A stretch of DNA of 64,000 nucleotides from Burkholderiales bacterium RIFCSPLOWO2_12_FULL_61_40 (GTDB lineage Bacteria; Pseudomonadota; Gammaproteobacteria; Burkholderiales; Burkholderiaceae_C). Below, in pieces: positions 1 through 64,000 of this stretch. The notes under the pieces were generated by a model. It worked only from the letters and a program-made list of their open reading frames with translations. It had not been told where the DNA came from and did no database searches. The translations under genes and the position numbers were made by a program. The number at the start of each line of letters is the position of its first letter. Position 1 is the first letter of the stretch. Where the stretch lies: contig MESI01000037.1 in NCBI GenBank assembly GCA_001770935.1, positions 32,520 through 96,519 of the forward strand. Direction: 5' to 3'.

Positions 1-207
1 GGCATGGGCACACAGGGTGAACACCTGCGTCAGGGTGCGGGTGACCTGTGGGCCTTGTTGGCCCCGCAGCAAACGCCCCAGCCGACCGGCACCAAGAATG
101 GGGCGCTGTCCAACAATGCTGCAAGGCACGCCCGGCTGCAGTTGGTACTGTCCACTGAGCGCATCCCAGGGTGGGGCGCCCATTGGGGCACTTGCGCGTG
201 TGTTCAC
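1..207 (-). CDS. Possible nickel-hydrogenase large-subunit-like accessory protein (HupK-like), N-terminus only, runs off window edge
   Basis: Minus-strand open frame from GTG at 207: VNTRASAPMGAPPWDALSGQYQLQPGVPCSIVGQRPILGAGRLGRLLRGQQGPQVTRTLTQVFTLCAHA; resembles the RLLRG...LFSLCA segment of HupK-like proteins. Not in ORF track because it uses GTG and is truncated. Confidence 0.35.
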   Translation of the reverse strand, partial: MNTRASAPMGAPPWDALSGQYQLQPGVPCSIVGQRPILGAGRLGRLLRGQQGPQVTRTLTQVFTLCAHA

Positions 208-455
208 TCCATTTGCCTTTCTGGCAGGGTGCAGTTGTGGGGCGGGCGGTATGCCATGGGACGGTTATGGGGGCGGCGTGTGCATCTGCACTGTGAAAAT
301 GGCAGCCATCTTTTGCTATTAAATTCGTAGCTGCTTGCGCATATTCTGCGGGGGCTGGAGGCCTCAATGGCGCTGGCTAGTTTGGCGAGGGACTCGGTTT
401 GCGGCGGGCGCAGGCTCAGGCGGCCTGCGATAGGGTTGACTTCGCGTTGACTCAC
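204..455 (-). pseudogene. Remnant of type III restriction enzyme R subunit (N-terminal ~32 codons), interrupted by dispersed repeat
   Basis: MSQREVNPIAGRLSLRPPQTESLAKLASAIEA matches the N-terminus typical of type III Res helicases; following codons read through the dispersed repeat at ~311-372 and no helicase motifs follow. Confidence 0.55.
311..372 (+). repeat. Dispersed repeat family 1, copy 1
   Basis: TTTTGCTATTAAATTCGTAGCTGCTTGCGCATATTCTGCGGGGGCTGGAGGCC. Confidence 0.85.
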
Positions 456-1025
456 GATGCTCCCTTTTTGTTTTTACTTGTTACCTTGCTGCTTTTCACT
501 GCACCATTGCCAACTGTTTTTAGAGCAGATTTTCTGGGTGCTTGTAACTCCGCGGGGGCGAGATAGCGCAGCTCCCGGCGTAGCTCCTGCTGCAACTCTT
601 CTTCTGTTGGCAAGTGAACTGCCAATGCGAAGCAGATGGCGATAGTGACTCCATGACAGCCCCGAGTGCAAAATGCCCGGCGCCCAATCAAGGTCAGCAG
701 AATTCCGAGACAGTGTGTCGGAATTGTGGTCCGTCGGGTCGGTGTTCATCAAATTCCGAGACGCTGTCTCGGAAATCAACAGCGGATAGTCAATATAGAA
801 CTGCCTGAAAGCCTCCAGGTTGTCCACCGAGTAACCACGTCCAAAGTCAAAGGTCAGCTGCTTGGAAAGCTCAGCCACTACTTGCGCGGTATTGACGCTG
901 CGAGCGGCCTGGTTGCGCGCAGCCTGCAAGATTTCACGAACACGACCATACAAAGCCGGTGTGGACGCATCTGCTTTCACAAGCTTTTTTTTAGGGGCAG
1001 ATTTTTTGGCTGCCTCGGTGCTCAT
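452..1025 (-). pseudogene. DUF1016 (YhcG/PDDEXK nuclease family) gene with interior deleted and frame lost
   Basis: N-terminal part in ORF 474..1025 (YGRVREILQAARNQAARSVNTAQVVAELSKQLTFDFGRGYSVDNLEAFRQFY...LHSGLSWSHYRHLLRI); C-terminal motif LPTEEELQQELRRELRYL continues in ORF 452..691, another frame; nuclease core absent. Confidence 0.65.
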
Positions 1026-1495
1026 GCCGCATCCCCACCAAACAAATCATCTTGCGCCGGGGTGTCTGCCACCTTTTTCTGCGCCATCGGCAGGTTGGCC
1101 ACGTTCAGGCTGTAGTCGTCATGGCCCCACTCGCAGCGGTCTTTCACCATCTTGGGAATTTTCTTGAGCGTGAGGTTGGGCCAGCGTTGGGCAGCTTGCG
1201 CAGCCGTCACGCCGCGATAAGCGCCGCAGCACACCAGCAGACTGCGCGGGTCGTTGGGGTCGATGCCCACCTCGTGGCTCAGCGCCTCCAGTTGCTCAGG
1301 CCCCAGCGTTTGGATGACGCCCTTGGACAAGGGGCTTTGGAAGTCGAATAGGGCCGCTTCGACCTGGTGCGGATTCAGGTCCACCTGGGCATCGACCAGG
1401 GTGGAGGCCAGCAGATCGGCGGAGTCTGCACCCATACGGCGTGACAAAAGCCACGCTAGGTACTGGGACTGGTAGGGGGTGGAGATTGGCGGCAC
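1022..1495 (-). pseudogene. Fusion remnant: SNF2/DEAD helicase N-terminus joined to DNA methyltransferase C-terminus
   Basis: MPPISTPYQSQYLAWLLSRR...STLVDAQVDLNPHQVEAALFDFQSPLSKGVI is a helicase N-terminus ending just before the expected Walker A; then ...NLTLKKIPKMVKDRCEWGHDDYSLNVANLP...DDLFGGDAA looks like a methyltransferase C-terminus. Confidence 0.55.
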
Positions 1496-1703
1496 GGGTT
1501 ATTCTTTCCTCGGGGATTATGGCCTTAGCCACCGCTTCAAAATGGCCTGTCAGCGGACTCCTACAAGCCTATCAGCGCTGTCCGACAGACAGAAGTCTCC
1601 GGGATTCGGATAATTGGAGTCCTCTCATTGCAAGGGGATCGAAATGCAGAACCCTGGTGGCATTGAGCGATAGCGAGATCTTCAACTCTTCAGGAGAAGT
1701 GAA

Positions 1704-2110
1704 ATGACCAGCAAGAACACCATTTGTCTTTGGTTTGATGGCACCGCCGTCGATGCCGCAAGCAAGGCGATGTGCTCACGGTCGAGTTCACCGTGGCTGG
1801 CATCCCCTGCATCGGGCTCAATGGCAGTCCGCAGTTCAAGCACAGCGAGGCGTTTTCGTTTCAGATCGCAACCGACGACCAGATGGAGACCGACCGCTTG
1901 TGGAACGCGATCGTCAAAAATGGCGGGCAGGAAAGCGCGTGTGGCTGGTGCAAGGACCGGTGGGGGCTGTCCTGGCAGATCACCCCACGCGCCCTCACCG
2001 AGGCGATGGCCGACCCCGATCGCGCGGCGGCCAAGCGTGTGTTCGACGCGATGATGACGATGGGAAAGATCGACATCGCCACGATAGAGGCGGCGCGGCG
2101 GGCTGGCTGA
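1704..2110 (+). pseudogene. VOC family (PhnB/3-demethylubiquinone methyltransferase-like) protein with internal frameshifting deletion
   Basis: MTSKNTICLWFDGTAVDAA in frame of 1704; GDVLTVEFTVAGIPCIGLNGSPQFKHSEAFSFQI...CGWCKDRWGLSWQITPRALTEAMADPDRAAAKRVFDAMMTMGKIDIATIEAARRAG in frame of 1772; middle ~35 residues missing. Confidence 0.7.
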
Positions 2111-2114
2111 CGCC

Positions 2115-3899
2115 TCAGTTTGCGCTCAACGTTGGCCGCAAGGCTACTGATCCTGGCATGCGTTGATCTCGGCCCAGCCAGTGTTTTGCAAAGGGCGTGC
2201 CGGAGCGCACCATCGCTTGGGGCAGGTGGTCCTGAGCATCCAGCCTGAAGACTGCCACCGCCTCGACCAGGTCCGAGGCCTGGCCTTTGAGGCTGGACGC
2301 TGCGGCGGCCATTTCTTCCACCAAGGCCGCGTTTTGTTGTGTGGTCTGGTCCATCTGCGTGACCGCCTCGCCGACTTGCATGACACCGCTTGCCTGCTCG
2401 CTGCTGGCGGCACTGATCTCGCCCATGATGTCCGTCACCCGGCGGATGCTGCTGACGACTTCGGTCATGGTCAAGCCCGCCTGGTCGACCAGGGCAGTCC
2501 CTTGCTCCACGCGCTCCACACTGGCGTTGATCAGACTCTTGATCTCTTTGGCCGCATCTGCGGAGCGCCCCGCGAGGCTGCGCACTTCCGAGGCGACCAC
2601 TGCAAAACCCCGGCCTTGTTCCCCCGCGCGAGCGGCCTCCACGGCGGCGTTCAAGGCGAGGATGTTGGTCTGAAAGGCGATTCCGTCGATGACTTGAATG
2701 ATGTCGCTGATTTTTCGGGACGATTCGTTGATGCCCTTCATGGTCTCCACCACCTGGCCTACGACGTTGCCGCCTTGCACCGCCACGCTGGACGCATTCA
2801 AGGCCAACTGGTTGGCCTGGCGGGCACTGTCGGCATTTTGTTGGACGGCGGCACCGAGTACCGCCATGGAGGTGGCTGTTTTTTCCAGGGAGCTGGCCTG
2901 TTGTTCGGTGCGGTTGGAGAGATCGGTGTTGCCCTGTGCGATCTCGGCACTGGCCGCAGCCACGGTTTCCGAACCGAGGCGTACATCGGCAACGATTTTG
3001 GCGAGCTGGTCGCGCATCGCTTTCATGGCGGCCATCACACTGGTGGTGTCACCGCTGCGCACCTGGAGTTCATGCGTCAGGTCGCCGTCGCGCACTGCCT
3101 CTGCGGCTTTGCGCACTTCCATGGGTTCAGCACCGAGCCGCTCCATGACCGAGCGTTTGATGCCCCACAGGGTTGCTACCGCCAGCACCACGGCGAGCAG
3201 GGTGGCAAATACCAAAAGGTTAAACCAGGTATTTTTGGCTGCAACCGCGCTCTCCACATTGGCCAGGGTGCGTGCGTCCACGAGTACCAAAAAGTCGTCC
3301 ACCGGTTGCATGATCTTGGCCTTGAACTGGTGGTATTTTTTGTCGTGCATCATGGCTTGCGCCCGGGGCAGGTCCGGCGCACCCTTGGTGCTAAAGCCAC
3401 CTTTGCCATCGGCCAGTTGACCCTTGACCAGGTTCATGGCCACGGTTTCGGTGTTCACCAGGTCATCTGAATTGGCCTGCGCTTCTTTCAGTTTGGCAAA
3501 CTCCGCGTCGGTAAAACCGGCACGTTTCATCAACTCCTGCAAAGGAATGGCATCCCCGGTGCCACGGTCGGGATGGATGCCGACCGCACGGAAGTCCCAG
3601 TAGATTTTTTCGTATTGATTGGGGCGTGCCTTTTTGCCATTGCGGATATCCAGTATTTCAAAATACTGTTTCTCCCATTCGGCATCGCCCGAGACCACAT
3701 AGGTTCGGGCCAAACGCGTCAGGTCGTCCGAGCTTTGGCGCAACTCATCTGCGAGCATGTACGAGGTGTACCGCGACAGGTAGGCTTGCGAAATATGGTC
3801 ATTGGCTGCACCCAGCTTGTACAGAGAAAAGACAAGCAGCAGCGCGGGAAAAAGTAGCGCTAGCAGTATGGTCCGGAACATTTGGCCGATTGTTTTCAT
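2115..3899 (-). CDS. Methyl-accepting chemotaxis protein
   Basis: N-terminal TM, periplasmic 4HB-like region, HAMP, and conserved hairpin [46 protein letters not shown]. Confidence 0.95.
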
Positions 3900-4065
3900 G
3901 TATCACTCCCTGCTGAGTTGTGCCCGATTTTTTGGGGCTGGCGCCCTCATGGACGCTATTTAGGCAAACTCCGGGGATTGGCGCTATGCGACTTATCAAC
4001 GCGCGGTCAAGTGGTCCAGGGGGCGGGCTTGCACGGCCGTGGTATGGGTTTGCGGCTGGCTGGGC

Positions 4066-4120
4066 GCTACTGAAAGAATAGCTGTTTGCGCAGTGTTTAT
4101 AAGGGCTGGAGGCCTATTTG
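4066..4120 (+). repeat. Dispersed repeat family 1, copy 2
   Basis: AATAGCTGTTTGCGCAGTGTTTATAAGGGCTGGAGGCCTATTTGGC. Confidence 0.75.
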
Positions 4121-4625
4121 GCTTGTAATATTGCCCAAGGCATGTCCAAAAGTTGCAAGCCCCGGGGCTGCGAATTTTTACGCTTGCGTGCTCAGATTCG
4201 CTGGGTGGGGGCCTTGCATGCATCCTGGCGAAGGCCCCTGTGGCTCAAGCCCAGGCTGACCCAGCCATCGTCAAACAGGGCGTCGAGTTTTTTCTGCAAG
4301 CCAAGAAGTTTCCAGATCATGGTGGGCATCCTCTCTTTAGAAATGGGGGCGCTTGTTCAACAAGTGGGCGCGTTGCAAGGCAAAAAATTCCAGTACGCCC
4401 CACAGGATGCAGGCTGGCAATGCGACATACCGAAAGAAAGCAGCGTTGCGGGTCATAGAAGGGCGCCTTTGCATGAACAGACTGCCAAGGTAATGGTCTT
4501 GTGTGACAGCGTTATGTCAGTGCGAAATTCAGACACAGGCTGTGCAAAATCTGTTCTGACCATGGCATCCCCTGTATGCTTTTGTGCTGCGCCGGGGCGT
4601 TTTCCTGGCATTTTTTTAGGCACTT

Positions 4626-5639
4626 GTGGCAACGCATCAACTTCCCGAATTGGACGCGCTGGAACGCATCATTGAATTGGGTGCCGGGCAGTTGGAGAGC
4701 CGCACGGTGGCTAGCGTGACCCTGCCCCAGGGGGGCGTTTACCCCATCCATGCGGTGCTGCTGGGGAATCCGGATAAATCTGTCCCGGCCGTCGGTTATT
4801 TCGGTGGTGTGCATGGCTTGGAGCGGATCGGTGCGGAAGTGGTCATCGCCTATTTGCAAAGCCTGGTCATGCGCTTGCAGTGGGACAGCACCCTGCACAA
4901 ACAACTGGAGTCGGTGCGACTGGTGTTTATGCCCATCGTCAACCCCGGTGGCATGGCGGTAGGTACGCGTGCCAACCCCCAGGGGGTGGACCTCATGCGC
5001 AATGCCCCCATCTCTTCCGAAGAGTCTGTTCCTTTTTTGGTAGGTGGGCAGCGCATCAGCGCCCGTTTGCCCTGGTACCGGGGCGCGCAGTCCGCCCCGA
5101 TGGAAATCGAAAACCAGGCGGTCTGCGAGGTGGTGGCTGCGGAGTTGCTGACCCGGCCCTTCAGCGTGGCGGTGGACTGCCACTCGGGTTTTGGGTCGCG
5201 TGACCGCATCTGGTTTCCGTACGCCCACACCCGGGCCTGTATTGCCCATTTGGCGGAGATCCAGGCGTTGAAACATATTTTTGTGCAGTCCAACAGCCAC
5301 CACCGCTATATCTTCGAGCCGCAAAGCCAGCAGTATCTGGCCCATGGTGACCTGTGGGATTATTTGTACAAGCTCTCGTGTGTGCAGACGCAAGGCATAT
5401 TTTTGCCGCTCACGCTGGAGATGGGCTCCTGGCTGTGGGTCAAGAAAAATCCGCGCCAACTGTTTTCCCGGCACGGCATTTTTAATCCATTGATTGAGCA
5501 CCGGCAGCAGCGGGTGCTGCGGCAGCACCAGTCTTTATTGGACTTTTTGTCGCGTGCGGCGTGCGGCCACCGCCTGTGGTTGCCCCATGCCGAGAACCGG
5601 GCTCAGTTTCACGCCCAGGCCCTACAGGATTGGTACTGA
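4626..5639 (+). CDS. M14-family zinc carboxypeptidase / DUF2817-like peptidase
   Basis: GVHGLERIGAEV, NPGGM, VDCHSGFGSRDRIW, and LEMGSW motifs. Confidence 0.7.
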   Translation: MATHQLPELDALERIIELGAGQLESRTVASVTLPQGGVYPIHAVLLGNPDKSVPAVGYFGGVHGLERIGAEVVIAYLQSLVMRLQWDSTLHKQLESVRLVFMPIVNPGGMAVGTRANPQGVDLMRNAPISSEESVPFLVGGQRISARLPWYRGAQSAPMEIENQAVCEVVAAELLTRPFSVAVDCHSGFGSRDRIWFPYAHTRACIAHLAEIQALKHIFVQSNSHHRYIFEPQSQQYLAHGDLWDYLYKLSCVQTQGIFLPLTLEMGSWLWVKKNPRQLFSRHGIFNPLIEHRQQRVLRQHQSLLDFLSRAACGHRLWLPHAENRAQFHAQALQDWY

Positions 5640-7145
5640 AGACGTTTCCCGCCCTGCGGCAAGGCCACGCAAAAACTCCACCAGACCGGGGTCCACCGGT
5701 AGCTTGGCGGCCAGCGCACTGGCTTGCGTGATGTCACGGGCGCTCCCAATGCTGGTTTGCAGTGCCGTGGCTTTCTGGTGCCAGCGTTGTGCACGCCGCT
5801 TCCAAAGAAGGGGTTCCAGTGCCTCAATTCCGTAACGCAAACGCTTGGCGAATATGCGTATGCGGTGCAGGTCTTCCGCACCAGGTGCGTCCTGGGTGGC
5901 ATCCTCCATGCGCTTGTGCAAACGGGCAATGCGCCGCCGTGCCCACGGCCGCAACGGCATCGGCATCGGCACTTCTGTAGCGGTGTGGCCTGGCACGGGG
6001 GGTGTTGTCAGCTCTTCCAGCCACTGTGTGGTTGCCAGCAAGGCCAGGCCGATGGCCGGTGTTTGGAGTGCAGTTTGCACGGACTTTCTCTGGCTAGCCG
6101 CCGCGGTGGCCAGGGTGCCCAACATGGTTTCAAAGGTTTGCACCCGTTGGGCATCACCCTGGGCATAGGCGTCAAGGAACGGAGGCAAAGTTTCGGTCAG
6201 TGCGACATCCAGATCCCGAAGTGTGCCCAGGTCGCTCAGGAAAGGGCGCAGAGCCAACCACGGCGGGTTCGCGTGGGCGGGCAGCGCCGGCTTGAAAAGC
6301 CGCAAAGCACTTTTGAAACGGCGCCAACCGACCCGGGCCTGGTGCACCACTTCAGGAGCATCCGAGGTGTACAAAACAAGGAGGTTGGATGTGAATTGGC
6401 TGAACATTTCGCGCAGCACCCGCCCCGCTGCCTCGTGCAATGCAAGCTCGCGGGTCAATTCCGGAGGTCTGGCCCGCACTGGCCTGTCCCATGTGTTTTG
6501 CGCCAGCGCATACCCGCGTTCCGCTTTGCTGGTGTTCGCAGGCAGCACCGCAATGGTGGTCGCAATGCTCTGGGCGGTATCGAACAGTGCTTTGGGCGTG
6601 CCTGACAATAGTTCAAACTCCAGTTCGCAGATGGGTGCGCTGTTCTCACCGGTCACGATCTGCCCGACATCCAGGGCCACTTCCACCGAACTGCCATCAG
6701 TTACGCGTACCAGCCAACTGCTGCGCTCAAAGCTGGTCGTGAAGCAGGGCGCAAGTGCCTGGAATACCTGCCCGCTTGGGTCTATCTGCGACCACGGTGT
6801 GGCCTCCAGCGCATGCAAGTCCAGCGCACCGTTGGGTACCGCCACTTCCCACTCCCCGCGTTGACTGAGCGCTGAATCGCTGGCGCCACCCATCTTGAGT
6901 GTTTGCAGCCACTGGGGATGCTTGTCGCTGCCCACGCGCCTGAGGCGCAAGGCAATGCGGGCTTGGTGCAGGACTTGGTCCGGCGTGTCGAAGTAAATGT
7001 TGTGCAGCTGCCTGACGCTGGCTTTCTTGCGCGATAAAAGTGGGGTCCGGGCCAAGCGTTGTGCCAGCTGCGACGGGTCTTGTGTTGGCACGGCCAGCTT
7101 GAGTTCAACTTCGGTGGGGTGGGGATTCGGTGCATCGGATTTCAT
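5622..7145 (-). CDS. CYTH-CHAD domain protein (inorganic triphosphatase / polyphosphate-associated)
   Basis: EVELKLAVP, NIYFDTPDQVLHQARIALRLRR (CYTH), then VHQARVGWRRFKSALRLF...LHRIRIFAKRLRYGIEAL (CHAD). Start placed at MKSDAPN. Confidence 0.88.
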   Translation of the reverse strand: MKSDAPNPHPTEVELKLAVPTQDPSQLAQRLARTPLLSRKKASVRQLHNIYFDTPDQVLHQARIALRLRRVGSDKHPQWLQTLKMGGASDSALSQRGEWEVAVPNGALDLHALEATPWSQIDPSGQVFQALAPCFTTSFERSSWLVRVTDGSSVEVALDVGQIVTGENSAPICELEFELLSGTPKALFDTAQSIATTIAVLPANTSKAERGYALAQNTWDRPVRARPPELTRELALHEAAGRVLREMFSQFTSNLLVLYTSDAPEVVHQARVGWRRFKSALRLFKPALPAHANPPWLALRPFLSDLGTLRDLDVALTETLPPFLDAYAQGDAQRVQTFETMLGTLATAAASQRKSVQTALQTPAIGLALLATTQWLEELTTPPVPGHTATEVPMPMPLRPWARRRIARLHKRMEDATQDAPGAEDLHRIRIFAKRLRYGIEALEPLLWKRRAQRWHQKATALQTSIGSARDITQASALAAKLPVDPGLVEFLRGLAAGRETSSVPIL

Positions 7146-7201
7146 GTTTTCAGCGTCTCCCATAGATCCGCACAGTATGCCGCGAAGCACTCCACCGGTC
7201 C

Positions 7202-7241
7202 GTCATGAAAATTTCATTGTGATGTCACCCGCTCGTCATTT
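7202..7241 (+). promoter_or_regulatory. Tandem PHO-box array upstream of siaA-like operon
   Basis: GTCATGAAAAT-TTCATTGTGAT-GTCACCCGCTC-GTCATTT: core units at 7202, 7213, 7224, 7235, exactly 11 bp apart. Confidence 0.75.
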
Positions 7242-7281
7242 GGTTTGACTATCGTCACTTTTATCAAACACAGGAGCAGCA

Positions 7282-8568
7282 ATGCTGACGATCGAAAGCC
7301 TCTACGAATCCCTGGCCGCCACCGCAGAAGACGATATACCGGGCTCCACCGCCATGGTCACGCGGGCTGAGCAGATGGCGCGCAGCCAGGAGGCCGCCTC
7401 TGCGGATACGACCAACGAGCAGCTTCGGGAGATGTTTGCACGCATTGAGGGGGTTTCCACGATCGCGGTGGTCGAGAACGGGCGCCCTATTGGTCTGGTC
7501 AATCGGCATGTTTTTATGGAGCAGTATGCCAAGCCGTACGCCCGTGACCTGTATGGACGCAAGAGCTGCATTGCCTTCATGGACAAGTCTCCCTTGATCG
7601 TTCCGGTGTCGACGCCGGTGGAAGTCCTGGTCAAGGCCGCAGTGGATTCGGGTGGCAAGGTTCTGGACGATGGGTTCATCACCACCTTGAATGGCGAATA
7701 CCACGGTGTGGGAACCGGGTTTGGCTTGGTCAAAGCCATGTCGGAAATCGAGGCTGAGAAGACACGGCAACTAATGGCCAGCATCAATTACGCCAGCCTG
7801 ATTCAGCGCTCTCATTTGGTGGAGTCAGACCAGGTGTTGCGCCACGACATAGGCGACTACGGCTTGATCTGGAAACCGCGGGACGTGGTCGGAGGCGATG
7901 CCTATTTCTTTCGCAAGGTGGCCGACGGTGTATTTGGTTGTGTGTTTGATTGCACGGGGCACGGTGTGCCAGGTGCGTTTATGACCTTGATTGTTTTGTC
8001 ATTTCTGGAGCAAATGGTTCTGCCTGAAGCCAGTGACATTGATCCTGGCGCGATTTTGGGGCAGATGAATGTGTATATCAAACGGGTCTTGCGCCAGGAA
8101 GATCGCTCTTCCAGCGACGTGGCCTCGGGGGAGAAAATTTCTAACGACGGACTGGATGCGGCCGCGTTTGTATTGGCGCCCGATCACAGCGGCTTGCGCT
8201 TTGCTTCCGCCAAGTTGAGCCTGTTGGTCGCACGGGAGGGCAGTGCCGAGATTGAAGTGGTGGATGCAGACAAACACGGCATCGGTTACGCGGACACGCC
8301 GCTTGCAACCCAATGGACTACGCGCCAAGTCGAGCTGGGGAGTCAATGCATGGTGGTGATTCCTACCGATGGTGTGATTGACCAGATTGGCGGCAGCAAG
8401 GCGATTGCGCATGGCCGCAGGCGTCTGGTGCAGTTCATGACAGAACACCGCTCGCTGGACGCGGGCAAACTGGTCAGTGCCTTTGAGGATAGCTTTTCCC
8501 AGTGGCAGGACAGCCAGAAGCGGCGCGACGACGTGACCATGCTGGCCTTTGGTACACGCAGGTGCTGA
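7282..8568 (+). CDS. PP2C/SpoIIE-type phosphatase with N-terminal CBS-like sensor (SiaA-like)
   Basis: VVGGDAYFF, DCTGHGVPGAFMT, TDGVIDQ, RRDDVTM phosphatase motifs; followed by SiaB- and SiaC-like genes. Confidence 0.85.
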   Translation: MLTIESLYESLAATAEDDIPGSTAMVTRAEQMARSQEAASADTTNEQLREMFARIEGVSTIAVVENGRPIGLVNRHVFMEQYAKPYARDLYGRKSCIAFMDKSPLIVPVSTPVEVLVKAAVDSGGKVLDDGFITTLNGEYHGVGTGFGLVKAMSEIEAEKTRQLMASINYASLIQRSHLVESDQVLRHDIGDYGLIWKPRDVVGGDAYFFRKVADGVFGCVFDCTGHGVPGAFMTLIVLSFLEQMVLPEASDIDPGAILGQMNVYIKRVLRQEDRSSSDVASGEKISNDGLDAAAFVLAPDHSGLRFASAKLSLLVAREGSAEIEVVDADKHGIGYADTPLATQWTTRQVELGSQCMVVIPTDGVIDQIGGSKAIAHGRRRLVQFMTEHRSLDAGKLVSAFEDSFSQWQDSQKRRDDVTMLAFGTRRC

Positions 8569-8569
8569 T

Positions 8570-9139
8570 ATGAACCTCAACACTTTTGAGATTTTTCAGG
8601 CCCAGGCCCAGGCGTCGGGCATTATTTTTTACCACAGCGGTGAGTTCACCGGCGCCATCATTACGGCCGCTGCCGAATCTTTGAAGCACCGCATAGAGGA
8701 GTCTGGCGCATCCGGCCCTGCCAAGCGCAAGCTGTTTTCCACCTTTGTGGAAATGGCGCAAAACATTCTTCACTATGCGGCGCTGCCCCCAGGTGCAGAC
8801 CCAGCGTTTGTCCATGGCAAACCCGGAACGATCGGCATCGGCAAGTGCGGCGATGACTATTGGGTGGTGTGTGTCAATCGGGTCGAGACGGCGCATATCG
8901 CGCGCTTGTCCGAAAAACTCGATGCGGTGCGCTCCATGAGCCTGGAAGATATTCGCAAGAGCTACCGCGCGCAGCTTCACAACACGGAGCATGCGGCGCA
9001 GGACACCCTGAGCAAGGGGGCGGGCCTGGGCTGGCTCACGATTGCACGCGATAGCAAGCAGCCGCTGGAGTACAGCTTCACTTCAGAGCCCGAGTCCCTG
9101 GGCAAAACAGCCTTCTTTTTTGTCAAAGCCGTTATCTGA
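8570..9139 (+). CDS. SiaB-like (DUF6272) protein kinase-like
   Basis: MNLNTFEIFQAQAQASGIIFYHSGEFTGAIITAAAESLKHRIE...FVEMAQNILHYA; between SiaA- and SiaC-like genes. Confidence 0.8.
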   Translation: MNLNTFEIFQAQAQASGIIFYHSGEFTGAIITAAAESLKHRIEESGASGPAKRKLFSTFVEMAQNILHYAALPPGADPAFVHGKPGTIGIGKCGDDYWVVCVNRVETAHIARLSEKLDAVRSMSLEDIRKSYRAQLHNTEHAAQDTLSKGAGLGWLTIARDSKQPLEYSFTSEPESLGKTAFFFVKAVI

Positions 9140-9181
9140 TTTGCGGCACACCCATTTCTGTCACCCTTTGAAAGTACCACT

Positions 9182-9568
9182 ATGCAAATTCTCAGAGCAA
9201 CCCGTACCGCAGTGACCCCTGAAATCGTTTTTTCACGCGCAGAAAACAAGCTGCTGATTGATGGCGAGTGTTATCCCGAAAATCCGCTGCCATTTTTTAC
9301 GCCCATTGTGGGGGCACTCAAGGCGCACCTGGAAAGTCACCGGCCCAGCCAATTCGATGCCCATATGCGTCTGCAGTACGTGAACAGCGCCTCCACCAAA
9401 GGCCTGCAAACCATCATTTCCGTGCTGAACGATGCGGGGAGCCAAGGTACCAATGTGAATGTGTACTGGACGCATGATCCAGAAGACGACGCGATGGAAG
9501 AGTTGGGGCAGGATTTGGTGGAGGATTTCGCCAACGTGCTGCTGTTTCGCCAGCCCCTGGCTGCCTGA
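9182..9568 (+). CDS. SiaC-like (DUF1987) regulatory protein
   Basis: Small protein with YPENPLPFFTPIVGALKAHL...NSASTKGLQTIISVLNDA...VYWTHDPEDDAMEELGQDL. Confidence 0.85.
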   Translation: MQILRATRTAVTPEIVFSRAENKLLIDGECYPENPLPFFTPIVGALKAHLESHRPSQFDAHMRLQYVNSASTKGLQTIISVLNDAGSQGTNVNVYWTHDPEDDAMEELGQDLVEDFANVLLFRQPLAA

Positions 9569-9579
9569 ACTGCAGCCTG

Positions 9580-10593
9580 TTAGTCGCGCTGCTTTTTAAC
9601 CGCCACCCACCCGGCGACCAGGGTGAAGGTAATGATGATGGCGACGACGATCCAGAATCCGTGGGAGTGGTCAGCCCAAGGTATGCCACCTACGTTCATG
9701 CCAAGCAAGCCTGCGATGATGTTGATGGGCAGTGCCAATACGGTGACTACCGTTAGCACAAACAGGCTGCGGTTGTTGGCCTCGGCAACCCGGCCGGCAA
9801 TTTCTTCCTGCAACAGTTTGATCCGTTCCTGTAGTGTTGCCATATCACTCAGGGCTACGTTAAATTCTTCGGTGGATTGGCGCAGGTCTTGCAGGTCTTC
9901 CTCGTCGATCCATACGGGCGGTTTTCTCAAAAGGCGAAACAAGGCCGCCGGTTCCGGTGCCAGCAGGCGTTGCAGGCGCACCAGAAGACGCCGAAGCGAT
10001 CCCAAATCAGCCCGCTTGGTCTCCATGCGCCCTGACAGTAATTTGTCTTCAATGCCATCCACGCGTGAAGTGGTCCCGCGAACAATGTTGACCAGAACGT
10101 CACCCTGGTCATGCATCAAATGCACCAGCAGCGCCACTGTTGAGCGCATTGGGGTGCCGCGTTTAACGGCATCGCGCAGGCGGTCAATGGAGCGCAGAGG
10201 CTGCATTCGCACACTAACGACCAGCCGCGCGCTGACGGACAGCCACAAAGTCGAGATATCGGAAGGTTCGAACGCAAAATCGTAGTTGACGTCGTTCACC
10301 ACGGCCACCAGGGTGTCGTCATCCAGTTCAACCCGGGTGGAGCGCGAGCCATCGCGCAAAGACTCGTGAAATACGTTGGACAGTTTGACGCGTTCACGCA
10401 ACCATTTTTCTGTGGCGGAGTGTGCCAGGTTGAAGTGGAGCCATACAAAGCCCTGCGCAGGATCCGCGACAGAGAGCCATTCAAGTGCCTGTTCGGTTTC
10501 GATCGCTTTTCCATGCCCGTCGGCACCGAAATGGAAACCACAGATCAGTCCATTGGAATCACAACCATAAGTCAGGGTAGTAGGGAAAGACAT
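9580..10593 (-). CDS. CorA/ZntB-family metal transporter
   Basis: C-terminal LPINIIAGLLGMNVGGIPW (GMN motif) with two TM segments. Confidence 0.9.
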   Translation of the reverse strand: MSFPTTLTYGCDSNGLICGFHFGADGHGKAIETEQALEWLSVADPAQGFVWLHFNLAHSATEKWLRERVKLSNVFHESLRDGSRSTRVELDDDTLVAVVNDVNYDFAFEPSDISTLWLSVSARLVVSVRMQPLRSIDRLRDAVKRGTPMRSTVALLVHLMHDQGDVLVNIVRGTTSRVDGIEDKLLSGRMETKRADLGSLRRLLVRLQRLLAPEPAALFRLLRKPPVWIDEEDLQDLRQSTEEFNVALSDMATLQERIKLLQEEIAGRVAEANNRSLFVLTVVTVLALPINIIAGLLGMNVGGIPWADHSHGFWIVVAIIITFTLVAGWVAVKKQRD

Positions 10594-10763
10594 AGTGCAC
10601 GCTTTGAAATCAACCTTTCAGTGTTTGCACATTTGGTGTCCATTTGATGACAAATCCAGCAAAGATAAATATAAATATTTGCCAGGCGTTTTGCCCCAGT
10701 TTTTCTGGACATTGCCTTGTTGGAAAGGTACATTTTTGATAATTGTCAACCTAGAGAAACCCT

Positions 10764-10988
10764 ATGTCACGCCAATTTAACGAGTTAATCCGACGTTTCA
10801 ATGAATTTAAGGACCGGTTCGGAGAGGATGACCCCCTCGTCTCCCAGTGGCGTACCGAAATCGACATGCGGGAGGCCCTTGAATTCAACGCTTCGGACAC
10901 TGCATTGGCGCCTGACCGGTCCGTAGGACGCGCCGAGAAAGTTGTTTTCAGGAACGCCGCGTTGGAAAGGCTGCTTTCGCGCCTATAG
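10764..10988 (+). CDS. Hypothetical small protein (74 aa)
   Basis: Open frame after AT-rich upstream region; no recognised family. Confidence 0.45.
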   Translation: MSRQFNELIRRFNEFKDRFGEDDPLVSQWRTEIDMREALEFNASDTALAPDRSVGRAEKVVFRNAALERLLSRL

Positions 10989-11003
10989 GCAATAGCCAGC
11001 GGG

Positions 11004-11021
11004 TTGTCATCAATTCTTCAT
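11004..11021 (+). promoter_or_regulatory. PHO box upstream of olsB-like gene
   Basis: TTGTCATCAATTCTTCAT: GTCA at 11006, TTCA at 11017 (11 bp). Confidence 0.6.
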
Positions 11022-11094
11022 TCAATTGCCTTCTTTGGGTCATATTGGGTCTGCAAACTCCACCGTGAGAACAGATTCATGGAAGGAGATTTCG

Positions 11095-11919
11095 ATGCAG
11101 AACTCTGTCACTGCCCACGCCGCGCTGGCCGTACCCTCAGTGGGTGTTATTTCAGGATTTTCCGACGGTTTACAGACTCGGCAGGAACCGCGCCCTGGCA
11201 TTGCTGTTTCTTGGGCGGTTCACCAGGATGAAGTGCGTGCAGCACAGCGTTTGCGTTTTGAGGTGTTTGCCGGGGAAATGGGTGCGCGGCTCAGCACTCC
11301 AGTGCCCGGCCATGATATTGATCTGTTTGACAACTACTGCGAACACCTCTTGGTGCGGGATCAGGCCACCCAGCAGGTGATTGGCACCTACCGGGTATTG
11401 ACCCCGGCCCAGGCCAAGCGGGTGGGCAGCACCTACAGCGATACCGAGTTTGACCTGACCCGCCTGCGTATGCTGCGCGAGCGCATGGTGGAATTGGGGC
11501 GCAGCTGTGTCCATCCCGACCATCGGCACGGCGGCGTCATCATGGCGTTGTGGGGTGCATTGGCCGAGTTCATGGTGCGCAACCAGCTGGACACCATGAT
11601 CGGGTGCGCCAGCGTGCCCATGCTCCACCAGGGCATTGTCAGTGGCAATGCCGCAGCCAGCATCTGGCGCCAGGTGCAAGCCACGCATTTGGCGCCTATT
11701 GAATACCATGTGCGTCCCCGCTTGCCTTTGCCTCTGGAGCAACTGGACGCCTCGTTGGAGGTCGAGCCTCCTGCGCTCATCAAAGGTTATTTGCGCCTGG
11801 GTGCCAAGGTGCTGGGCCCACCGGCTTGGGATCCAGATTTCAACTCTGCGGATCTGCCCATGCTGATGCGCATCGCCGACTTGCCCGCACGTTACCGCAA
11901 ACACTTTCTGGGGGTGTGA
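11095..11919 (+). CDS. OlsB-like acyl-ACP-dependent N-acyltransferase (ornithine lipid synthesis type)
   Basis: LRFEVFAGEMGARL...DIDLFDNYCEHLLVRD...GTYRVLTP...MVELGRSCVHPDHRHGGVIMALW; start set at MQNSV. Confidence 0.75.
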   Translation: MQNSVTAHAALAVPSVGVISGFSDGLQTRQEPRPGIAVSWAVHQDEVRAAQRLRFEVFAGEMGARLSTPVPGHDIDLFDNYCEHLLVRDQATQQVIGTYRVLTPAQAKRVGSTYSDTEFDLTRLRMLRERMVELGRSCVHPDHRHGGVIMALWGALAEFMVRNQLDTMIGCASVPMLHQGIVSGNAAASIWRQVQATHLAPIEYHVRPRLPLPLEQLDASLEVEPPALIKGYLRLGAKVLGPPAWDPDFNSADLPMLMRIADLPARYRKHFLGV

Positions 11920-12800
11920 TGCGCACCGCCTTCGATGCCTTGGGCGCCGATTGGCAAGGTCGGGCGGTCAACGTGGCGGCGGACAGCGATGACGACGCTG
12001 GGCACAGGCGCTACCGGGCGGTGTTCATTTCCGACATCCATTTGGGCACGGCAGGTTGCCAGGCCAAGGCTTTGCTGGATTTTCTGCGGCACCACCCCAG
12101 CGACCACCTCTACCTGGTGGGCGACATTGTGGATGGGTGGCAGTTGCGCCGCCGCTGGTTTTGGCCGCAGGCCCACAACGATGTGGTGCAAAAGCTCTTG
12201 CGCCGTGCACGCAAAGGTTGCAGGGTGGTTTTCATTCCCGGCAACCATGACGAATTTGCACGGGCTTTTGTGGGCCACCAGTTTGGTGGCATCGAAGTAT
12301 GTGAAGACACGGTGCATACCACCGCCGATGGCCGCACCCTGTGGGTGACCCATGGCGACTACTTTGACGGCGTCATCCAGTGCGCCAAGTGGCTGGCCTA
12401 TGTGGGCGATAACCTGTACGAGTTCACCCTCAAGCTCAACCGCTACCTCAATGGTCTGCGTGCGCGGCTGGGTTTGCCGTACTGGTCTTTGTCGGCCTAT
12501 CTCAAACAAAAGGTCAAAAAGGCTTTGAACTACGTGACCGACTTTGAAGTGGCGGTGGCCAACGAAGCGCGTTCCCGAGGGCACCGTGGCGTGGTATGTG
12601 GACATATTCACCGGGCCGAAATGCGTGAAATCGACGGCATTTTGTACTGCAACGATGGCGACTGGGTGGAGAGCCGTAGCGCCTTGGTGGAACATATGGA
12701 TGGCCACCTGGAACTGGTTTTTTGGGGTGGCACACCCGGCTTGTCGGGTGGAAGCAACAGCCAATTGGCACCTCTGGCATTGAAGGAGACACACGCGTGA
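11919..12800 (+). CDS. Calcineurin-like phosphoesterase, LpxH/PlcP-like
   Basis: FISDIHLGT, LVGDIVDGW, FIPGNHDEF, VVCGHIHRAEMREI; ATG overlaps the preceding stop. Confidence 0.8.
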   Translation: MRTAFDALGADWQGRAVNVAADSDDDAGHRRYRAVFISDIHLGTAGCQAKALLDFLRHHPSDHLYLVGDIVDGWQLRRRWFWPQAHNDVVQKLLRRARKGCRVVFIPGNHDEFARAFVGHQFGGIEVCEDTVHTTADGRTLWVTHGDYFDGVIQCAKWLAYVGDNLYEFTLKLNRYLNGLRARLGLPYWSLSAYLKQKVKKALNYVTDFEVAVANEARSRGHRGVVCGHIHRAEMREIDGILYCNDGDWVESRSALVEHMDGHLELVFWGGTPGLSGGSNSQLAPLALKETHA

Positions 12801-13861
12801 AACTGGCCCTCGTTACGGATGCATGGCTACCCCAGGTCAATGGTGTTGTCACAACGCTGGTGGAACTGGTTCGGGAGATGGAAGGCCTGGGGCACCAGGT
12901 GGTGGTGATCCACCCCGGCCTTTTCAAAACCCGGCCCTGTCCGGGTTATGCGGGCATTGACCTGGCGGTTCGGCCTGCCAAAGCATTGGCCCGTCAACTG
13001 GACGAGATGGCGCCCGATGTTGTGCACCTTGCCACCGAGGGGCCGCTGGGCTGGGCGGCCCGGCGCTACTGCCTTCAGCGCAAGCTGGCCTTCACCACGG
13101 CCTTTCACACCCGGTTTCCTGAGATTTTGAAGGCGGCCCTCAAAATACCGCTGTGGCTGGGCTATGCGGTGTTTAGGCACTTTCACAGGCCTTCCAGTGG
13201 TGTACTGGTGCCCACGCCGAGCGTGTTGCACATGCTGCACGCACGCGGGTTCAAAAATCTGCGCAGCTGGACCCATGGCGTGGATATGCAATTGTTCAGC
13301 TACAAGGAGTCGCCAGAGGTCTATGCGCCTCTGGGAATACTGGCGCGGCCGGTGTCGCTGTTTGTGGGGCGGGTGTCGTATGAGAAAAACATCGATGCCT
13401 TCCTGAAGCTGGATGTGCCCGGTACCAAGGTGGTGTGCGGGGTGGGGCCGCTGGAAACACAGTTGCGGGAGCGTTATCCGCATGTGCGCTGGCTCGGGCT
13501 GTTGCCGCGCGATGAGTTGGCACAGGTGTACGCGGCTGCGGATGTGTTTGTGATGCCCAGCCAGTCAGAAACGTTTGGCCTGGTGATGCTGGAGTCTATG
13601 GCCAGTGGAACGCCGGTGGCCGCTTACCCCGTGGAGGGACCACTCGAAGTGGTCGGCAGCCCGGCCCAGGGAGGGGTATTGGAAAAAGACCTTTCCACAG
13701 GGTGGTACAGCGCACTGACGGTTCCCCGCCATGAGGCTCGGGCTCGGGCCATGGCATTCAGTTGGGCGTATGCTTCGTTGCTGTTTCTTGGGCATTTGGT
13801 GCCCGCGAGGCAGGGGAAGGTGTTGGACCCGGTTGCCATTGCGCGCAGTGCTGTCACATAA
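12797..13861 (+). CDS. GT4-type glycosyltransferase (Agt-like candidate)
   Basis: VKLALVTDAWLPQVNGVVTTL...GVDMQLF...FVGRVSYEKNIDAFL...MPSQSETFGLVMLESMASGTPVAAYPVEGP; GTG start overlaps preceding TGA. Confidence 0.85.
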   Translation: MKLALVTDAWLPQVNGVVTTLVELVREMEGLGHQVVVIHPGLFKTRPCPGYAGIDLAVRPAKALARQLDEMAPDVVHLATEGPLGWAARRYCLQRKLAFTTAFHTRFPEILKAALKIPLWLGYAVFRHFHRPSSGVLVPTPSVLHMLHARGFKNLRSWTHGVDMQLFSYKESPEVYAPLGILARPVSLFVGRVSYEKNIDAFLKLDVPGTKVVCGVGPLETQLRERYPHVRWLGLLPRDELAQVYAAADVFVMPSQSETFGLVMLESMASGTPVAAYPVEGPLEVVGSPAQGGVLEKDLSTGWYSALTVPRHEARARAMAFSWAYASLLFLGHLVPARQGKVLDPVAIARSAVT

Positions 13862-13902
13862 CTGTCATTTCAACCGTCAACAATTCTTCATCTTATTGTC
13901 AT
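13851..13902 (+). promoter_or_regulatory. PHO-box cluster upstream of ppk
   Basis: CTGTCACATAACTGTCAT (GTCA at 13853 and 13864) then GTCA/TTCA/GTCA at 13876, 13887, 13898 (11-bp spacing); first box overlaps the glycosyltransferase stop codon. Confidence 0.8.
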
Positions 13903-13918
13903 AGTCAGATTGGGAGCC

Positions 13919-16024
13919 ATGTCGCCTACTTTTCGCCAACTCAAATCACAAGATGTGGGAAACGCACCGGAGTTACTGGACCGTGACCAGAGTCTGCTGG
14001 CATTCAATGAGCGGGTGCTGGATTGGGCTGTGCGTGACGACGTGCCCTTGATGGAACGGCTGCGTTATTTGTGCATCGTTTCTTCCAATCTGGATGAGTT
14101 TTTCGAAGTCCGAGCCGAACCGCATCTGGCAGCCAACCGGGCCAATGACCGCAAGGGCGTGTACACGGTGGATACTTTTGAGCGTTTGGCTGGGGCTTTG
14201 CACCATTTGGTCGCTCGCCAATACGCGTTGTACAACGAAAAACTGATGCCTGCATTCGAGGCGCAGGGCATCAAAATCATGTCGCACGGCGAGCGCAACA
14301 CCGTGCAACGGCAGTGGGTTCGGCAGTATTTTGAACGTGAAGTGCGCCCTTTGCTGATTCCGGTGGGGCTGGACCCCTCACACCCGTTTCCGCAGGTGGC
14401 CAACAAGTCCTTGAACTTTATTGTGCGCTTGAGTGGCAAGGATGCCTTTGGGCGCGAGAACGAAATTGCCATCGTCAAAGTGCCGCGTGTGTTGCCGCGC
14501 CTGATCCGCATGCCCGACAAGGTGTCCGGCGGAGTGACCATGTTTGTTTCCTTGTCCAGTGTCATCCGGGCGCATTTGTCCGAGTTGCTGCCGGGTCGCA
14601 CCGTGGGCCAGTTTTCACAATTCCGCGTCACCCGGCATTCGGACCTGGCGGTTGATGAGGAAGATGTCCAGAATTTGCGCACCGCCTTGCGCGCGGGGCT
14701 GGAGGTGCGCCACTACGGTCAGGCCGTGCGGCTGGAGGTTTCCGCTGGTTGCTCGGAGTATCTGGCCGAATTTTTGCTCAAAGAGTTTGATCTGCCACAA
14801 CAGGCGCTGTACCGGGTGGCGGGTCCGGTGAATCTGGTACGCCTGACCCAGTTGATTGATTTGCTGGACCGGCCTGACCTGTGTTTCACGCCCTACAAGG
14901 CCAGTTACCCCGTGCAAATGAACCATGGGCAGTGTATTTTTGACCAGCTCAAACTGGGCGACATTCTGATCCACCAGCCTTTTGAGAGTTTTGACGGTGT
15001 GCTGGCTTTTTTGCGGGAAGCGGTCAACGATCCCCAGGTGTTGGCGATCAAACAGACCATTTACCGCACCGGTTCCGACTCCACCCTGATGGATTTGCTG
15101 CGTGAAGCGGTGCGGCGTGGCAAGGAAGTGACGGTGGTGGTTGAACTCAAGGCGCGGTTTGACGAAGAGGCCAACATCAACTGGGCCGAAATGCTGGAAT
15201 CCATTGGTGCACAGGTGGTTTACGGTGTGGTGGGCTTAAAGACCCACGCCAAGATGATGCTCATTACCCGGCGCGAGGGCAGAGCGCTCAAGCGTTACGG
15301 GCACTTGTCTACCGGGAATTACAACCCGCGCACCGCAGGCCTTTACACCGACCTGAGCCACATCACCGCCGATACGGCACTCACGGCTGATATGGAGCAT
15401 GTGTTTGTGCATCTGGCCAGCCACAGCAAGTTGCCCCGTTTGCGCAAGGTCTGGATGGCGCCTTTTTACCTGCACCGCAATCTCATCGGCAAAATCGACA
15501 GTCTGGGCGTGGCGGCTGGCAAGGGAAATCCGTCCCGCATCGTTGCCAAAATGAATTCGCTGACCGATGAAGCCCTGATTCGCAGTCTGATGCGGGCGGG
15601 GGCGCAGGGGGTCAAAATTGACCTGATCGTACGTGGCGCCTGCATGTTGCCCGCACAAGTACCTGGCCATACCGACAACATCCGGGTGCGCTCCATCATT
15701 GGCCGCTTTTTGGAACATTCCAGGGTGTTCTATTTCCGCCAGGGTGAGGTGGAGGAGCTGTATCTGTCCAGTGCGGACTGGATGAACCGCAACATGGTGC
15801 GCCGCGTGGAATTGGCGTGGCCCGTGACCGATGCCGTGCAGCGCCAGCGCATTGTGGACGAATGCCTGGTGGCGTATTTGCATGACGGCGTGGATGCCTG
15901 GGACATGGGGCCTGACGGAACTTACACCCACGTCCAAGGGGATGGCAAAACGGCCGTGCATGGTGCACAGGCCGCATTAATGGTGCGGTATGGCCGCAAT
16001 GTGCCGGGGAAACGGGGAGTTTAA
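13919..16024 (+). CDS. ppk: Polyphosphate kinase 1
   Basis: Full-length PPK1: LLAFNERVLDWA, LCIVSSNLDEFFEVR, KQTIYRTGSDSTLMDLL, LKARFDEEANINWAEMLE, GLKTHAKMMLITRRE, LSTGNYNPRTAGLYTDLS. Confidence 0.97.
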   Translation: MSPTFRQLKSQDVGNAPELLDRDQSLLAFNERVLDWAVRDDVPLMERLRYLCIVSSNLDEFFEVRAEPHLAANRANDRKGVYTVDTFERLAGALHHLVARQYALYNEKLMPAFEAQGIKIMSHGERNTVQRQWVRQYFEREVRPLLIPVGLDPSHPFPQVANKSLNFIVRLSGKDAFGRENEIAIVKVPRVLPRLIRMPDKVSGGVTMFVSLSSVIRAHLSELLPGRTVGQFSQFRVTRHSDLAVDEEDVQNLRTALRAGLEVRHYGQAVRLEVSAGCSEYLAEFLLKEFDLPQQALYRVAGPVNLVRLTQLIDLLDRPDLCFTPYKASYPVQMNHGQCIFDQLKLGDILIHQPFESFDGVLAFLREAVNDPQVLAIKQTIYRTGSDSTLMDLLREAVRRGKEVTVVVELKARFDEEANINWAEMLESIGAQVVYGVVGLKTHAKMMLITRREGRALKRYGHLSTGNYNPRTAGLYTDLSHITADTALTADMEHVFVHLASHSKLPRLRKVWMAPFYLHRNLIGKIDSLGVAAGKGNPSRIVAKMNSLTDEALIRSLMRAGAQGVKIDLIVRGACMLPAQVPGHTDNIRVRSIIGRFLEHSRVFYFRQGEVEELYLSSADWMNRNMVRRVELAWPVTDAVQRQRIVDECLVAYLHDGVDAWDMGPDGTYTHVQGDGKTAVHGAQAALMVRYGRNVPGKRGV

Positions 16025-16028
16025 GAGC

Positions 16029-16490
16029 ATGGACCTGATTTTGTGGCGGCATGCGGAGGCCATTGAGCTCGATCTGGTGGGGGACGACATGGTGCGAACC
16101 CTGACGCCGCGGGGAGAAAAGCAGGCAGCCCGCATGGCCGCGTGGCTGGACCGTCAGCTGCCCGAGGGCGCCAAAGTATGGGCCAGCCCAGCTTTGCGGA
16201 CGGAACAAACGGCCAAAGCCTTGGGGCGAAAGTTCAAGACCAGTCCCGCACTGGCGCCACTGGCCACAGTGGACCAGTTATTGGAGCTGGTGCAGTGGCC
16301 CCACGCCAAGGGCTGTGTGGTGGTCGTGGGGCACCAGCCCACCCTGGGGCAAACCATAGCGAAGCTCTTGGCTTTGGGCGACCAGGAGTTGGTTGTTAAA
16401 AAGGGCGCGGTGTGGTGGTTGCGCTACCGCGAGCGCGAAGCCGCCAACAAGACCGTGGTGCTGACGGTTCAGTCTCCCGAACTGTTGTAG
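16029..16490 (+). CDS. sixA: Phosphohistidine phosphatase SixA-like
   Basis: LILWRHAEA (RHG motif), TPRGEKQAARMAAWL, SPALRTEQTAKAL, VVGHQPTLGQ. Confidence 0.88.
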   Translation: MDLILWRHAEAIELDLVGDDMVRTLTPRGEKQAARMAAWLDRQLPEGAKVWASPALRTEQTAKALGRKFKTSPALAPLATVDQLLELVQWPHAKGCVVVVGHQPTLGQTIAKLLALGDQELVVKKGAVWWLRYREREAANKTVVLTVQSPELL

Positions 16491-16612
16491 CGCCTCGGCC
16501 AGAGCCGGTCATTCCATTTCCATATCAATGCGATATGTCGTTGCCCCTCCTGGTCGTGCTAAAGCACTGCCTGCGTCGGTGCGCCTCATCTCGCCTTGAT
16601 CTGAAAACGGAA

Positions 16613-17113
16613 TCAGCTTGATTTTTTGCTGGCAGGGCGCCCGGTTTTGAGACTGGGAACGGCCTTGATGGCTGCCAGGAATGCTTCATCGGTCATGGCG
16701 GCGATGGCCTTGATGCCTGCGCGAATCAGCTCTGTTTTCTTGGCGGGGCTGGCCAGTTTTGCAGCGCGAAGTTTCAAAATATCGAGCACCGCGTATTCCG
16801 GCTTGGGAATGGTCAGGCTGTCACGAACCATCTTGGGCTTTTTCACCTTCACCGGCTTTTCTGCTACGGGTTTGGCTGGGGCCTTGGCTTTGACGGCCGG
16901 TTTCGCTGCGGACTTCGCCGCAGGCTTGGCAGCGGGTGCGGAGGCTGCGGGTGCAGTGGGTTTGGCAGCGGTCTTCTGGGGAGTGGGGGCCACGGTTTTG
17001 GAACGTGTTTTTGCTGCAGGCTTGGCTGCGGCTTTGGCGGGAGCGGGTACTGCAGTTGTGGCGACAGAGCCATTGGGCAGGGCGACGACAGCTTGTTTTT
17101 CGGTGTTGGTCAT
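16613..17113 (-). CDS. Histone H1-like Ala/Lys/Pro-rich tail plus C-terminal putative ribbon-helix-helix domain
   Basis: PAAKTRSK...AAKPAVKAKAPAKP tail; C-terminal VRDSLTIPKPEYAVLDILKLRAAKLASPAKKTELIRAGIKAI suggests RHH. Confidence 0.7.
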   Translation of the reverse strand: MTNTEKQAVVALPNGSVATTAVPAPAKAAAKPAAKTRSKTVAPTPQKTAAKPTAPAASAPAAKPAAKSAAKPAVKAKAPAKPVAEKPVKVKKPKMVRDSLTIPKPEYAVLDILKLRAAKLASPAKKTELIRAGIKAIAAMTDEAFLAAIKAVPSLKTGRPASKKSS

Positions 17114-17130
17114 TCAGTTTTTCCTTTTTG

Positions 17131-17161
17131 ATAAACGATATATACAGTTTATATCGTTTAT
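17131..17161. promoter_or_regulatory. Perfect 12-bp inverted repeat (operator candidate)
   Basis: ATAAACGATATA-TACAGTT-TATATCGTTTAT in the divergent intergenic region. Confidence 0.7.
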
Positions 17162-17203
17162 TCACAGGGGTCAATTCAGGTGCAATGGCGCGTTGCCCGG
17201 CTT

Positions 17204-17243
17204 GTCATCTCTCTGTAATGCCACTGTCATTGAGTCGTCATTT
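17204..17243 (+). promoter_or_regulatory. Tandem PHO-box array upstream of EAL/GGDEF gene
   Basis: GTCATCTCTCT-GTAATGCCACT-GTCATTGAGTC-GTCATTT: cores at 17204, 17215, 17226, 17237, exactly 11 bp apart. Confidence 0.72.
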
Positions 17244-17284
17244 CTCGGGCATAAACTGATTTATGTCATCAGCAGGAGAAATTT

Positions 17285-19102
17285 GTGCACCTTCAATTGT
17301 TGCGGAATGTGACCCGGGTTTCGGAAGTCGCCGGGAGGCAGGGGCCTTTGGAGAGTTTGCTGCACGAGCGCCTGCTTTACCCGGTGTTTCAGCCCATTGT
17401 TCAGCTGGGTAATGCGTCCATTTATGCCCACGAGGCCTTGATACGTGGTCCGCAGGGCACGGCATTGCACACGCCCGATGCGCTCTTGCGGGCTGCAGCA
17501 CAGGAGCACCTCAGTTACGAGTTCGAGATTGCCTGCCTGGAGGCCGCCATGCAAACCTGGGGGCAACTGCGGGTGGCAGGCCGTTTGTTTGTCAACATCA
17601 GTGCCATGGCCCTGACGCAGTTGTTTGCACTGCGCGGACGTGAAGCGCTGCTGGGGCTGATCGCGGGGTTTGGAGTTGTTCCACGTATGCTGGTGCTGGA
17701 GATTACCGAACACGAGCGTGTGGAAGACATGGACCATCTGGCGCAGGTGGTTTCAGAAGTCCGTTCCGCAGGAGTGGCACTGGCCTTGGATGATTTTGGG
17801 GACGGGCGCTCCAGCTTGCGGCTGTGGTCGCAGCTCAAGCCCGAGCTGGTCAAGATCGACAAGTACTTCACCCGCAACATCAGTGAACACGGCGACAAGC
17901 TCAAAACCATCCAGGCCTTGCAGCAAATCGCCGAGATTTTTGGCACGCAGCTGGTGGCCGAGGGGATTGAAACCCCGGAAGACCTGCGGGTGCTGCGTGA
18001 CCTCGGAATCACCTATGGACAGGGGTATTTTCTGGGGCATCCGGACCGCAAACCCCTGAAGTACCTGGGGGTCGATGCCTTGCGGGTTTTGCGCGAGCGC
18101 CAGGTGGCCGTTTTTCCGGAGTTGACACGGTCTACGCCGGGCGGACATCTGCGCAGCCTTTCGCTGGTGCGGGCGCCTACGGTGGGTCTGGACACCAGCA
18201 ATGACGAGTTGGCCTCCATTTTTTTGGACATGCCAGACTTGCACGCCGTGGCCCTGGTGAACACCGAACGACCGGTGGCCATCATCAACCGCGTGCAATT
18301 CATGAACGAATACACCAAGCTGTATTACCGCGAAGTGTGGGGCCGGAAATCCTGTGCGGTGCATGCCAATTTCGAGCCCCGCATCATTGAGCGGGACCAC
18401 AGCGTTGATGAGCTGGTGGGTATCTTGACCTCACAAGACCAGCGCTACCTGAGCGACGGATTTATCGCCACGGAGAATGGCCGCTATGCGGGTTTGGGCA
18501 CCGGCGACCAGTTGGTGCGCTCGGTCACCGAGGTGCGCATTGAAGCGGCCCGCCACGCCAATCCCCTGACGTTTTTGCCCGGCAATATTCCCATCAGCCA
18601 GCACATCGAACGTTTGCTCAAAAAAAAGGCCCGGTTTGTGGCTTGTTATGCCGATTTAAACCATTTCAAACCCTTTAACGACCACTACGGTTATTGGCGC
18701 GGGGACGAGATGATCCGCCTGGTGGCCAAAATTGCCATGGAGCAGTGCGACCCCCAGTGGGATTTTTTGGGGCATGTGGGTGGGGATGATTTCATCCTGC
18801 TGTTCCAAAGCCCGGACTGGCAGCTGCGGTGTGAGCGTTTGGTGGTGGAATTCGCCGCCAGAGCGGAAGCCATGTTTGACGAAGATGCCAGGCGCCAAGG
18901 GGGAATTCAGGCCGAAGACCGGCATGGTGTTTCCCGGTTTTTTCCTTGCACCACCCTGTCCATCGGTGCCGTGGTCATTGATGGCAGCCAGTTTTCCAGG
19001 GCCGAAGACGTGGCCAACCTGGCCGCTTCTGCCAAACACGACGCCAAACAGAGCGGTGGTGGGGTGTTTGAAAGAGTGACCCCTGTTTCAACGCAGGTTT
19101 GA
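17285..19102 (+). CDS. EAL - CBS-like sensor - GGDEF bifunctional c-di-GMP protein
   Basis: IYAHEALIRGP (EAL), LALDDFGDGRSSLRLWSQLKPELVKID, sensor RPVAIINRVQFMNEYTKLYYREVWGRKSC, and GGDDF in HVGGDDFILL. GTG start. Confidence 0.92.
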   Translation: MHLQLLRNVTRVSEVAGRQGPLESLLHERLLYPVFQPIVQLGNASIYAHEALIRGPQGTALHTPDALLRAAAQEHLSYEFEIACLEAAMQTWGQLRVAGRLFVNISAMALTQLFALRGREALLGLIAGFGVVPRMLVLEITEHERVEDMDHLAQVVSEVRSAGVALALDDFGDGRSSLRLWSQLKPELVKIDKYFTRNISEHGDKLKTIQALQQIAEIFGTQLVAEGIETPEDLRVLRDLGITYGQGYFLGHPDRKPLKYLGVDALRVLRERQVAVFPELTRSTPGGHLRSLSLVRAPTVGLDTSNDELASIFLDMPDLHAVALVNTERPVAIINRVQFMNEYTKLYYREVWGRKSCAVHANFEPRIIERDHSVDELVGILTSQDQRYLSDGFIATENGRYAGLGTGDQLVRSVTEVRIEAARHANPLTFLPGNIPISQHIERLLKKKARFVACYADLNHFKPFNDHYGYWRGDEMIRLVAKIAMEQCDPQWDFLGHVGGDDFILLFQSPDWQLRCERLVVEFAARAEAMFDEDARRQGGIQAEDRHGVSRFFPCTTLSIGAVVIDGSQFSRAEDVANLAASAKHDAKQSGGGVFERVTPVSTQV

Positions 19103-19104
19103 AT

Positions 19105-20613
19105 TCAGGCGCCAACAATCTCAAGCGACCAGGGCGTTTTTTGCCAGGCCAGTGCTTCTTCGCGCAGCAGGTAGGCTGACTGGGGGTAGGCCGCAGCCCA
19201 ACCGGCGCGGCAGGTCAGCCGGGCATGGGTGCTTTGGGGGTCCATTCGCTCCAGTGCCATGCCCGCCAAATCGGGGTCACGCCGGGCGTGGCACAGAATC
19301 ACGGCCAGGCGCAGTGCCATGAGCTGGGCCACAAGGTCATTCTCGGTTAAAACGGCTTCCAGCTTGCGCAGCTTGCCACGGTGCCCCAGTACCAGCAGGC
19401 TGAGGCGGTGCATTTCGGAGAGCGAAAAACCCATGGCGTCCGCATTGTCCAGAATGTAGGCACCGTGTTTGTGGCAGTCGCTGTGGGAGATGTGGCTGCC
19501 AATCTCGTGCAACTGGGCTGCCCAGCTCAGCTTGCGCAGCAGGCGTGCCTGGTGCGCATGGTTCGACGCAGGCTGGGTTGCCATCAACTGGGTGAACAAT
19601 TCAATGGCCACCTTGCCAACCCGTTCTCCATGGGTGGTGTCCACGGAAAACTTCTTCTCCAGACGGTGCACGCTTTTGAAGCGCAGGTCGTCTTCGGTGT
19701 GGGTGGTCCCCAGCAGATCACAAATCAGGCCGTGGCGCAGACCGCCTGCCGCCCGTTGCATGCTCTGGACGCCCAGCAGGCTGAACACCGCGCGCATGAC
19801 GCTCACCCCGCCGCCGATGATGGCTTTGCGGTCTTCGCGCATGCCGGGCAGCTTGAGCCGGTCTGCGCTTTGGGCCATCACCAATTTTTCGAGCAACCAG
19901 TCCAGTCCATCCTGGGTCACCGTATCGGCAGGCCAGCCGGCGGCCACCAGCACGTCGCCAATGGCGCCCACGGTGCCAGCGGACCCGTAGGCGCCATCCC
20001 AGAGCTCGGGGTGGTAGGCGTCCAGGGCCTCGTCCAAAACGGCCTTGGCGGCAATTTCGGCAATTTCAAAGGATTTTCGGGTGAATTGGCCATCGGGGAA
20101 GTAGCGGTTGGACCAGGCAATGCTGCCCACCCGGTACGACTCCATGACCTGGGGAACCAGGCCATGGCCCAGGATGAGTTCGGTGGAGCGTCCACCGATG
20201 TCAATGACCAGGCGACGCTCCTCCGAGCGTTCCAGCATTTGGGCCACACCCTGGTAAATCAGGCGCGCTTCCTCGCGTCCCGAAATCACGTTGATGGGAA
20301 AGCCCAGCACCTGGGTGGCACGGCTCAGAAATTCGTCGCGGTTGCGGGCTTCGCGCAGGGTTTGGGTGGCGACGGCACGGACTTCGTCCACATTGAAGGC
20401 CGCCAGCCGTTCGCCAAAGCGCGCCAGACAGTCCCAGCCACTTTGCATGGCCTGGGGCGTCAGATTGCGGTTTTCGTCGAGTCCGGCGCCTTGGCGCACG
20501 GTTTCTTTCAGGTATTCGGTGCGCCGGAATTCCCCATGGTCGACCCGTCCGATTTCAAGCCTAAAACTGTTGGAGCCCAAATCTACAGCGGCCAGGCGAT
20601 TTCCGTTTTGCAT
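19105..20613 (-). CDS. ppx: Exopolyphosphatase (Ppx/GppA family)
   Basis: AAVDLGSNSFRLEIGRV, LVIDIGGRSTELILGHG, GSAGTVGAIGDV; HD-type C-terminus. Confidence 0.93.
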   Translation of the reverse strand: MQNGNRLAAVDLGSNSFRLEIGRVDHGEFRRTEYLKETVRQGAGLDENRNLTPQAMQSGWDCLARFGERLAAFNVDEVRAVATQTLREARNRDEFLSRATQVLGFPINVISGREEARLIYQGVAQMLERSEERRLVIDIGGRSTELILGHGLVPQVMESYRVGSIAWSNRYFPDGQFTRKSFEIAEIAAKAVLDEALDAYHPELWDGAYGSAGTVGAIGDVLVAAGWPADTVTQDGLDWLLEKLVMAQSADRLKLPGMREDRKAIIGGGVSVMRAVFSLLGVQSMQRAAGGLRHGLICDLLGTTHTEDDLRFKSVHRLEKKFSVDTTHGERVGKVAIELFTQLMATQPASNHAHQARLLRKLSWAAQLHEIGSHISHSDCHKHGAYILDNADAMGFSLSEMHRLSLLVLGHRGKLRKLEAVLTENDLVAQLMALRLAVILCHARRDPDLAGMALERMDPQSTHARLTCRAGWAAAYPQSAYLLREEALAWQKTPWSLEIVGA

Positions 20614-20690
20614 TCGCTTTTGTCTCTTCGAGTTTTTGACGGTCGTGAGCATAGCATTGGCTTCAATGTGCTCCTGGAGCAGGCCGTCGG

Positions 20691-21836
20691 TCAACCGACC
20701 AGCCGCCCGCCGGCGGAGATCATGCTCTGGGTGACAAAAGTGCCGCTGCGGGCCTTGGCCTCCAGAGCAATATGGAAGCCGCCCAAGTCCATGGAGCTGC
20801 GTTTTTGCAGTGCTTGCAAGGTGCTTTGGCGGGTAAGGGGTCCATCGACGCTTTGGAGCATGTCAAAAGTGTAGCGTGCGGCCACAAACCCTGCCAGGCT
20901 GTGGGCGGTGGGTGGTTCATCAAACAGGCGCCCCAAGGTTTCGCGGTACTTTTTGACAATCGGCAGGTTTGAATTGACCATGGGCACCACCTGGGTTGCA
21001 ATCACCGAGGCGTAGCGTGAACCGCCCATTTGCGACAGGGTTTGCAGGTTGACATCGGACATGGCGATGATGTAGCGCTGTGCGGCCTGTTTGTCGATGC
21101 CCTGGGAAAATTGCAGCAGTTCGGGCGTGCCGCCAATGAAAATAAGGACGCGCGGGCTGTCTGCGCTCAGGGTTCTTCCCAGTTGCTGCAGGTCGGTCGT
21201 CGGGCTGTACGATTTGAGTCGTATTTTCAATCTTGCGGCGGTTTGCTCCATATCGTCCCGGTAGGCGGCGTATTCGGCGGCGGTTCCGTAGACTGCGCCC
21301 AATTCTGGAATGCCCATGGTCGACAGGTTTTTGATGGCGTGGGCGATTTGGTCCTGGCGTGACGCGAAAATCGGAAAGGTGTTGTCCGCATTGTTGGCGT
21401 CCAGGTTTTGCAGCCAGGGCGCCACATGGGCGATGTCGGGCACTTCACGCCGCAAAAAGTCGACGACCTGGCTGGCCGCCCGGTCACCGGCCGTGCCGAA
21501 AAGGGCGAGGCAGTTGGGCAGTTTTTTGAGCGGACCGAGCGCCGCACGCAGGCTGGCGGCACTGCCGTCCCACTCCAGCACTTCATGGTGTATGGCTTTG
21601 CCCCGCACGCCGCCTTTGGCATTGATGTCCTTCCATGCGGCCCGTGAGCCGACCAAAAAGTCTTTGGAGACATCGATCTGGCTGGGTGACATGTCCACAA
21701 TTTGCAAAACTGTGGGTTGGCGCGAACCGGACGTTAGCGCACGCATTTGGGCCCAGGCGGGCAGGGTCGTGGCAGCGGCCAGGCTGAACGAGGCGCCAAG
21801 CAGGGCGCGGCGACTGGGGTTTGTGAGGAATGGCAT
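20691..21836 (-). CDS. Periplasmic ligand-binding protein (Leu/Ile/Val-binding type), putative TAT signal
   Basis: SRRALLGASFSLAAATTLPAWAQ signal; Peripla_BP_6-like GSRAAWKDINAKGGVRGKAI. Confidence 0.75.
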   Translation of the reverse strand: MPFLTNPSRRALLGASFSLAAATTLPAWAQMRALTSGSRQPTVLQIVDMSPSQIDVSKDFLVGSRAAWKDINAKGGVRGKAIHHEVLEWDGSAASLRAALGPLKKLPNCLALFGTAGDRAASQVVDFLRREVPDIAHVAPWLQNLDANNADNTFPIFASRQDQIAHAIKNLSTMGIPELGAVYGTAAEYAAYRDDMEQTAARLKIRLKSYSPTTDLQQLGRTLSADSPRVLIFIGGTPELLQFSQGIDKQAAQRYIIAMSDVNLQTLSQMGGSRYASVIATQVVPMVNSNLPIVKKYRETLGRLFDEPPTAHSLAGFVAARYTFDMLQSVDGPLTRQSTLQALQKRSSMDLGGFHIALEAKARSGTFVTQSMISAGGRLVG

Positions 21837-21884
21837 CGGTATTTTGAATCAATAGAATGGATGAATTCGCAAGGGATCGCTGGT

Positions 21885-21940
21885 TTTTGCTATCAAATTA
21901 GTAGCTTCTTGCGCAGTATCCATGGGTGTTAGAGCGCGAT
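21885..21940 (+). repeat. Dispersed repeat family 1, copy 3
   Basis: TTTTGCTATCAAATTAGTAGCTTCTTGCGCAGTATCCATGGGTGTTAGAG. Confidence 0.75.
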
Positions 21941-22146
21941 TTGATATAAAAATCGGGCGCCAACAACTCGCCGGATCTTGGCCTGGCTTATTTCTTGGCA
22001 GGGGGGGCATGAGCACCGTGTCCACCAGGGGCATCCCGCCATGCTGGCGGCAAGGGCTGCGGCGAGCACGGCATGTGGTGGTCAAGAGGGTGCTGCTTGT
22101 CATGGGTTTACTTCAGTTTGAACCCCAGGAGCGTAGAAAGTTTGTG

Positions 22147-22183
22147 TGACGAAGATGTGACATTTTTTCGAAAAAGGGGTGAC
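22147..22183 (-). promoter_or_regulatory. Reverse-oriented PHO-box candidate
   Basis: TGAC cores at 22147, 22158 and 22180 (11-bp phase, one degenerate unit between). Confidence 0.5.
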
Positions 22184-22220
22184 AAAAAGCCCCTTTTCAA
22201 AAGAGCTGCAGCCTGGAGTT

Positions 22221-22249
22221 TTGTCACACGGATGTCATAAATTCTTCTT
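22221..22249 (+). promoter_or_regulatory. PHO box upstream of pstS
   Basis: TTGTCACACGGATGTCATAAATTCTTCTT: cores at 22223, 22234, 22245. Confidence 0.8.
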
Positions 22250-22290
22250 AAAGTGCAGACATTCCTTAACCAACCTACCAAGGGTATTTG

Positions 22291-23334
22291 ATGAACTTCT
22301 CTTTTAATCGCGCTGTTCTGGCTGTGCTGACAACAACGTCTTTGAGTTTTGCAGGTGTTACCAGCGCCCAGGAAATTACCGGTGCAGGTGCGACTTTTCC
22401 CGCTCCCATCTATGCCAAGTGGGCTTCGGATTACTACAAGGCCACTGGGGTCAAAGTCAACTACCAGTCCATTGGCTCTGGTGGCGGCATCAAGCAGATT
22501 GACTCCAAGACGGTGGACTTTGGTGCGTCTGACATGCCATTGACCGACGAAGTTCTGAAAACCAAGGGCCAAATGCAGTTCCCCACCGTTATGGGTGGCG
22601 TGGTGCCAGTGATCAACGTCAAAGGCATTGAACCAGGTCAGTTGAAGCTGACAGGCCCGTTGTTGGGTGATATTTTTCTGGGCAAGGTGTCCCGTTGGAA
22701 TGACCCCGCCATCAAGGCTTTGAACCCCACGCTGCCTTTGCCCGATGCCGCCATTGCCCAGGTGCGCCGCGCCGACGGATCTGGCACCACCTTCATCTTC
22801 ACCAACTACCTGAGCAAGGTCAATGCCGAGTGGAAGGCGAAAGTGGGAGAGGGTACGGCCGTGAACTGGCCCGCTGGCGCGGGTGGCAAGGGCAACGAGG
22901 GGGTGGCCGCATTTGTGGGTCGCCTGCCCAATTCCTTGGGGTATGTCGAGTACTCGTATGTGAAGCAAAACAAGCTGAACTATGCAGTGATGCAAAACTC
23001 CGCGGGCAACTTTGTGAAACCTGAGGATGACTCCTTCAAGGCCGCCGCCGCCGGTGCCGACTGGAGCAAAACCTTTTACCACATCCTGACCAATCAGCCT
23101 GGCAAGGACGCGTGGCCCATCAGCGGTGCAACCTTCATCCTGATGCACACCAAGCAGGACAAACCCGCCAGTGCCACTGAAGCTTTGAAGTTCTTCAGCT
23201 GGGCATACAAAAATGGCGATGCAACGGCTGCTGCGCTGGACTACGTTCCCATGCCTGACTCCGTGGTTGCGGCCATTGAGAAGTCCTGGGGTGAGATCAA
23301 GGACCCTGCTGGCAAGCCAGTGTCCTTCAAGTAA
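22291..23334 (+). CDS. pstS: Phosphate ABC transporter substrate-binding protein
   Basis: [22 protein letters not shown]...GSGGGIKQI...DFGASDMPL; precedes pstC/A/B. Confidence 0.97.
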
Positions 23335-23375
23335 GCGGATTCAAGCATCGAGACCGGACTGACGGAGAACGCACC

Positions 23376-24407
23376 ATGTCATCTACACTCGCGCATGGGG
23401 CTTCCCCGTCCAATTCGCCTGCTATTTTGTCCACTCGAGCAATGACCAAACCTCCTCCCTCAAAAAGGCCCCGTACCGGGCCCATGGCCGATCGCATATT
23501 TGGCTGGGTGGCCAAGGGGGCGGCATTGCTGACCTTGGGCCTGTTGTTGGCCATATTGGCCTCGCTCACCGTCAGTGCGTGGCCTGCCATCAGCAAATAC
23601 GGGCTGTCTTTTCTGGTGAACAGCACGTGGGACCCGGTACAGGAGGAGTTCGGCGGTCTGGTCATGATTTATGGCACGGTCTTCACTTCCTTCATTGCCT
23701 TGCTGATTGCGGTACCGGTAAGTTTCGGCATCGCCCTGTTCTTGACGGAGTTGTCGCCAGCGTGGCTCAAGCGTCCCCTGGGTACCGCGGTGGAACTGCT
23801 GGCGGCGGTTCCCTCGATTGTGTATGGCATGTGGGGCTTGCTGGTCTTTGGCCCGGTGCTGGCGACCTATGTGCAGCAACCTCTGCAATCCCTGTTTGCC
23901 GATGTGCCGTATCTGGGGGCCTTTGTCTCCGGCCCGCCCGTGGGCATTGGTATTTTGTCGGCCGGCATCATTTTGGCCATCATGATTATTCCGTTCATCT
24001 CTGCGGTGATGCGTGACGTGTTCGAGGTGACCCCGCCCTTGTTGAAAGAGTCTGCCTATGGCTTGGGCGCCACCACCTGGGAAGTGGTGTCCAAGGTGGT
24101 GCTTCCCTACACCAAGACGGGAGTCATTGGGGGCATCATGCTGGGACTGGGGCGCGCCATCGGAGAGACCATGGCGGTGACCTTTGTCATCGGCAATTTC
24201 AACCAACTGGATTCGGTGAGCCTGTTTCAGGCCGCCAACAGCATTACTTCGGCATTGGCCAACGAATTTGCGGAAGCGGGCGAAGGTTTGCACCAAGCCT
24301 CGCTGATGTATCTGGGGCTGGTGCTTTTCTTTATTACCTTTGTCATCCTGTCCTTGTCCAAAGTGCTGCTGTTACAGCTGCGCAAAGGCGAGGGAGAAAA
24401 AACATGA
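23376..24407 (+). CDS. pstC: Phosphate ABC transporter permease
   Basis: Membrane permease, gene order, [40 protein letters not shown]. Confidence 0.96.
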
Positions 24408-25267
24408 GCACTTCTGCGCTGCATCAGGCCCGTTTGGCCAAGTTTGCGCGACGCAAACGGGTCAACCTCCTGGCAACCACCCTGGCACTTTTGGCCATGG
24501 GATTTGGCTTGTTCTGGTTGTTCTGGATTCTGTGGGAAACCATTCGCCTGGGATTTGACGGCATGGCCCTGGCCACGCTGACCCAGATGACGCCGCCGCC
24601 CAATGAAGAAGGGGGCCTGGCCAACGCGATCTACGGGTCGTTCCTGATGGTGTTGCTGGCCACCTGTGTGGGCACACCGGTGGGCGTGATGGCAGGTATC
24701 TATCTGGCGGAGTTCGACACCAAAAGCTGGTTTGCTTCGCTGACACGTTTTGTGAACGATATCTTGTTGTCAGCGCCGTCCATTGTGGTGGGCCTGTTTG
24801 TCTATGCGGTGGTGGTATCGCGCTTTAAATCGTTTTCAGGGTATGCCGGAATCTTGGCGCTGTCCCTGATTGTGATTCCGGTGGTTATTCGCACCACCGA
24901 GAACATGTTGCAACTGGTGCCAGCCGGTTTGCGTGAAGCAGCCTATGCACTGGGGGCGCCCAAGTGGAAAGTGATATTGAGCATCACCCTCAAGGCGGCG
25001 CGTTCCGGGGTGATCACCGGTGTCTTGCTGGCCGTGGCCCGTATCGCTGGTGAAACGGCACCCCTGTTGTTTACGGCACTGAGCAATCAGTTCTGGACTT
25101 CCAGCCTGGGAGAACCCATGGCCAGTTTGCCGGTGACCATTTTCAAATTCGCCATGAGCCCCTATGAAAACTGGCAAAAACTGGCCTGGGCGGGCGTATT
25201 CCTGATCACGGTGGCGGTACTGGGGCTGAATATTCTGGCCCGTATCCTGACGCGCAACAAAATTTGA
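24404..25267 (+). CDS. pstA: Phosphate ABC transporter permease
   Basis: [45 protein letters not shown]. Confidence 0.96.
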
Positions 25268-25302
25268 CCGGGCTCTGAGCCCCCTAATCGAAAACACACC
25301 CT

Positions 25303-26082
25303 ATGCTAAGCACCACTGCAGCGCCGGAAAAAACAAAAATTTCGGTCAAAGACCTCAATTTTTATTACGGCAAGTTTCACGCCCTCAAGGGCATCAATCT
25401 GGAGATTCCAGAGAAGAAGGTCACCGCGTTTATCGGCCCATCGGGTTGCGGAAAATCCACGCTTTTGCGCATTTTCAACCGCATGTTCGAACTCTATCCT
25501 GAGCAGCGGGCGCAAGGCCAGGTCTTGCTGGATGGTGAAAACCTGCTGACCAGCAAGGAAGATGTAGCGTTGTTGCGTGCCAAGGTGGGCATGGTGTTCC
25601 AAAAGCCCACGCCCTTTCCCATGTCGATTTACGACAACATCGCCTTTGGCGTGAAGCTGTTTGAATCTCTGAACGCCTCCGACATGGACGAGCGCGTGGA
25701 ATGGGCCTTGCGCAAGTCCGCACTGTGGTCTGAAGTGAAAGACAAGTTGCACCAAAGCGGCTCCAGCCTGTCGGGCGGCCAGCAGCAGCGCCTGTGTATT
25801 GCACGCGGTATTGCCATCAAGCCCGAGGTTTTGCTGCTGGATGAGCCTTGTTCTGCGCTGGACCCGATTTCCACCGCCAAGGTCGAAGAATTGATTGTGG
25901 AACTCAAGAGCGACTACACCGTGGTAATCGTCACCCACAACATGCAGCAGGCAGCCCGCTGCAGCGACTACACGGCCTATATGTATTTGGGCGACCTGAT
26001 GGAGTTTGGCTCCACCGAGCAGATGTTCTTCAAGCCCACCCGCAAGGAAACAGAAGACTACATCACAGGACGGTTTGGTTAG
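25303..26082 (+). CDS. pstB: Phosphate ABC transporter ATP-binding protein
   Basis: [44 protein letters not shown]. Confidence 0.97.
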
Positions 26083-26098
26083 ATTGAGAGGAAATTAC

Positions 26099-26800
26099 AT
26101 GCCCGATAAACACTTATCCACCCAGTTCGACAGCGAACTGACCTCTGTTTCCAGCCGCGTCATGGAGCTTGGCGGCTTGGTGGAGTCCCAAATTCGCCAG
26201 GCCATCTACGCGCTGTCCCAGTTCAGCGTGGACGTGGCCAATGAAGTCAGCACCCGGGAGGCACAGGTCAATGCCATGGAGATTGAGATTGACCATGATC
26301 TCTCTTCCATCATTGCGCGCCGACAGCCCACCGCGCGGGATTTGCGCTTGCTCATCGCCATCTCCAAAACCACCGCCAATCTGGAGCGCGTGGGGGACGA
26401 GGCCGAAAAAATCGCCCGCATGGTGCGCTCCATCATCCACAGCGGTGCGCCCCGGTCCTTGCCCTCCCTGGAGCTGCGCGTGGCAGCCGACCTGGCCTCC
26501 GGTTTGCTCAACAAGGCCCTGGACGCTTTTGCACGGCTGGACGTGGCGGCTGCAGTGGCCATCCTGAAGGAGGACGACCTGATTGACAAGGAGTTCGACG
26601 GATTTGTGCGCAAGCTCATCACCTACATGATGGAAGACCCCCGCATGATTTCTCCCAGCCTGGACCTGTTGTTCCTGGCCAAGGCGATTGAGCGGATCGG
26701 CGACCACGCCAAGAACATTGCCGAGTTCATCATTTACGTGGTCAAGGGCGAGGATGTGCGCCACTCCAGCATGGAGCAAATCGAGTCCGTCATCAAATGA
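26099..26800 (+). CDS. phoU: Phosphate signalling protein PhoU
   Basis: STQFDSELTSVSSRVMELGGLVE...RRQPTARDLRLLIAISKTTANLERVGDEAEKIA. Confidence 0.96.
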   Translation: MPDKHLSTQFDSELTSVSSRVMELGGLVESQIRQAIYALSQFSVDVANEVSTREAQVNAMEIEIDHDLSSIIARRQPTARDLRLLIAISKTTANLERVGDEAEKIARMVRSIIHSGAPRSLPSLELRVAADLASGLLNKALDAFARLDVAAAVAILKEDDLIDKEFDGFVRKLITYMMEDPRMISPSLDLLFLAKAIERIGDHAKNIAEFIIYVVKGEDVRHSSMEQIESVIK

Positions 26801-27531
26801 GAAATATGCCCGCAGTCCTGGTGGTGGAGGATGAGCCAGCCATTGCTGAGCTGATCGCCGTGAACCTGCGGCACAACGGCTTTCGGCCTACCTGGGCCAT
26901 GGACAGTGCCAGTGCCCAGTGCGAACTGGATGCTGCCTTGCCCGACCTGATTCTGCTGGACTGGATGCTGCCCGGAGAGAGTGGACTGGTGCTGGCCAAA
27001 CGTTGGCGTGCCCACCCGCGTACCAAAACGGTGCCCTTGATCATGCTTACCGCACGGGGTGACGAGTCGGACCGTGTCGCGGGTCTGGACGCTGGCGCCG
27101 ATGATTACATTGCCAAGCCCTTTTCCACCAAAGAATTGCTGGCACGCATCCGTGCGGTGCTGCGCCGACGCGCGCCCGAGCCCGTGGGTGAGGCGATTGC
27201 CGTGGGGGGGCTGGTGCTGGACCCCGGCACACACCGGGTGTCTTTTGAAGACCAGCCCATCAAACTGGGGCCTACCGAATTCAAGTTGCTGCACTACCTG
27301 TTGGGGCATGCCGAGCGTGTGCACAGCCGCGCCCAGTTGCTCGACAAGGTCTGGGGTGACCATGTGTACATTGAAGAGCGCACGGTGGACGTGCACGTCA
27401 AGCGTTTGCGGGAAGCCCTGGGCCAGGCCGGTCCCTTGGTCGAGACTGTGCGCGGCGCGGGCTACCGCTTGACCGCCAAGCCGGTGGACAGCCCGGCGGG
27501 CCAGGCGGCTGTGGGGCGCTTAAGCGCCTGA
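26797..27531 (+). CDS. phoB: Phosphate response regulator PhoB
   Basis: Receiver domain plus winged helix; directly precedes phoR. Confidence 0.95.
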   Translation: MRNMPAVLVVEDEPAIAELIAVNLRHNGFRPTWAMDSASAQCELDAALPDLILLDWMLPGESGLVLAKRWRAHPRTKTVPLIMLTARGDESDRVAGLDAGADDYIAKPFSTKELLARIRAVLRRRAPEPVGEAIAVGGLVLDPGTHRVSFEDQPIKLGPTEFKLLHYLLGHAERVHSRAQLLDKVWGDHVYIEERTVDVHVKRLREALGQAGPLVETVRGAGYRLTAKPVDSPAGQAAVGRLSA

Positions 27532-27547
27532 CCCGCGACACGCTCCG

Positions 27548-28885
27548 ATGTTGTGGCGGCTTTTTTCTTTCGCTGTTTGCCAGGGGTTGGCGGCGGGAGC
27601 GGGTTGGTATCTGGCGCTGGACGGTGACGAATGGCTGGGTTCTCTGGCCATGGCGCTGGTGGGGGGCTATGTCTGGCTGAGCTTTGACGCCGTGCGGGGA
27701 GCGCGCTTGCTGCGCTGGTTGCGCAAGGGGGAAACCGACAGTGTTGCCTTGGGCAGCGGGCTGTGGGGAGAGGTGTCTGATCGCATTCGCCGTTTGGTGC
27801 GGGCCCATGACCGTTTGGCGGTTGAAAGTGAAGGGCGTCTGCAGGACTTTTTAGCGGCCTTGCAGGCATCTCCCAACGGGGTGGTGTTGCTGGATTCGCA
27901 GGGACGCATTGAATGGTTCAACCAGACGGCGGCCACCCATTTCGGTTTCGATGCACGGCGCGACATGCTGCAGCATTTCGGCAACCTGGTGCGTGACCCC
28001 GGATTTGCGGCCTATTGGGGAGCGCGCGATTTTCGCCACGATGTGGTCATGCCTGGCCGCAACAACAGCAGTTCCAAGCCGGTCAAACTCTCGGTGCACC
28101 TGCATTCCTATGGGGAAGGGCGCAGCCTGCTGCTTTCACGCGATATCACCGCGGTGGAACAGGCCGAAGCCATGCGGCGCGATTTCGTGGCCAATGTGTC
28201 GCACGAGATTCGCACGCCCTTGACCGTGTTGGCCGGCTTTGTCGAAACACTGCAGTCGCTGCCGCTGAATGACGAGGAACGCCAGCGCTACCTGGGCCTG
28301 ATGTCCCAGCAGGCCCAGCGCATGCAAACACTGGTGACGGACTTGTTGATGCTCTCCCGTCTGGAAGGCAGCCCCCTGCCACCCACCCAGGAGTGGATTT
28401 CTGTCGGCACCTTGATGGCGCAATGCCAGCAAGACGCGCACGATTTGTCCAGCGTGTTATGGACATGCCCACAAGACATGGGTTTTGCGGTGGAAGGCGA
28501 GTGCGAGGTATCAGGGTCTTCCACCGAATTGTTGAGTGCCATGTCCAATCTGGTCGGCAATGCCATCCGGTACACCCCTGCGGACAAAACGATCCGGGTC
28601 AGTTGGAAGGCGATGCCGGAAGGGGGCGCCAGATTCAGCGTCCAGGATACGGGGCCTGGCATTGCACCGGAGCACATCGCGCGCCTGACCGAGCGTTTTT
28701 ACCGTGTGGACCGCAGCCGCTCGCGCGATACCGGGGGGACCGGGCTGGGGCTGGCCATTGTGAAGCATGTGGCGCAACGCCACGGGGCTGAATTGGGCAT
28801 CACGAGCACGCCCGGGAAAGGTTCAATTTTCTCCATAACTTTCCCCGCACAGCGTATTCGCCGACACCGGGTTGCACTGGCCTGA
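27548..28885 (+). CDS. phoR: Phosphate sensor histidine kinase PhoR
   Basis: N-terminal TM, PAS, HVANVSHEIRTPL H-box, HATPase. Confidence 0.94.
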   Translation: MLWRLFSFAVCQGLAAGAGWYLALDGDEWLGSLAMALVGGYVWLSFDAVRGARLLRWLRKGETDSVALGSGLWGEVSDRIRRLVRAHDRLAVESEGRLQDFLAALQASPNGVVLLDSQGRIEWFNQTAATHFGFDARRDMLQHFGNLVRDPGFAAYWGARDFRHDVVMPGRNNSSSKPVKLSVHLHSYGEGRSLLLSRDITAVEQAEAMRRDFVANVSHEIRTPLTVLAGFVETLQSLPLNDEERQRYLGLMSQQAQRMQTLVTDLLMLSRLEGSPLPPTQEWISVGTLMAQCQQDAHDLSSVLWTCPQDMGFAVEGECEVSGSSTELLSAMSNLVGNAIRYTPADKTIRVSWKAMPEGGARFSVQDTGPGIAPEHIARLTERFYRVDRSRSRDTGGTGLGLAIVKHVAQRHGAELGITSTPGKGSIFSITFPAQRIRRHRVALA

Positions 28886-28927
28886 AGCCTGTTTCTTGCG
28901 GCCGGGTGCTAGCGCACAGGCTTCAGG
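28881..28927. terminator. Bidirectional hairpin between convergent phoR and acylase gene
   Basis: Perfect 12-bp inverted repeat CCTGAAGCCTGT...ACAGGCTTCAGG covering both stop codons. Confidence 0.55.
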
Positions 28928-31311
28928 GTGAGCGTGCTTTGGGTGTGGGCCTTGACGTCGGCTGCACTCAGGTATTGGGGGTGGTACAGACCTTCGGCAA
29001 ATTGCGCGGCCTGGTCGGCATAGTGGGTGTCGAATAACACGCCACTTTGGCCCACCGGATTGATGCCCACAGCCTTGCTGGCATCGGCAAAATCAATCAC
29101 CCGCCGGGTAGAAGGGCCGTAGTTCACCGCCCAGGGGGCGGTTCCAATGGCGCTGGCGAGGTTGTTGGGTACTTCGCGGCCACCGGCGACTGCGAATGGT
29201 CCGACGTTGAACAAGAGATTCAGTGGCTTTTGCAGGCCCAGGGGATGGCCGTGGGTCAGGGTGTGCGTCTGACCCCAGGACCAGGACAGCAGGCTTTTGC
29301 CATACAGGCCCTGCAAGTGCTCCAGTGTGTTCTGCCAGGCCACCCGCACTGTTTCAAAATGGCTCTCTTTTTGGCGCGTGTCCACGTTGTCCCACCAGGG
29401 CGATTTGGCGTCTGCCGCCAGCAGGGGCAGCGCGGAATCCAGGGCGCGGGTGCGCAGCAGGTTTTTGAACTGCACCTCGCCCAGCTCATCGGCCATGGCC
29501 GCGTGGGTCAACTGGTACAGCAACTCGCTGAACAGGGTGGCGGCGATGCTGTCGCGGGTGTAGGCGCCGTCCCATTTGTCCAGCGGCTCCAGAAACGCTT
29601 TTTCGTCCGGATCGGTGACCACGGCGTTGAGCACGGGGAGGATGTCCTTGAGGATGCGTGCGCTGTAACCGGTGCCCGCATCCAGCTGCAACGCTTGTGC
29701 GCCAGCGGTGTCCCATTTGCGTTTGGGGTTGCGCAGCAACGAGTCCAGGCGTTGCGCCCGGTCGGCCAGGTTGTAGTAGCCCGCCACCGGCACACCGCTG
29801 CTGGGTTTGGGCTGGTGGTTGGCCGACACAATGTAGCCGCGCGGCGGATTTTCCTCCTGGGGATTGAAGGCGAAGTTGTAAAAGCCCAGTTTTTCAGCCT
29901 CACCTTTGCTGGCATCCAGAATAAAAGCCGGGTTGACGCCTTCGGGGCGTATGGGCAATTTGGCTGCCGCCCACCAGGCGATGTCGCCACCGGCGTTGGC
30001 CCACACCACGTTCAAGCCGGGTGAGTGGATTTTGCTGGCCGCTGCGCGGGCCTTGTCGCGTGTATCGGCCCGGTTCAGTTCATAAAAGGCCTCCAGCACC
30101 GGGTTCTCGGTTTCCAGAAAGGCCCACCACATGGCAATCGGGGTTTTGCCGTAGTTCTCCTTGAAGGCGTCGGTGATGATGGGGCCGTGGGGAGCTCGCC
30201 GCAGTTTGAGTTGCACCGGCTCCGCCCCCTTGACCTCAATGGTTTCGGTGCGCGTTTGCAGATCTACCCATTGGTCCTGGTACCAGACCTGTTTGGCATT
30301 GGCCGGGTTCACCTTTTCGGCAATCAGGTCCACATCGTCGTTCTGAAACATCGTGATGCTCCAGCCGAATTGTGTGTTGTGGCCCAGCAGCGCCACGGGG
30401 TTGAGGGCCTGGTAATGGCCGTACAGTTCAAAACCGGGGGCGCTCAGGTGGGCCTCGTACCATACCGCAGGTGCTGAATACCCGATGTGCGGGTCGCCTG
30501 CCAGGAGCGGCTTGCCGCTGGCTGTGCGTCGGCCCGAAATGGCCCAGGCGTTGCTGCCTTCAAAGAGGGGGATGCCTGCCGCGTCCAGCGCCTTCTGGCT
30601 GTTTTGCGCCAATTGGTTCAGGTGTTTCCAATCTCCGTTGTCCAGCCTGGGTTCGGCTTGTGCCAGCACGCCCTCCGGGTGCCAGTCGATGTCAAAGACC
30701 TTCAGGTGCTCAGGCCCCAGGTGGTCGCGGATGTAGGTGAGTACGGGTTCTGTTTTAAAGGCGGCGGCAAAGCTGTAGGCCAGGTAGCCCGACACCGCAA
30801 AGGTGTCTTGCGGCGTGAACGGGCGTTTGGGAATGCCGAGGATGTCAAATTCCAGGGGGGCTTTGTGGCCGGCCTGGTATTGGTTGACACCGTCCAGATA
30901 GGCCAGCAGGGCCTGGTTGGCCGGGCTGCCCATGTCCAGTTGGGCGACCACCTCGTCGGCCCGTGCACGTATACCCAGCGTGCGAAACAGCCTGTCGGTG
31001 TCCAGCAGTTTGGGGCCCAAAATTTCGGCCAGCTCACCCTTGGCCAGGCGGCGCACCATTTCCATTTGGAACAGGCGGTCCTGGGCGTGTACATAACCCA
31101 GTGCCCGGTACATATCGGCCTCATTCTCCGCGCGGATGTGGGGTACGCCGCGTTCGTCGTAGGCCACGCGCACCGGTGCTTGCAGCTTGTCCAGGCCGAC
31201 CACGCCACTGCGCACCGGCTGCTTGGTATGCACATACCAGGCTCCTGCGCCACCCGCAGCAATCAGCGCTGCCAGCAGCGTGGCGCTGAGAATCTTGAAT
31301 CCGATGTGCAT
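28909..31311 (-). CDS. Penicillin acylase-family (Ntn hydrolase) protein
   Basis: VRVAYDERGVPHIRAENEADMYRALGYVHAQDRLFQMEMVRR; catalytic GSNAWAISG serine; 800 aa. Confidence 0.93.
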   Translation of the reverse strand: MHIGFKILSATLLAALIAAGGAGAWYVHTKQPVRSGVVGLDKLQAPVRVAYDERGVPHIRAENEADMYRALGYVHAQDRLFQMEMVRRLAKGELAEILGPKLLDTDRLFRTLGIRARADEVVAQLDMGSPANQALLAYLDGVNQYQAGHKAPLEFDILGIPKRPFTPQDTFAVSGYLAYSFAAAFKTEPVLTYIRDHLGPEHLKVFDIDWHPEGVLAQAEPRLDNGDWKHLNQLAQNSQKALDAAGIPLFEGSNAWAISGRRTASGKPLLAGDPHIGYSAPAVWYEAHLSAPGFELYGHYQALNPVALLGHNTQFGWSITMFQNDDVDLIAEKVNPANAKQVWYQDQWVDLQTRTETIEVKGAEPVQLKLRRAPHGPIITDAFKENYGKTPIAMWWAFLETENPVLEAFYELNRADTRDKARAAASKIHSPGLNVVWANAGGDIAWWAAAKLPIRPEGVNPAFILDASKGEAEKLGFYNFAFNPQEENPPRGYIVSANHQPKPSSGVPVAGYYNLADRAQRLDSLLRNPKRKWDTAGAQALQLDAGTGYSARILKDILPVLNAVVTDPDEKAFLEPLDKWDGAYTRDSIAATLFSELLYQLTHAAMADELGEVQFKNLLRTRALDSALPLLAADAKSPWWDNVDTRQKESHFETVRVAWQNTLEHLQGLYGKSLLSWSWGQTHTLTHGHPLGLQKPLNLLFNVGPFAVAGGREVPNNLASAIGTAPWAVNYGPSTRRVIDFADASKAVGINPVGQSGVLFDTHYADQAAQFAEGLYHPQYLSAADVKAHTQSTLTLKPVR

Positions 31312-31419
31312 GAACTGCGTCTCCTACTCGTTTGCGTGGACGGGCCCGCCTGGCAGGCGGATTGCGCCGAACTGCGCATCATAAAGCGCGTGTGGGCAGC
31401 GGCGCAGTTCGGTCTGCGG

Positions 31420-32754
31420 CTAATGGACCCAGGGATTGGTGGTGCACACGCGTGCGCCCAGGGATTTGAGCAGCTGGATCAGGCCCAGGTAAGCCCGGTC
31501 GAAATAGGCCAGATCCGGCGGCACGGATTGCAGATGCTGCAGCGCCTGGCTGCTGTGTCCGGGCTGGGGGCGCGGGTAGGGCGGGTGCTGTGCAAAGTCA
31601 TACACCGGATGCGAAAACGGCAAGCGCTGCCAGTGGTGCAGCGCGGCCAGGGTGGGCAGCAACTGGGTGGCAAAGTCGTGCGCGCTTAAGCCCGGGTCGA
31701 TAAGTCCGAGTGTGCGATAGGCCTGCTGCAGGCGCACCGTGTCCGTCGGGCTGCGCAGCAAGGCCGACCAGGCATCAGCCAGTGCCTGGCAAAAATCCCC
31801 GTCCAGCGTGCGGGTGCAGCCAAAGTCCAGCAAACCCAGGCGAGCGTCGGGCAGAAAGAGGTAATTGCCGGGGTGGGGGTCGGCCTGCAGGCGGCGCAAG
31901 ACAAAGGTGCAGTGCATGAAGGTGTCGAACAAGCGCTGGCCAAAATGGTCGCGCTCGCTTTGGCTGGGCTGGGTGCGCAGCCATTCGTGCAGGTGCAGGC
32001 CCTGCAGGCGCTGCATGGTGAGCACCCGGCGCGTGGTGCGTTCCATGACGGGTTGGGGCACCACCAGGCCGGGCAGCGTGAGGTGCTGGCCGAACCATTG
32101 GAGCGCCCGTGCTTCTTGCAGGTAGTCCAACTCCTCGGCCAGCTTGGTTTCGATGTCGGCCATGACGCACTCCAGGATGCTGGCCTTGGGCAGTACCTCG
32201 GAATGGGCGCCCAGCGAGAGCAGCAGGCTGCGCAGCAGGCGCATGTCGCTGCCAATGGAGTTCGCCATGCCTGGGTACTGCAGTTTCACCGCCACAGGCG
32301 TGTCGTCGGCCAGTGTCGCCGCATGCACTTGCCCCAGGCTGGCGGCGGCAAAAGCCAGTGGGTCGAATTGCTGAAACAGCACATGGGGGTCCTGGCCCAA
32401 CTCCTGGCGCAGCACCTTCACCACCAGCGCCCGATTCAGCGGCGTGACCTGGTAATGCGCCCGGGCCAGCTCATGGCGCATGCCTTCGGGCAAAAAGCCC
32501 AGTTCCATGCTCAGCAACTGGGACGCTTTGAGGGCCGTGCCCTTGAGCTGGTTAAGGGCTGAAAAGAGGATGCGACCCAGCCGGGCTTCGTGGTCCGCAC
32601 GCGCCGCGTCTGATTGCACTTGCGAGCGCGTCAGCTCCGTCGCTTTGTGTCCCAGATGCGCCATGCCAGCCCGCGCTACCGCCACGCCGGCAATGGTGCT
32701 GCGCGACAAGGCTCCCGTGCGTGGCAGGCCGGTCGCCTGGCCTTGCTTAGCCAT
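31420..32754 (-). CDS. ABC1/AarF (UbiB-like) atypical kinase family
   Basis: AAASLGQVHAATLADDTPVAVKLQYPG, LAEELDYLQEA, ADPHPGNYLF, LLDFGCTR. Confidence 0.9.
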   Translation of the reverse strand: MAKQGQATGLPRTGALSRSTIAGVAVARAGMAHLGHKATELTRSQVQSDAARADHEARLGRILFSALNQLKGTALKASQLLSMELGFLPEGMRHELARAHYQVTPLNRALVVKVLRQELGQDPHVLFQQFDPLAFAAASLGQVHAATLADDTPVAVKLQYPGMANSIGSDMRLLRSLLLSLGAHSEVLPKASILECVMADIETKLAEELDYLQEARALQWFGQHLTLPGLVVPQPVMERTTRRVLTMQRLQGLHLHEWLRTQPSQSERDHFGQRLFDTFMHCTFVLRRLQADPHPGNYLFLPDARLGLLDFGCTRTLDGDFCQALADAWSALLRSPTDTVRLQQAYRTLGLIDPGLSAHDFATQLLPTLAALHHWQRLPFSHPVYDFAQHPPYPRPQPGHSSQALQHLQSVPPDLAYFDRAYLGLIQLLKSLGARVCTTNPWVH

Positions 32755-33259
32755 GCACCACCTGGGCCAGCATCAAGGGCACGATACGCTGGTGCACCGG
32801 TCCCACCACGGCCATGTACACCTTGCCCAGCCGGTTGTGGATGTGCACCACGGTGCTGAGCGACACCATGGCTCGGCCCTGCACCTGGTGCTTGAACAAT
32901 GACAGCTCCACACGCAAATGCTTGTCGTCGTCGAACAGAATCACCTCGTCGGCCTGCGCATGCAGCAGGCTGAAAATGCCCACGCGCTCACCCATGCGGT
33001 AGGCGTCGGCGGGTTTGGCGGGCTGGTTGGGTGCCATGCCTCCCAGGTGCTTGAGTCCTACCAGGCGCACGGTCTGGTTGCGCAGGGCCATGAGGGCATT
33101 CATCCAGCCGGGGGTGCGCGCCGCCAAAGCCAGGTAGGCTTGCAGAGCCGTGTGCTCCGGCCAGGGGTCGGCGAACTGGTAGCAGTCTGCGAAGTCAGCG
33201 CCCGCCAGGTTCTGGTGGATGCGGCTTTGGATCGGAGGTGCGCAGCGCAGGAGGGTCAT
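32747..33259 (-). CDS. DUF2867-family protein
   Basis: Start at MTLLRCAPPIQ; MALRNQTVRLVGLK...VGIFSLLHAQADEVILFDDDKHLRVELSLF. Confidence 0.7.
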   Translation of the reverse strand: MTLLRCAPPIQSRIHQNLAGADFADCYQFADPWPEHTALQAYLALAARTPGWMNALMALRNQTVRLVGLKHLGGMAPNQPAKPADAYRMGERVGIFSLLHAQADEVILFDDDKHLRVELSLFKHQVQGRAMVSLSTVVHIHNRLGKVYMAVVGPVHQRIVPLMLAQVVHG

Positions 33260-33705
33260 AGCCGCTCCCAGACCTGGACCAGACCCAGCACATGGACTGC
33301 ACCGTAGCCGCTGCAAATGACAGAGCTCCACAGCACAAACGGCGTCACTTGCGCCGGGGCGAACAGCAGCAGCGGGATGGCGGCCAGCCCGCGCAGGCTA
33401 TAGGCCGCCGCAATCAGGCACAGCACGGGCTTGGGCCAGGGCAGCACCCCTGACGCAAGGCCCCAGCCGACCCAGCCTGCACCGGCCAGGGCGTAAGCTC
33501 CCCAGGTAAAAAGCACCAGGGCAATGCCCATCGTCAGTGCGGCGGGATACCACTGGCCCGCCTCTGCCATGCGGGCCAGGCGTTCACCGGCGCCAAAAAA
33601 ACGGTACCACGGTGCGCCGCCCACGACGATGGCCACATGCAACAGCGCCGCGATGGTGCTGAGCACCGCGCCCAGGAAAAGCCAGGGGTTGAGGGAATCG
33701 TTCAT
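33256..33705 (-). CDS. Small integral membrane protein
   Basis: ~4 TM helices; 4-bp overlaps with both neighbours. Confidence 0.75.
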   Translation of the reverse strand: MNDSLNPWLFLGAVLSTIAALLHVAIVVGGAPWYRFFGAGERLARMAEAGQWYPAALTMGIALVLFTWGAYALAGAGWVGWGLASGVLPWPKPVLCLIAAAYSLRGLAAIPLLLFAPAQVTPFVLWSSVICSGYGAVHVLGLVQVWERL

Positions 33706-34436
33706 TGGCGGGCCCCGTCCAGACTGCGGCGCGCCAGGTGCAGCAAGTCCAGCAAACCGCTGCCCTCGTGCATCAGGCGCGCCAGTTGGCTGCGCACCAT
33801 AAAGCCACCCAGCTCCAGCAACTTATCGACCACGCCGCTACGCAGGGCCAGCACCAGCACGCCCAGGCTTAAGTCCACCATTTGCGTGGTGTTGGAAAAG
33901 CCTTCGCTTTCGTCGCGCAGCCAGTAGGCGACCACGGCGTACACATAGTCCGCCAGCAGCCCCGCCAGGCTGGGCTTGAAGCCGCAGGGCGCGATCTCGG
34001 CGTTCGCTTCAGCCTGCTCCAGCAGGCCCATGAAGGCCTGTTGGAGCAGGGGCTTGGCGGGTAGCTGTTGGCCCAGCAGCAGCAGCGGCGCGCGCTCCAC
34101 CAGACTGCGGGCGATACCGACAAACTCGCGGTCGGCCAGCAGGACTTCCAGCACGCTGTCCATCAGCAACTGCAGGCGCTCTTGCAGCGAAAAGTCGGTT
34201 TGCTGGGGCGTTTTTTCCATCAGCGCCAGCGCATCGCCCATGGCCTGCTCGAAATAGGCCATCACCAGCTTTTCCTTGGTGGGGAAATACTTGTAGATGG
34301 TGGCATCCCCCAGGCCGGCGGTGCGGGCGATTTGCTTCATGGTGGTGCCTTCGAACCCGTTCTGGGTCATCAGGTCCACCGCCGTCTGGAGGATCAGGCG
34401 GTGGTTTTTGGCCTGTTGGGTTTTGGTGGTGCGCAT
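33702..34436 (-). CDS. TetR-family regulator
   Basis: HRLILQTAVDLMTQNGFEGTTMKQIARTAGLGDATIYKYFPTKEKLVMAYF. Confidence 0.93.
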   Translation of the reverse strand: MRTTKTQQAKNHRLILQTAVDLMTQNGFEGTTMKQIARTAGLGDATIYKYFPTKEKLVMAYFEQAMGDALALMEKTPQQTDFSLQERLQLLMDSVLEVLLADREFVGIARSLVERAPLLLLGQQLPAKPLLQQAFMGLLEQAEANAEIAPCGFKPSLAGLLADYVYAVVAYWLRDESEGFSNTTQMVDLSLGVLVLALRSGVVDKLLELGGFMVRSQLARLMHEGSGLLDLLHLARRSLDGARQ

Positions 34437-34498
34437 GCTTTGAATCCCTGAAAGTGGTGGTTCTGAAGCGGTTGGTTTTAATTTAAGGATATTTGCTA

Positions 34499-34514
34499 TT
34501 GTTAATGTTAACAA
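34499..34514. promoter_or_regulatory. Palindromic TetR-operator candidate
   Basis: TTGTTAA-TG-TTAACAA perfect palindrome upstream of the tetR start. Confidence 0.55.
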
Positions 34515-34617
34515 TAAATATGATTTATGTATAGCTGATGTTTTGTTGTGACGTGTTTAGTCCTTGCACGAACATCGACCAGGGTTTGGCTGGACAGGGG
34601 CGGGGGTGCAGCCGCGA

Positions 34618-35991
34618 TCAGCCGCCGCCAGCGGGCGTGCAGGCCAGCCGGACCGCTTCCAGTCCACTGCGCACCGCCCCTTCCAGCGTGGCGGGGTAGG
34701 GACCTGCCACGTAGTCGCCGCAAGCGACCAGGCCGGGGGCTATGGCCTGGGCCGGGCGCACCAGGCCGGGGGTGCAGGCAAAGGTGGCGCGTTTTTCCAC
34801 CACGGTTTGCACCGGCTGCAGTGCCAGGCCCAGTTGCACCTGGGCCTGCACCAGCACCTGGCGTTGCAAGGCCTCGCGCTCGCCCGCGCTGGCGCTGACC
34901 ACAAAGGCCAGCAGCCCCTTGGGTCCGCCCAACTGGCCCCGATCGAAGACGAACTGGGCGGGCGCATCCGTGGGGGTGCTGCGCAGGGCCAGCATGGGCT
35001 GGGACAAATGCACACCGGGGGCGTAAGCGTAGACGGTGGCAATCGCCTCAAACTGCAATTGCCGGGCCACGGTGGCCCACTGCTGCATGGTTTTTGCTAT
35101 AGATTCAGGAGCTGCTTGCGCATATTCCACAAGGGCTGAGGCCGCATTGGACGATGAAGTGGCCCAGATGACGGCGTCAAACGGCTCGTCGTTGACGCGC
35201 CAGCGGCCTGGGGAAGGGGAGGGGGGGAGGTGGGGGGGGGCGGATTTTGGCTCGGCGTCGGCAGGCGACGGGGCCGCAGTCCACCGAAGTCGCTCCACCC
35301 GCGTGCCCAGCCGCACGCTACCGCCGCGCGCTTGCACCCAGTCGGCAGCGGGCTGTGGAAACAGGCTGGCCAGATCAATCCGTGGCAAAAGCAGATTGGA
35401 GGCGCCCTGGCCGCCCAGCAGCGAATCTTTGAGGACGGTCAGGAACACCTGGCCGCTGGCGCGTTCGGCCGGGGTGTTCAGGGCTGACACACACAGGGGG
35501 TCGATCAAGGTTTCCAGCACTTGGGGGCTCAGCTGGTGGCACAACTGGGCCACCGAGGTGCCGGGGGCGCAGGCAAAACCTCCCAGCTGCCAGCCGGTAG
35601 CGGCCTTGAGCAAGGACCATTTGTCGGCCCAGCTCCAGCCCACCGCCCCCAGGATGCCGCCCAGGGCGTCCAGCGGGGCGAACCAGCGGGGCAGGGCGAG
35701 GCCGGAGCCGTCGGGAAACTGCAGGGTCAGCGGCAGGCGCAGACAGGCGGCTTCGGGGTTCACGCCGACCTGGCGCATCAGGCGCAGGGTTTCGGTGTAG
35801 GCCCCGATCATGATGTGCTGGCCGTTGTCCAGCACCACCTCCGAGCCATCGGGCAGCGTGCCATTCAGGGCTCTGGCCCGCCCGCCGACTGCGCGGGCTG
35901 CTTCAAAAACTGTAGCAATGTGCCCGGCCTGCGTGGCCGCCACCACCGCCGCCATACCGGCCCATCCGGCCCCTACGATGGCGATTTTCAT
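34618..35991 (-). CDS. hpnE: Squalene-associated FAD-dependent desaturase (HpnE)
   Basis: MKIAIVGAGWAGMAAVVAATQAGHIATVFEAARAVGGRAR; downstream of hpnC and hpnD. The ORF-track start at 36099 reads through repeats. Confidence 0.88.
   Translation of the reverse strand: MKIAIVGAGWAGMAAVVAATQAGHIATVFEAARAVGGRARALNGTLPDGSEVVLDNGQHIMIGAYTETLRLMRQVGVNPEAACLRLPLTLQFPDGSGLALPRWFAPLDALGGILGAVGWSWADKWSLLKAATGWQLGGFACAPGTSVAQLCHQLSPQVLETLIDPLCVSALNTPAERASGQVFLTVLKDSLLGGQGASNLLLPRIDLASLFPQPAADWVQARGGSVRLGTRVERLRWTAAPSPADAEPKSAPPHLPPSPSPGRWRVNDEPFDAVIWATSSSNAASALVEYAQAAPESIAKTMQQWATVARQLQFEAIATVYAYAPGVHLSQPMLALRSTPTDAPAQFVFDRGQLGGPKGLLAFVVSASAGEREALQRQVLVQAQVQLGLALQPVQTVVEKRATFACTPGLVRPAQAIAPGLVACGDYVAGPYPATLEGAVRSGLEAVRLACTPAGGG
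35090..35143 (+). repeat. Dispersed repeat family 1, copy 4, inside hpnE (antisense to it)
   Basis: TTTTTGCTATAGATTCAGGAGCTGCTTGCGCATATTCCACAAGGGCTGAGGCC. Confidence 0.85.
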
Positions 35992-35995
35992 GCGC

Positions 35996-36157
35996 GTTTC
36001 GCCGCCGGGCCGCCCCAAGGCGAAACAGCCCCCTCGGGGGGCAGCGCAGTACGCGAAGCGACAAGCGTGGGGGCCAGTTTCGCCGCCGGGCCGCCCCAAG
36101 GCGAAACAGCCCCCTCGGGGGGCAGCGACGACACGAAGTGCGGGAGCGTGGGGGTCA
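35996..36157. repeat. Two tandem copies (~81-bp period) of dispersed repeat family 2
   Basis: GTTTCGCCGCCGGGCCGCCCCAAGGCGAAACAGCCCCCTCGGGGGGCAGCG repeated at 35996 and 36077. Confidence 0.95.
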
Positions 36158-36994
36158 TATCCTGCCTAAAGCTTGCACCTTCCACGCCAGCCAGAATTTG
36201 CGCAGGGGCGTGAGGCTGACGCGCTGGTGCAGCACCTGGAAATTGTCGCGTTCGATCTCGCCCAGCAGGGCGCGGTAGATGCTGGCCATCATCAGTCCGG
36301 GTTTCTGGGCGCGGCGGTCAACGGCGGGCAGCAGGGCCAGGGCCTCGTCGTACAGGGCTTGCGCGCGCTGGGCCTGGAATTGCATCAAGGCGGTGAACCG
36401 GTCGGAATAGGTGCGCTTCAAAATCTCATGCGCCTTGACGTCGAACTGCTGCAGTTCGTTGACTGGCAGGTAGATGCGCCCGCGCAAGGCGTCTTCCCCC
36501 ACGTCGCGGATGATGTTGGTGAGCTGCAGGGCCTGGCCCAGTTTGTGGGCGTAGGCCGTGGTTTGCGCCTGGGTCTGGCCAAAAATGTTGGCGGCGACCT
36601 CGCCCACCACCCCTGCCACCAGGTGGCAGTAGCGTTGCAGGCCGGGGTAGTCCAGGTAGCGGGTCTGGTTCAGGTCCATCTGGCAGCCTTCGATCACGGC
36701 TTGGAGGTGGCGCTGTTCAATCTGGTAGTCGCCAGCCAGGGGCATCAGCGCCTGCATCACCGGGTGGCTGGGCTGGCCCGCATAGGCTTTGGCGACTTCA
36801 CCCTGCCACCACGCCAGCTTGGTGGCGGCCACGCCGGGGTCGACCATGTCGTCCACCACGTCATCGACCTCCCGGCAAAAGGCATAGAAGGCGGTGATGG
36901 CGGCGCGCCGGGGCTTGGGTAAAAACAAAAAGGCGTAGTAGAAGCTGCTGCCCGAGGCGGCGGCTTTTTGTTGGACGTATTGCTCTGGATTCAT
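36155..36994 (-). CDS. hpnD: Presqualene diphosphate synthase (HpnD)
   Basis: GSSFYYAFLFLPKPRRAAITAFYAFCREVDDVVDD; QLTNIIRDVGEDALRGRIYLP. Confidence 0.9.
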   Translation of the reverse strand: MNPEQYVQQKAAASGSSFYYAFLFLPKPRRAAITAFYAFCREVDDVVDDMVDPGVAATKLAWWQGEVAKAYAGQPSHPVMQALMPLAGDYQIEQRHLQAVIEGCQMDLNQTRYLDYPGLQRYCHLVAGVVGEVAANIFGQTQAQTTAYAHKLGQALQLTNIIRDVGEDALRGRIYLPVNELQQFDVKAHEILKRTYSDRFTALMQFQAQRAQALYDEALALLPAVDRRAQKPGLMMASIYRALLGEIERDNFQVLHQRVSLTPLRKFWLAWKVQALGRI

Positions 36995-37181
36995 GGGGCG
37001 TATTGTCGCGGGCATTTAGGGTTCGTTACGCCATAACGAGTGCATTTGGCCGTCGGATTTGGGATGCAGTGCCAGGCGCAAAGCGTGATATGTGGCTTTG
37101 CCACATGATCGATTCGTAACGACGCAATGCGCCCAAAGCGGACGAGCCAAATGTGCATGTTATTGCGCAGCGAGCCCTTAT

Positions 37182-38102
37182 TTACATCCACAGGGCGCGC
37201 CACAGCATGAGAGGCGCGTCCCACCAGCGCAGGGTCGGGCGCTGGGTGAGGGTGGCAAATTGCAGGGCTTCGATGCGGTCCAGAATGCGCAGGCCGCCTT
37301 GCACCACCAGGCGCAACTCCCACCCGGCCCGGCCCGGGATTCTGTGCACCAATGGAGCACCTTTTAGCATCCTGGCCCGCGCAGCATATGCGCAAGCAGC
37401 TATCAATTTGGTAGCAAAAGTGGTTTGCCTGCGGGCCAAAATGTCCTGCGGGTCCACGCCAAACTGCACGCAGTCCTGCCGGGTGAGGTAGTAGCGGCCC
37501 CGTGGGATGTCCACGCTCAGGTCCTGCCAGAAGTTGATCAATTGCAAAGCGGTGCAGATGTCGTCGCTCTCCCGCAGGGCCTGGGGGGCGTGCACGCCGT
37601 ACAGGTGCAGCAGCAAGCGGCCCACCGGGTTGGCCGAGCGGCGGCAGTAGTCCAGCAGTTCGGCCTCATCGGCGTAGCCCGCCTGGTCGCGGGTTTTTTC
37701 GGTGTCTTGCACAAAGGCGTCCAGCAGGTCGTGCAGGGCCTGCACCGGCAGGCCGTGGGTGCGCAGGGTGTGCTGCAGCGGGCCAAATACGGCGGCCCAT
37801 CGGGTGGCGGGGAGGGCGCCCATGGATTCCCCCGTGGGCTGGGCGTGGGCGGCCTGGGTTGCCGCGTTCAGCGCCTGTCGGTAGTCCCACAGGTCCTGCA
37901 AGCGCTGCTCCGCGCTGGCGTCGCCTTCGTCCGCCAGATCGTCGGCGGTGCGGGCAAAGTGGTAAATGGCGGCAATGGGCGCGCGCAGCGGCGCCGGACA
38001 CAGCCAGGACGCCACCGGGAAATTTTCGTAGTGCTGGATGGGAGCGGGGGCCGGTGGGGAGGTGGGGGCGGGCACATGCATGGTGGGGGATTTTGCCTGC
38101 AT
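37182..38102 (-). CDS. hpnC: Squalene synthase HpnC-type
   Basis: ENFPVASWLCPAPLRAPIAAIYHFARTADDLADEGDA; INFWQDLSVDIPRGRYYL. Confidence 0.9.
   Translation of the reverse strand: MQAKSPTMHVPAPTSPPAPAPIQHYENFPVASWLCPAPLRAPIAAIYHFARTADDLADEGDASAEQRLQDLWDYRQALNAATQAAHAQPTGESMGALPATRWAAVFGPLQHTLRTHGLPVQALHDLLDAFVQDTEKTRDQAGYADEAELLDYCRRSANPVGRLLLHLYGVHAPQALRESDDICTALQLINFWQDLSVDIPRGRYYLTRQDCVQFGVDPQDILARRQTTFATKLIAACAYAARARMLKGAPLVHRIPGRAGWELRLVVQGGLRILDRIEALQFATLTQRPTLRWWDAPLMLWRALWM
37373..37424 (-). repeat. Dispersed repeat family 1, copy 5, inside hpnC
   Basis: Minus strand: TTTTGCTACCAAATTGATAGCTGCTTGCGCATATGCTGCGCGGGCCAGG. Confidence 0.85.
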
Positions 38103-38193
38103 TCCTACGGGGGCAATTCCCTATTGAGGTACCCCCAGGGTGCAGGGGTAGACTGGAACCCTTCCGGTAAAACCAATCCATTTTGGAGACTGC

Positions 38194-40320
38194 ATGGCCA
38201 TTGACCTTGATTTTGGTGGTGAGTTGACACTGCTCATCCAAGGGGTTGACCAACTCGATATCGGTTTCACCGTGTTTGACCGCCACTTGGTGATGGTGGC
38301 CGCCAATACACGGTTTCAGTCGCTTTTGAACTTTCCAGACCATCTGTGCCGCCCCGGTGCGACGATGGAGGACGCCCTGCGCCACAATGCCGTGCAAGGG
38401 GAGTATGGGCCGGGTGATGTTGAGGAACAGGTGCGCCAGCGCCTGGAATTGTCCCGCCAGTTTCTGCACCACCGGTTTGAACGCGTGCGCCCCGACGGCA
38501 CCATCATTGAGGTCTGCGGCCACCCCTTGCCCAGTGGTGGGATGGTCACCACCTACACCGACGTCACCATTCCCCGCCAACGTGAGCAGGCCCTGCGTGA
38601 CCTGAGTGCCGAGCTGGAGCAACGCGTGGAAGCCCGCACTGCAGAACTGCGCCGCCGCGAGGCCGAGTTGGCGCGCAAGGCCGCTTTGCTGGAGTCGGTC
38701 ATCCGCAACGTGAACCAAGGCATCAGCTTCGTCAACGCCGATTTGGAGCTGGAGCTGTGCAACCAGAAGTTTGGTGAGCTTTTGCAATTGCCCGCCGAGT
38801 TGTGCCAGCCGGGCGTTGCCTTTGAAGAACTCGCCCGCTTCAACGCCGCGCGGGGCGAGTATGGGCCGGGCGAGGTGGACGAACTGGTGCGCAGCCGGAT
38901 GGAGGTGGCTAAAAAGTTTATTCCCCACCGCTTTGAGCGCACCCGCCCCGGTGACGGCGTGACCCTCGAAATCACGGGCATGCCCACGCCCGACGGCGGC
39001 ATGGTGTCCACCTACCTGGACATCAGCGAACGCAGGGCCACCGAGCAAGCCCTGCGCCTGGAGCGCGAGCGGTTGAGCAGCATTCTGAAGGGCACCAATG
39101 CGGGCGCATGGGAATTCAATTTGCAAACCGGCGAGGTGCGGGTCAATGCGCGCTGGGCTGAAATGATCGGTTACACCGTGGCGGAACTGGCGCCCATCAC
39201 GGTCGAAACCTTACTGCGTTTGTGCCATCCCGACGATCTGGCACTTGCCAACACGGCCATCGCCCGGCATGTGAAGGGCGAAACCGAGTACTACCGCTGT
39301 GAGCACCGCGTGCTGCACAAAGAAGGGCATTGGATTTGGGTGACCGCACATGGCCAGGTTTCGGTCCGCACGGCAGATGGCAGGCCGGAGTGGATTGCAG
39401 GCGCCCATCTGGAAATCACCGAGCGCAAGGAGGCGGAGCGCCGGATTCAGGAACTCAACGAAACGCTGGAAGAACGGGTGGCCGAGCGTTCGGCGCAATT
39501 GAGCGAAGCCATGCAAACCCTGCACCAGTCCCAGGAGGTGCTCGCCCGCAGTGCCGCCAAAGCCACCCTTGGAACCCTGGTGGCCAGCGTTTCGCATGAG
39601 CTCAATACGCCGCTGGGCAACAGTTTGATGACAGCCAGCACCTGCGCCGACTTGGCCAAGCGCTTTCAGATCTTGGTGGAGTCCGGCCAACTCAAGCGCT
39701 CGGACCTCAGCGCGTTTGTGAGGGAGATCCGCGAAGGCAGTGATTTGATCGAGCGCAACCTGCACCGCGCCGTCGAATTGGTGCGCAATTTCAAGCAAGT
39801 CGCTGCCGACCAGGCCAGCGAGCAGCGCCGCACTTTTGAGGTGGCCGCGGTGGTCCGGGAGGTGCTGGACACCCTGCGGCCCAGTCTGAAGCTGCACCCG
39901 CACCAGGTGCTGGTCGAGATACCGCAGGAGATTTGGATTGACAGCTTTCCAGGCGCCCTGGGGCAGGTGCTGATCAACCTGATCAATAACGCGTACTTGC
40001 ATGCCTTTGATGGCCGGTCCAACGGCTGTGTGCGCATTGCCGCCCAGGCGCAGGACGGTTGGGTGGAGCTGCGCATTTCCGACGACGGGGTGGGTATGCC
40101 GAAGGCGCTTCTGTCGCAGCTGTTTCAGCCCTTTTTCAGTACCAAAATCGGTCGTGGCGGGACCGGCTTGGGCATGACGATTGTTGAAAATCTGGTGAAA
40201 AAGACCCTGGGCGGAACGCTGGCCGTGCAGTCGACACGCGGGGTGGGGTCCAGTTTCCATATTCGACTGCCCCAAGTCGCGCCGCGCGACGGGGATACAG
40301 GGTTCGACGCCTCCATTTGA
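38194..40320 (+). CDS. Multi-PAS sensor histidine kinase with two PAS_7-like modules
   Basis: Two RHNAVQGEYGPGDVEE / FNAARGEYGPGEVDE modules, a PAS_3-like module, SVSHELNTPLGNSLM, GRGGTGLGMTIVENLV. Confidence 0.92.
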   Translation: MAIDLDFGGELTLLIQGVDQLDIGFTVFDRHLVMVAANTRFQSLLNFPDHLCRPGATMEDALRHNAVQGEYGPGDVEEQVRQRLELSRQFLHHRFERVRPDGTIIEVCGHPLPSGGMVTTYTDVTIPRQREQALRDLSAELEQRVEARTAELRRREAELARKAALLESVIRNVNQGISFVNADLELELCNQKFGELLQLPAELCQPGVAFEELARFNAARGEYGPGEVDELVRSRMEVAKKFIPHRFERTRPGDGVTLEITGMPTPDGGMVSTYLDISERRATEQALRLERERLSSILKGTNAGAWEFNLQTGEVRVNARWAEMIGYTVAELAPITVETLLRLCHPDDLALANTAIARHVKGETEYYRCEHRVLHKEGHWIWVTAHGQVSVRTADGRPEWIAGAHLEITERKEAERRIQELNETLEERVAERSAQLSEAMQTLHQSQEVLARSAAKATLGTLVASVSHELNTPLGNSLMTASTCADLAKRFQILVESGQLKRSDLSAFVREIREGSDLIERNLHRAVELVRNFKQVAADQASEQRRTFEVAAVVREVLDTLRPSLKLHPHQVLVEIPQEIWIDSFPGALGQVLINLINNAYLHAFDGRSNGCVRIAAQAQDGWVELRISDDGVGMPKALLSQLFQPFFSTKIGRGGTGLGMTIVENLVKKTLGGTLAVQSTRGVGSSFHIRLPQVAPRDGDTGFDASI

Positions 40321-40388
40321 GGTCTTGGGGGGGGCTGTGGCTGGAGGGGACGGCTGCAACTTGACAATCGTTCGCATTTCCAATAAAT

Positions 40389-40412
40389 TACTAACCAGTT
40401 GGTCATTAGTAT
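40389..40412. promoter_or_regulatory. TetR-type operator candidate before RND operon
   Basis: TACTAACCAGTTGGTCATTAGTAT, imperfect inverted repeat 40 bp upstream of the MFP start. Confidence 0.45.
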
Positions 40413-40451
40413 TTTTTGGCCTTTTGTACCACCCCTCATCCCCGTTGCACC

Positions 40452-41633
40452 ATGCCTATCCAATCCTTCCCCACCGGGGCCATGCTCATCGCTGCTGCGC
40501 TGGTGCTGTCCGCGTGTTCCAAGCCAGCGCCTCCGGAGGAGCCCATCCGGGCCGTCAAAGTGGTCACTGTGGGCATGGACAGCATGCACTCTGGGTCCGA
40601 ATTTGCGGGTGATGTGCGGGCCCGCACCGAGTCGCGGCTGGGCTTTCGGGTGGGTGGCAAGATGGTGCGGCGCCAGGCCGAACTGGGCCAGCGGGTCAAG
40701 GCCGGTGATGTGCTGGCCCAGCTCGATCCCCAGGATTTGAAACTCGCCAGCGCAGCCTCGCGTGCACAAGTGGCGGCGGCAGTCACCAACCGGGATCTGG
40801 CAGCGGCCGATTTCAAACGGTTCAAAGAACTGCGTGAGCAAAACTTCATCAGCGGAGCCGAGCTGGAGCGGCGCGAGGCCGCGCTGAAAGCCGCGCAAGC
40901 CCAGGTGGACCAGGCGCAGGCCCAGGCTTCCGGCCAGGGCAACCAGGCGTCTTACGCGAATCTGGTGGCCGACGTCTCCGGGGTGGTGACCTCGGTGGAC
41001 GCCGAGCCCGGCCAGGTGGTGGCCGCGGGCACGCCGGTGGTGCGGATTGCGCAGGACGGCCCGCGGGACGTGGTGTTCACCGTGCCGGAGGACAAGGTGG
41101 CGCTGATCACGACCGGCTCTGCGGTGGATGTGCAGGTGTGGGCCACCAAGGCGGTTCTCAAAGGGGTGGTGCGCGAAGTGGCCGCCAGTGCGGACCCGGT
41201 GACACGCACCTTTGGCGTGAAAGTCTCCCTGGATGCCAAAGAAGCCCTGGCGCTGGGCACCACCGTGACGGTGCTGCCGCAAGCCTTGGACCGCAGCGGA
41301 ATACAGGTCATCAAGTTGCCGACCAGTGCGTTCCACCAGGTGGGCAAGGCCTCGGCCGTGTGGGTGCTCGACACCGCCAGCATGACGGTCAAACTGCAGC
41401 CGGTGCAAATTGCCACGGCCGACGGCAACGAGGTGGTGGTGGCCAGCGGTTTGCAGCCCGGCATGCTGGTGGTGACAGCGGGGGTGCATGTGCTGTCACC
41501 CGGCCAGAAGGTCACCATTTACAAGGAAAAAACGGCTGCAGCCCCCGTGCTACCTGCGCAAGCAGCTACCAATTCAGTAGCAACTGCCACCGCCGCATCG
41601 GCTGTGCCAGCAGACGTTTCCGTCGCAAAGTAA
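40452..41633 (+). CDS. RND efflux periplasmic adaptor (lipoprotein)
   Basis: LSACSKPAPPEE lipobox; FRVGGKMVRRQAELGQRVKAGDVLAQLDP; precedes RND pump. Confidence 0.93.
   Translation: MPIQSFPTGAMLIAAALVLSACSKPAPPEEPIRAVKVVTVGMDSMHSGSEFAGDVRARTESRLGFRVGGKMVRRQAELGQRVKAGDVLAQLDPQDLKLASAASRAQVAAAVTNRDLAAADFKRFKELREQNFISGAELERREAALKAAQAQVDQAQAQASGQGNQASYANLVADVSGVVTSVDAEPGQVVAAGTPVVRIAQDGPRDVVFTVPEDKVALITTGSAVDVQVWATKAVLKGVVREVAASADPVTRTFGVKVSLDAKEALALGTTVTVLPQALDRSGIQVIKLPTSAFHQVGKASAVWVLDTASMTVKLQPVQIATADGNEVVVASGLQPGMLVVTAGVHVLSPGQKVTIYKEKTAAAPVLPAQAATNSVATATAASAVPADVSVAK
41553..41600 (-). repeat. Dispersed repeat family 1, copy 6, inside RND adaptor 3' end
   Basis: Minus strand: GTTGCTACTGAATTGGTAGCTGCTTGCGCAGGTAGCACGGGGGCTG. 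Confidence 0.8.
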
Positions 41634-41640
41634 GGCACCT

Positions 41641-44600
41641 ATGAACCAAGAACAACCCAAAGAGAGTTTCAACCTCTCCAAGTGGGCGCTGGAGCATACG
41701 GCGCTGACCCGGTTTCTGATGATCGTGTTGCTGATTCTGGGCGCTTCGGCCTATTTTCAGCTGGGGCAGGACGAAGATCCGCCGTTCACCTTCCGCCTGA
41801 TGGTGGTGCGCACCTTCTGGCCCGGTGCCACGGCCCAGCAGATGGCGGAGCAGGTCACCGACAAGATTGAGCGCACCTTGCAGGAAGTGCCCAACGCAGA
41901 CAAAATCCGCAGCTATTCCAAGCCGGGTGAGTCCACCATTTTGTTCCAGGTGAAGGACTCGACCAAGGCCACAGACGTGTCCAATATCTGGTACACCGTG
42001 CGCAAAAAAGTGGGCGATATGCGCCTGACATTGCCCGGCGGTATCCAGGGGCCGTTTTTCAATGACGAATTTGGCGATGTCTATGGCGTGATTTACGCAC
42101 TGGAAGCCGATGGCTTCTCCAGTGCCGAGGTCAAGGCCTTTGCCGATGAGGTGCGGCAAAAACTACTGCGCGTCACCGATGTGAACAAGGTCGAGCTGTT
42201 TGGTGTGCAAGACGAAAAACTGTACATCGAAATTTCGCAAAAACGGCTGGCGCAATTGGGCCTGGACATGAACCAGGTGCTGGCGCAACTGGCCCAGCAA
42301 AACGCGGTTGAGGGGGCGGGGGCGGTGCAAACGCCGCTGGATGTGGTGCAGGTGCGGGTCGGTGGGCAGTTTACGGCGGTGGATGATTTAAGTGCCATGC
42401 CGATCCGGGGCAGTTCGGGCAACCAGCTGCGCCTGGGCGACATTGCCAACATCAAGCGCGGTTATGTGGACCCACCGACCGTCAAGGTGCGCCACCAGGG
42501 CCAGCAGGTCATCGCGCTGGGTGTGTCCATGGCCAAGGGGGGGGACATCATCGCCCTGGGCAAGGCGCTGAAGGTCGCGGTGGAAAAAATCGGCAGCACT
42601 TTGCCGGTGGGCGTGCGGCTGGTCAATGTGCAAGACCAGCCCAAGGCCGTGGCCAAGTCGGTCAACGAGTTTGTGGGTGTGCTGGTAGAGGCGATTGTGA
42701 TTGTGCTGGCCGTGAGCGTGATCAGCCTGGGTCTGCACAAGCGCAGCGGCAACGTTTCCTGGTTCAGGCGCTACTACGTGGATATGCGCCCCGGCCTGGT
42801 GGTGGGCATCACCATTCCACTGGTGCTGGCCGTGACATTTTTGGGCATGCTGTACTGGGGCATTGGTTTGCACAAAATCTCATTGGGCTCGCTCATTATT
42901 GCGCTGGGCCTGCTGGTGGACGACGCCATCATTGCCGTGGAGATGATGGTGCGCAAGATGGAGGAGGGCTACGACAAGGTGCGTGCCGCCACGTTTGCCT
43001 ATGAGATCACCGCCATGCCCATGCTGACGGGTACGCTGATTACTGCCGTCGGTTTCCTGCCGATTGGTATTGCCAAGTCGTCCACCGGCGAATACACCTT
43101 CGCCATTTTTGGGGTGACCGTGCTGGCGCTGGTGTTGAGCTGGATTGTGTCGGTCTACTTCGTGCCCTATTTGGGAACCCTGTTCCTCAAGGTCAAGCCC
43201 CATGGTGTGGGTGAACAGGCGCATGAACTGTTTGACACGCCGTTCTACAACACCTTCCGCAAAACCGTGAACTGGTGCGTGCAGCACCGCTGGATCACCA
43301 TTGGCGCCATGCTGCTGACCTTTGCGCTGGGCATTGTGGGCATGGGCAAAGTGCAGCAGCAGTTCTTCCCCGACTCCAGCCGCCCCGAGGTCTTGCTGGA
43401 CGTCTGGTACCCCGAAGGCACCGCCTTTGCCGCCAACGAAGCCACCACCAAACGCATCGAGGCCCGCCTGATGCAAGAGCCTGGTGTGGAAAGTGTGAGC
43501 ACCTGGGTGGGATCAGGCGTGCCGCGTTTCTATTTGCCCATGGACAATATTTTTCCGCAAAGCAATGCCTCGCAATTCATCATCCTGCCCAAGGATTTGA
43601 AGCTGCGCGAGTCGATCCGCATCAAACTTCCCGCACTCATGGCGCAGGAATTTCCTGAGATCCGGGCCCGCGTCAAAATTTTGCCCAATGGCCCCCCTGT
43701 GCCTTATCCGGTGCAATTCCGCGTGGTCGGTGGCGAGCCGTCGGGCTTGCGCGAACGGGCTGATGAGGTCAAGGCCGTCATGCGCCAGAGCAGCAACACA
43801 CGGGGGGTGAACGACAACTGGAATGAATCGGTCAAGGTGATGCGCCTGGAGGTGGATCAGGCCAAGGCACGGGCTTTGGGGGTCACCAGCCAATCCATCG
43901 CACAAGCGTCCAAAACCCTGCTGGTCGGCTCCACCGTGGGCCAGTACCGCGAAGGCGACAAGCTGATCGACATCGTGCTGCGCCAGCCCCTGGACGAACG
44001 CAGTGCCATCACCGATATCGCCAACGCCTACCTGCCGACAGCCTCGGGCAAGTCGATTCCGCTGACCCAGATCGCCAAACCCACGTTCGCCTGGGAGCCC
44101 GGTGTCCTGTGGCGCGAAAACCGCGACTACTCCATCACGGTGCAAAGCGACATCGTCGAGGGCCTGCAAGGTGCCACGGTGACTGCCGAGCTGTTGCCCA
44201 AGTTGCGCGAGTTGGAAGCCTCCTGGAAAACCAAAGACCTGGCGGGCTACCGCATTGAGGTGGCCGGCGCGGTGGAGGAAAGCAGCAAGGGCTCTGCCTC
44301 CATCGTGGCAGGCGTTCCCATCATGCTGTTCATCACCTTCACCCTGCTGATGCTGCAACTGCACAGCTTCAGCCGCGCCATGCTGGTGTTTTTGACCGGG
44401 CCTTTGGGCATTGCCGGTGTGGCGGGTGCACTGTTGTTGTCCGGGCGTCCCTTCGGCTTCGTCGCCTTGCTGGGGGTGATTGCCCTGATGGGCATGATCC
44501 AGCGCAATTCGGTGATCCTGATCGATCAGATTGAGCAGGACCGCGCCGCCGGAATCCCTGCCTGGGACGCGATTGTGGAGTCCGCTGTGCGCCGTTTGCG

Positions 44601-44790
44601 CCCGATTGTGCTGACCGCCGCCGCCGCCGTCCTGGCCATGATCCCGCTTTCGCGCTCGGTTTTCTGGGGCCCCATGGCCGTTGCCATCATGGGCGGACTC
44701 ATCGTAGCCACGGTGCTCACCCTGCTGGCGTTGCCTGCCATGTACGCGGCTTGGTTCCGGGTAAAACGGGAGACGCCCGCAGCAGGTTAA
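41641..44790 (+). CDS. RND efflux permease
   Basis: 1049 aa, GLLVDDAIIAVEMMVRKMEEG, GMIQRNSVILIDQIEQ; multi-TM. Confidence 0.96.
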   Translation: MNQEQPKESFNLSKWALEHTALTRFLMIVLLILGASAYFQLGQDEDPPFTFRLMVVRTFWPGATAQQMAEQVTDKIERTLQEVPNADKIRSYSKPGESTILFQVKDSTKATDVSNIWYTVRKKVGDMRLTLPGGIQGPFFNDEFGDVYGVIYALEADGFSSAEVKAFADEVRQKLLRVTDVNKVELFGVQDEKLYIEISQKRLAQLGLDMNQVLAQLAQQNAVEGAGAVQTPLDVVQVRVGGQFTAVDDLSAMPIRGSSGNQLRLGDIANIKRGYVDPPTVKVRHQGQQVIALGVSMAKGGDIIALGKALKVAVEKIGSTLPVGVRLVNVQDQPKAVAKSVNEFVGVLVEAIVIVLAVSVISLGLHKRSGNVSWFRRYYVDMRPGLVVGITIPLVLAVTFLGMLYWGIGLHKISLGSLIIALGLLVDDAIIAVEMMVRKMEEGYDKVRAATFAYEITAMPMLTGTLITAVGFLPIGIAKSSTGEYTFAIFGVTVLALVLSWIVSVYFVPYLGTLFLKVKPHGVGEQAHELFDTPFYNTFRKTVNWCVQHRWITIGAMLLTFALGIVGMGKVQQQFFPDSSRPEVLLDVWYPEGTAFAANEATTKRIEARLMQEPGVESVSTWVGSGVPRFYLPMDNIFPQSNASQFIILPKDLKLRESIRIKLPALMAQEFPEIRARVKILPNGPPVPYPVQFRVVGGEPSGLRERADEVKAVMRQSSNTRGVNDNWNESVKVMRLEVDQAKARALGVTSQSIAQASKTLLVGSTVGQYREGDKLIDIVLRQPLDERSAITDIANAYLPTASGKSIPLTQIAKPTFAWEPGVLWRENRDYSITVQSDIVEGLQGATVTAELLPKLRELEASWKTKDLAGYRIEVAGAVEESSKGSASIVAGVPIMLFITFTLLMLQLHSFSRAMLVFLTGPLGIAGVAGALLLSGRPFGFVALLGVIALMGMIQRNSVILIDQIEQDRAAGIPAWDAIVESAVRRLRPIVLTAAAAVLAMIPLSRSVFWGPMAVAIMGGLIVATVLTLLALPAMYAAWFRVKRETPAAG

Positions 44791-44877
44791 AATAGCGGGC
44801 TGACCGATTTCAAATGTGAGGTCAAAGCCCGGTAGACTCCGTCTGCCGGTGTATTTGACCTTTCATGTTATTTTTTT

Positions 44878-44964
44878 GCGCGGGTGGCGAAATTGGTAGA
44901 CGCACCAGGTTTAGGTCCTGACGCTGGCAACAGTGTGGGGGTTCGAGTCCCCCCCCGCGCACCA
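44878..44964 (+). tRNA. tRNA-Leu (UAG)
   Basis: GCGCGGG...CCCGCGC acceptor, TAG anticodon in TTTAGGT loop, encoded CCA. Confidence 0.93.
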
Positions 44965-45043
44965 TATCCAAGAAATTGTGGGCAGTCCCGCCGCTGAACA
45001 GCGGCAGGGCTGCCCCCATTTTTTAAAATCTAGGAGAAATACT

Positions 45044-46354
45044 ATGGCTGTTACTGTCGAAACACTGGAAAAACTGGAACGAAAAATCACCCTGACCCTG
45101 CCCGTGGGGTCGATCCAGTCCGAAGTGGACTCGCGTTTGCGCAAGCTCGCACGCACCGTCAAGATGGACGGCTTCCGTCCCGGCAAAGTGCCCATGAATG
45201 TCATTGCCCAGCGTTATGGCTATTCCGTGCACTACGAAGTGATGAACGACAAGGTCGGCGAAGCCTTTGCCAGCGCCGCCAACGAAGCCAAGCTGCGTGT
45301 GGCGGGCCAGCCCCGTATCACCGAAAGCGAAGCGTCGCCAGAAGGCCAAATGGCTTTTGACGCGGTGTTCGAAGTGTTCCCCGAAGTCAAAATTGCAGAC
45401 CTGACCACGGCTGAAGTCGAAAAGATCAGCGCCGAAGTGACCGATGCAGCCATCGACAAAACGGTTGAGATCCTGCGCAAGCAGCGCCGCACCTTCGCCC
45501 AGCGCCCACAGGACGCCGCAGTGCAAGACACCGACCGCGTGACGGTGGACTTCGAAGGCAAAATCGACGGCGAACCCTTCGCCGGTGGCAAAGCCGATGG
45601 GTACCAGTTCATTGTGGGCGATGGCCAGATGCTCAAGGAATTCGAAGATGCCACCCGTGGCATGAAATTGGGTGAGAGCAAGACCTTCCAATTGGCTTTC
45701 CCCACTGAATACCATGGCAAAGATGTGGCTGGTAAAACCGCCGATTTCATGGTGACTTTGAAGAAAGTGGAAGCAGCGAACCTGCCCGACGTCGATGGCG
45801 AACTCGCTGGATCCCTGGGCATTGCGGACGCAACGGTTGAAGGCCTGCGCGCAGACATCCGTAAAAATCTGGAGCGCGAAGTCAAATTCCGTTTGCTGGG
45901 CCGCAACAAGCAAGTGGCCATGGACGCGCTGATCGAAAAGGCCGAGCTGGATTTGCCAAAGTCCAGCGTACAAGCCGAAGTCGAACGCATGATTGAAGGT
46001 GCCCGCGCCGACCTCAAGCAACGCGGCATCAAGGACGCCGACAAAGCCCCGATCCCCGACGAGGTGTTCCGCCCCCAGGCAGAGCGCCGCGTGCGCTTGG
46101 GGCTGGTGGTTGCTGAATTGGTGCGTTCCAATGACCTGCATGCCAAGCCAGAGCAGATCAAGGCCCACATCGACGAGTTGGCCGCCAGTTACGAAAAACC
46201 TGCTGATGTGGTCCGCTGGTACTACGGTGACAACCGCCGCATGGCCGAAGTGGAAGCCATCGTGATTGAAAACAACGTGACCGACTTTGTACTGGGTAAA
46301 GTCAAAGTCAGCGAAAAGGCCATTTCCTTTGACGAATTGATGGGCCAAAACTAA
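45044..46354 (+). CDS. tig: Trigger factor
   Basis: [19 protein letters not shown]; upstream of clpP-clpX-lon. Confidence 0.97.
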
Positions 46355-46391
46355 TCGACTGCGTCGCTTACGCAACGCGGTCGATAACATC

Positions 46392-46436
46392 AATGGGGTT
46401 TGCGCGGGGCTTGTAGTCTTGCAGTCAAACCCCATT
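46392..46436 (+). terminator. Hairpin between tig and clpP (terminator/attenuator candidate)
   Basis: AATGGGGTTTG...CAAACCCCATT perfect 11-bp inverted repeat followed by TTG. Confidence 0.45.
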
Positions 46437-46490
46437 TGTCTTCATGGTTTCGGTTTTTCGGTACAGTCACTACACTTCTTGGGAGACGTT

Positions 46491-47120
46491 ATGAATGTGA
46501 GATATGGAGCGCCAAGCGCAATGGATACGCAGGCCCTTGGCATGGTTCCCATGGTCATTGAGCAGTCAGGTCGCGGGGAGCGTTCGTACGATATTTACTC
46601 GCGCTTGCTCAAAGAGCGGGTCATTTTCCTGGTGGGCCCGGTCAATGATTACGTCGCCAATTTGGTCGTAGCGCAACTGCTCTTTTTGGAGAGCGAAAAC
46701 CCAGACAAAGACATCTCGTTTTATATCAACTCACCCGGTGGCTCCGTGAGTGCTGGCATGGCAATTTTTGACACCATGAACTTCATCAAGCCCGAAGTGT
46801 CGACCTTGTGCACCGGTATGGCCGCCAGCATGGGTGCGTTTTTGCTGGCCGCAGGCGCGAAGGGAAAGCGCTTCTCCTTGCCCAATTCCAAGGTCATGAT
46901 TCACCAGCCCTCAGGCGGTAGCCAGGGCCAGGCCACCGAAATTGAGATCCAAGCACGTGAAATTTTGAAAACACGCGAGCAGTTGAACAAGATCTTGGCC
47001 GAACGTACCGGCCAACCTCTGGACCGGATCGAACGGGACACCGAGCGCGACTATTACATGTCGGCTGAAGAGTGCAAGGAATATGGCCTGATTGATCAGG
47101 TCATTTCCAAGCGCCCCTGA
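46491..47120 (+). CDS. clpP: ClpP protease subunit
   Basis: [22 protein letters not shown]. Confidence 0.97.
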
Positions 47121-47226
47121 GCATTGGCACGGGCGATAGCTTCGCCGCAACGGTGTTCTTCTGCTGGAAGGGCACCGTTTTTATTTGGTTATCATTGCAC
47201 AATTTAGCGGAAAAGGCAGTCTTCAC

Positions 47227-48492
47227 ATGGCCGACAAAAAAGGCTCCTCTAGCGAAAAAACCCTGTATTGCTCGTTTTGTGGCAAGAGTCAGCACGAGGT
47301 CAAAAAGCTGATTGCCGGACCGTCTGTGTTCGTGTGTGACGAGTGCATCGACCTGTGCAATGAAATTATCCGCGACGAGTTACCCGCGACGACGGACAAC
47401 CAGGACGCCCGCGGCGATTTACCCACGCCTGCAGAAATCAAGGCCAATCTGGACAATTACGTGATTGGCCAGGAGCCTGCCAAGCGCACTTTGGCCGTGG
47501 CGGTGTACAACCACTACAAACGCCTGCGCCACAAGGAAAAATCCAAAAAAGACGATGTGGAATTGGCCAAGAGCAATATTTTGCTGATCGGCCCCACGGG
47601 GTCCGGCAAAACGCTGTTGGCACAAACGCTGGCGCGTATGCTGGATGTGCCCTTTGTCATGGCGGATGCCACTACCTTGACCGAAGCGGGTTATGTGGGC
47701 GAGGACGTAGAAAACATCGTTCTCAAATTGCTGCAAAGCTGCAATTACGAGGTGGACCGTGCCCAGCGCGGCATTGTCTACATTGATGAAATTGACAAGA
47801 TATCTCGCAAATCGGACAACCCATCGATCACCCGTGACGTGTCCGGCGAAGGTGTGCAACAGGCGTTGCTCAAGCTGATTGAAGGCACCATGGCGAGCGT
47901 GCCACCCCAAGGCGGACGCAAACACCCGAACCAGGATTTTGTGCAGGTGGACACCACCAACATTCTGTTCATTTGCGGCGGTGCCTTCTCCGGTTTGGAA
48001 AAAGTTATCGACAACCGGACCCAATCTTCCGGCATCGGTTTTGGCGCGTCGGTAAAAAGCAAGGAGCAACGCAGCCTGACCGAGGTGTTCAAGGACGTGG
48101 AACCGGAAGATTTGATCAAGTTCGGCATCATTCCTGAACTGGTGGGGCGCATGCCGGTGGTGGCGACTTTGGCCGAATTGACGGAAGACGCCCTGGTGCA
48201 AATCCTGACAGAGCCAAAGAATGCGCTGGTGAAGCAATATGCCAAGCTGCTGGCCATGGAAGGCTCAGAGTTGGAAATTCGCCCCAACGCGCTCAAAGCC
48301 ATTGCTAAAAAGGCGTTGGCGCGAAAGACCGGCGCACGGGGCTTGCGTTCGATCCTGGAGCAGTCCCTGATTGACACCATGTACGAACTTCCTAACGTCG
48401 CCAATGTAGAAAAAGTGGTGGTGGATGAGTCCACTATCGAAGAAAACCAGCCGCCGCTGCTCGTCTACCGCGAAGCTGCCAAGAAGGCCTAA
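47227..48492 (+). CDS. clpX: ClpX ATPase
   Basis: Zn-finger [29 protein letters not shown]. Confidence 0.98.
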
Positions 48493-48636
48493 GGCCAGAA
48501 CCGCGCAATGGCCTGATATGGCAGGCTTTTGCGTGGGATTAATTGAATTGTCAAGCGAGGACTGCTTTGATAATGGCAGTGCGCTTGAAAATCACGTTTC
48601 CTCGACCATATTGAACAGGTAACTACTAGGTTCCCC

Positions 48637-51072
48637 ATGTCTGGCCACACACCCTTACCTCCTAACCCTATTGACCTGCCATTGTTGCCATTGCGTGACG
48701 TGGTAGTCTTTCCCCACATGGTGATCCCTTTGTTTGTGGGACGGCCAAAAAGCATCAAGGCGCTGGAAGCGGCTATGGAAGCTGAGCGGCGCATCATGCT
48801 GGTGGCTCAAAAAGCAGCTGCCAAAGACGATCCCTTGGTGTCCGACATGTTTGAAGTCGGTTGCGTTTCGACCATTTTGCAAATGCTCAAATTGCCGGAT
48901 GGCACTGTGAAGGTGCTGGTTGAAGGCCACCAGCGGGCCTTGGTCAATCAAATTGAAGAAGGTGAGTTGCATTTTTCGGCCAATGTCACGCCGATTGAGG
49001 CCTTGGTTGAGGTGCCGCAAAAGGGACGAAGCAAATCCAGTGAGGTAGAGGCCCTGCGTCGCGCTGTGATGCAGCAGTTTGACCAATACGTCAAATTGAA
49101 CAAAAAAATCCCGCCCGAAATTTTGACGTCAATCTCCAGTATTGATGATGCAGGGCGGTTGGCTGACACCATTGCGGCGCATCTTCCACTCAAGCTCGAC
49201 AGCAAGCAGGCGGTTTTGAGTCTCTTCAGCATAAAAGAACGGCTGGAAAACCTGTTCGAGCAGATTGAGCGCGAAGTTGATATTTTGAATGTTGATAAAA
49301 AAATCCGTGGCCGTGTCAAGCGCCAGATGGAAAAAAATCAGCGCGATTTCTACCTCAATGAACAGGTCAAGGCCATCCAGAAGGAACTGGGTGAAGGCGA
49401 AGAAGGCGCCGACATTGAAGAAGTCGAAAAGAAAATCAAAGCGGCCAAGATGCCGAAAGAAGCGCTCAAGAAGGCAGAGGCGGAGTTGAAGAAACTTAAG
49501 CTCATGTCGCCTATGTCGGCCGAGGCTACCGTGGTACGCAATTACATTGATGTACTGGTCGGCTTGCCGTGGGCCGCCAAGACCAAGATTAAGCATAACC
49601 TGGCCAATGCCGAAAGCGTACTGAACGAAGACCATTACGGTTTGGACAAGGTCAAGGACCGTATTTTGGAATACCTTGCGGTGCAGCAGCGTGTTGACAA
49701 AGTCAAGGCGCCTATTTTGTGCCTGGTGGGCCCTCCCGGGGTGGGTAAAACGTCGCTAGGGCAGTCGATTGCCAAAGCCACGGGGCGCAAGTATGTGCGC
49801 ATGGCCTTGGGTGGAATGCGAGATGAAGCCGAGATCCGTGGTCACCGTCGCACCTATATCGGCGCCATGCCTGGCAAGGTTCTCCAAAATTTGTCCAAGG
49901 TGGGAACCCGCAATCCCTTGTTCCTGCTGGATGAAATTGACAAACTGGGTACCGATTTTCGGGGTGATCCGAGCAGCGCATTGCTGGAGGTTTTGGACCC
50001 GGAACAAAATCACAAATTTGGCGATCATTACGTAGAGGTCGACTATGACCTGAGCGATGTGATGTTTGTGGCAACGTCCAACTCCATGAACATTCCGTCG
50101 GCATTGTTGGACCGTATGGAAGTCATTCGGCTTTCCGGTTACACGGAAGACGAGAAAACCAACATTGCCGTCACGTATCTGCTGCCCAAACAGATGAAGA
50201 ACAATGGGGTGAAGGACAGTGAGTTGGCCATTGGCGAAGACGCCGTGCGCGACATTGTTCGGTATTACACCCGTGAGGCGGGGGTTCGCTCTCTGGAGCG
50301 CGAACTGTCAAAAATTTGCCGAAAGGTCGTCAAAGGTTTGTTGCTCAAAAAATTGAGTCCTCAGGTCACGGTGACTGTTGAAAATCTCAACGATTATTTG
50401 GGTGTGCGCAAATACACCTATGGTCGTGCAGAGCAGCAAAACCAGGTAGGGCAGGTCGTTGGCTTGGCGTGGACGGAAGTTGGCGGTGACTTGTTGACCA
50501 TCGAAGCCGCATTGACGCCAGGCAAAGGCGTCATTACGCGGACTGGTTCTCTCGGCGATGTGATGAAAGAATCTGTGGAAGCTGCCCGCACCGTGGTGCG
50601 AAGCCGTGCACGGCGTTTGGGCATCAAAGATGAGGTGTTTGAGAAAAAGGATATTCATATCCACGTACCTGACGGTGCCACACCGAAGGATGGGCCAAGT
50701 GCTGGCGCTGCCATGACGACTGCCTTTGTGTCCGCACTCACAGGAATTCCAGTGCGTGGAGATGTGGCCATGACAGGAGAGATTACCCTGCGCGGTGAAG
50801 TCACAGAGATTGGTGGACTGAAAGAGAAACTGTTGGCGGCTTTGCGCGGCGGCATTAAGACCGTGTTGATTCCTGAGGCAAATGCCAAAGACCTTCAAGA
50901 TATTCCTGAGAACGTCAAGAATGGGTTGGAAATTGTGCCGGTGCGCTGGATCGATAAAGTGTTGGAGTTGGCACTGGAGACATTGCCGATCGCTTTGCCA
51001 GAAGACGAAGCAGTTGTCCCGGTGCCCGTGACCGTGTCCGCCTCGGATTTGCAAGGAACTGTTAAGCATTGA
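48637..51072 (+). CDS. lon: Lon protease
   Basis: GPPGVGKTSLGQSIA; PKDGPSAGAAMTTAFVSAL. Confidence 0.98.
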   Translation: MSGHTPLPPNPIDLPLLPLRDVVVFPHMVIPLFVGRPKSIKALEAAMEAERRIMLVAQKAAAKDDPLVSDMFEVGCVSTILQMLKLPDGTVKVLVEGHQRALVNQIEEGELHFSANVTPIEALVEVPQKGRSKSSEVEALRRAVMQQFDQYVKLNKKIPPEILTSISSIDDAGRLADTIAAHLPLKLDSKQAVLSLFSIKERLENLFEQIEREVDILNVDKKIRGRVKRQMEKNQRDFYLNEQVKAIQKELGEGEEGADIEEVEKKIKAAKMPKEALKKAEAELKKLKLMSPMSAEATVVRNYIDVLVGLPWAAKTKIKHNLANAESVLNEDHYGLDKVKDRILEYLAVQQRVDKVKAPILCLVGPPGVGKTSLGQSIAKATGRKYVRMALGGMRDEAEIRGHRRTYIGAMPGKVLQNLSKVGTRNPLFLLDEIDKLGTDFRGDPSSALLEVLDPEQNHKFGDHYVEVDYDLSDVMFVATSNSMNIPSALLDRMEVIRLSGYTEDEKTNIAVTYLLPKQMKNNGVKDSELAIGEDAVRDIVRYYTREAGVRSLERELSKICRKVVKGLLLKKLSPQVTVTVENLNDYLGVRKYTYGRAEQQNQVGQVVGLAWTEVGGDLLTIEAALTPGKGVITRTGSLGDVMKESVEAARTVVRSRARRLGIKDEVFEKKDIHIHVPDGATPKDGPSAGAAMTTAFVSALTGIPVRGDVAMTGEITLRGEVTEIGGLKEKLLAALRGGIKTVLIPEANAKDLQDIPENVKNGLEIVPVRWIDKVLELALETLPIALPEDEAVVPVPVTVSASDLQGTVKH

Positions 51073-51154
51073 GATCGGACGGAGGAATTTGCGAGATTTT
51101 TGGGACAGTGTCCAGATGGCTCCAAAAAACGCGCTATAATTCTTCTATTGAAAC

Positions 51155-51230
51155 GCGGGAATAGCTCAGTTGGTAGAGCGCAACCTTGCCAAGGTTGAGG
51201 TCGAGAGTTCGAGACTCTTTTCCCGCTCCA
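51155..51230 (+). tRNA. tRNA-Gly (GCC)
   Basis: GCGGGAATAGCTCAGTTGGTAGAGC...TTGCCAA...TCCCGCTCCA. Confidence 0.96.
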
Positions 51231-51238
51231 AATTTCAG

Positions 51239-51266
51239 AAAAAGGGAAGCGTCAGCTTCCCTTTTT
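51239..51266 (+). terminator. Terminator after tRNA-Gly
   Basis: AAAAGGGAAGC-GTCA-GCTTCCCTTTTT. Confidence 0.75.
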
Positions 51267-51311
51267 GTTAGGATAGGCACGGGTTTTTGGTGCTGAAATA
51301 GTAATGACATT

Positions 51312-51385
51312 GGCGCGGTAGCAAAGCGGTTATGTCCCGGATTGCAAATCCGGTTAGTCCGGTTCGACTCCGGACCGCGCCTCCA
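51312..51385 (+). tRNA. tRNA-Cys (GCA)
   Basis: GGCGCGG...ATTGCAAAT...CCGCGCCTCCA. Confidence 0.96.
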
Positions 51386-51476
51386 GATATTTCTGGTCTT
51401 AAATGCCTTGTTAACAAATGTTGACGAGGCATTTTTGTTTAACCCATGCGCTGCTCGCTCATAATAGCGAGGCAGT

Positions 51477-51569
51477 GCCCGAGTGGTGAAATAGGTAGAC
51501 ACATCGGACTTAAAATCCGCCGCTTCGTGAATAACGGGCGTACCGGTTCGATTCCGGTCTCGGGCACCA
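51477..51569 (+). tRNA. tRNA-Leu (UAA)
   Basis: GCCCGAG...CTTAAAAT...CTCGGGCACCA with long variable arm. Confidence 0.93.
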
Positions 51570-51601
51570 ATTGTTAGTTTCAGGCAGTATCAAAAGCCCT
51601 C

Positions 51602-51638
51602 AAAACCCGCTCTGGCTATAGCTACAGCGGGTTTTTTA
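51602..51638 (+). terminator. Terminator after tRNA-Leu
   Basis: AAAACCCGCT...AGCGGGTTTTTT. Confidence 0.75.
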
Positions 51639-51847
51639 TTGCCTCAAACAGTTTCATGGGGCAACATGACATACCGCCAAAAGGGGACGTATGGCACTTA
51701 CCGACACCTTTGTAAAGAACACCACGGCTTGTGCCATGGCACCTGTTTGGAACATTGCAAGGGCCACCAAAGTGAGAAATAGTCTGACTGTTGGCATAGG
51801 GTATGGGTTCAATACGCGGCAATCGCCCTGTGCAATGGACACACGCA

Positions 51848-53491
51848 CTAGCGAAATAGTTGCTTCAGGGGAGTCTGTTGTGGCAGGCTCACGGACCGCA
51901 GGTTGGCGCTGCTGGCTAAGCGATCCAGTTTGAACGCACTTACGGTCCCGGTAAGTTGCACAGCTTGGTCTTTCAAACTTTCTGCCGCAGCCGCGCTTTG
52001 CTCCACCAAGGCGGAATTTTGCTGAGTCATTCTGTCGAGCAATGCAATGGCAGTGCTGATCTGCGCAATGCCTTCACTTTGCGAAGAGGCGGCAGCGGTG
52101 ATTTCGCCAATAGTTCTGGTCACGCGCTGAACAGAACTCACAATTTCGGTCATGGTCCGGCCCGCATCGGCCACCAGTCGCGTGCCGCACGAGACCCGAT
52201 CAACACTGGCGCCAATCAGCAGCTTGATCTCTTTCGCGGCCTGGGCTGATCGGCCCGCCAGGATCCGCACTTCCGAGGCAACCACTGCAAAGCCCCGCCC
52301 TTGCTCGCCAGCTCGGGCTGCTTCCACTGCGGCGTTGAGCGCCAGAATATTGGTTTGAAAGGCGATGCCGTCGATCACAGACACGATATCGGCAATCTTG
52401 CCGGAGCTGGCATTGATTGCATCCATGGTAGTGACAACTTCTGCCACCACCGCGCCACCGCGGGCGGCTACGTCCGCAGCGGATAAAGCGAGCGCGTTGG
52501 CCTGCTGCGCCGCATCGGCGCTGTGCTGTACTGTGTCGGTCAGTTGCATCATGGACGCCGCTGTCTGTTGCAACTTGGAGGCGCTGTCCTCGGTGCGTTG
52601 GCTTAAATCCAGGTTCCCCGACGCAACTTCACTGCTGGCGACCTGAATGGAGTCAACTGCGCTGCGAATGCCCCACACCAAGTTTCTGAGCTTGTCCTGC
52701 ATGGCTGCGATGGCCTGCAGCAGACGCCCGGTTTCGTCGAAAATTCGAACCTCTACTTGGGACGACAGATCCCCCATTGCAATCCGTTCGGCTACCACGA
52801 CCGCACGGCCAATGGGTGAGGTTACGCTGAGCGTAATCCGCCAGGCAATGAGGCCGCCCATGAGCAGTGCTGTCGCAACCAAAAAACTTTCTGCAGCAAA
52901 CACGCGTCGCTGCAAATCAACTACATCGGCGCTAGCGGCCTTGCTTTGGGTACGCTGCAACTCGATCAACTTGCCAGCGTGAAGGCGTAGCTGCGATTCA
53001 GCGGGGCGCACCCGGTTCATCAGGGTCAACACCGCCGCCACACTGTCACCCTCACCGGCTTGCTTTATAGCCTCCTTCACTTCCGGCAGCACTCTCTTCC
53101 CTGCCAGAGAAATATCGGCCATCAGACCTCTCTCCAGATCACTGGTTTCGGGCACAGACAGCAACTCTATTAGATCGCGCTCCGCCTTCAGGAAGGCCGT
53201 CTCTTGTACCTTGGCGGCCTGTACTTCTATATCAAGCTGCTTTTTGTCCAGGTCGCCGAACAGGGCGGCTGAACGACAGCTCAGTCCCAAACTGCTGATG
53301 CTCTCCATCAATTGACTGGCTAGTTCAATCTTTAGATTATTGACTTCGACAATTCGCTTGACCTGATCACCCAGCAGTTGTATCGCATACGCGCCTGTTC
53401 CCGCCACAGCAAGGAGTAGCATCAGAATGCTGATAAAGCCCCACGAAAGTCGCCGCGCCAGTGACATAGACCGAAACAGATGTGTGAGCAT
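51848..53491 (-). CDS. Methyl-accepting chemotaxis protein
   Basis: [46 protein letters not shown]; start at MLTHLFRSM. Confidence 0.95.
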   Translation of the reverse strand: MLTHLFRSMSLARRLSWGFISILMLLLAVAGTGAYAIQLLGDQVKRIVEVNNLKIELASQLMESISSLGLSCRSAALFGDLDKKQLDIEVQAAKVQETAFLKAERDLIELLSVPETSDLERGLMADISLAGKRVLPEVKEAIKQAGEGDSVAAVLTLMNRVRPAESQLRLHAGKLIELQRTQSKAASADVVDLQRRVFAAESFLVATALLMGGLIAWRITLSVTSPIGRAVVVAERIAMGDLSSQVEVRIFDETGRLLQAIAAMQDKLRNLVWGIRSAVDSIQVASSEVASGNLDLSQRTEDSASKLQQTAASMMQLTDTVQHSADAAQQANALALSAADVAARGGAVVAEVVTTMDAINASSGKIADIVSVIDGIAFQTNILALNAAVEAARAGEQGRGFAVVASEVRILAGRSAQAAKEIKLLIGASVDRVSCGTRLVADAGRTMTEIVSSVQRVTRTIGEITAAASSQSEGIAQISTAIALLDRMTQQNSALVEQSAAAAESLKDQAVQLTGTVSAFKLDRLASSANLRSVSLPQQTPLKQLFR

Positions 53492-53522
53492 GATGAGTTC
53501 CAAAGTTGAAAATGGGGGACAA

Positions 53523-56500
53523 CTACTGTGGCGATCCGAATCCGCCTCCGCCGGGTGTGAATATTTCGAACACATCGCCCGGCTGCATTTCGGCCTGGCC
53601 GATGTGGCCCAGTTCTTCGGTCTGGCCGTCGGCGCGCAGCACGCGGTTCACCCCCACCTGGCCCGGCTGGCCGCCGGCCATGCCGAAGGCCCCGTGGGTG
53701 CGGCCGTTGGACAGGATGCTGGCCGTCATGGGCTCCAGAAAACGCACCCGGCGCACGCCGCCGTTGCCGCCGGGCCATTGGCCCGCGCCGCCCGAGCCTT
53801 CGCGGATTTCGTAGCTTTCCAGGCGCACCGGGAAGCGGAATTCGAAAATCTCGGGATCGGTCAGGCGCGAGTTGGTCATGTGGGTTTGCACGACGCTGGT
53901 GCCGTGGAAACCGCCCACCGTCTCGCCCGCCGCATTCGTCACCACCCCGGCGCCCGAGCCGCCTGAAATGGTCTCGTAGTACTGGTAGCGTGCATTGCCG
54001 AAGGTGAAGTTGTTCATGGTGCACTGGCTGCCCGCCATCACGCCCAAGGCGCCGTACAGGGCGTTGGTGATGCAGGTGGAGGTCTCCACATTGCCCGCCA
54101 CCACCGAGGCCGGTGGGTTGGGGTTGAGCATGGAGCCCTGCGGAATGATGACCTGCAAAGGTTTGAGGCAGCCCGCGTTGAGTGGAATGTCGTCGTCCAC
54201 CAGCGTGCGGAACACGTAGAGCACCGCCGCCATGCACACGGCCGTGGGGGCATTGAAGTTGTTGACCTGCTGGGGTGAGGTGCCGGTGAAGTCGATCACC
54301 GCGCTGCGCTCCTTGGCATTGACACGGATGGCCACCTGGATCTGTGCGCCGTTGTCCAGCGGCAGGGTGAAGGCGCCGTCTTTGAGGCGGGTGATCACGC
54401 GGCGCACCGACTCTTCGGCGTTGGCCTGCACATGGCCCATATAGGCCTGCACCACGTCCAGGCCAAAGTGCTCCACCATCTTGCGCAACTCTTGCACGCC
54501 TTTTTCGTTGGCGGCGATCTGGGCGTTCAGGTCGGCCATGTTTTGTTGCGTGTTGCGCGAGGGGTATTCGCCACTGCTGAGCAGCGCAACCATTTCGGCT
54601 TCGCGCAGCACGCCGCGGTCCACCAGCTTGAAATTGCTGATCTGCACGCCTTCTTCTTCGATGCGGGTCGAGAACGGAGGCATGGAGCCGGGTGTAATTC
54701 CGCCCACGTCAGCATGGTGGCCTCGGCTGCCGACATAGAACATGGCCCCCACGCTTGTCGCTTCGCGTACTGCGCTGCCCCCACTACCGGAGGGGTCGCT
54801 GCGCACCGGGGCGCTCGCGCCTTGGGACGGCCCGGCGGCGCTCAGTGTCTGGCCATCCAGGTAAACGGGCGTGATGACCGTGATGTCGGGCAGGTGCGTG
54901 CCACCGTGGTAGGGGTCGTTCAGCACATACACATCACCCGGTTGCATGGTGGCGGCGTTTTCGCGCACCACGGTTTTGATGCTCTCGCCCATGCTTCCCA
55001 AATGCACCGGCATGTGCGGGGCGTTGGCGATCAGGTTGCCGCTGGCATCGAACAGCGCGCAGCTGAAGTCCAGGCGCTCCTTGATGTTCACCGAGTAGGC
55101 GGTGTTCTGCAGTTGCAGGCCCATTTGCTCGGCGATGTTCATGAACAGGTTGTTGAACACCTCCAGCAGCACCGGGTCCACCGTGGTGCCGACTGCAAAT
55201 TGGATAGCACGCTCTTCAATGCGGACGAGGGCCAGGTGGTCAAATTCTGTAAGCGTTGCCTCCCAACCTGGCTCCACCACGGTGGTGGCGTTTTTCTCGG
55301 CAATGATGGCCGGGCCGGGAATCACGTCGCCAGGGCGCAGATCCTCGCGCACCACCAGGGCCGCTTGCACCCACTGGCCGCCCGAGTACATGCGCACCCA
55401 CTCGCGCACGGCGCCGCAGGCCTGCAGGTCACGCGGCGCGTGCAGGGCGTGGCGGGGTTCTTCCGGGGCGTCGCCGGCAATCACGGCCTCGACCGACACC
55501 GCTTCCACGACCAGGCCCTTGCCTTGCATGAGGAAGGCAAAACGCTGGCGGTAGGCCGCCTCAAAACCGGCCACGATCAGCGCCGTGGTGGCGGTGGGGG
55601 TGGCGCCTCCCATGGGGTAGGCCACCACCAGGGCCGCGTCGCTGCCTTCGTAGCGCACATGCACGCGGCGGTGGGTGCTGAGGCTGCCCTGGTTGACCTG
55701 CTGGCGTGCCAGTTCGCCCTCGGCCTGCGCGGCCAAGGCGTCCAGCCGGGCCACCACGTCGGGCAGGGCGTCGGGGCTGAGTTTCACTTCCACCGCCTGC
55801 TCGCGGATCACGGTCTGGTCGGCCAGGCCCATGCCGTAGGCGCTGAGCACGCCGGCCAGCGGGTGCACAAACACGCGCGTCATGCCCAGCGCGTCGGCCA
55901 CCAGGCAGGCGTGCTGCCCGCCGGCGCCGCCGAAACATTGCAGGGTGTAGGCGGTGACGTCATAACCCCGGGCGACCGAAATTTTCTTGATGGCGTTGGC
56001 CATCTGCTGCACGGCGATGTTGATAAAACCCTCGGCCACCTCTTCGGGCGGGCGCTGGGTTTGTGCCGCCAGCTCGCCAAATTGCGCTTGCACGGCGTCC
56101 AGGCTCAGGGCTTCGTCGGCGTTGGGGCCAAACACCTTGGGGAAATAACGCGGCTGGATCTTGCCCATCATCACGTTGGCATCGGTCACCGCCAGCGCGC
56201 CACCCCGGCGGTAGCTGGCCGGGCCAGGGTTGGCGCCCGCGCTTTGCGGCCCCACGCGAAAGCGCGCACCGTCAAAGGCCAGCAGCGAGCCGCCCCCGGC
56301 CGCCACGGTGTGGATGCTCATCATGGGCGCACGCATGCGCACGCCGGCCACCTGGGTTTCGAACTCGCGCTCGAACTCACCCGCGTAGTGGGACACATCG
56401 GTGGAGGTACCGCCCATGTCAAAGCCGATGATCTTCTCGATGCCCGCGATGGCCGCCGTGCGCGCCATGCCCACGATGCCCCCGGCCGGGCCGCTCAAAA

Positions 56501-57269
56501 TCGCATCCTTGCCCTGGAATACATGGGCATCCGTCAGCCCGCCCGAGGACTGCATGAAAAACAGCTTCACGCCGGGCATTTCGCCGGCCACCTGCTCCAC
56601 GTAGCGGCGCAAAATGGGCGAGAGGTAGGCGTCCACCACCGTGGTGTCGCCCCGGCTGACGAACTTCATCATGGGGCTGGTTTCATGCGAGGTGCTGATC
56701 TGCGTGAAGCCGATCTCTTGCGCAATGCGTTTGGCAGCCAGTTCATGCGCGGTGTAGCGGTAGCCGTGCATAAAAACAATGGAAACACTGCGTAGCCCCC
56801 GTGTATATTGCGTGAGCAGCTCCTCTTTTAATAGCAATTCGTCCAACGGCTCGATCAGGTCGCCGTGGGCGCCCACACGCTCGTGGGCCTCCACCACGGC
56901 GCTGTACAGCAACTCGGGCAACTGGATGTTGCGGTCGAAAATGCGCGGGCGGTTTTGGTAGGCAATGCGCAGCGCATCGCGAAAGCCGCGCGTGGTCACC
57001 AGCAGCGTGGGTTCGCCCTTGCGCTCCAGCAGGGCGTTGGTGGCCACCGTGGTGCCCATTTTCACGCAGGCCACCCGCTCGGGGGTGACGGGCTCGCCCT
57101 TCTTGAGCCCCAGCAGGTGGCGGATGCCGGCTACGGCGGCGTCTTTGTACTGCTCGGGGTTTTCGCTCAGCAGCTTGTGGGTGACCAGGCTGCCGTCGGG
57201 GCGCTTGCCCACCACGTCGGTGAAGGTGCCGCCGCGGTCAATCCAGAATTGCCAGAGTTTGGAGTCCAT
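53523..57269 (-). CDS. Hydantoinase A/B fused protein (5-oxoprolinase family)
   Basis: IDRGGTFTDVVGKRPDG, GFDMGGTSTDVSHY, GGAGGQHACLVADALGM, NDPYHGGTHLPDITVI, FTPGGGGFGSP. Confidence 0.93.
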   Translation of the reverse strand: MDSKLWQFWIDRGGTFTDVVGKRPDGSLVTHKLLSENPEQYKDAAVAGIRHLLGLKKGEPVTPERVACVKMGTTVATNALLERKGEPTLLVTTRGFRDALRIAYQNRPRIFDRNIQLPELLYSAVVEAHERVGAHGDLIEPLDELLLKEELLTQYTRGLRSVSIVFMHGYRYTAHELAAKRIAQEIGFTQISTSHETSPMMKFVSRGDTTVVDAYLSPILRRYVEQVAGEMPGVKLFFMQSSGGLTDAHVFQGKDAILSGPAGGIVGMARTAAIAGIEKIIGFDMGGTSTDVSHYAGEFEREFETQVAGVRMRAPMMSIHTVAAGGGSLLAFDGARFRVGPQSAGANPGPASYRRGGALAVTDANVMMGKIQPRYFPKVFGPNADEALSLDAVQAQFGELAAQTQRPPEEVAEGFINIAVQQMANAIKKISVARGYDVTAYTLQCFGGAGGQHACLVADALGMTRVFVHPLAGVLSAYGMGLADQTVIREQAVEVKLSPDALPDVVARLDALAAQAEGELARQQVNQGSLSTHRRVHVRYEGSDAALVVAYPMGGATPTATTALIVAGFEAAYRQRFAFLMQGKGLVVEAVSVEAVIAGDAPEEPRHALHAPRDLQACGAVREWVRMYSGGQWVQAALVVREDLRPGDVIPGPAIIAEKNATTVVEPGWEATLTEFDHLALVRIEERAIQFAVGTTVDPVLLEVFNNLFMNIAEQMGLQLQNTAYSVNIKERLDFSCALFDASGNLIANAPHMPVHLGSMGESIKTVVRENAATMQPGDVYVLNDPYHGGTHLPDITVITPVYLDGQTLSAAGPSQGASAPVRSDPSGSGGSAVREATSVGAMFYVGSRGHHADVGGITPGSMPPFSTRIEEEGVQISNFKLVDRGVLREAEMVALLSSGEYPSRNTQQNMADLNAQIAANEKGVQELRKMVEHFGLDVVQAYMGHVQANAEESVRRVITRLKDGAFTLPLDNGAQIQVAIRVNAKERSAVIDFTGTSPQQVNNFNAPTAVCMAAVLYVFRTLVDDDIPLNAGCLKPLQVIIPQGSMLNPNPPASVVAGNVETSTCITNALYGALGVMAGSQCTMNNFTFGNARYQYYETISGGSGAGVVTNAAGETVGGFHGTSVVQTHMTNSRLTDPEIFEFRFPVRLESYEIREGSGGAGQWPGGNGGVRRVRFLEPMTASILSNGRTHGAFGMAGGQPGQVGVNRVLRADGQTEELGHIGQAEMQPGDVFEIFTPGGGGFGSPQ
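54741..54848 (-). repeat. Family 2 repeat inserted in frame (108 bp, 36 codons) in the hydantoinase gene
   Basis: Contains the same 40 bp GGGGGCAGCGCAGTACGCGAAGCGACAAGCGTGGGGGCCA as the copy at ~36037-36076. Confidence 0.88.
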
Positions 57270-57320
57270 TGGGGTGGTGGTGTCTTGCATGGTGTTCTCT
57301 TAAAAAAGTGACGCACAGGT

Positions 57321-58295
57321 CTAGTTGAAGTAATAGGAGACAAAGATGTCGCTGGCGGTCTTGCCCACCGAGCGCACCCATTCACGGGAAAAGCGCTCGC
57401 CCATGCGCTTGATGTCGATGTCGAGTTCGCTGGACAGGCGCTCCACCTTGATGCCGTGGGCCTGCAGCTCCTGGGTCGCGCTCACGGCGGCCGTTTTGCT
57501 GGCCGCCCAGCCTCGGGTTTCGGCCACAGCAGCGGCCTGGAGCACGGCCGTGCGGGCGGCGGGAGAGAGCGCGTCGAAACTTTGGGTGCTGACAAACACA
57601 ATGTTTTTGGGGAACCAGGCATTGAGTTCGTAGTAGTACTTGATGGGGCCCCACACCCTGTTTTCCACCCCTGTCACTGCCGAGGTGACCATGGCGTCCA
57701 GCCGCCCTTCGTTGACGGCTTTGCCCACATCGACCATGGCCACGTCCACCGGCACCGCGCCCAGCATCTCGGCAATGCGTACCGTGGTTTGGTTGTAGGT
57801 GCGCATCTTCATGTGCCTGAAGTCGGCTGCCGTCTTGACGGGGCGGGTGGTGTACAGACCCTGGGGCGGCCAAGGCACGGAGAACAAAATCTTCAGCCCG
57901 CGCTGGGCAAAGGCCTGCTCCATGCCGGGGCGCTGCAACTGCCACAGGCGCAGCGCCTGTGGGTAGCTGCCGATCACAAAGGGCACAGAGTCCGCGCCCG
58001 CCAGCGGGATGTCCTTGGCCAGGCTGGTCATGATGGTTTCGCCGGCCTGCACCTTGCCGTCCTGCACCGCCTGGTGAATGTCGCCCAGCTTGAACAGTTT
58101 GCCGTTGGGCGCGAGTTGCAGCTTGAGTTCGCCTTGGGTGGCCTCCTGTACCTCGCGCCCAAACTGGGCGATGTTTTCCGTGTGGAAGGACTCGGCGCGG
58201 TAGCCGGTTGCCAGGGTCCAGGTGGTTTGGGCGTGCAAGGTTGGGACGTGGCTTACCCCGACCGCGCACAGCGCAGCAAACAGAACCAGTTTCAT
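57321..58295 (-). CDS. TRAP transporter solute-binding protein (DctP-like), second paralog
   Basis: WTLATGYRAESFHTENIAQFGREVQEATQGELKLQL; KMRTYNQTTVRIAEMLGAVPVDV. Confidence 0.9.
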   Translation of the reverse strand: MKLVLFAALCAVGVSHVPTLHAQTTWTLATGYRAESFHTENIAQFGREVQEATQGELKLQLAPNGKLFKLGDIHQAVQDGKVQAGETIMTSLAKDIPLAGADSVPFVIGSYPQALRLWQLQRPGMEQAFAQRGLKILFSVPWPPQGLYTTRPVKTAADFRHMKMRTYNQTTVRIAEMLGAVPVDVAMVDVGKAVNEGRLDAMVTSAVTGVENRVWGPIKYYYELNAWFPKNIVFVSTQSFDALSPAARTAVLQAAAVAETRGWAASKTAAVSATQELQAHGIKVERLSSELDIDIKRMGERFSREWVRSVGKTASDIFVSYYFN

Positions 58296-58350
58296 GGGAG
58301 TCTCCGAGGAGGTTAAGGGGCGAGAGGTGGCCCCGGCCGGGGCCGGACTG

Positions 58351-59646
58351 TCAATGCATGTTGCGGGGCATCCACAACACGATGTCGGGCACAAAGTAGG
58401 TCAGCAAAACCATGAACACCATCACCAGGAAGAAGGGCAGGGCCACCCTGGACAGGTAGCTGAGCTGCCGTTTGGTCAGGCCTTGCAGCACAAAGAGGTT
58501 GAAACCCACCGGCGGCGTGATTTGCGCCATCTCGACCACCAGCACGACGAAGATGCCAAACCAGATCAGGTCGAACCCGGCTTTTTCGACCGTGGGCAAG
58601 AGCACCGACATGGTCAGCACCACCATGGAGATGCCATCCAGAAAGCAACCCAGCACAATGAAAAAGCCCACCAGCAACACAATCAGCATGAATGGCGGCA
58701 GGTGCAGCGCGCCGATGAACTCCGCCAGGTGGCGCGGCAGGCCGATAAAGCCCATGGCCAGTGTCAGGAAGGCCGCGCCCGCCAAAATCAGGCCGATCAT
58801 GCAGTACACCCGGCACGCCGCCGTCAGGCCGGCCTTGAAGGTGGACCAGTTCAGCGTGCGCTCCAGCAGCGACAGGATGAGGGAGCCCGCCACCCCCAGT
58901 GCCGCCGCTTCGGTGGCCGTGGCCACGCCGGAGTAAATCGAGCCCAGCACCAGGGCAATCAAGGACACCACGGGGATCAGGTTGCGCGAGGCATAGACCT
59001 TTTGTGCGAAGGTCATGGACTGGTCGGCCGGGGGCACCTTGTCCTTGTTGAAGAGGGCCCAAATGATGATGTAGCCACTGAACAGCGCCGCCAGCACCAG
59101 GCCTGGAACCACCCCGGCAATGAAGAGCTTGGCAATGGACACATTGGCCGCCACGCCGTACACAATCATGATGATGGACGGTGGAATCAAGAGACCCAGG
59201 GTGCTGGCGCCAGCCAGGGTGCCGATGGAAATTTCGTCCGGGTAACCGCGCTTTTTCAGCTCGGGCAGGGAGATTTTTCCGATGGTGGCGCAGGTGGCCG
59301 CCGACGAGCCCGAGACGGCGGCAAAGATGGTGCTGCCGATCACATTGACATGCAGCAGGCGGCCGGGCAGTCGGTCCAGCCAGGGCGCCAGGCCCTTGAA
59401 CAGGCCTTCGGAGAGTTTGCTGCGAAACAGGATCTCGCCCATCCACAAAAACAGGGGCAGGGCGGTGAGGGTCCAGCTGGAGGTGGAGCCCCAGATGGTC
59501 AGCAGCATGGCGTCCCCCACGGGGCGCTGGGTGAACATTTCCATGGCAATCACAGCCACGCCCAGCAGCGACAGGCCGATCCACAGGCCCGAGCCCAGAA
59601 CCAGGAAGAGCATCAGTATCAGTGCTCCAGCGATCAAGATATCCAT
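58351..59646 (-). CDS. TRAP transporter large permease (DctM-like)
   Basis: ~12 TM helices, LAGASTLGLLIPPSIIMIVYGVAA, ITPPVGFNLFVLQGL. Confidence 0.95.
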   Translation of the reverse strand: MDILIAGALILMLFLVLGSGLWIGLSLLGVAVIAMEMFTQRPVGDAMLLTIWGSTSSWTLTALPLFLWMGEILFRSKLSEGLFKGLAPWLDRLPGRLLHVNVIGSTIFAAVSGSSAATCATIGKISLPELKKRGYPDEISIGTLAGASTLGLLIPPSIIMIVYGVAANVSIAKLFIAGVVPGLVLAALFSGYIIIWALFNKDKVPPADQSMTFAQKVYASRNLIPVVSLIALVLGSIYSGVATATEAAALGVAGSLILSLLERTLNWSTFKAGLTAACRVYCMIGLILAGAAFLTLAMGFIGLPRHLAEFIGALHLPPFMLIVLLVGFFIVLGCFLDGISMVVLTMSVLLPTVEKAGFDLIWFGIFVVLVVEMAQITPPVGFNLFVLQGLTKRQLSYLSRVALPFFLVMVFMVLLTYFVPDIVLWMPRNMH

Positions 59647-59675
59647 GGCAGTCTTTCAGAGTGGAGTGGGTGGGT

Positions 59676-60188
59676 TTATTCGGCGCGGACGGATTCGCCA
59701 TCGGCCTCGGCGAAGAAGGTGCGTCCCTGAATGCGGCTGATAAGGGCATCGGCAAACGCCAGGGCAAAACCAATGCTGCCCAATGCCATGGCAATTTGCG
59801 GTATCCACAGGGGGGTGGCATCGGCACCGGCCGACACGTCGTGGAAGCTGTACGAGACCCAGACCATGTGGCAGGCGTACCAGGCGAAATAGCTGCACAG
59901 AACAGTTGCAGCGCCCAGGCACCAGTATTCAAAAATGGCCCCCACGCGGGGCGGCAGTTTTTGCAGCACCATGGTGACCCGGATGTGGTCACCGTGGCGC
60001 AGCGTCTCGGGCAGGGCCAAAAACAGGGTGGCGGCGATGGCATAACCGGCATAGGCGTCCAGGCCGGGGATATCCCACAGGAACTCCCGTGCAGCCACCC
60101 CCAACATGATCACCAGGAATGCCGACACCATGGAGATGCACGCCAGGAGCAGCAGGAACTTATAGAAATTTTTGACCAACGTATTCAT
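59676..60188 (-). CDS. TRAP transporter small permease (DctQ-like)
   Basis: 4 TM helices, WDIPGLDAYAGYAIAATLFLALPETLRHGDHIRV. Confidence 0.9.
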   Translation of the reverse strand: MNTLVKNFYKFLLLLACISMVSAFLVIMLGVAAREFLWDIPGLDAYAGYAIAATLFLALPETLRHGDHIRVTMVLQKLPPRVGAIFEYWCLGAATVLCSYFAWYACHMVWVSYSFHDVSAGADATPLWIPQIAMALGSIGFALAFADALISRIQGRTFFAEADGESVRAE

Positions 60189-60235
60189 GGCATGCATCCA
60201 AAGAGCGAAACAAAAGGGGGTGCGGGCTGGAGTGC

Positions 60236-61207
60236 TTACAGTTTGCGGTAGGCGTCGACGATGGCCTTGCCTTCGGGGCCGGCGGTCTTGAGCCATTCTT
60301 CGGTCATGGTCTCGCCGATCTTGGTCAGGCCGTCGCGGATTTCATCGCTGGGCAGGCCGGTGGTCATGCCGTTTTTGCCCAGGTCCTTGATGTAGCCTGC
60401 GTTTTTGGCCAGGCTGGCGGCCCAGCCACGCTCTTCGGCCGCTTTGCCGGCGGCGATTACCGCGTCTTGGGTGGCTTTGTCCAGTGCGTCAAAGGCCTTC
60501 TTGTTGACCACCGTGGCGTTGCGTGGCAACCAGGCGTTCACGATGTAGAAGTACTTGGTTTGTTCGTACAGCTTGCTGTCCATGCCGCTGGCGCTGGAGG
60601 TCAAAAAGTTGTCTACCGCGCCGGTGGCCAATGCCTGGCCCAGTTCCGCCAACTGGATGGTCACCGGCTGGGCTTTCACCAACTGCGCAATGCGGGTGGT
60701 GGCGGGGTTGTAGGCGCGCATTTTGGTGCTCTTGAAGTCCTCCATGGTTTTCATGGGTTTGATGGAGTACAGGGACTGCCCAGGCCATGGCACCGAGAAC
60801 AGGAGCTTCAGGCCCTGCTCGGCCAAAAGTTTTTCGGTGGCGGGCTTGGATGCGGTGTAGAGCTTTTGTGCCGCACCGTAGCTGGTGGCCAGAAAAGGGA
60901 CGGAGTCCACACCAAACAGGGGGTTCTCGTTGGAGTAGGCCGACAGGATGAACTCACCCGCCTGTGCCTGGCCTGTTTGCACCGCACGCTTGATTTCGGG
61001 CATCTTGTACAAAGACGCACCCGCATGCACCGTGATCTTGAGCTTGCCACCCGTGGCCTTGGCCACTTCGTCGGCAAACTGTTGCACGTTTTCGGTCTGG
61101 AAGGTGTTGGTGGCGTAGCCGGTGGGCAAATCCCACTTGGCTTGGGCGAAGGCCAGGGGAGCGGCCAGGGTGGAGGCACAGGCAAAGGCGAAGGCAAGTT
61201 TTTTCAT
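60236..61207 (-). CDS. TRAP transporter solute-binding protein (DctP-like), first paralog
   Basis: KWDLPTGYATNTFQTENVQQFADEVAKATGGKLKI; KMRAYNPATTRIAQLVKAQPVTI. Confidence 0.92.
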   Translation of the reverse strand: MKKLAFAFACASTLAAPLAFAQAKWDLPTGYATNTFQTENVQQFADEVAKATGGKLKITVHAGASLYKMPEIKRAVQTGQAQAGEFILSAYSNENPLFGVDSVPFLATSYGAAQKLYTASKPATEKLLAEQGLKLLFSVPWPGQSLYSIKPMKTMEDFKSTKMRAYNPATTRIAQLVKAQPVTIQLAELGQALATGAVDNFLTSSASGMDSKLYEQTKYFYIVNAWLPRNATVVNKKAFDALDKATQDAVIAAGKAAEERGWAASLAKNAGYIKDLGKNGMTTGLPSDEIRDGLTKIGETMTEEWLKTAGPEGKAIVDAYRKL

Positions 61208-61246
61208 TTCAGTTCCTTGGTGGGTTGGGTCAAAAAAAGAGGCAGG

Positions 61247-62128
61247 TTAAAAAGAGGCCAGTTGTTGGTTGAGCAGGTCGGTGATCAGCATCGCCCCGGG
61301 GGCATGGGTGATGCAGAACGCGGGGCGGGCCTGGGCGAGCGCTGCCTGGGGCGTGACGCCGCAGGCCCAGAACACCGGAATTTCGTCGTCCATGATGTCC
61401 ACGGCGTCGCCGTAGTCGGGTGCGCCGAGGTCGGCAATGCCAATGAGCGCCGGGTTGCCCAGGTGCACCGGCGCGCCATGCACGTTAGGGAAGCGCGAGG
61501 TGACCTGCACCGCACGGATGGCGGCGGCCGCCTTCATGGGGCGCATGGACACCACCATGGGGCCGTGGAACAGGCCGGCCGGCTGGGTGGCGATGTGGGT
61601 GCGGTACATGGCCACGTTTTTGCCCTGCGCAATGTGGCGCAGGGGCAGGCCGGCTTCCAGCAGGGCGTGTTCAAACGAGAACGAGCAGCCCAGCACAAAG
61701 GTCACCAGGTCTTTGCGCCACAAGGCCGTGATGTCGGTGGGCTCATCCACCACCACCCCATCGTTCCACACCCGGTAGCGCGGCAGGTCGGAGCAGATGT
61801 CGATGTCGTCTCCCAGGCTGGGCAGCATGGCCTGGCCGGGCTCGGACACGGCCAGCACGGGGCAGGGCTTGGGGTTGCGCTGGCAGTAGCGCAAGAAGTC
61901 GTTGGCCTGTGCCTCGGGCAGGATGACCACATTGCCTTGCACATGGTCGCTGGCCAAACCGCTGGTGTGGGACGCCCACGCGCCCTGGCGAATCTTTCTG
62001 CGCACAAGCTGTGCGTTGGCAATGCCCTGGGGGCCAAAAACCGATACCGCTGATTCCGAGACAGATTGCACTTTGTTTCCCCATTTCGCATGCCAGCAAG
62101 TGGCGATGGGCGGATTGTGGAAGTACAA
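61247..62128 (-). CDS. DUF1445 putative hydro-lyase (D-glutamate cyclase-like); exact start uncertain
   Basis: [59 protein letters not shown]. Confidence 0.85.
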
Positions 62129-62158
62129 CTGTCCTTGCGCAAACGCAAAATATGCTAC

Positions 62159-63097
62159 TTATGTCATCGATTTTTTCGATGATAAGGGTTTACCCTTGAT
62201 TGATTTTTTTGGTGCATGCGATGCACCTTCAACGAACGCGATGGCCGACTTGACCACCGTTTCCACCGTGTTGGTGGTGGGGTCGGCGCGGTAGCTGGCG
62301 TGGATGGGCAGGGACTGCAACTTTGCGTCGCAGCCCAGCACTTTGAGACTGTAGAACCCCGTCAATCGGGCTACCGCCACACGCGGCAGCAGGGCCACGC
62401 CAAAGCCGCCTTGCACCAGTTGCACCATGGCGGAAATGGACGAAATGGCGTGCACCTTTTTGGGCTGCAGGTGGTGCTGGCGGAACAAATCGAGCAAGGT
62501 GACATTGGGCTGCGAGCCTTTCTGAAAGGTCAGCAACTCCATCTCGGCCAGTTCAGCGAGCCGGTATTTGGCTTTTTTGTGCAGCACCGGGTGCCCCACA
62601 AAGGCCATGTCCATGGGGGCCAGTGCATGGTTGCGCACGCCATCGGCCGAGGCGGGTAGGGCCGCAAAAGCCAGGTCCAGCGTGCCGCGCTGGATTTGTT
62701 CGGTGAGGATGGGCGTGGTCTCCACGGTGAGCTCCAGCTCCAGCCCGGGCTGCTCGGTGCGCAGTTGCTCCAGCCAGGGGATCAACCAGGAGTGCAGCAC
62801 CGACTCAATGGCGCCTATGCGCATGGACACGGCCACCGGCACGCCCGAGCCCATCTCGGCCTTGACCTCGCGCTGCAGCTCCAGCAGCTTGTTGGCATGC
62901 ACCAGAAACCGCACGCCGGCCCCGGTGAGCTTGAAACGTTTGTCGCTGCGGTCCAGCAGCAGCACACCCAGCTCTTCTTCCAGCGTGGCAATGCGGCTGG
63001 ACATGGCGGACTGCGTCAAAAACAGCTTCTCCGCCGCCCGCGAGATGCTTTTCAGGGACGCCACCCAGTAAAAGGCTTCCACAAAACGCAGGTTCAT
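62159..63097 (-). CDS. LysR-family regulator
   Basis: MNLRFVEAFYWVASLKSISRAAEKLFLTQSAMSSRIATLEEELGVLLLDR. Confidence 0.94.
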   Translation of the reverse strand: MNLRFVEAFYWVASLKSISRAAEKLFLTQSAMSSRIATLEEELGVLLLDRSDKRFKLTGAGVRFLVHANKLLELQREVKAEMGSGVPVAVSMRIGAIESVLHSWLIPWLEQLRTEQPGLELELTVETTPILTEQIQRGTLDLAFAALPASADGVRNHALAPMDMAFVGHPVLHKKAKYRLAELAEMELLTFQKGSQPNVTLLDLFRQHHLQPKKVHAISSISAMVQLVQGGFGVALLPRVAVARLTGFYSLKVLGCDAKLQSLPIHASYRADPTTNTVETVVKSAIAFVEGASHAPKKSIKGKPLSSKKSMT

Positions 63098-63115
63098 GGC
63101 GCGGGGCGGGGTGGT

Positions 63116-64000
63116 TTAGCTGACCTTCTTGACCAGCACCTGGCTCTTGCGGTCCCAGTTGTATTTGCGTTTGCGGGCTTCGGGCAGCCAATCGGGGTCC
63201 ACCAGCACAAAGCCGCGTTTGAGGAACCAGTGGGTGGTGCGGGTGGTCAGCACAAAAATGCTGTCCAGCCCGGCGGCCTTGGCGCGCTGCTCAATGCGCT
63301 TTAACACCCGCTCTCCGTCACCCTGGCCTTGCACGTCGGGGGACACGGTCAACGCGGCCATTTCGGCGGTTTTGGACTCGGGGTAGGGGTACAGGGCAGC
63401 GCAGGCGAAGATCACGCCGTCGTGCTCGATGACGGTGTACAAACCGGCATCGCGCTCGATCTCGGTGCGGCTGCGTTTGACCAGGGTGCCGTCTTTCTCA
63501 AACGGTTCGATCAGTTGCAGGATGCCGCCTACATCGTCCTCGCTGGCTTCGCGCAGGCTCTCCAGCTTTTCGTCCACCACCATGGTGCCTATGCCGTCGT
63601 GCACGTACACCTCCAGCAAAATGGCGCCGTCCACCGCAAACGGGATGATGTGGCTGCGCTCCACGCCGTTTTTACAGGCCTTCACGCAGTGCTGCAGATA
63701 AAAGCCGATGTCGGTGGGCAGGTTGGCGGTGGGCAAGGTGGCCAGCAGCTTTTCGGCGGCGGCCAAAGGCAGCTCGGTGTCGATGGGGTTGTCTTCGCTG
63801 GCAGGCTGGGTGGGGTCGATGCGGATGCCCGGTACTTCCGTCACAAAAATCAGCTTGTCGGCCTGCAAAGCGGTGGCAACGCTGGTGGCGACCTCTTCCA
63901 TGGTCAGGTTAAAGGCCTCGCCGGTCGGTGAAAAACCAAACGGCGACAGCAGCACCATGGCGCCCATGTCCAGCGTACGGGTGATGCCCGCAATGTCCAC
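63116..64000 (-). CDS. argA: N-acetylglutamate synthase, partial (runs off right edge)
   Basis: Amino-acid kinase-like N-part plus GNAT C-part; LVKRSRTEIERDAGLYTVIEHDGVIFACAALYPY. Confidence 0.9.
   Translation of the reverse strand: MDIAGITRTLDMGAMVLLSPFGFSPTGEAFNLTMEEVATSVATALQADKLIFVTEVPGIRIDPTQPASEDNPIDTELPLAAAEKLLATLPTANLPTDIGFYLQHCVKACKNGVERSHIIPFAVDGAILLEVYVHDGIGTMVVDEKLESLREASEDDVGGILQLIEPFEKDGTLVKRSRTEIERDAGLYTVIEHDGVIFACAALYPYPESKTAEMAALTVSPDVQGQGDGERVLKRIEQRAKAAGLDSIFVLTTRTTHWFLKRGFVLVDPDWLPEARKRKYNWDRKSQVLVKKVS

Follow-up and report, generated by a model that had tools for sequence, protein, structure and literature searches.

What does an operon for a SiaABC-type phosphorylation switch do among the genes of a phosphate cluster, is it activated by PhoB, and on which protein does SiaC act when no siaD follows? 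The system is known from Pseudomonas aeruginosa, in which SiaA is a PP2C phosphatase, SiaB a kinase, SiaC their target and SiaD a diguanylate cyclase (PMC7647112, PMC8457831). In the DNA analyzed here (64 kb, from now on the window) a phosphate cluster with ppk, ppx and pstSCAB-phoU-phoBR occupies the first 29 kb, and siaABC lies within it (Table 1). The initial annotation of this DNA had proposed that the switch is under phosphate-starvation control, a proposal that comparison now strongly supports. We consider it probable that siaABC is a PhoB-activated operon encoding a SiaB/SiaA switch on SiaC, which in the absence of siaD would act on another protein.

Table 1. Coordinates of the features in the window
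Feature	Position	Strand	Remarks
CYTH-CHAD gene	5622-7190	-	
PHO-box array before siaA	7200..7243	+	four 11-bp units: CCGTCATGAAA ATTTCATTGTG ATGTCACCCGC TCGTCATTTGG
Predicted -10 hexamer TATCGT	7250..7255	+	distance to last half-site as in pstS promoters
siaA-like, soluble, SpoIIE/PP2C phosphatase	7282..8568	+	Pfam SpoIIE PF07228, 65.8 bits
siaB-like protein kinase (DUF6272/SiaB family)	8573..9139	+	Pfam, 117.3 bits
siaC-like phosphoprotein	9182..9568	+	Pfam SiaC PF09345, 104.9 bits (cut-off 24.5)
corA-like transporter gene	9580-10593	-	
PHO box and -10 before ppk1	13851..13884	+	23.9 bits; kept in G165
ppk1	13910-16024	+	with promoter
Second PHO array (four units) and -10 TAAACT before EAL-CBS-GGDEF gene	17202..17257	+	29.1 bits
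EAL-CBS-GGDEF gene	17285..19102	+	CBS region homologous to SiaA N-terminus
PHO box and -10 before pstSCAB-phoU-phoB-phoR	22221..22254	+	31.5 bits
pstS-pstC-pstA-pstB-phoU-phoB-phoR	22288-28885		end of cluster
phoB, presumed regulator	26797..27531	+	TIGR02154 PhoB equivalog, 325.2 (cut-off 296.2)

Reading of the sequence gave the cores GTCA at 7202, TTCA at 7213, GTCA at 7224 and GTCA at 7235, at a spacing of exactly 11 bp and 44-80 bp upstream of the siaA ATG (7282), precisely as the initial annotation had placed them. The annotation had overlooked the -10 hexamer at the pstS offset and the presence of ppk1, ppx and pstSCAB-phoU-phoBR in the window. The siaA promoter has what is expected of a promoter of the Pho regulon: at least two GTCA-type half-sites 11 bp apart (four are present, the first two units being the poorer match), a predicted -10 at the fixed offset with the box apparently replacing the -35, and a predicted PhoB encoded in the same genome.

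The pstS promoters of the same family (28, the window's own pstS left out) have a regular layout, TGTCAC-N5-TGTCACAAAA, followed at a fixed distance by a TAAAGT-like -10. Weight-matrix scoring had been proposed as a check. A strict two-half matrix built from pstS (22 or 40 positions) did not place the siaA array above its cut-off; in an array model whose weights were softened, again with the pstS promoters as sole training set, the array reached 23.4 bits. The 99.99% quantile of all positions on both strands (about 128,000) is 14.9 bits in this model. The array is thus among the top distinct sites of the window on both strands, the higher scores being those of pstS, the gene divergent from pstS, the EAL-CBS-GGDEF gene, a short ORF at 4.5 kb and ppk1. 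A pattern of three half-sites with at most one mismatch occurs four times in the window, twice in the siaA array and once upstream of ppk1 (0.39 occurrences expected; none of 100 shuffles reached four).

The operon encodes a PP2C phosphatase, a SiaB-like and a SiaC-like protein, as had been read from the translations and is confirmed by the matches to SpoIIE/PP2C, DUF6272 and PF09345. SiaA consists of an N-terminal CBS-like region (approximately residues 37-163), a helix and the SpoIIE/PP2C domain. It is a soluble CBS-PP2C phosphatase and lacks the membrane/HAMP architecture of the P. aeruginosa type. The CBS region, found in 15 of 18 SiaA homologues, was assigned from Pfam, a weak profile match to a CBS-domain chain and secondary structure, phmmer finding no PDB match to it. 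The AlphaFold model of SiaA matches SiaA-PP2C 6k4e (TM 0.85 of target); this P. aeruginosa SiaA phosphatase is also the best solved-structure match of the PP2C domain, and PP2C structures dominate the matches in a fold search with the whole model. The match to the NCBIfam equivalog NF038263 is confined to the PP2C part (159 bits, cut-off 700). SiaB exceeds the cut-off of the SiaB_fam_kinase family NF038262 (150.8 versus 85), stays below that of the equivalog NF038264 (69.3 versus 225), matches PDB 6kko (E = 2.5e-13) and retains the EMxQNIxHYA motif. SiaC matches PDB 6k4f and scores 65.6 with the equivalog NF038265 (cut-off 150); in the alignment, Thr68 of P. aeruginosa SiaC, the residue on which SiaB and SiaA act, corresponds to Ser69 here (codon 9386-9388). 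Since the equivalog cut-offs are reached by none of the three proteins, they are to be regarded as members of these families rather than as the P. aeruginosa proteins as such.

Is the array conserved? Between this genome (G000) and a sister species of the same genus (G165) the operon DNA is 84% identical, and no substitution falls in the four TCA cores or in the -10. Nearly all substitutions in the promoter lie directly 5' of the cores, and within the array they lie solely there. For a wider comparison 35 loci with a CBS-type siaA were used, including Acidovorax, Herbaspirillum, Cupriavidus, Vogesella, Paraburkholderia, Pseudomonas and Methylomonas; class-wide sampling for further CBS-type siaA added one new locus. 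The best upstream array of siaA had a median of 11.9 bits versus 0.8 bits for 414 other genes of the same loci (Mann-Whitney p = 1e-17, calculated without correction for phylogeny), siaA had the highest score of its own locus in 26 of the 35, and a TAnnnT hexamer stands at the same offset in many siaA orthologues. Upstream of the membrane-type (P. aeruginosa-like) siaA genes, which served as negative controls, the array score did not exceed 6.0 bits; the 11.3 bits recorded in the control set belong to another PP2C ORF, which is short and lies in an AT-rich locus. The expectation that related siaABC promoters share the array was borne out in most loci: a score of at least 9 bits was reached by 28 of the 35 CBS-type siaA (versus 28 of the 414 control genes), and in some relatives the array is weak or absent. 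The weak arrays of some close relatives score 8.8 (L142/G002), 4.9 (L146/G141) and 6.4 bits (L174/G179), L142 and L174 being the nearest relatives beyond the two-species pair; low scores were also obtained for L056, L045, L010 and L007, and in L056 and L045 the array is absent.

A de novo motif search in 32 regions upstream of siaA homologues, started from random positions and without a Pho prior, yielded GTCAt..aactGTCAtA with a -10 TAg at the right distance, which is the Pho box (log-likelihood 181 versus 65-70 for shuffled sequences). This result also bears on the question of which regulator binds. In regulators of the OmpR family the repeat spacing is a common property, and the array could belong to another member with 11-bp direct repeats, for instance a CreB-like protein recognizing TTCAC, which would leave the operon outside the Pho regulon. 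The array has one TTCA unit among its four, and TTCAC units are found in several of the homologue arrays. We nevertheless hold such a regulator to be highly improbable, because three of the four units are GTCA, the motif found de novo is of the GTCA type, the model trained on pstS scores the array like other Pho promoters, and the array lies inside a pst-phoBR-ppk cluster in a genome that has a PhoB equivalog. Control of the operon by PhoB is well supported by these comparisons, and on a basis broader than one genome.

The order of the genes in the cluster gives some hints to its history. Beyond corA follow genes for an OlsB-like GNAT protein, a metallophosphatase and a glycosyltransferase, then ppk1, a SixA-like phosphatase, EAL-CBS-GGDEF, ppx, a binding protein and the pst operon. 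The CorA-like gene separates siaC from the OlsB-like gene here; in the sister species it was not detected at this place. Among 61 genomes of the genus SiaC is present in just 4, the OlsB-like neighbor in 44. In G126, a genome of this genus, the same Pho cluster lacks siaABC. Because of this rarity and of the cluster in G126, siaABC appears to be either a recent arrival or a rare survivor. At the syntenic site, between CYTH-CHAD and the OlsB-like gene, G126 carries a PHO array (L155, 12233-12540) that precedes an ORF of about 80 amino acids, and in this genus siaABC might use a promoter already present at that spot. From the same two observations, the array in G126 and the scarcity of SiaC, one could argue that siaABC was inserted behind a pre-existing PHO promoter and that its wiring is a local accident of this lineage. 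This we consider improbable: the sequence of the G126 array differs outside the motif, and PHO arrays precede CBS-type siaA in many genera in which no pst/ppk/phoBR cluster is nearby. To judge from these promoters, CBS-type siaABC operons of many genera share the PHO wiring, which is not a peculiarity of this genome.

Two further PHO arrays in the window concern other genes. One on the minus strand (4337-4509, 24.6 bits) precedes an unlisted 45-amino-acid ORF (4337-4474) with one hydrophobic segment, which is conserved in the sister species. The other, also on the minus strand (~21840-22163), adjoins pstS divergently; in the sister species and in G126 it precedes the gene of a lipoprotein resembling a fasciclin-domain protein, and the counterpart in the window seems broken, its frame diverging from theirs after about 10 codons.

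On what does SiaC act? The initial annotation had implied control of SiaD as the output, which finds no support in this organism: the operon contains no siaD and the genome has no full-length SiaD match. In a sister clade the PHO-box operon runs on into a SiaD-type diguanylate cyclase of about 250 amino acids (siaABCD). The window's clade comprises eight species (support 100/100), and wherever its downstream DNA is readable no siaD follows siaC. Outside this clade siaD also seems to be missing in some loci (Duganella, Paraburkholderia, Bordetella), to judge from the next downstream ORF. A SiaD orthologue elsewhere in the genome was considered and rejected: in six genomes of the clade (G000, G002, G142, G001, G024 and G141) a SiaD query found nothing but generic GGDEF domains, and a query with the SiaC-binding stalk found nothing convincing in these six nor in the sister species. 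The absence in the source genome is bounded by an assembly of 5.0 Mb in 132 contigs (the window is on C37) that is 93% complete.

The phosphosite motif of SiaC reads F-N-S-S-S-T in siaD-bearing operons and mostly [VI]-N-S-A-S-T in the window's clade. In P. aeruginosa SiaC, residues of this motif contact SiaD (PMC8457831). The changed surface points to a different partner rather than to a dead module, because SiaA and SiaB retain their catalytic motifs; the switch in this organism looks intact. In one relative, L174 (G179), siaA and siaB are followed by two SiaC genes in tandem (496-1264, minus strand), the second SiaC with the altered motif VNTMGTK, which suggests two targets.

With siaD absent from the window's clade, SiaC would need a different target, probably a further enzyme of c-di-GMP metabolism. 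It might also be that Pho control is real and the switch has no c-di-GMP role, SiaC controlling an unrelated protein such as an anti-sigma factor or a metabolic target. The lack of SiaD in the six genomes and the changes in those SiaC residues that make contact with SiaD in P. aeruginosa would agree with this. We regard it as rather unlikely, though to be reckoned with, because the genome has some 50 further GGDEF matches, among which another cyclase could be the target, and because the same cluster encodes a Pho-controlled EAL-CBS-GGDEF protein. The PHO array of the latter gene is kept in the sister species and is found at the gene start in many orthologues. Its product has an intact EAL motif and a degenerate GGDD, and its CBS region matches the SiaA N-terminus with 37% identity over 122 amino acids.

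We favor a c-di-GMP enzyme as target of SiaC and propose the following mechanism. Upon phosphate starvation PhoB~P would bind to the four-unit array, which by comparison with other Pho promoters would substitute for a -35, and transcription of siaABC would start from the -10 at 7250. SiaB, which has the domain required, would phosphorylate SiaC, with Ser69 as the most likely site, and SiaA, as a CBS-PP2C phosphatase, would take the phosphate off again, if both act as their relatives in P. aeruginosa do. The phosphorylation balance is probably set by an intracellular ligand that the CBS region of SiaA senses. A PHO promoter combined with CBS sensing would mean that PhoB sets the amount of the switch and the CBS ligand its position. 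For the sister clade, the most likely protein to be activated by unphosphorylated SiaC is the SiaD-type diguanylate cyclase of the same operon, a place that another protein, probably a c-di-GMP enzyme, would take in the window's clade.

A bolder reading, quite possible to us if somewhat doubtful, is that CBS-type SiaABC is a widespread, previously undescribed Pho module of beta- and gammaproteobacteria, which shares its CBS sensor with the Pho-controlled EAL-CBS-GGDEF protein, so that one ligand could tune both arms, and that SiaC, deprived of SiaD in the window's clade, has acquired a new partner there. With Pho control of CBS-type siaABC, a Ser/Thr-phosphorylation switch best known from Pseudomonas, where it governs c-di-GMP and cell aggregation, would come under phosphate-starvation control in many genera. 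A siaABCD operon with a PHO box would allow starving cells also to raise c-di-GMP, under a second, ligand-gated condition, and the siaD-less clade would be a natural test of other targets of SiaC-family proteins.

A non-exhaustive search of the open-access literature yielded no paper linking SiaA, SiaB, SiaC or SiaD to PhoB, which is in line with the initial annotation, where such a wiring is not known to have been described, and PhoB is not mentioned in the two main SiaABC papers (PMC7647112, PMC8457831). Provisionally, we regard Pho control of SiaABC as new. With the SiaABCD system of P. aeruginosa the operon shares the three families, the gene order, the PP2C fold, a kinase of the SiaB family and a phosphorylatable residue at the position of Thr68. 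It differs in that SiaA is soluble, a CBS-like N-terminus replacing the membrane sensor part, in that siaD is missing and in that the promoter has a PHO box, which P. aeruginosa-type operons do not have.

In Pseudomonas fluorescens Pf0-1 the Pho-controlled phosphodiesterase RapA lowers c-di-GMP (PMC3032545). There, too, phosphate starvation is tied to c-di-GMP via PhoB and a Pho box, but RapA is a phosphodiesterase, whereas siaABC encodes a phosphorylation switch; by analogy, it is the EAL-CBS-GGDEF gene at 17285 that may be the counterpart of RapA. The siaA promoter resembles the classical Pho promoters of pstS and ppk in its 11-bp half-site repeats and the fixed offset of the -10, and differs from them in having four units instead of two.
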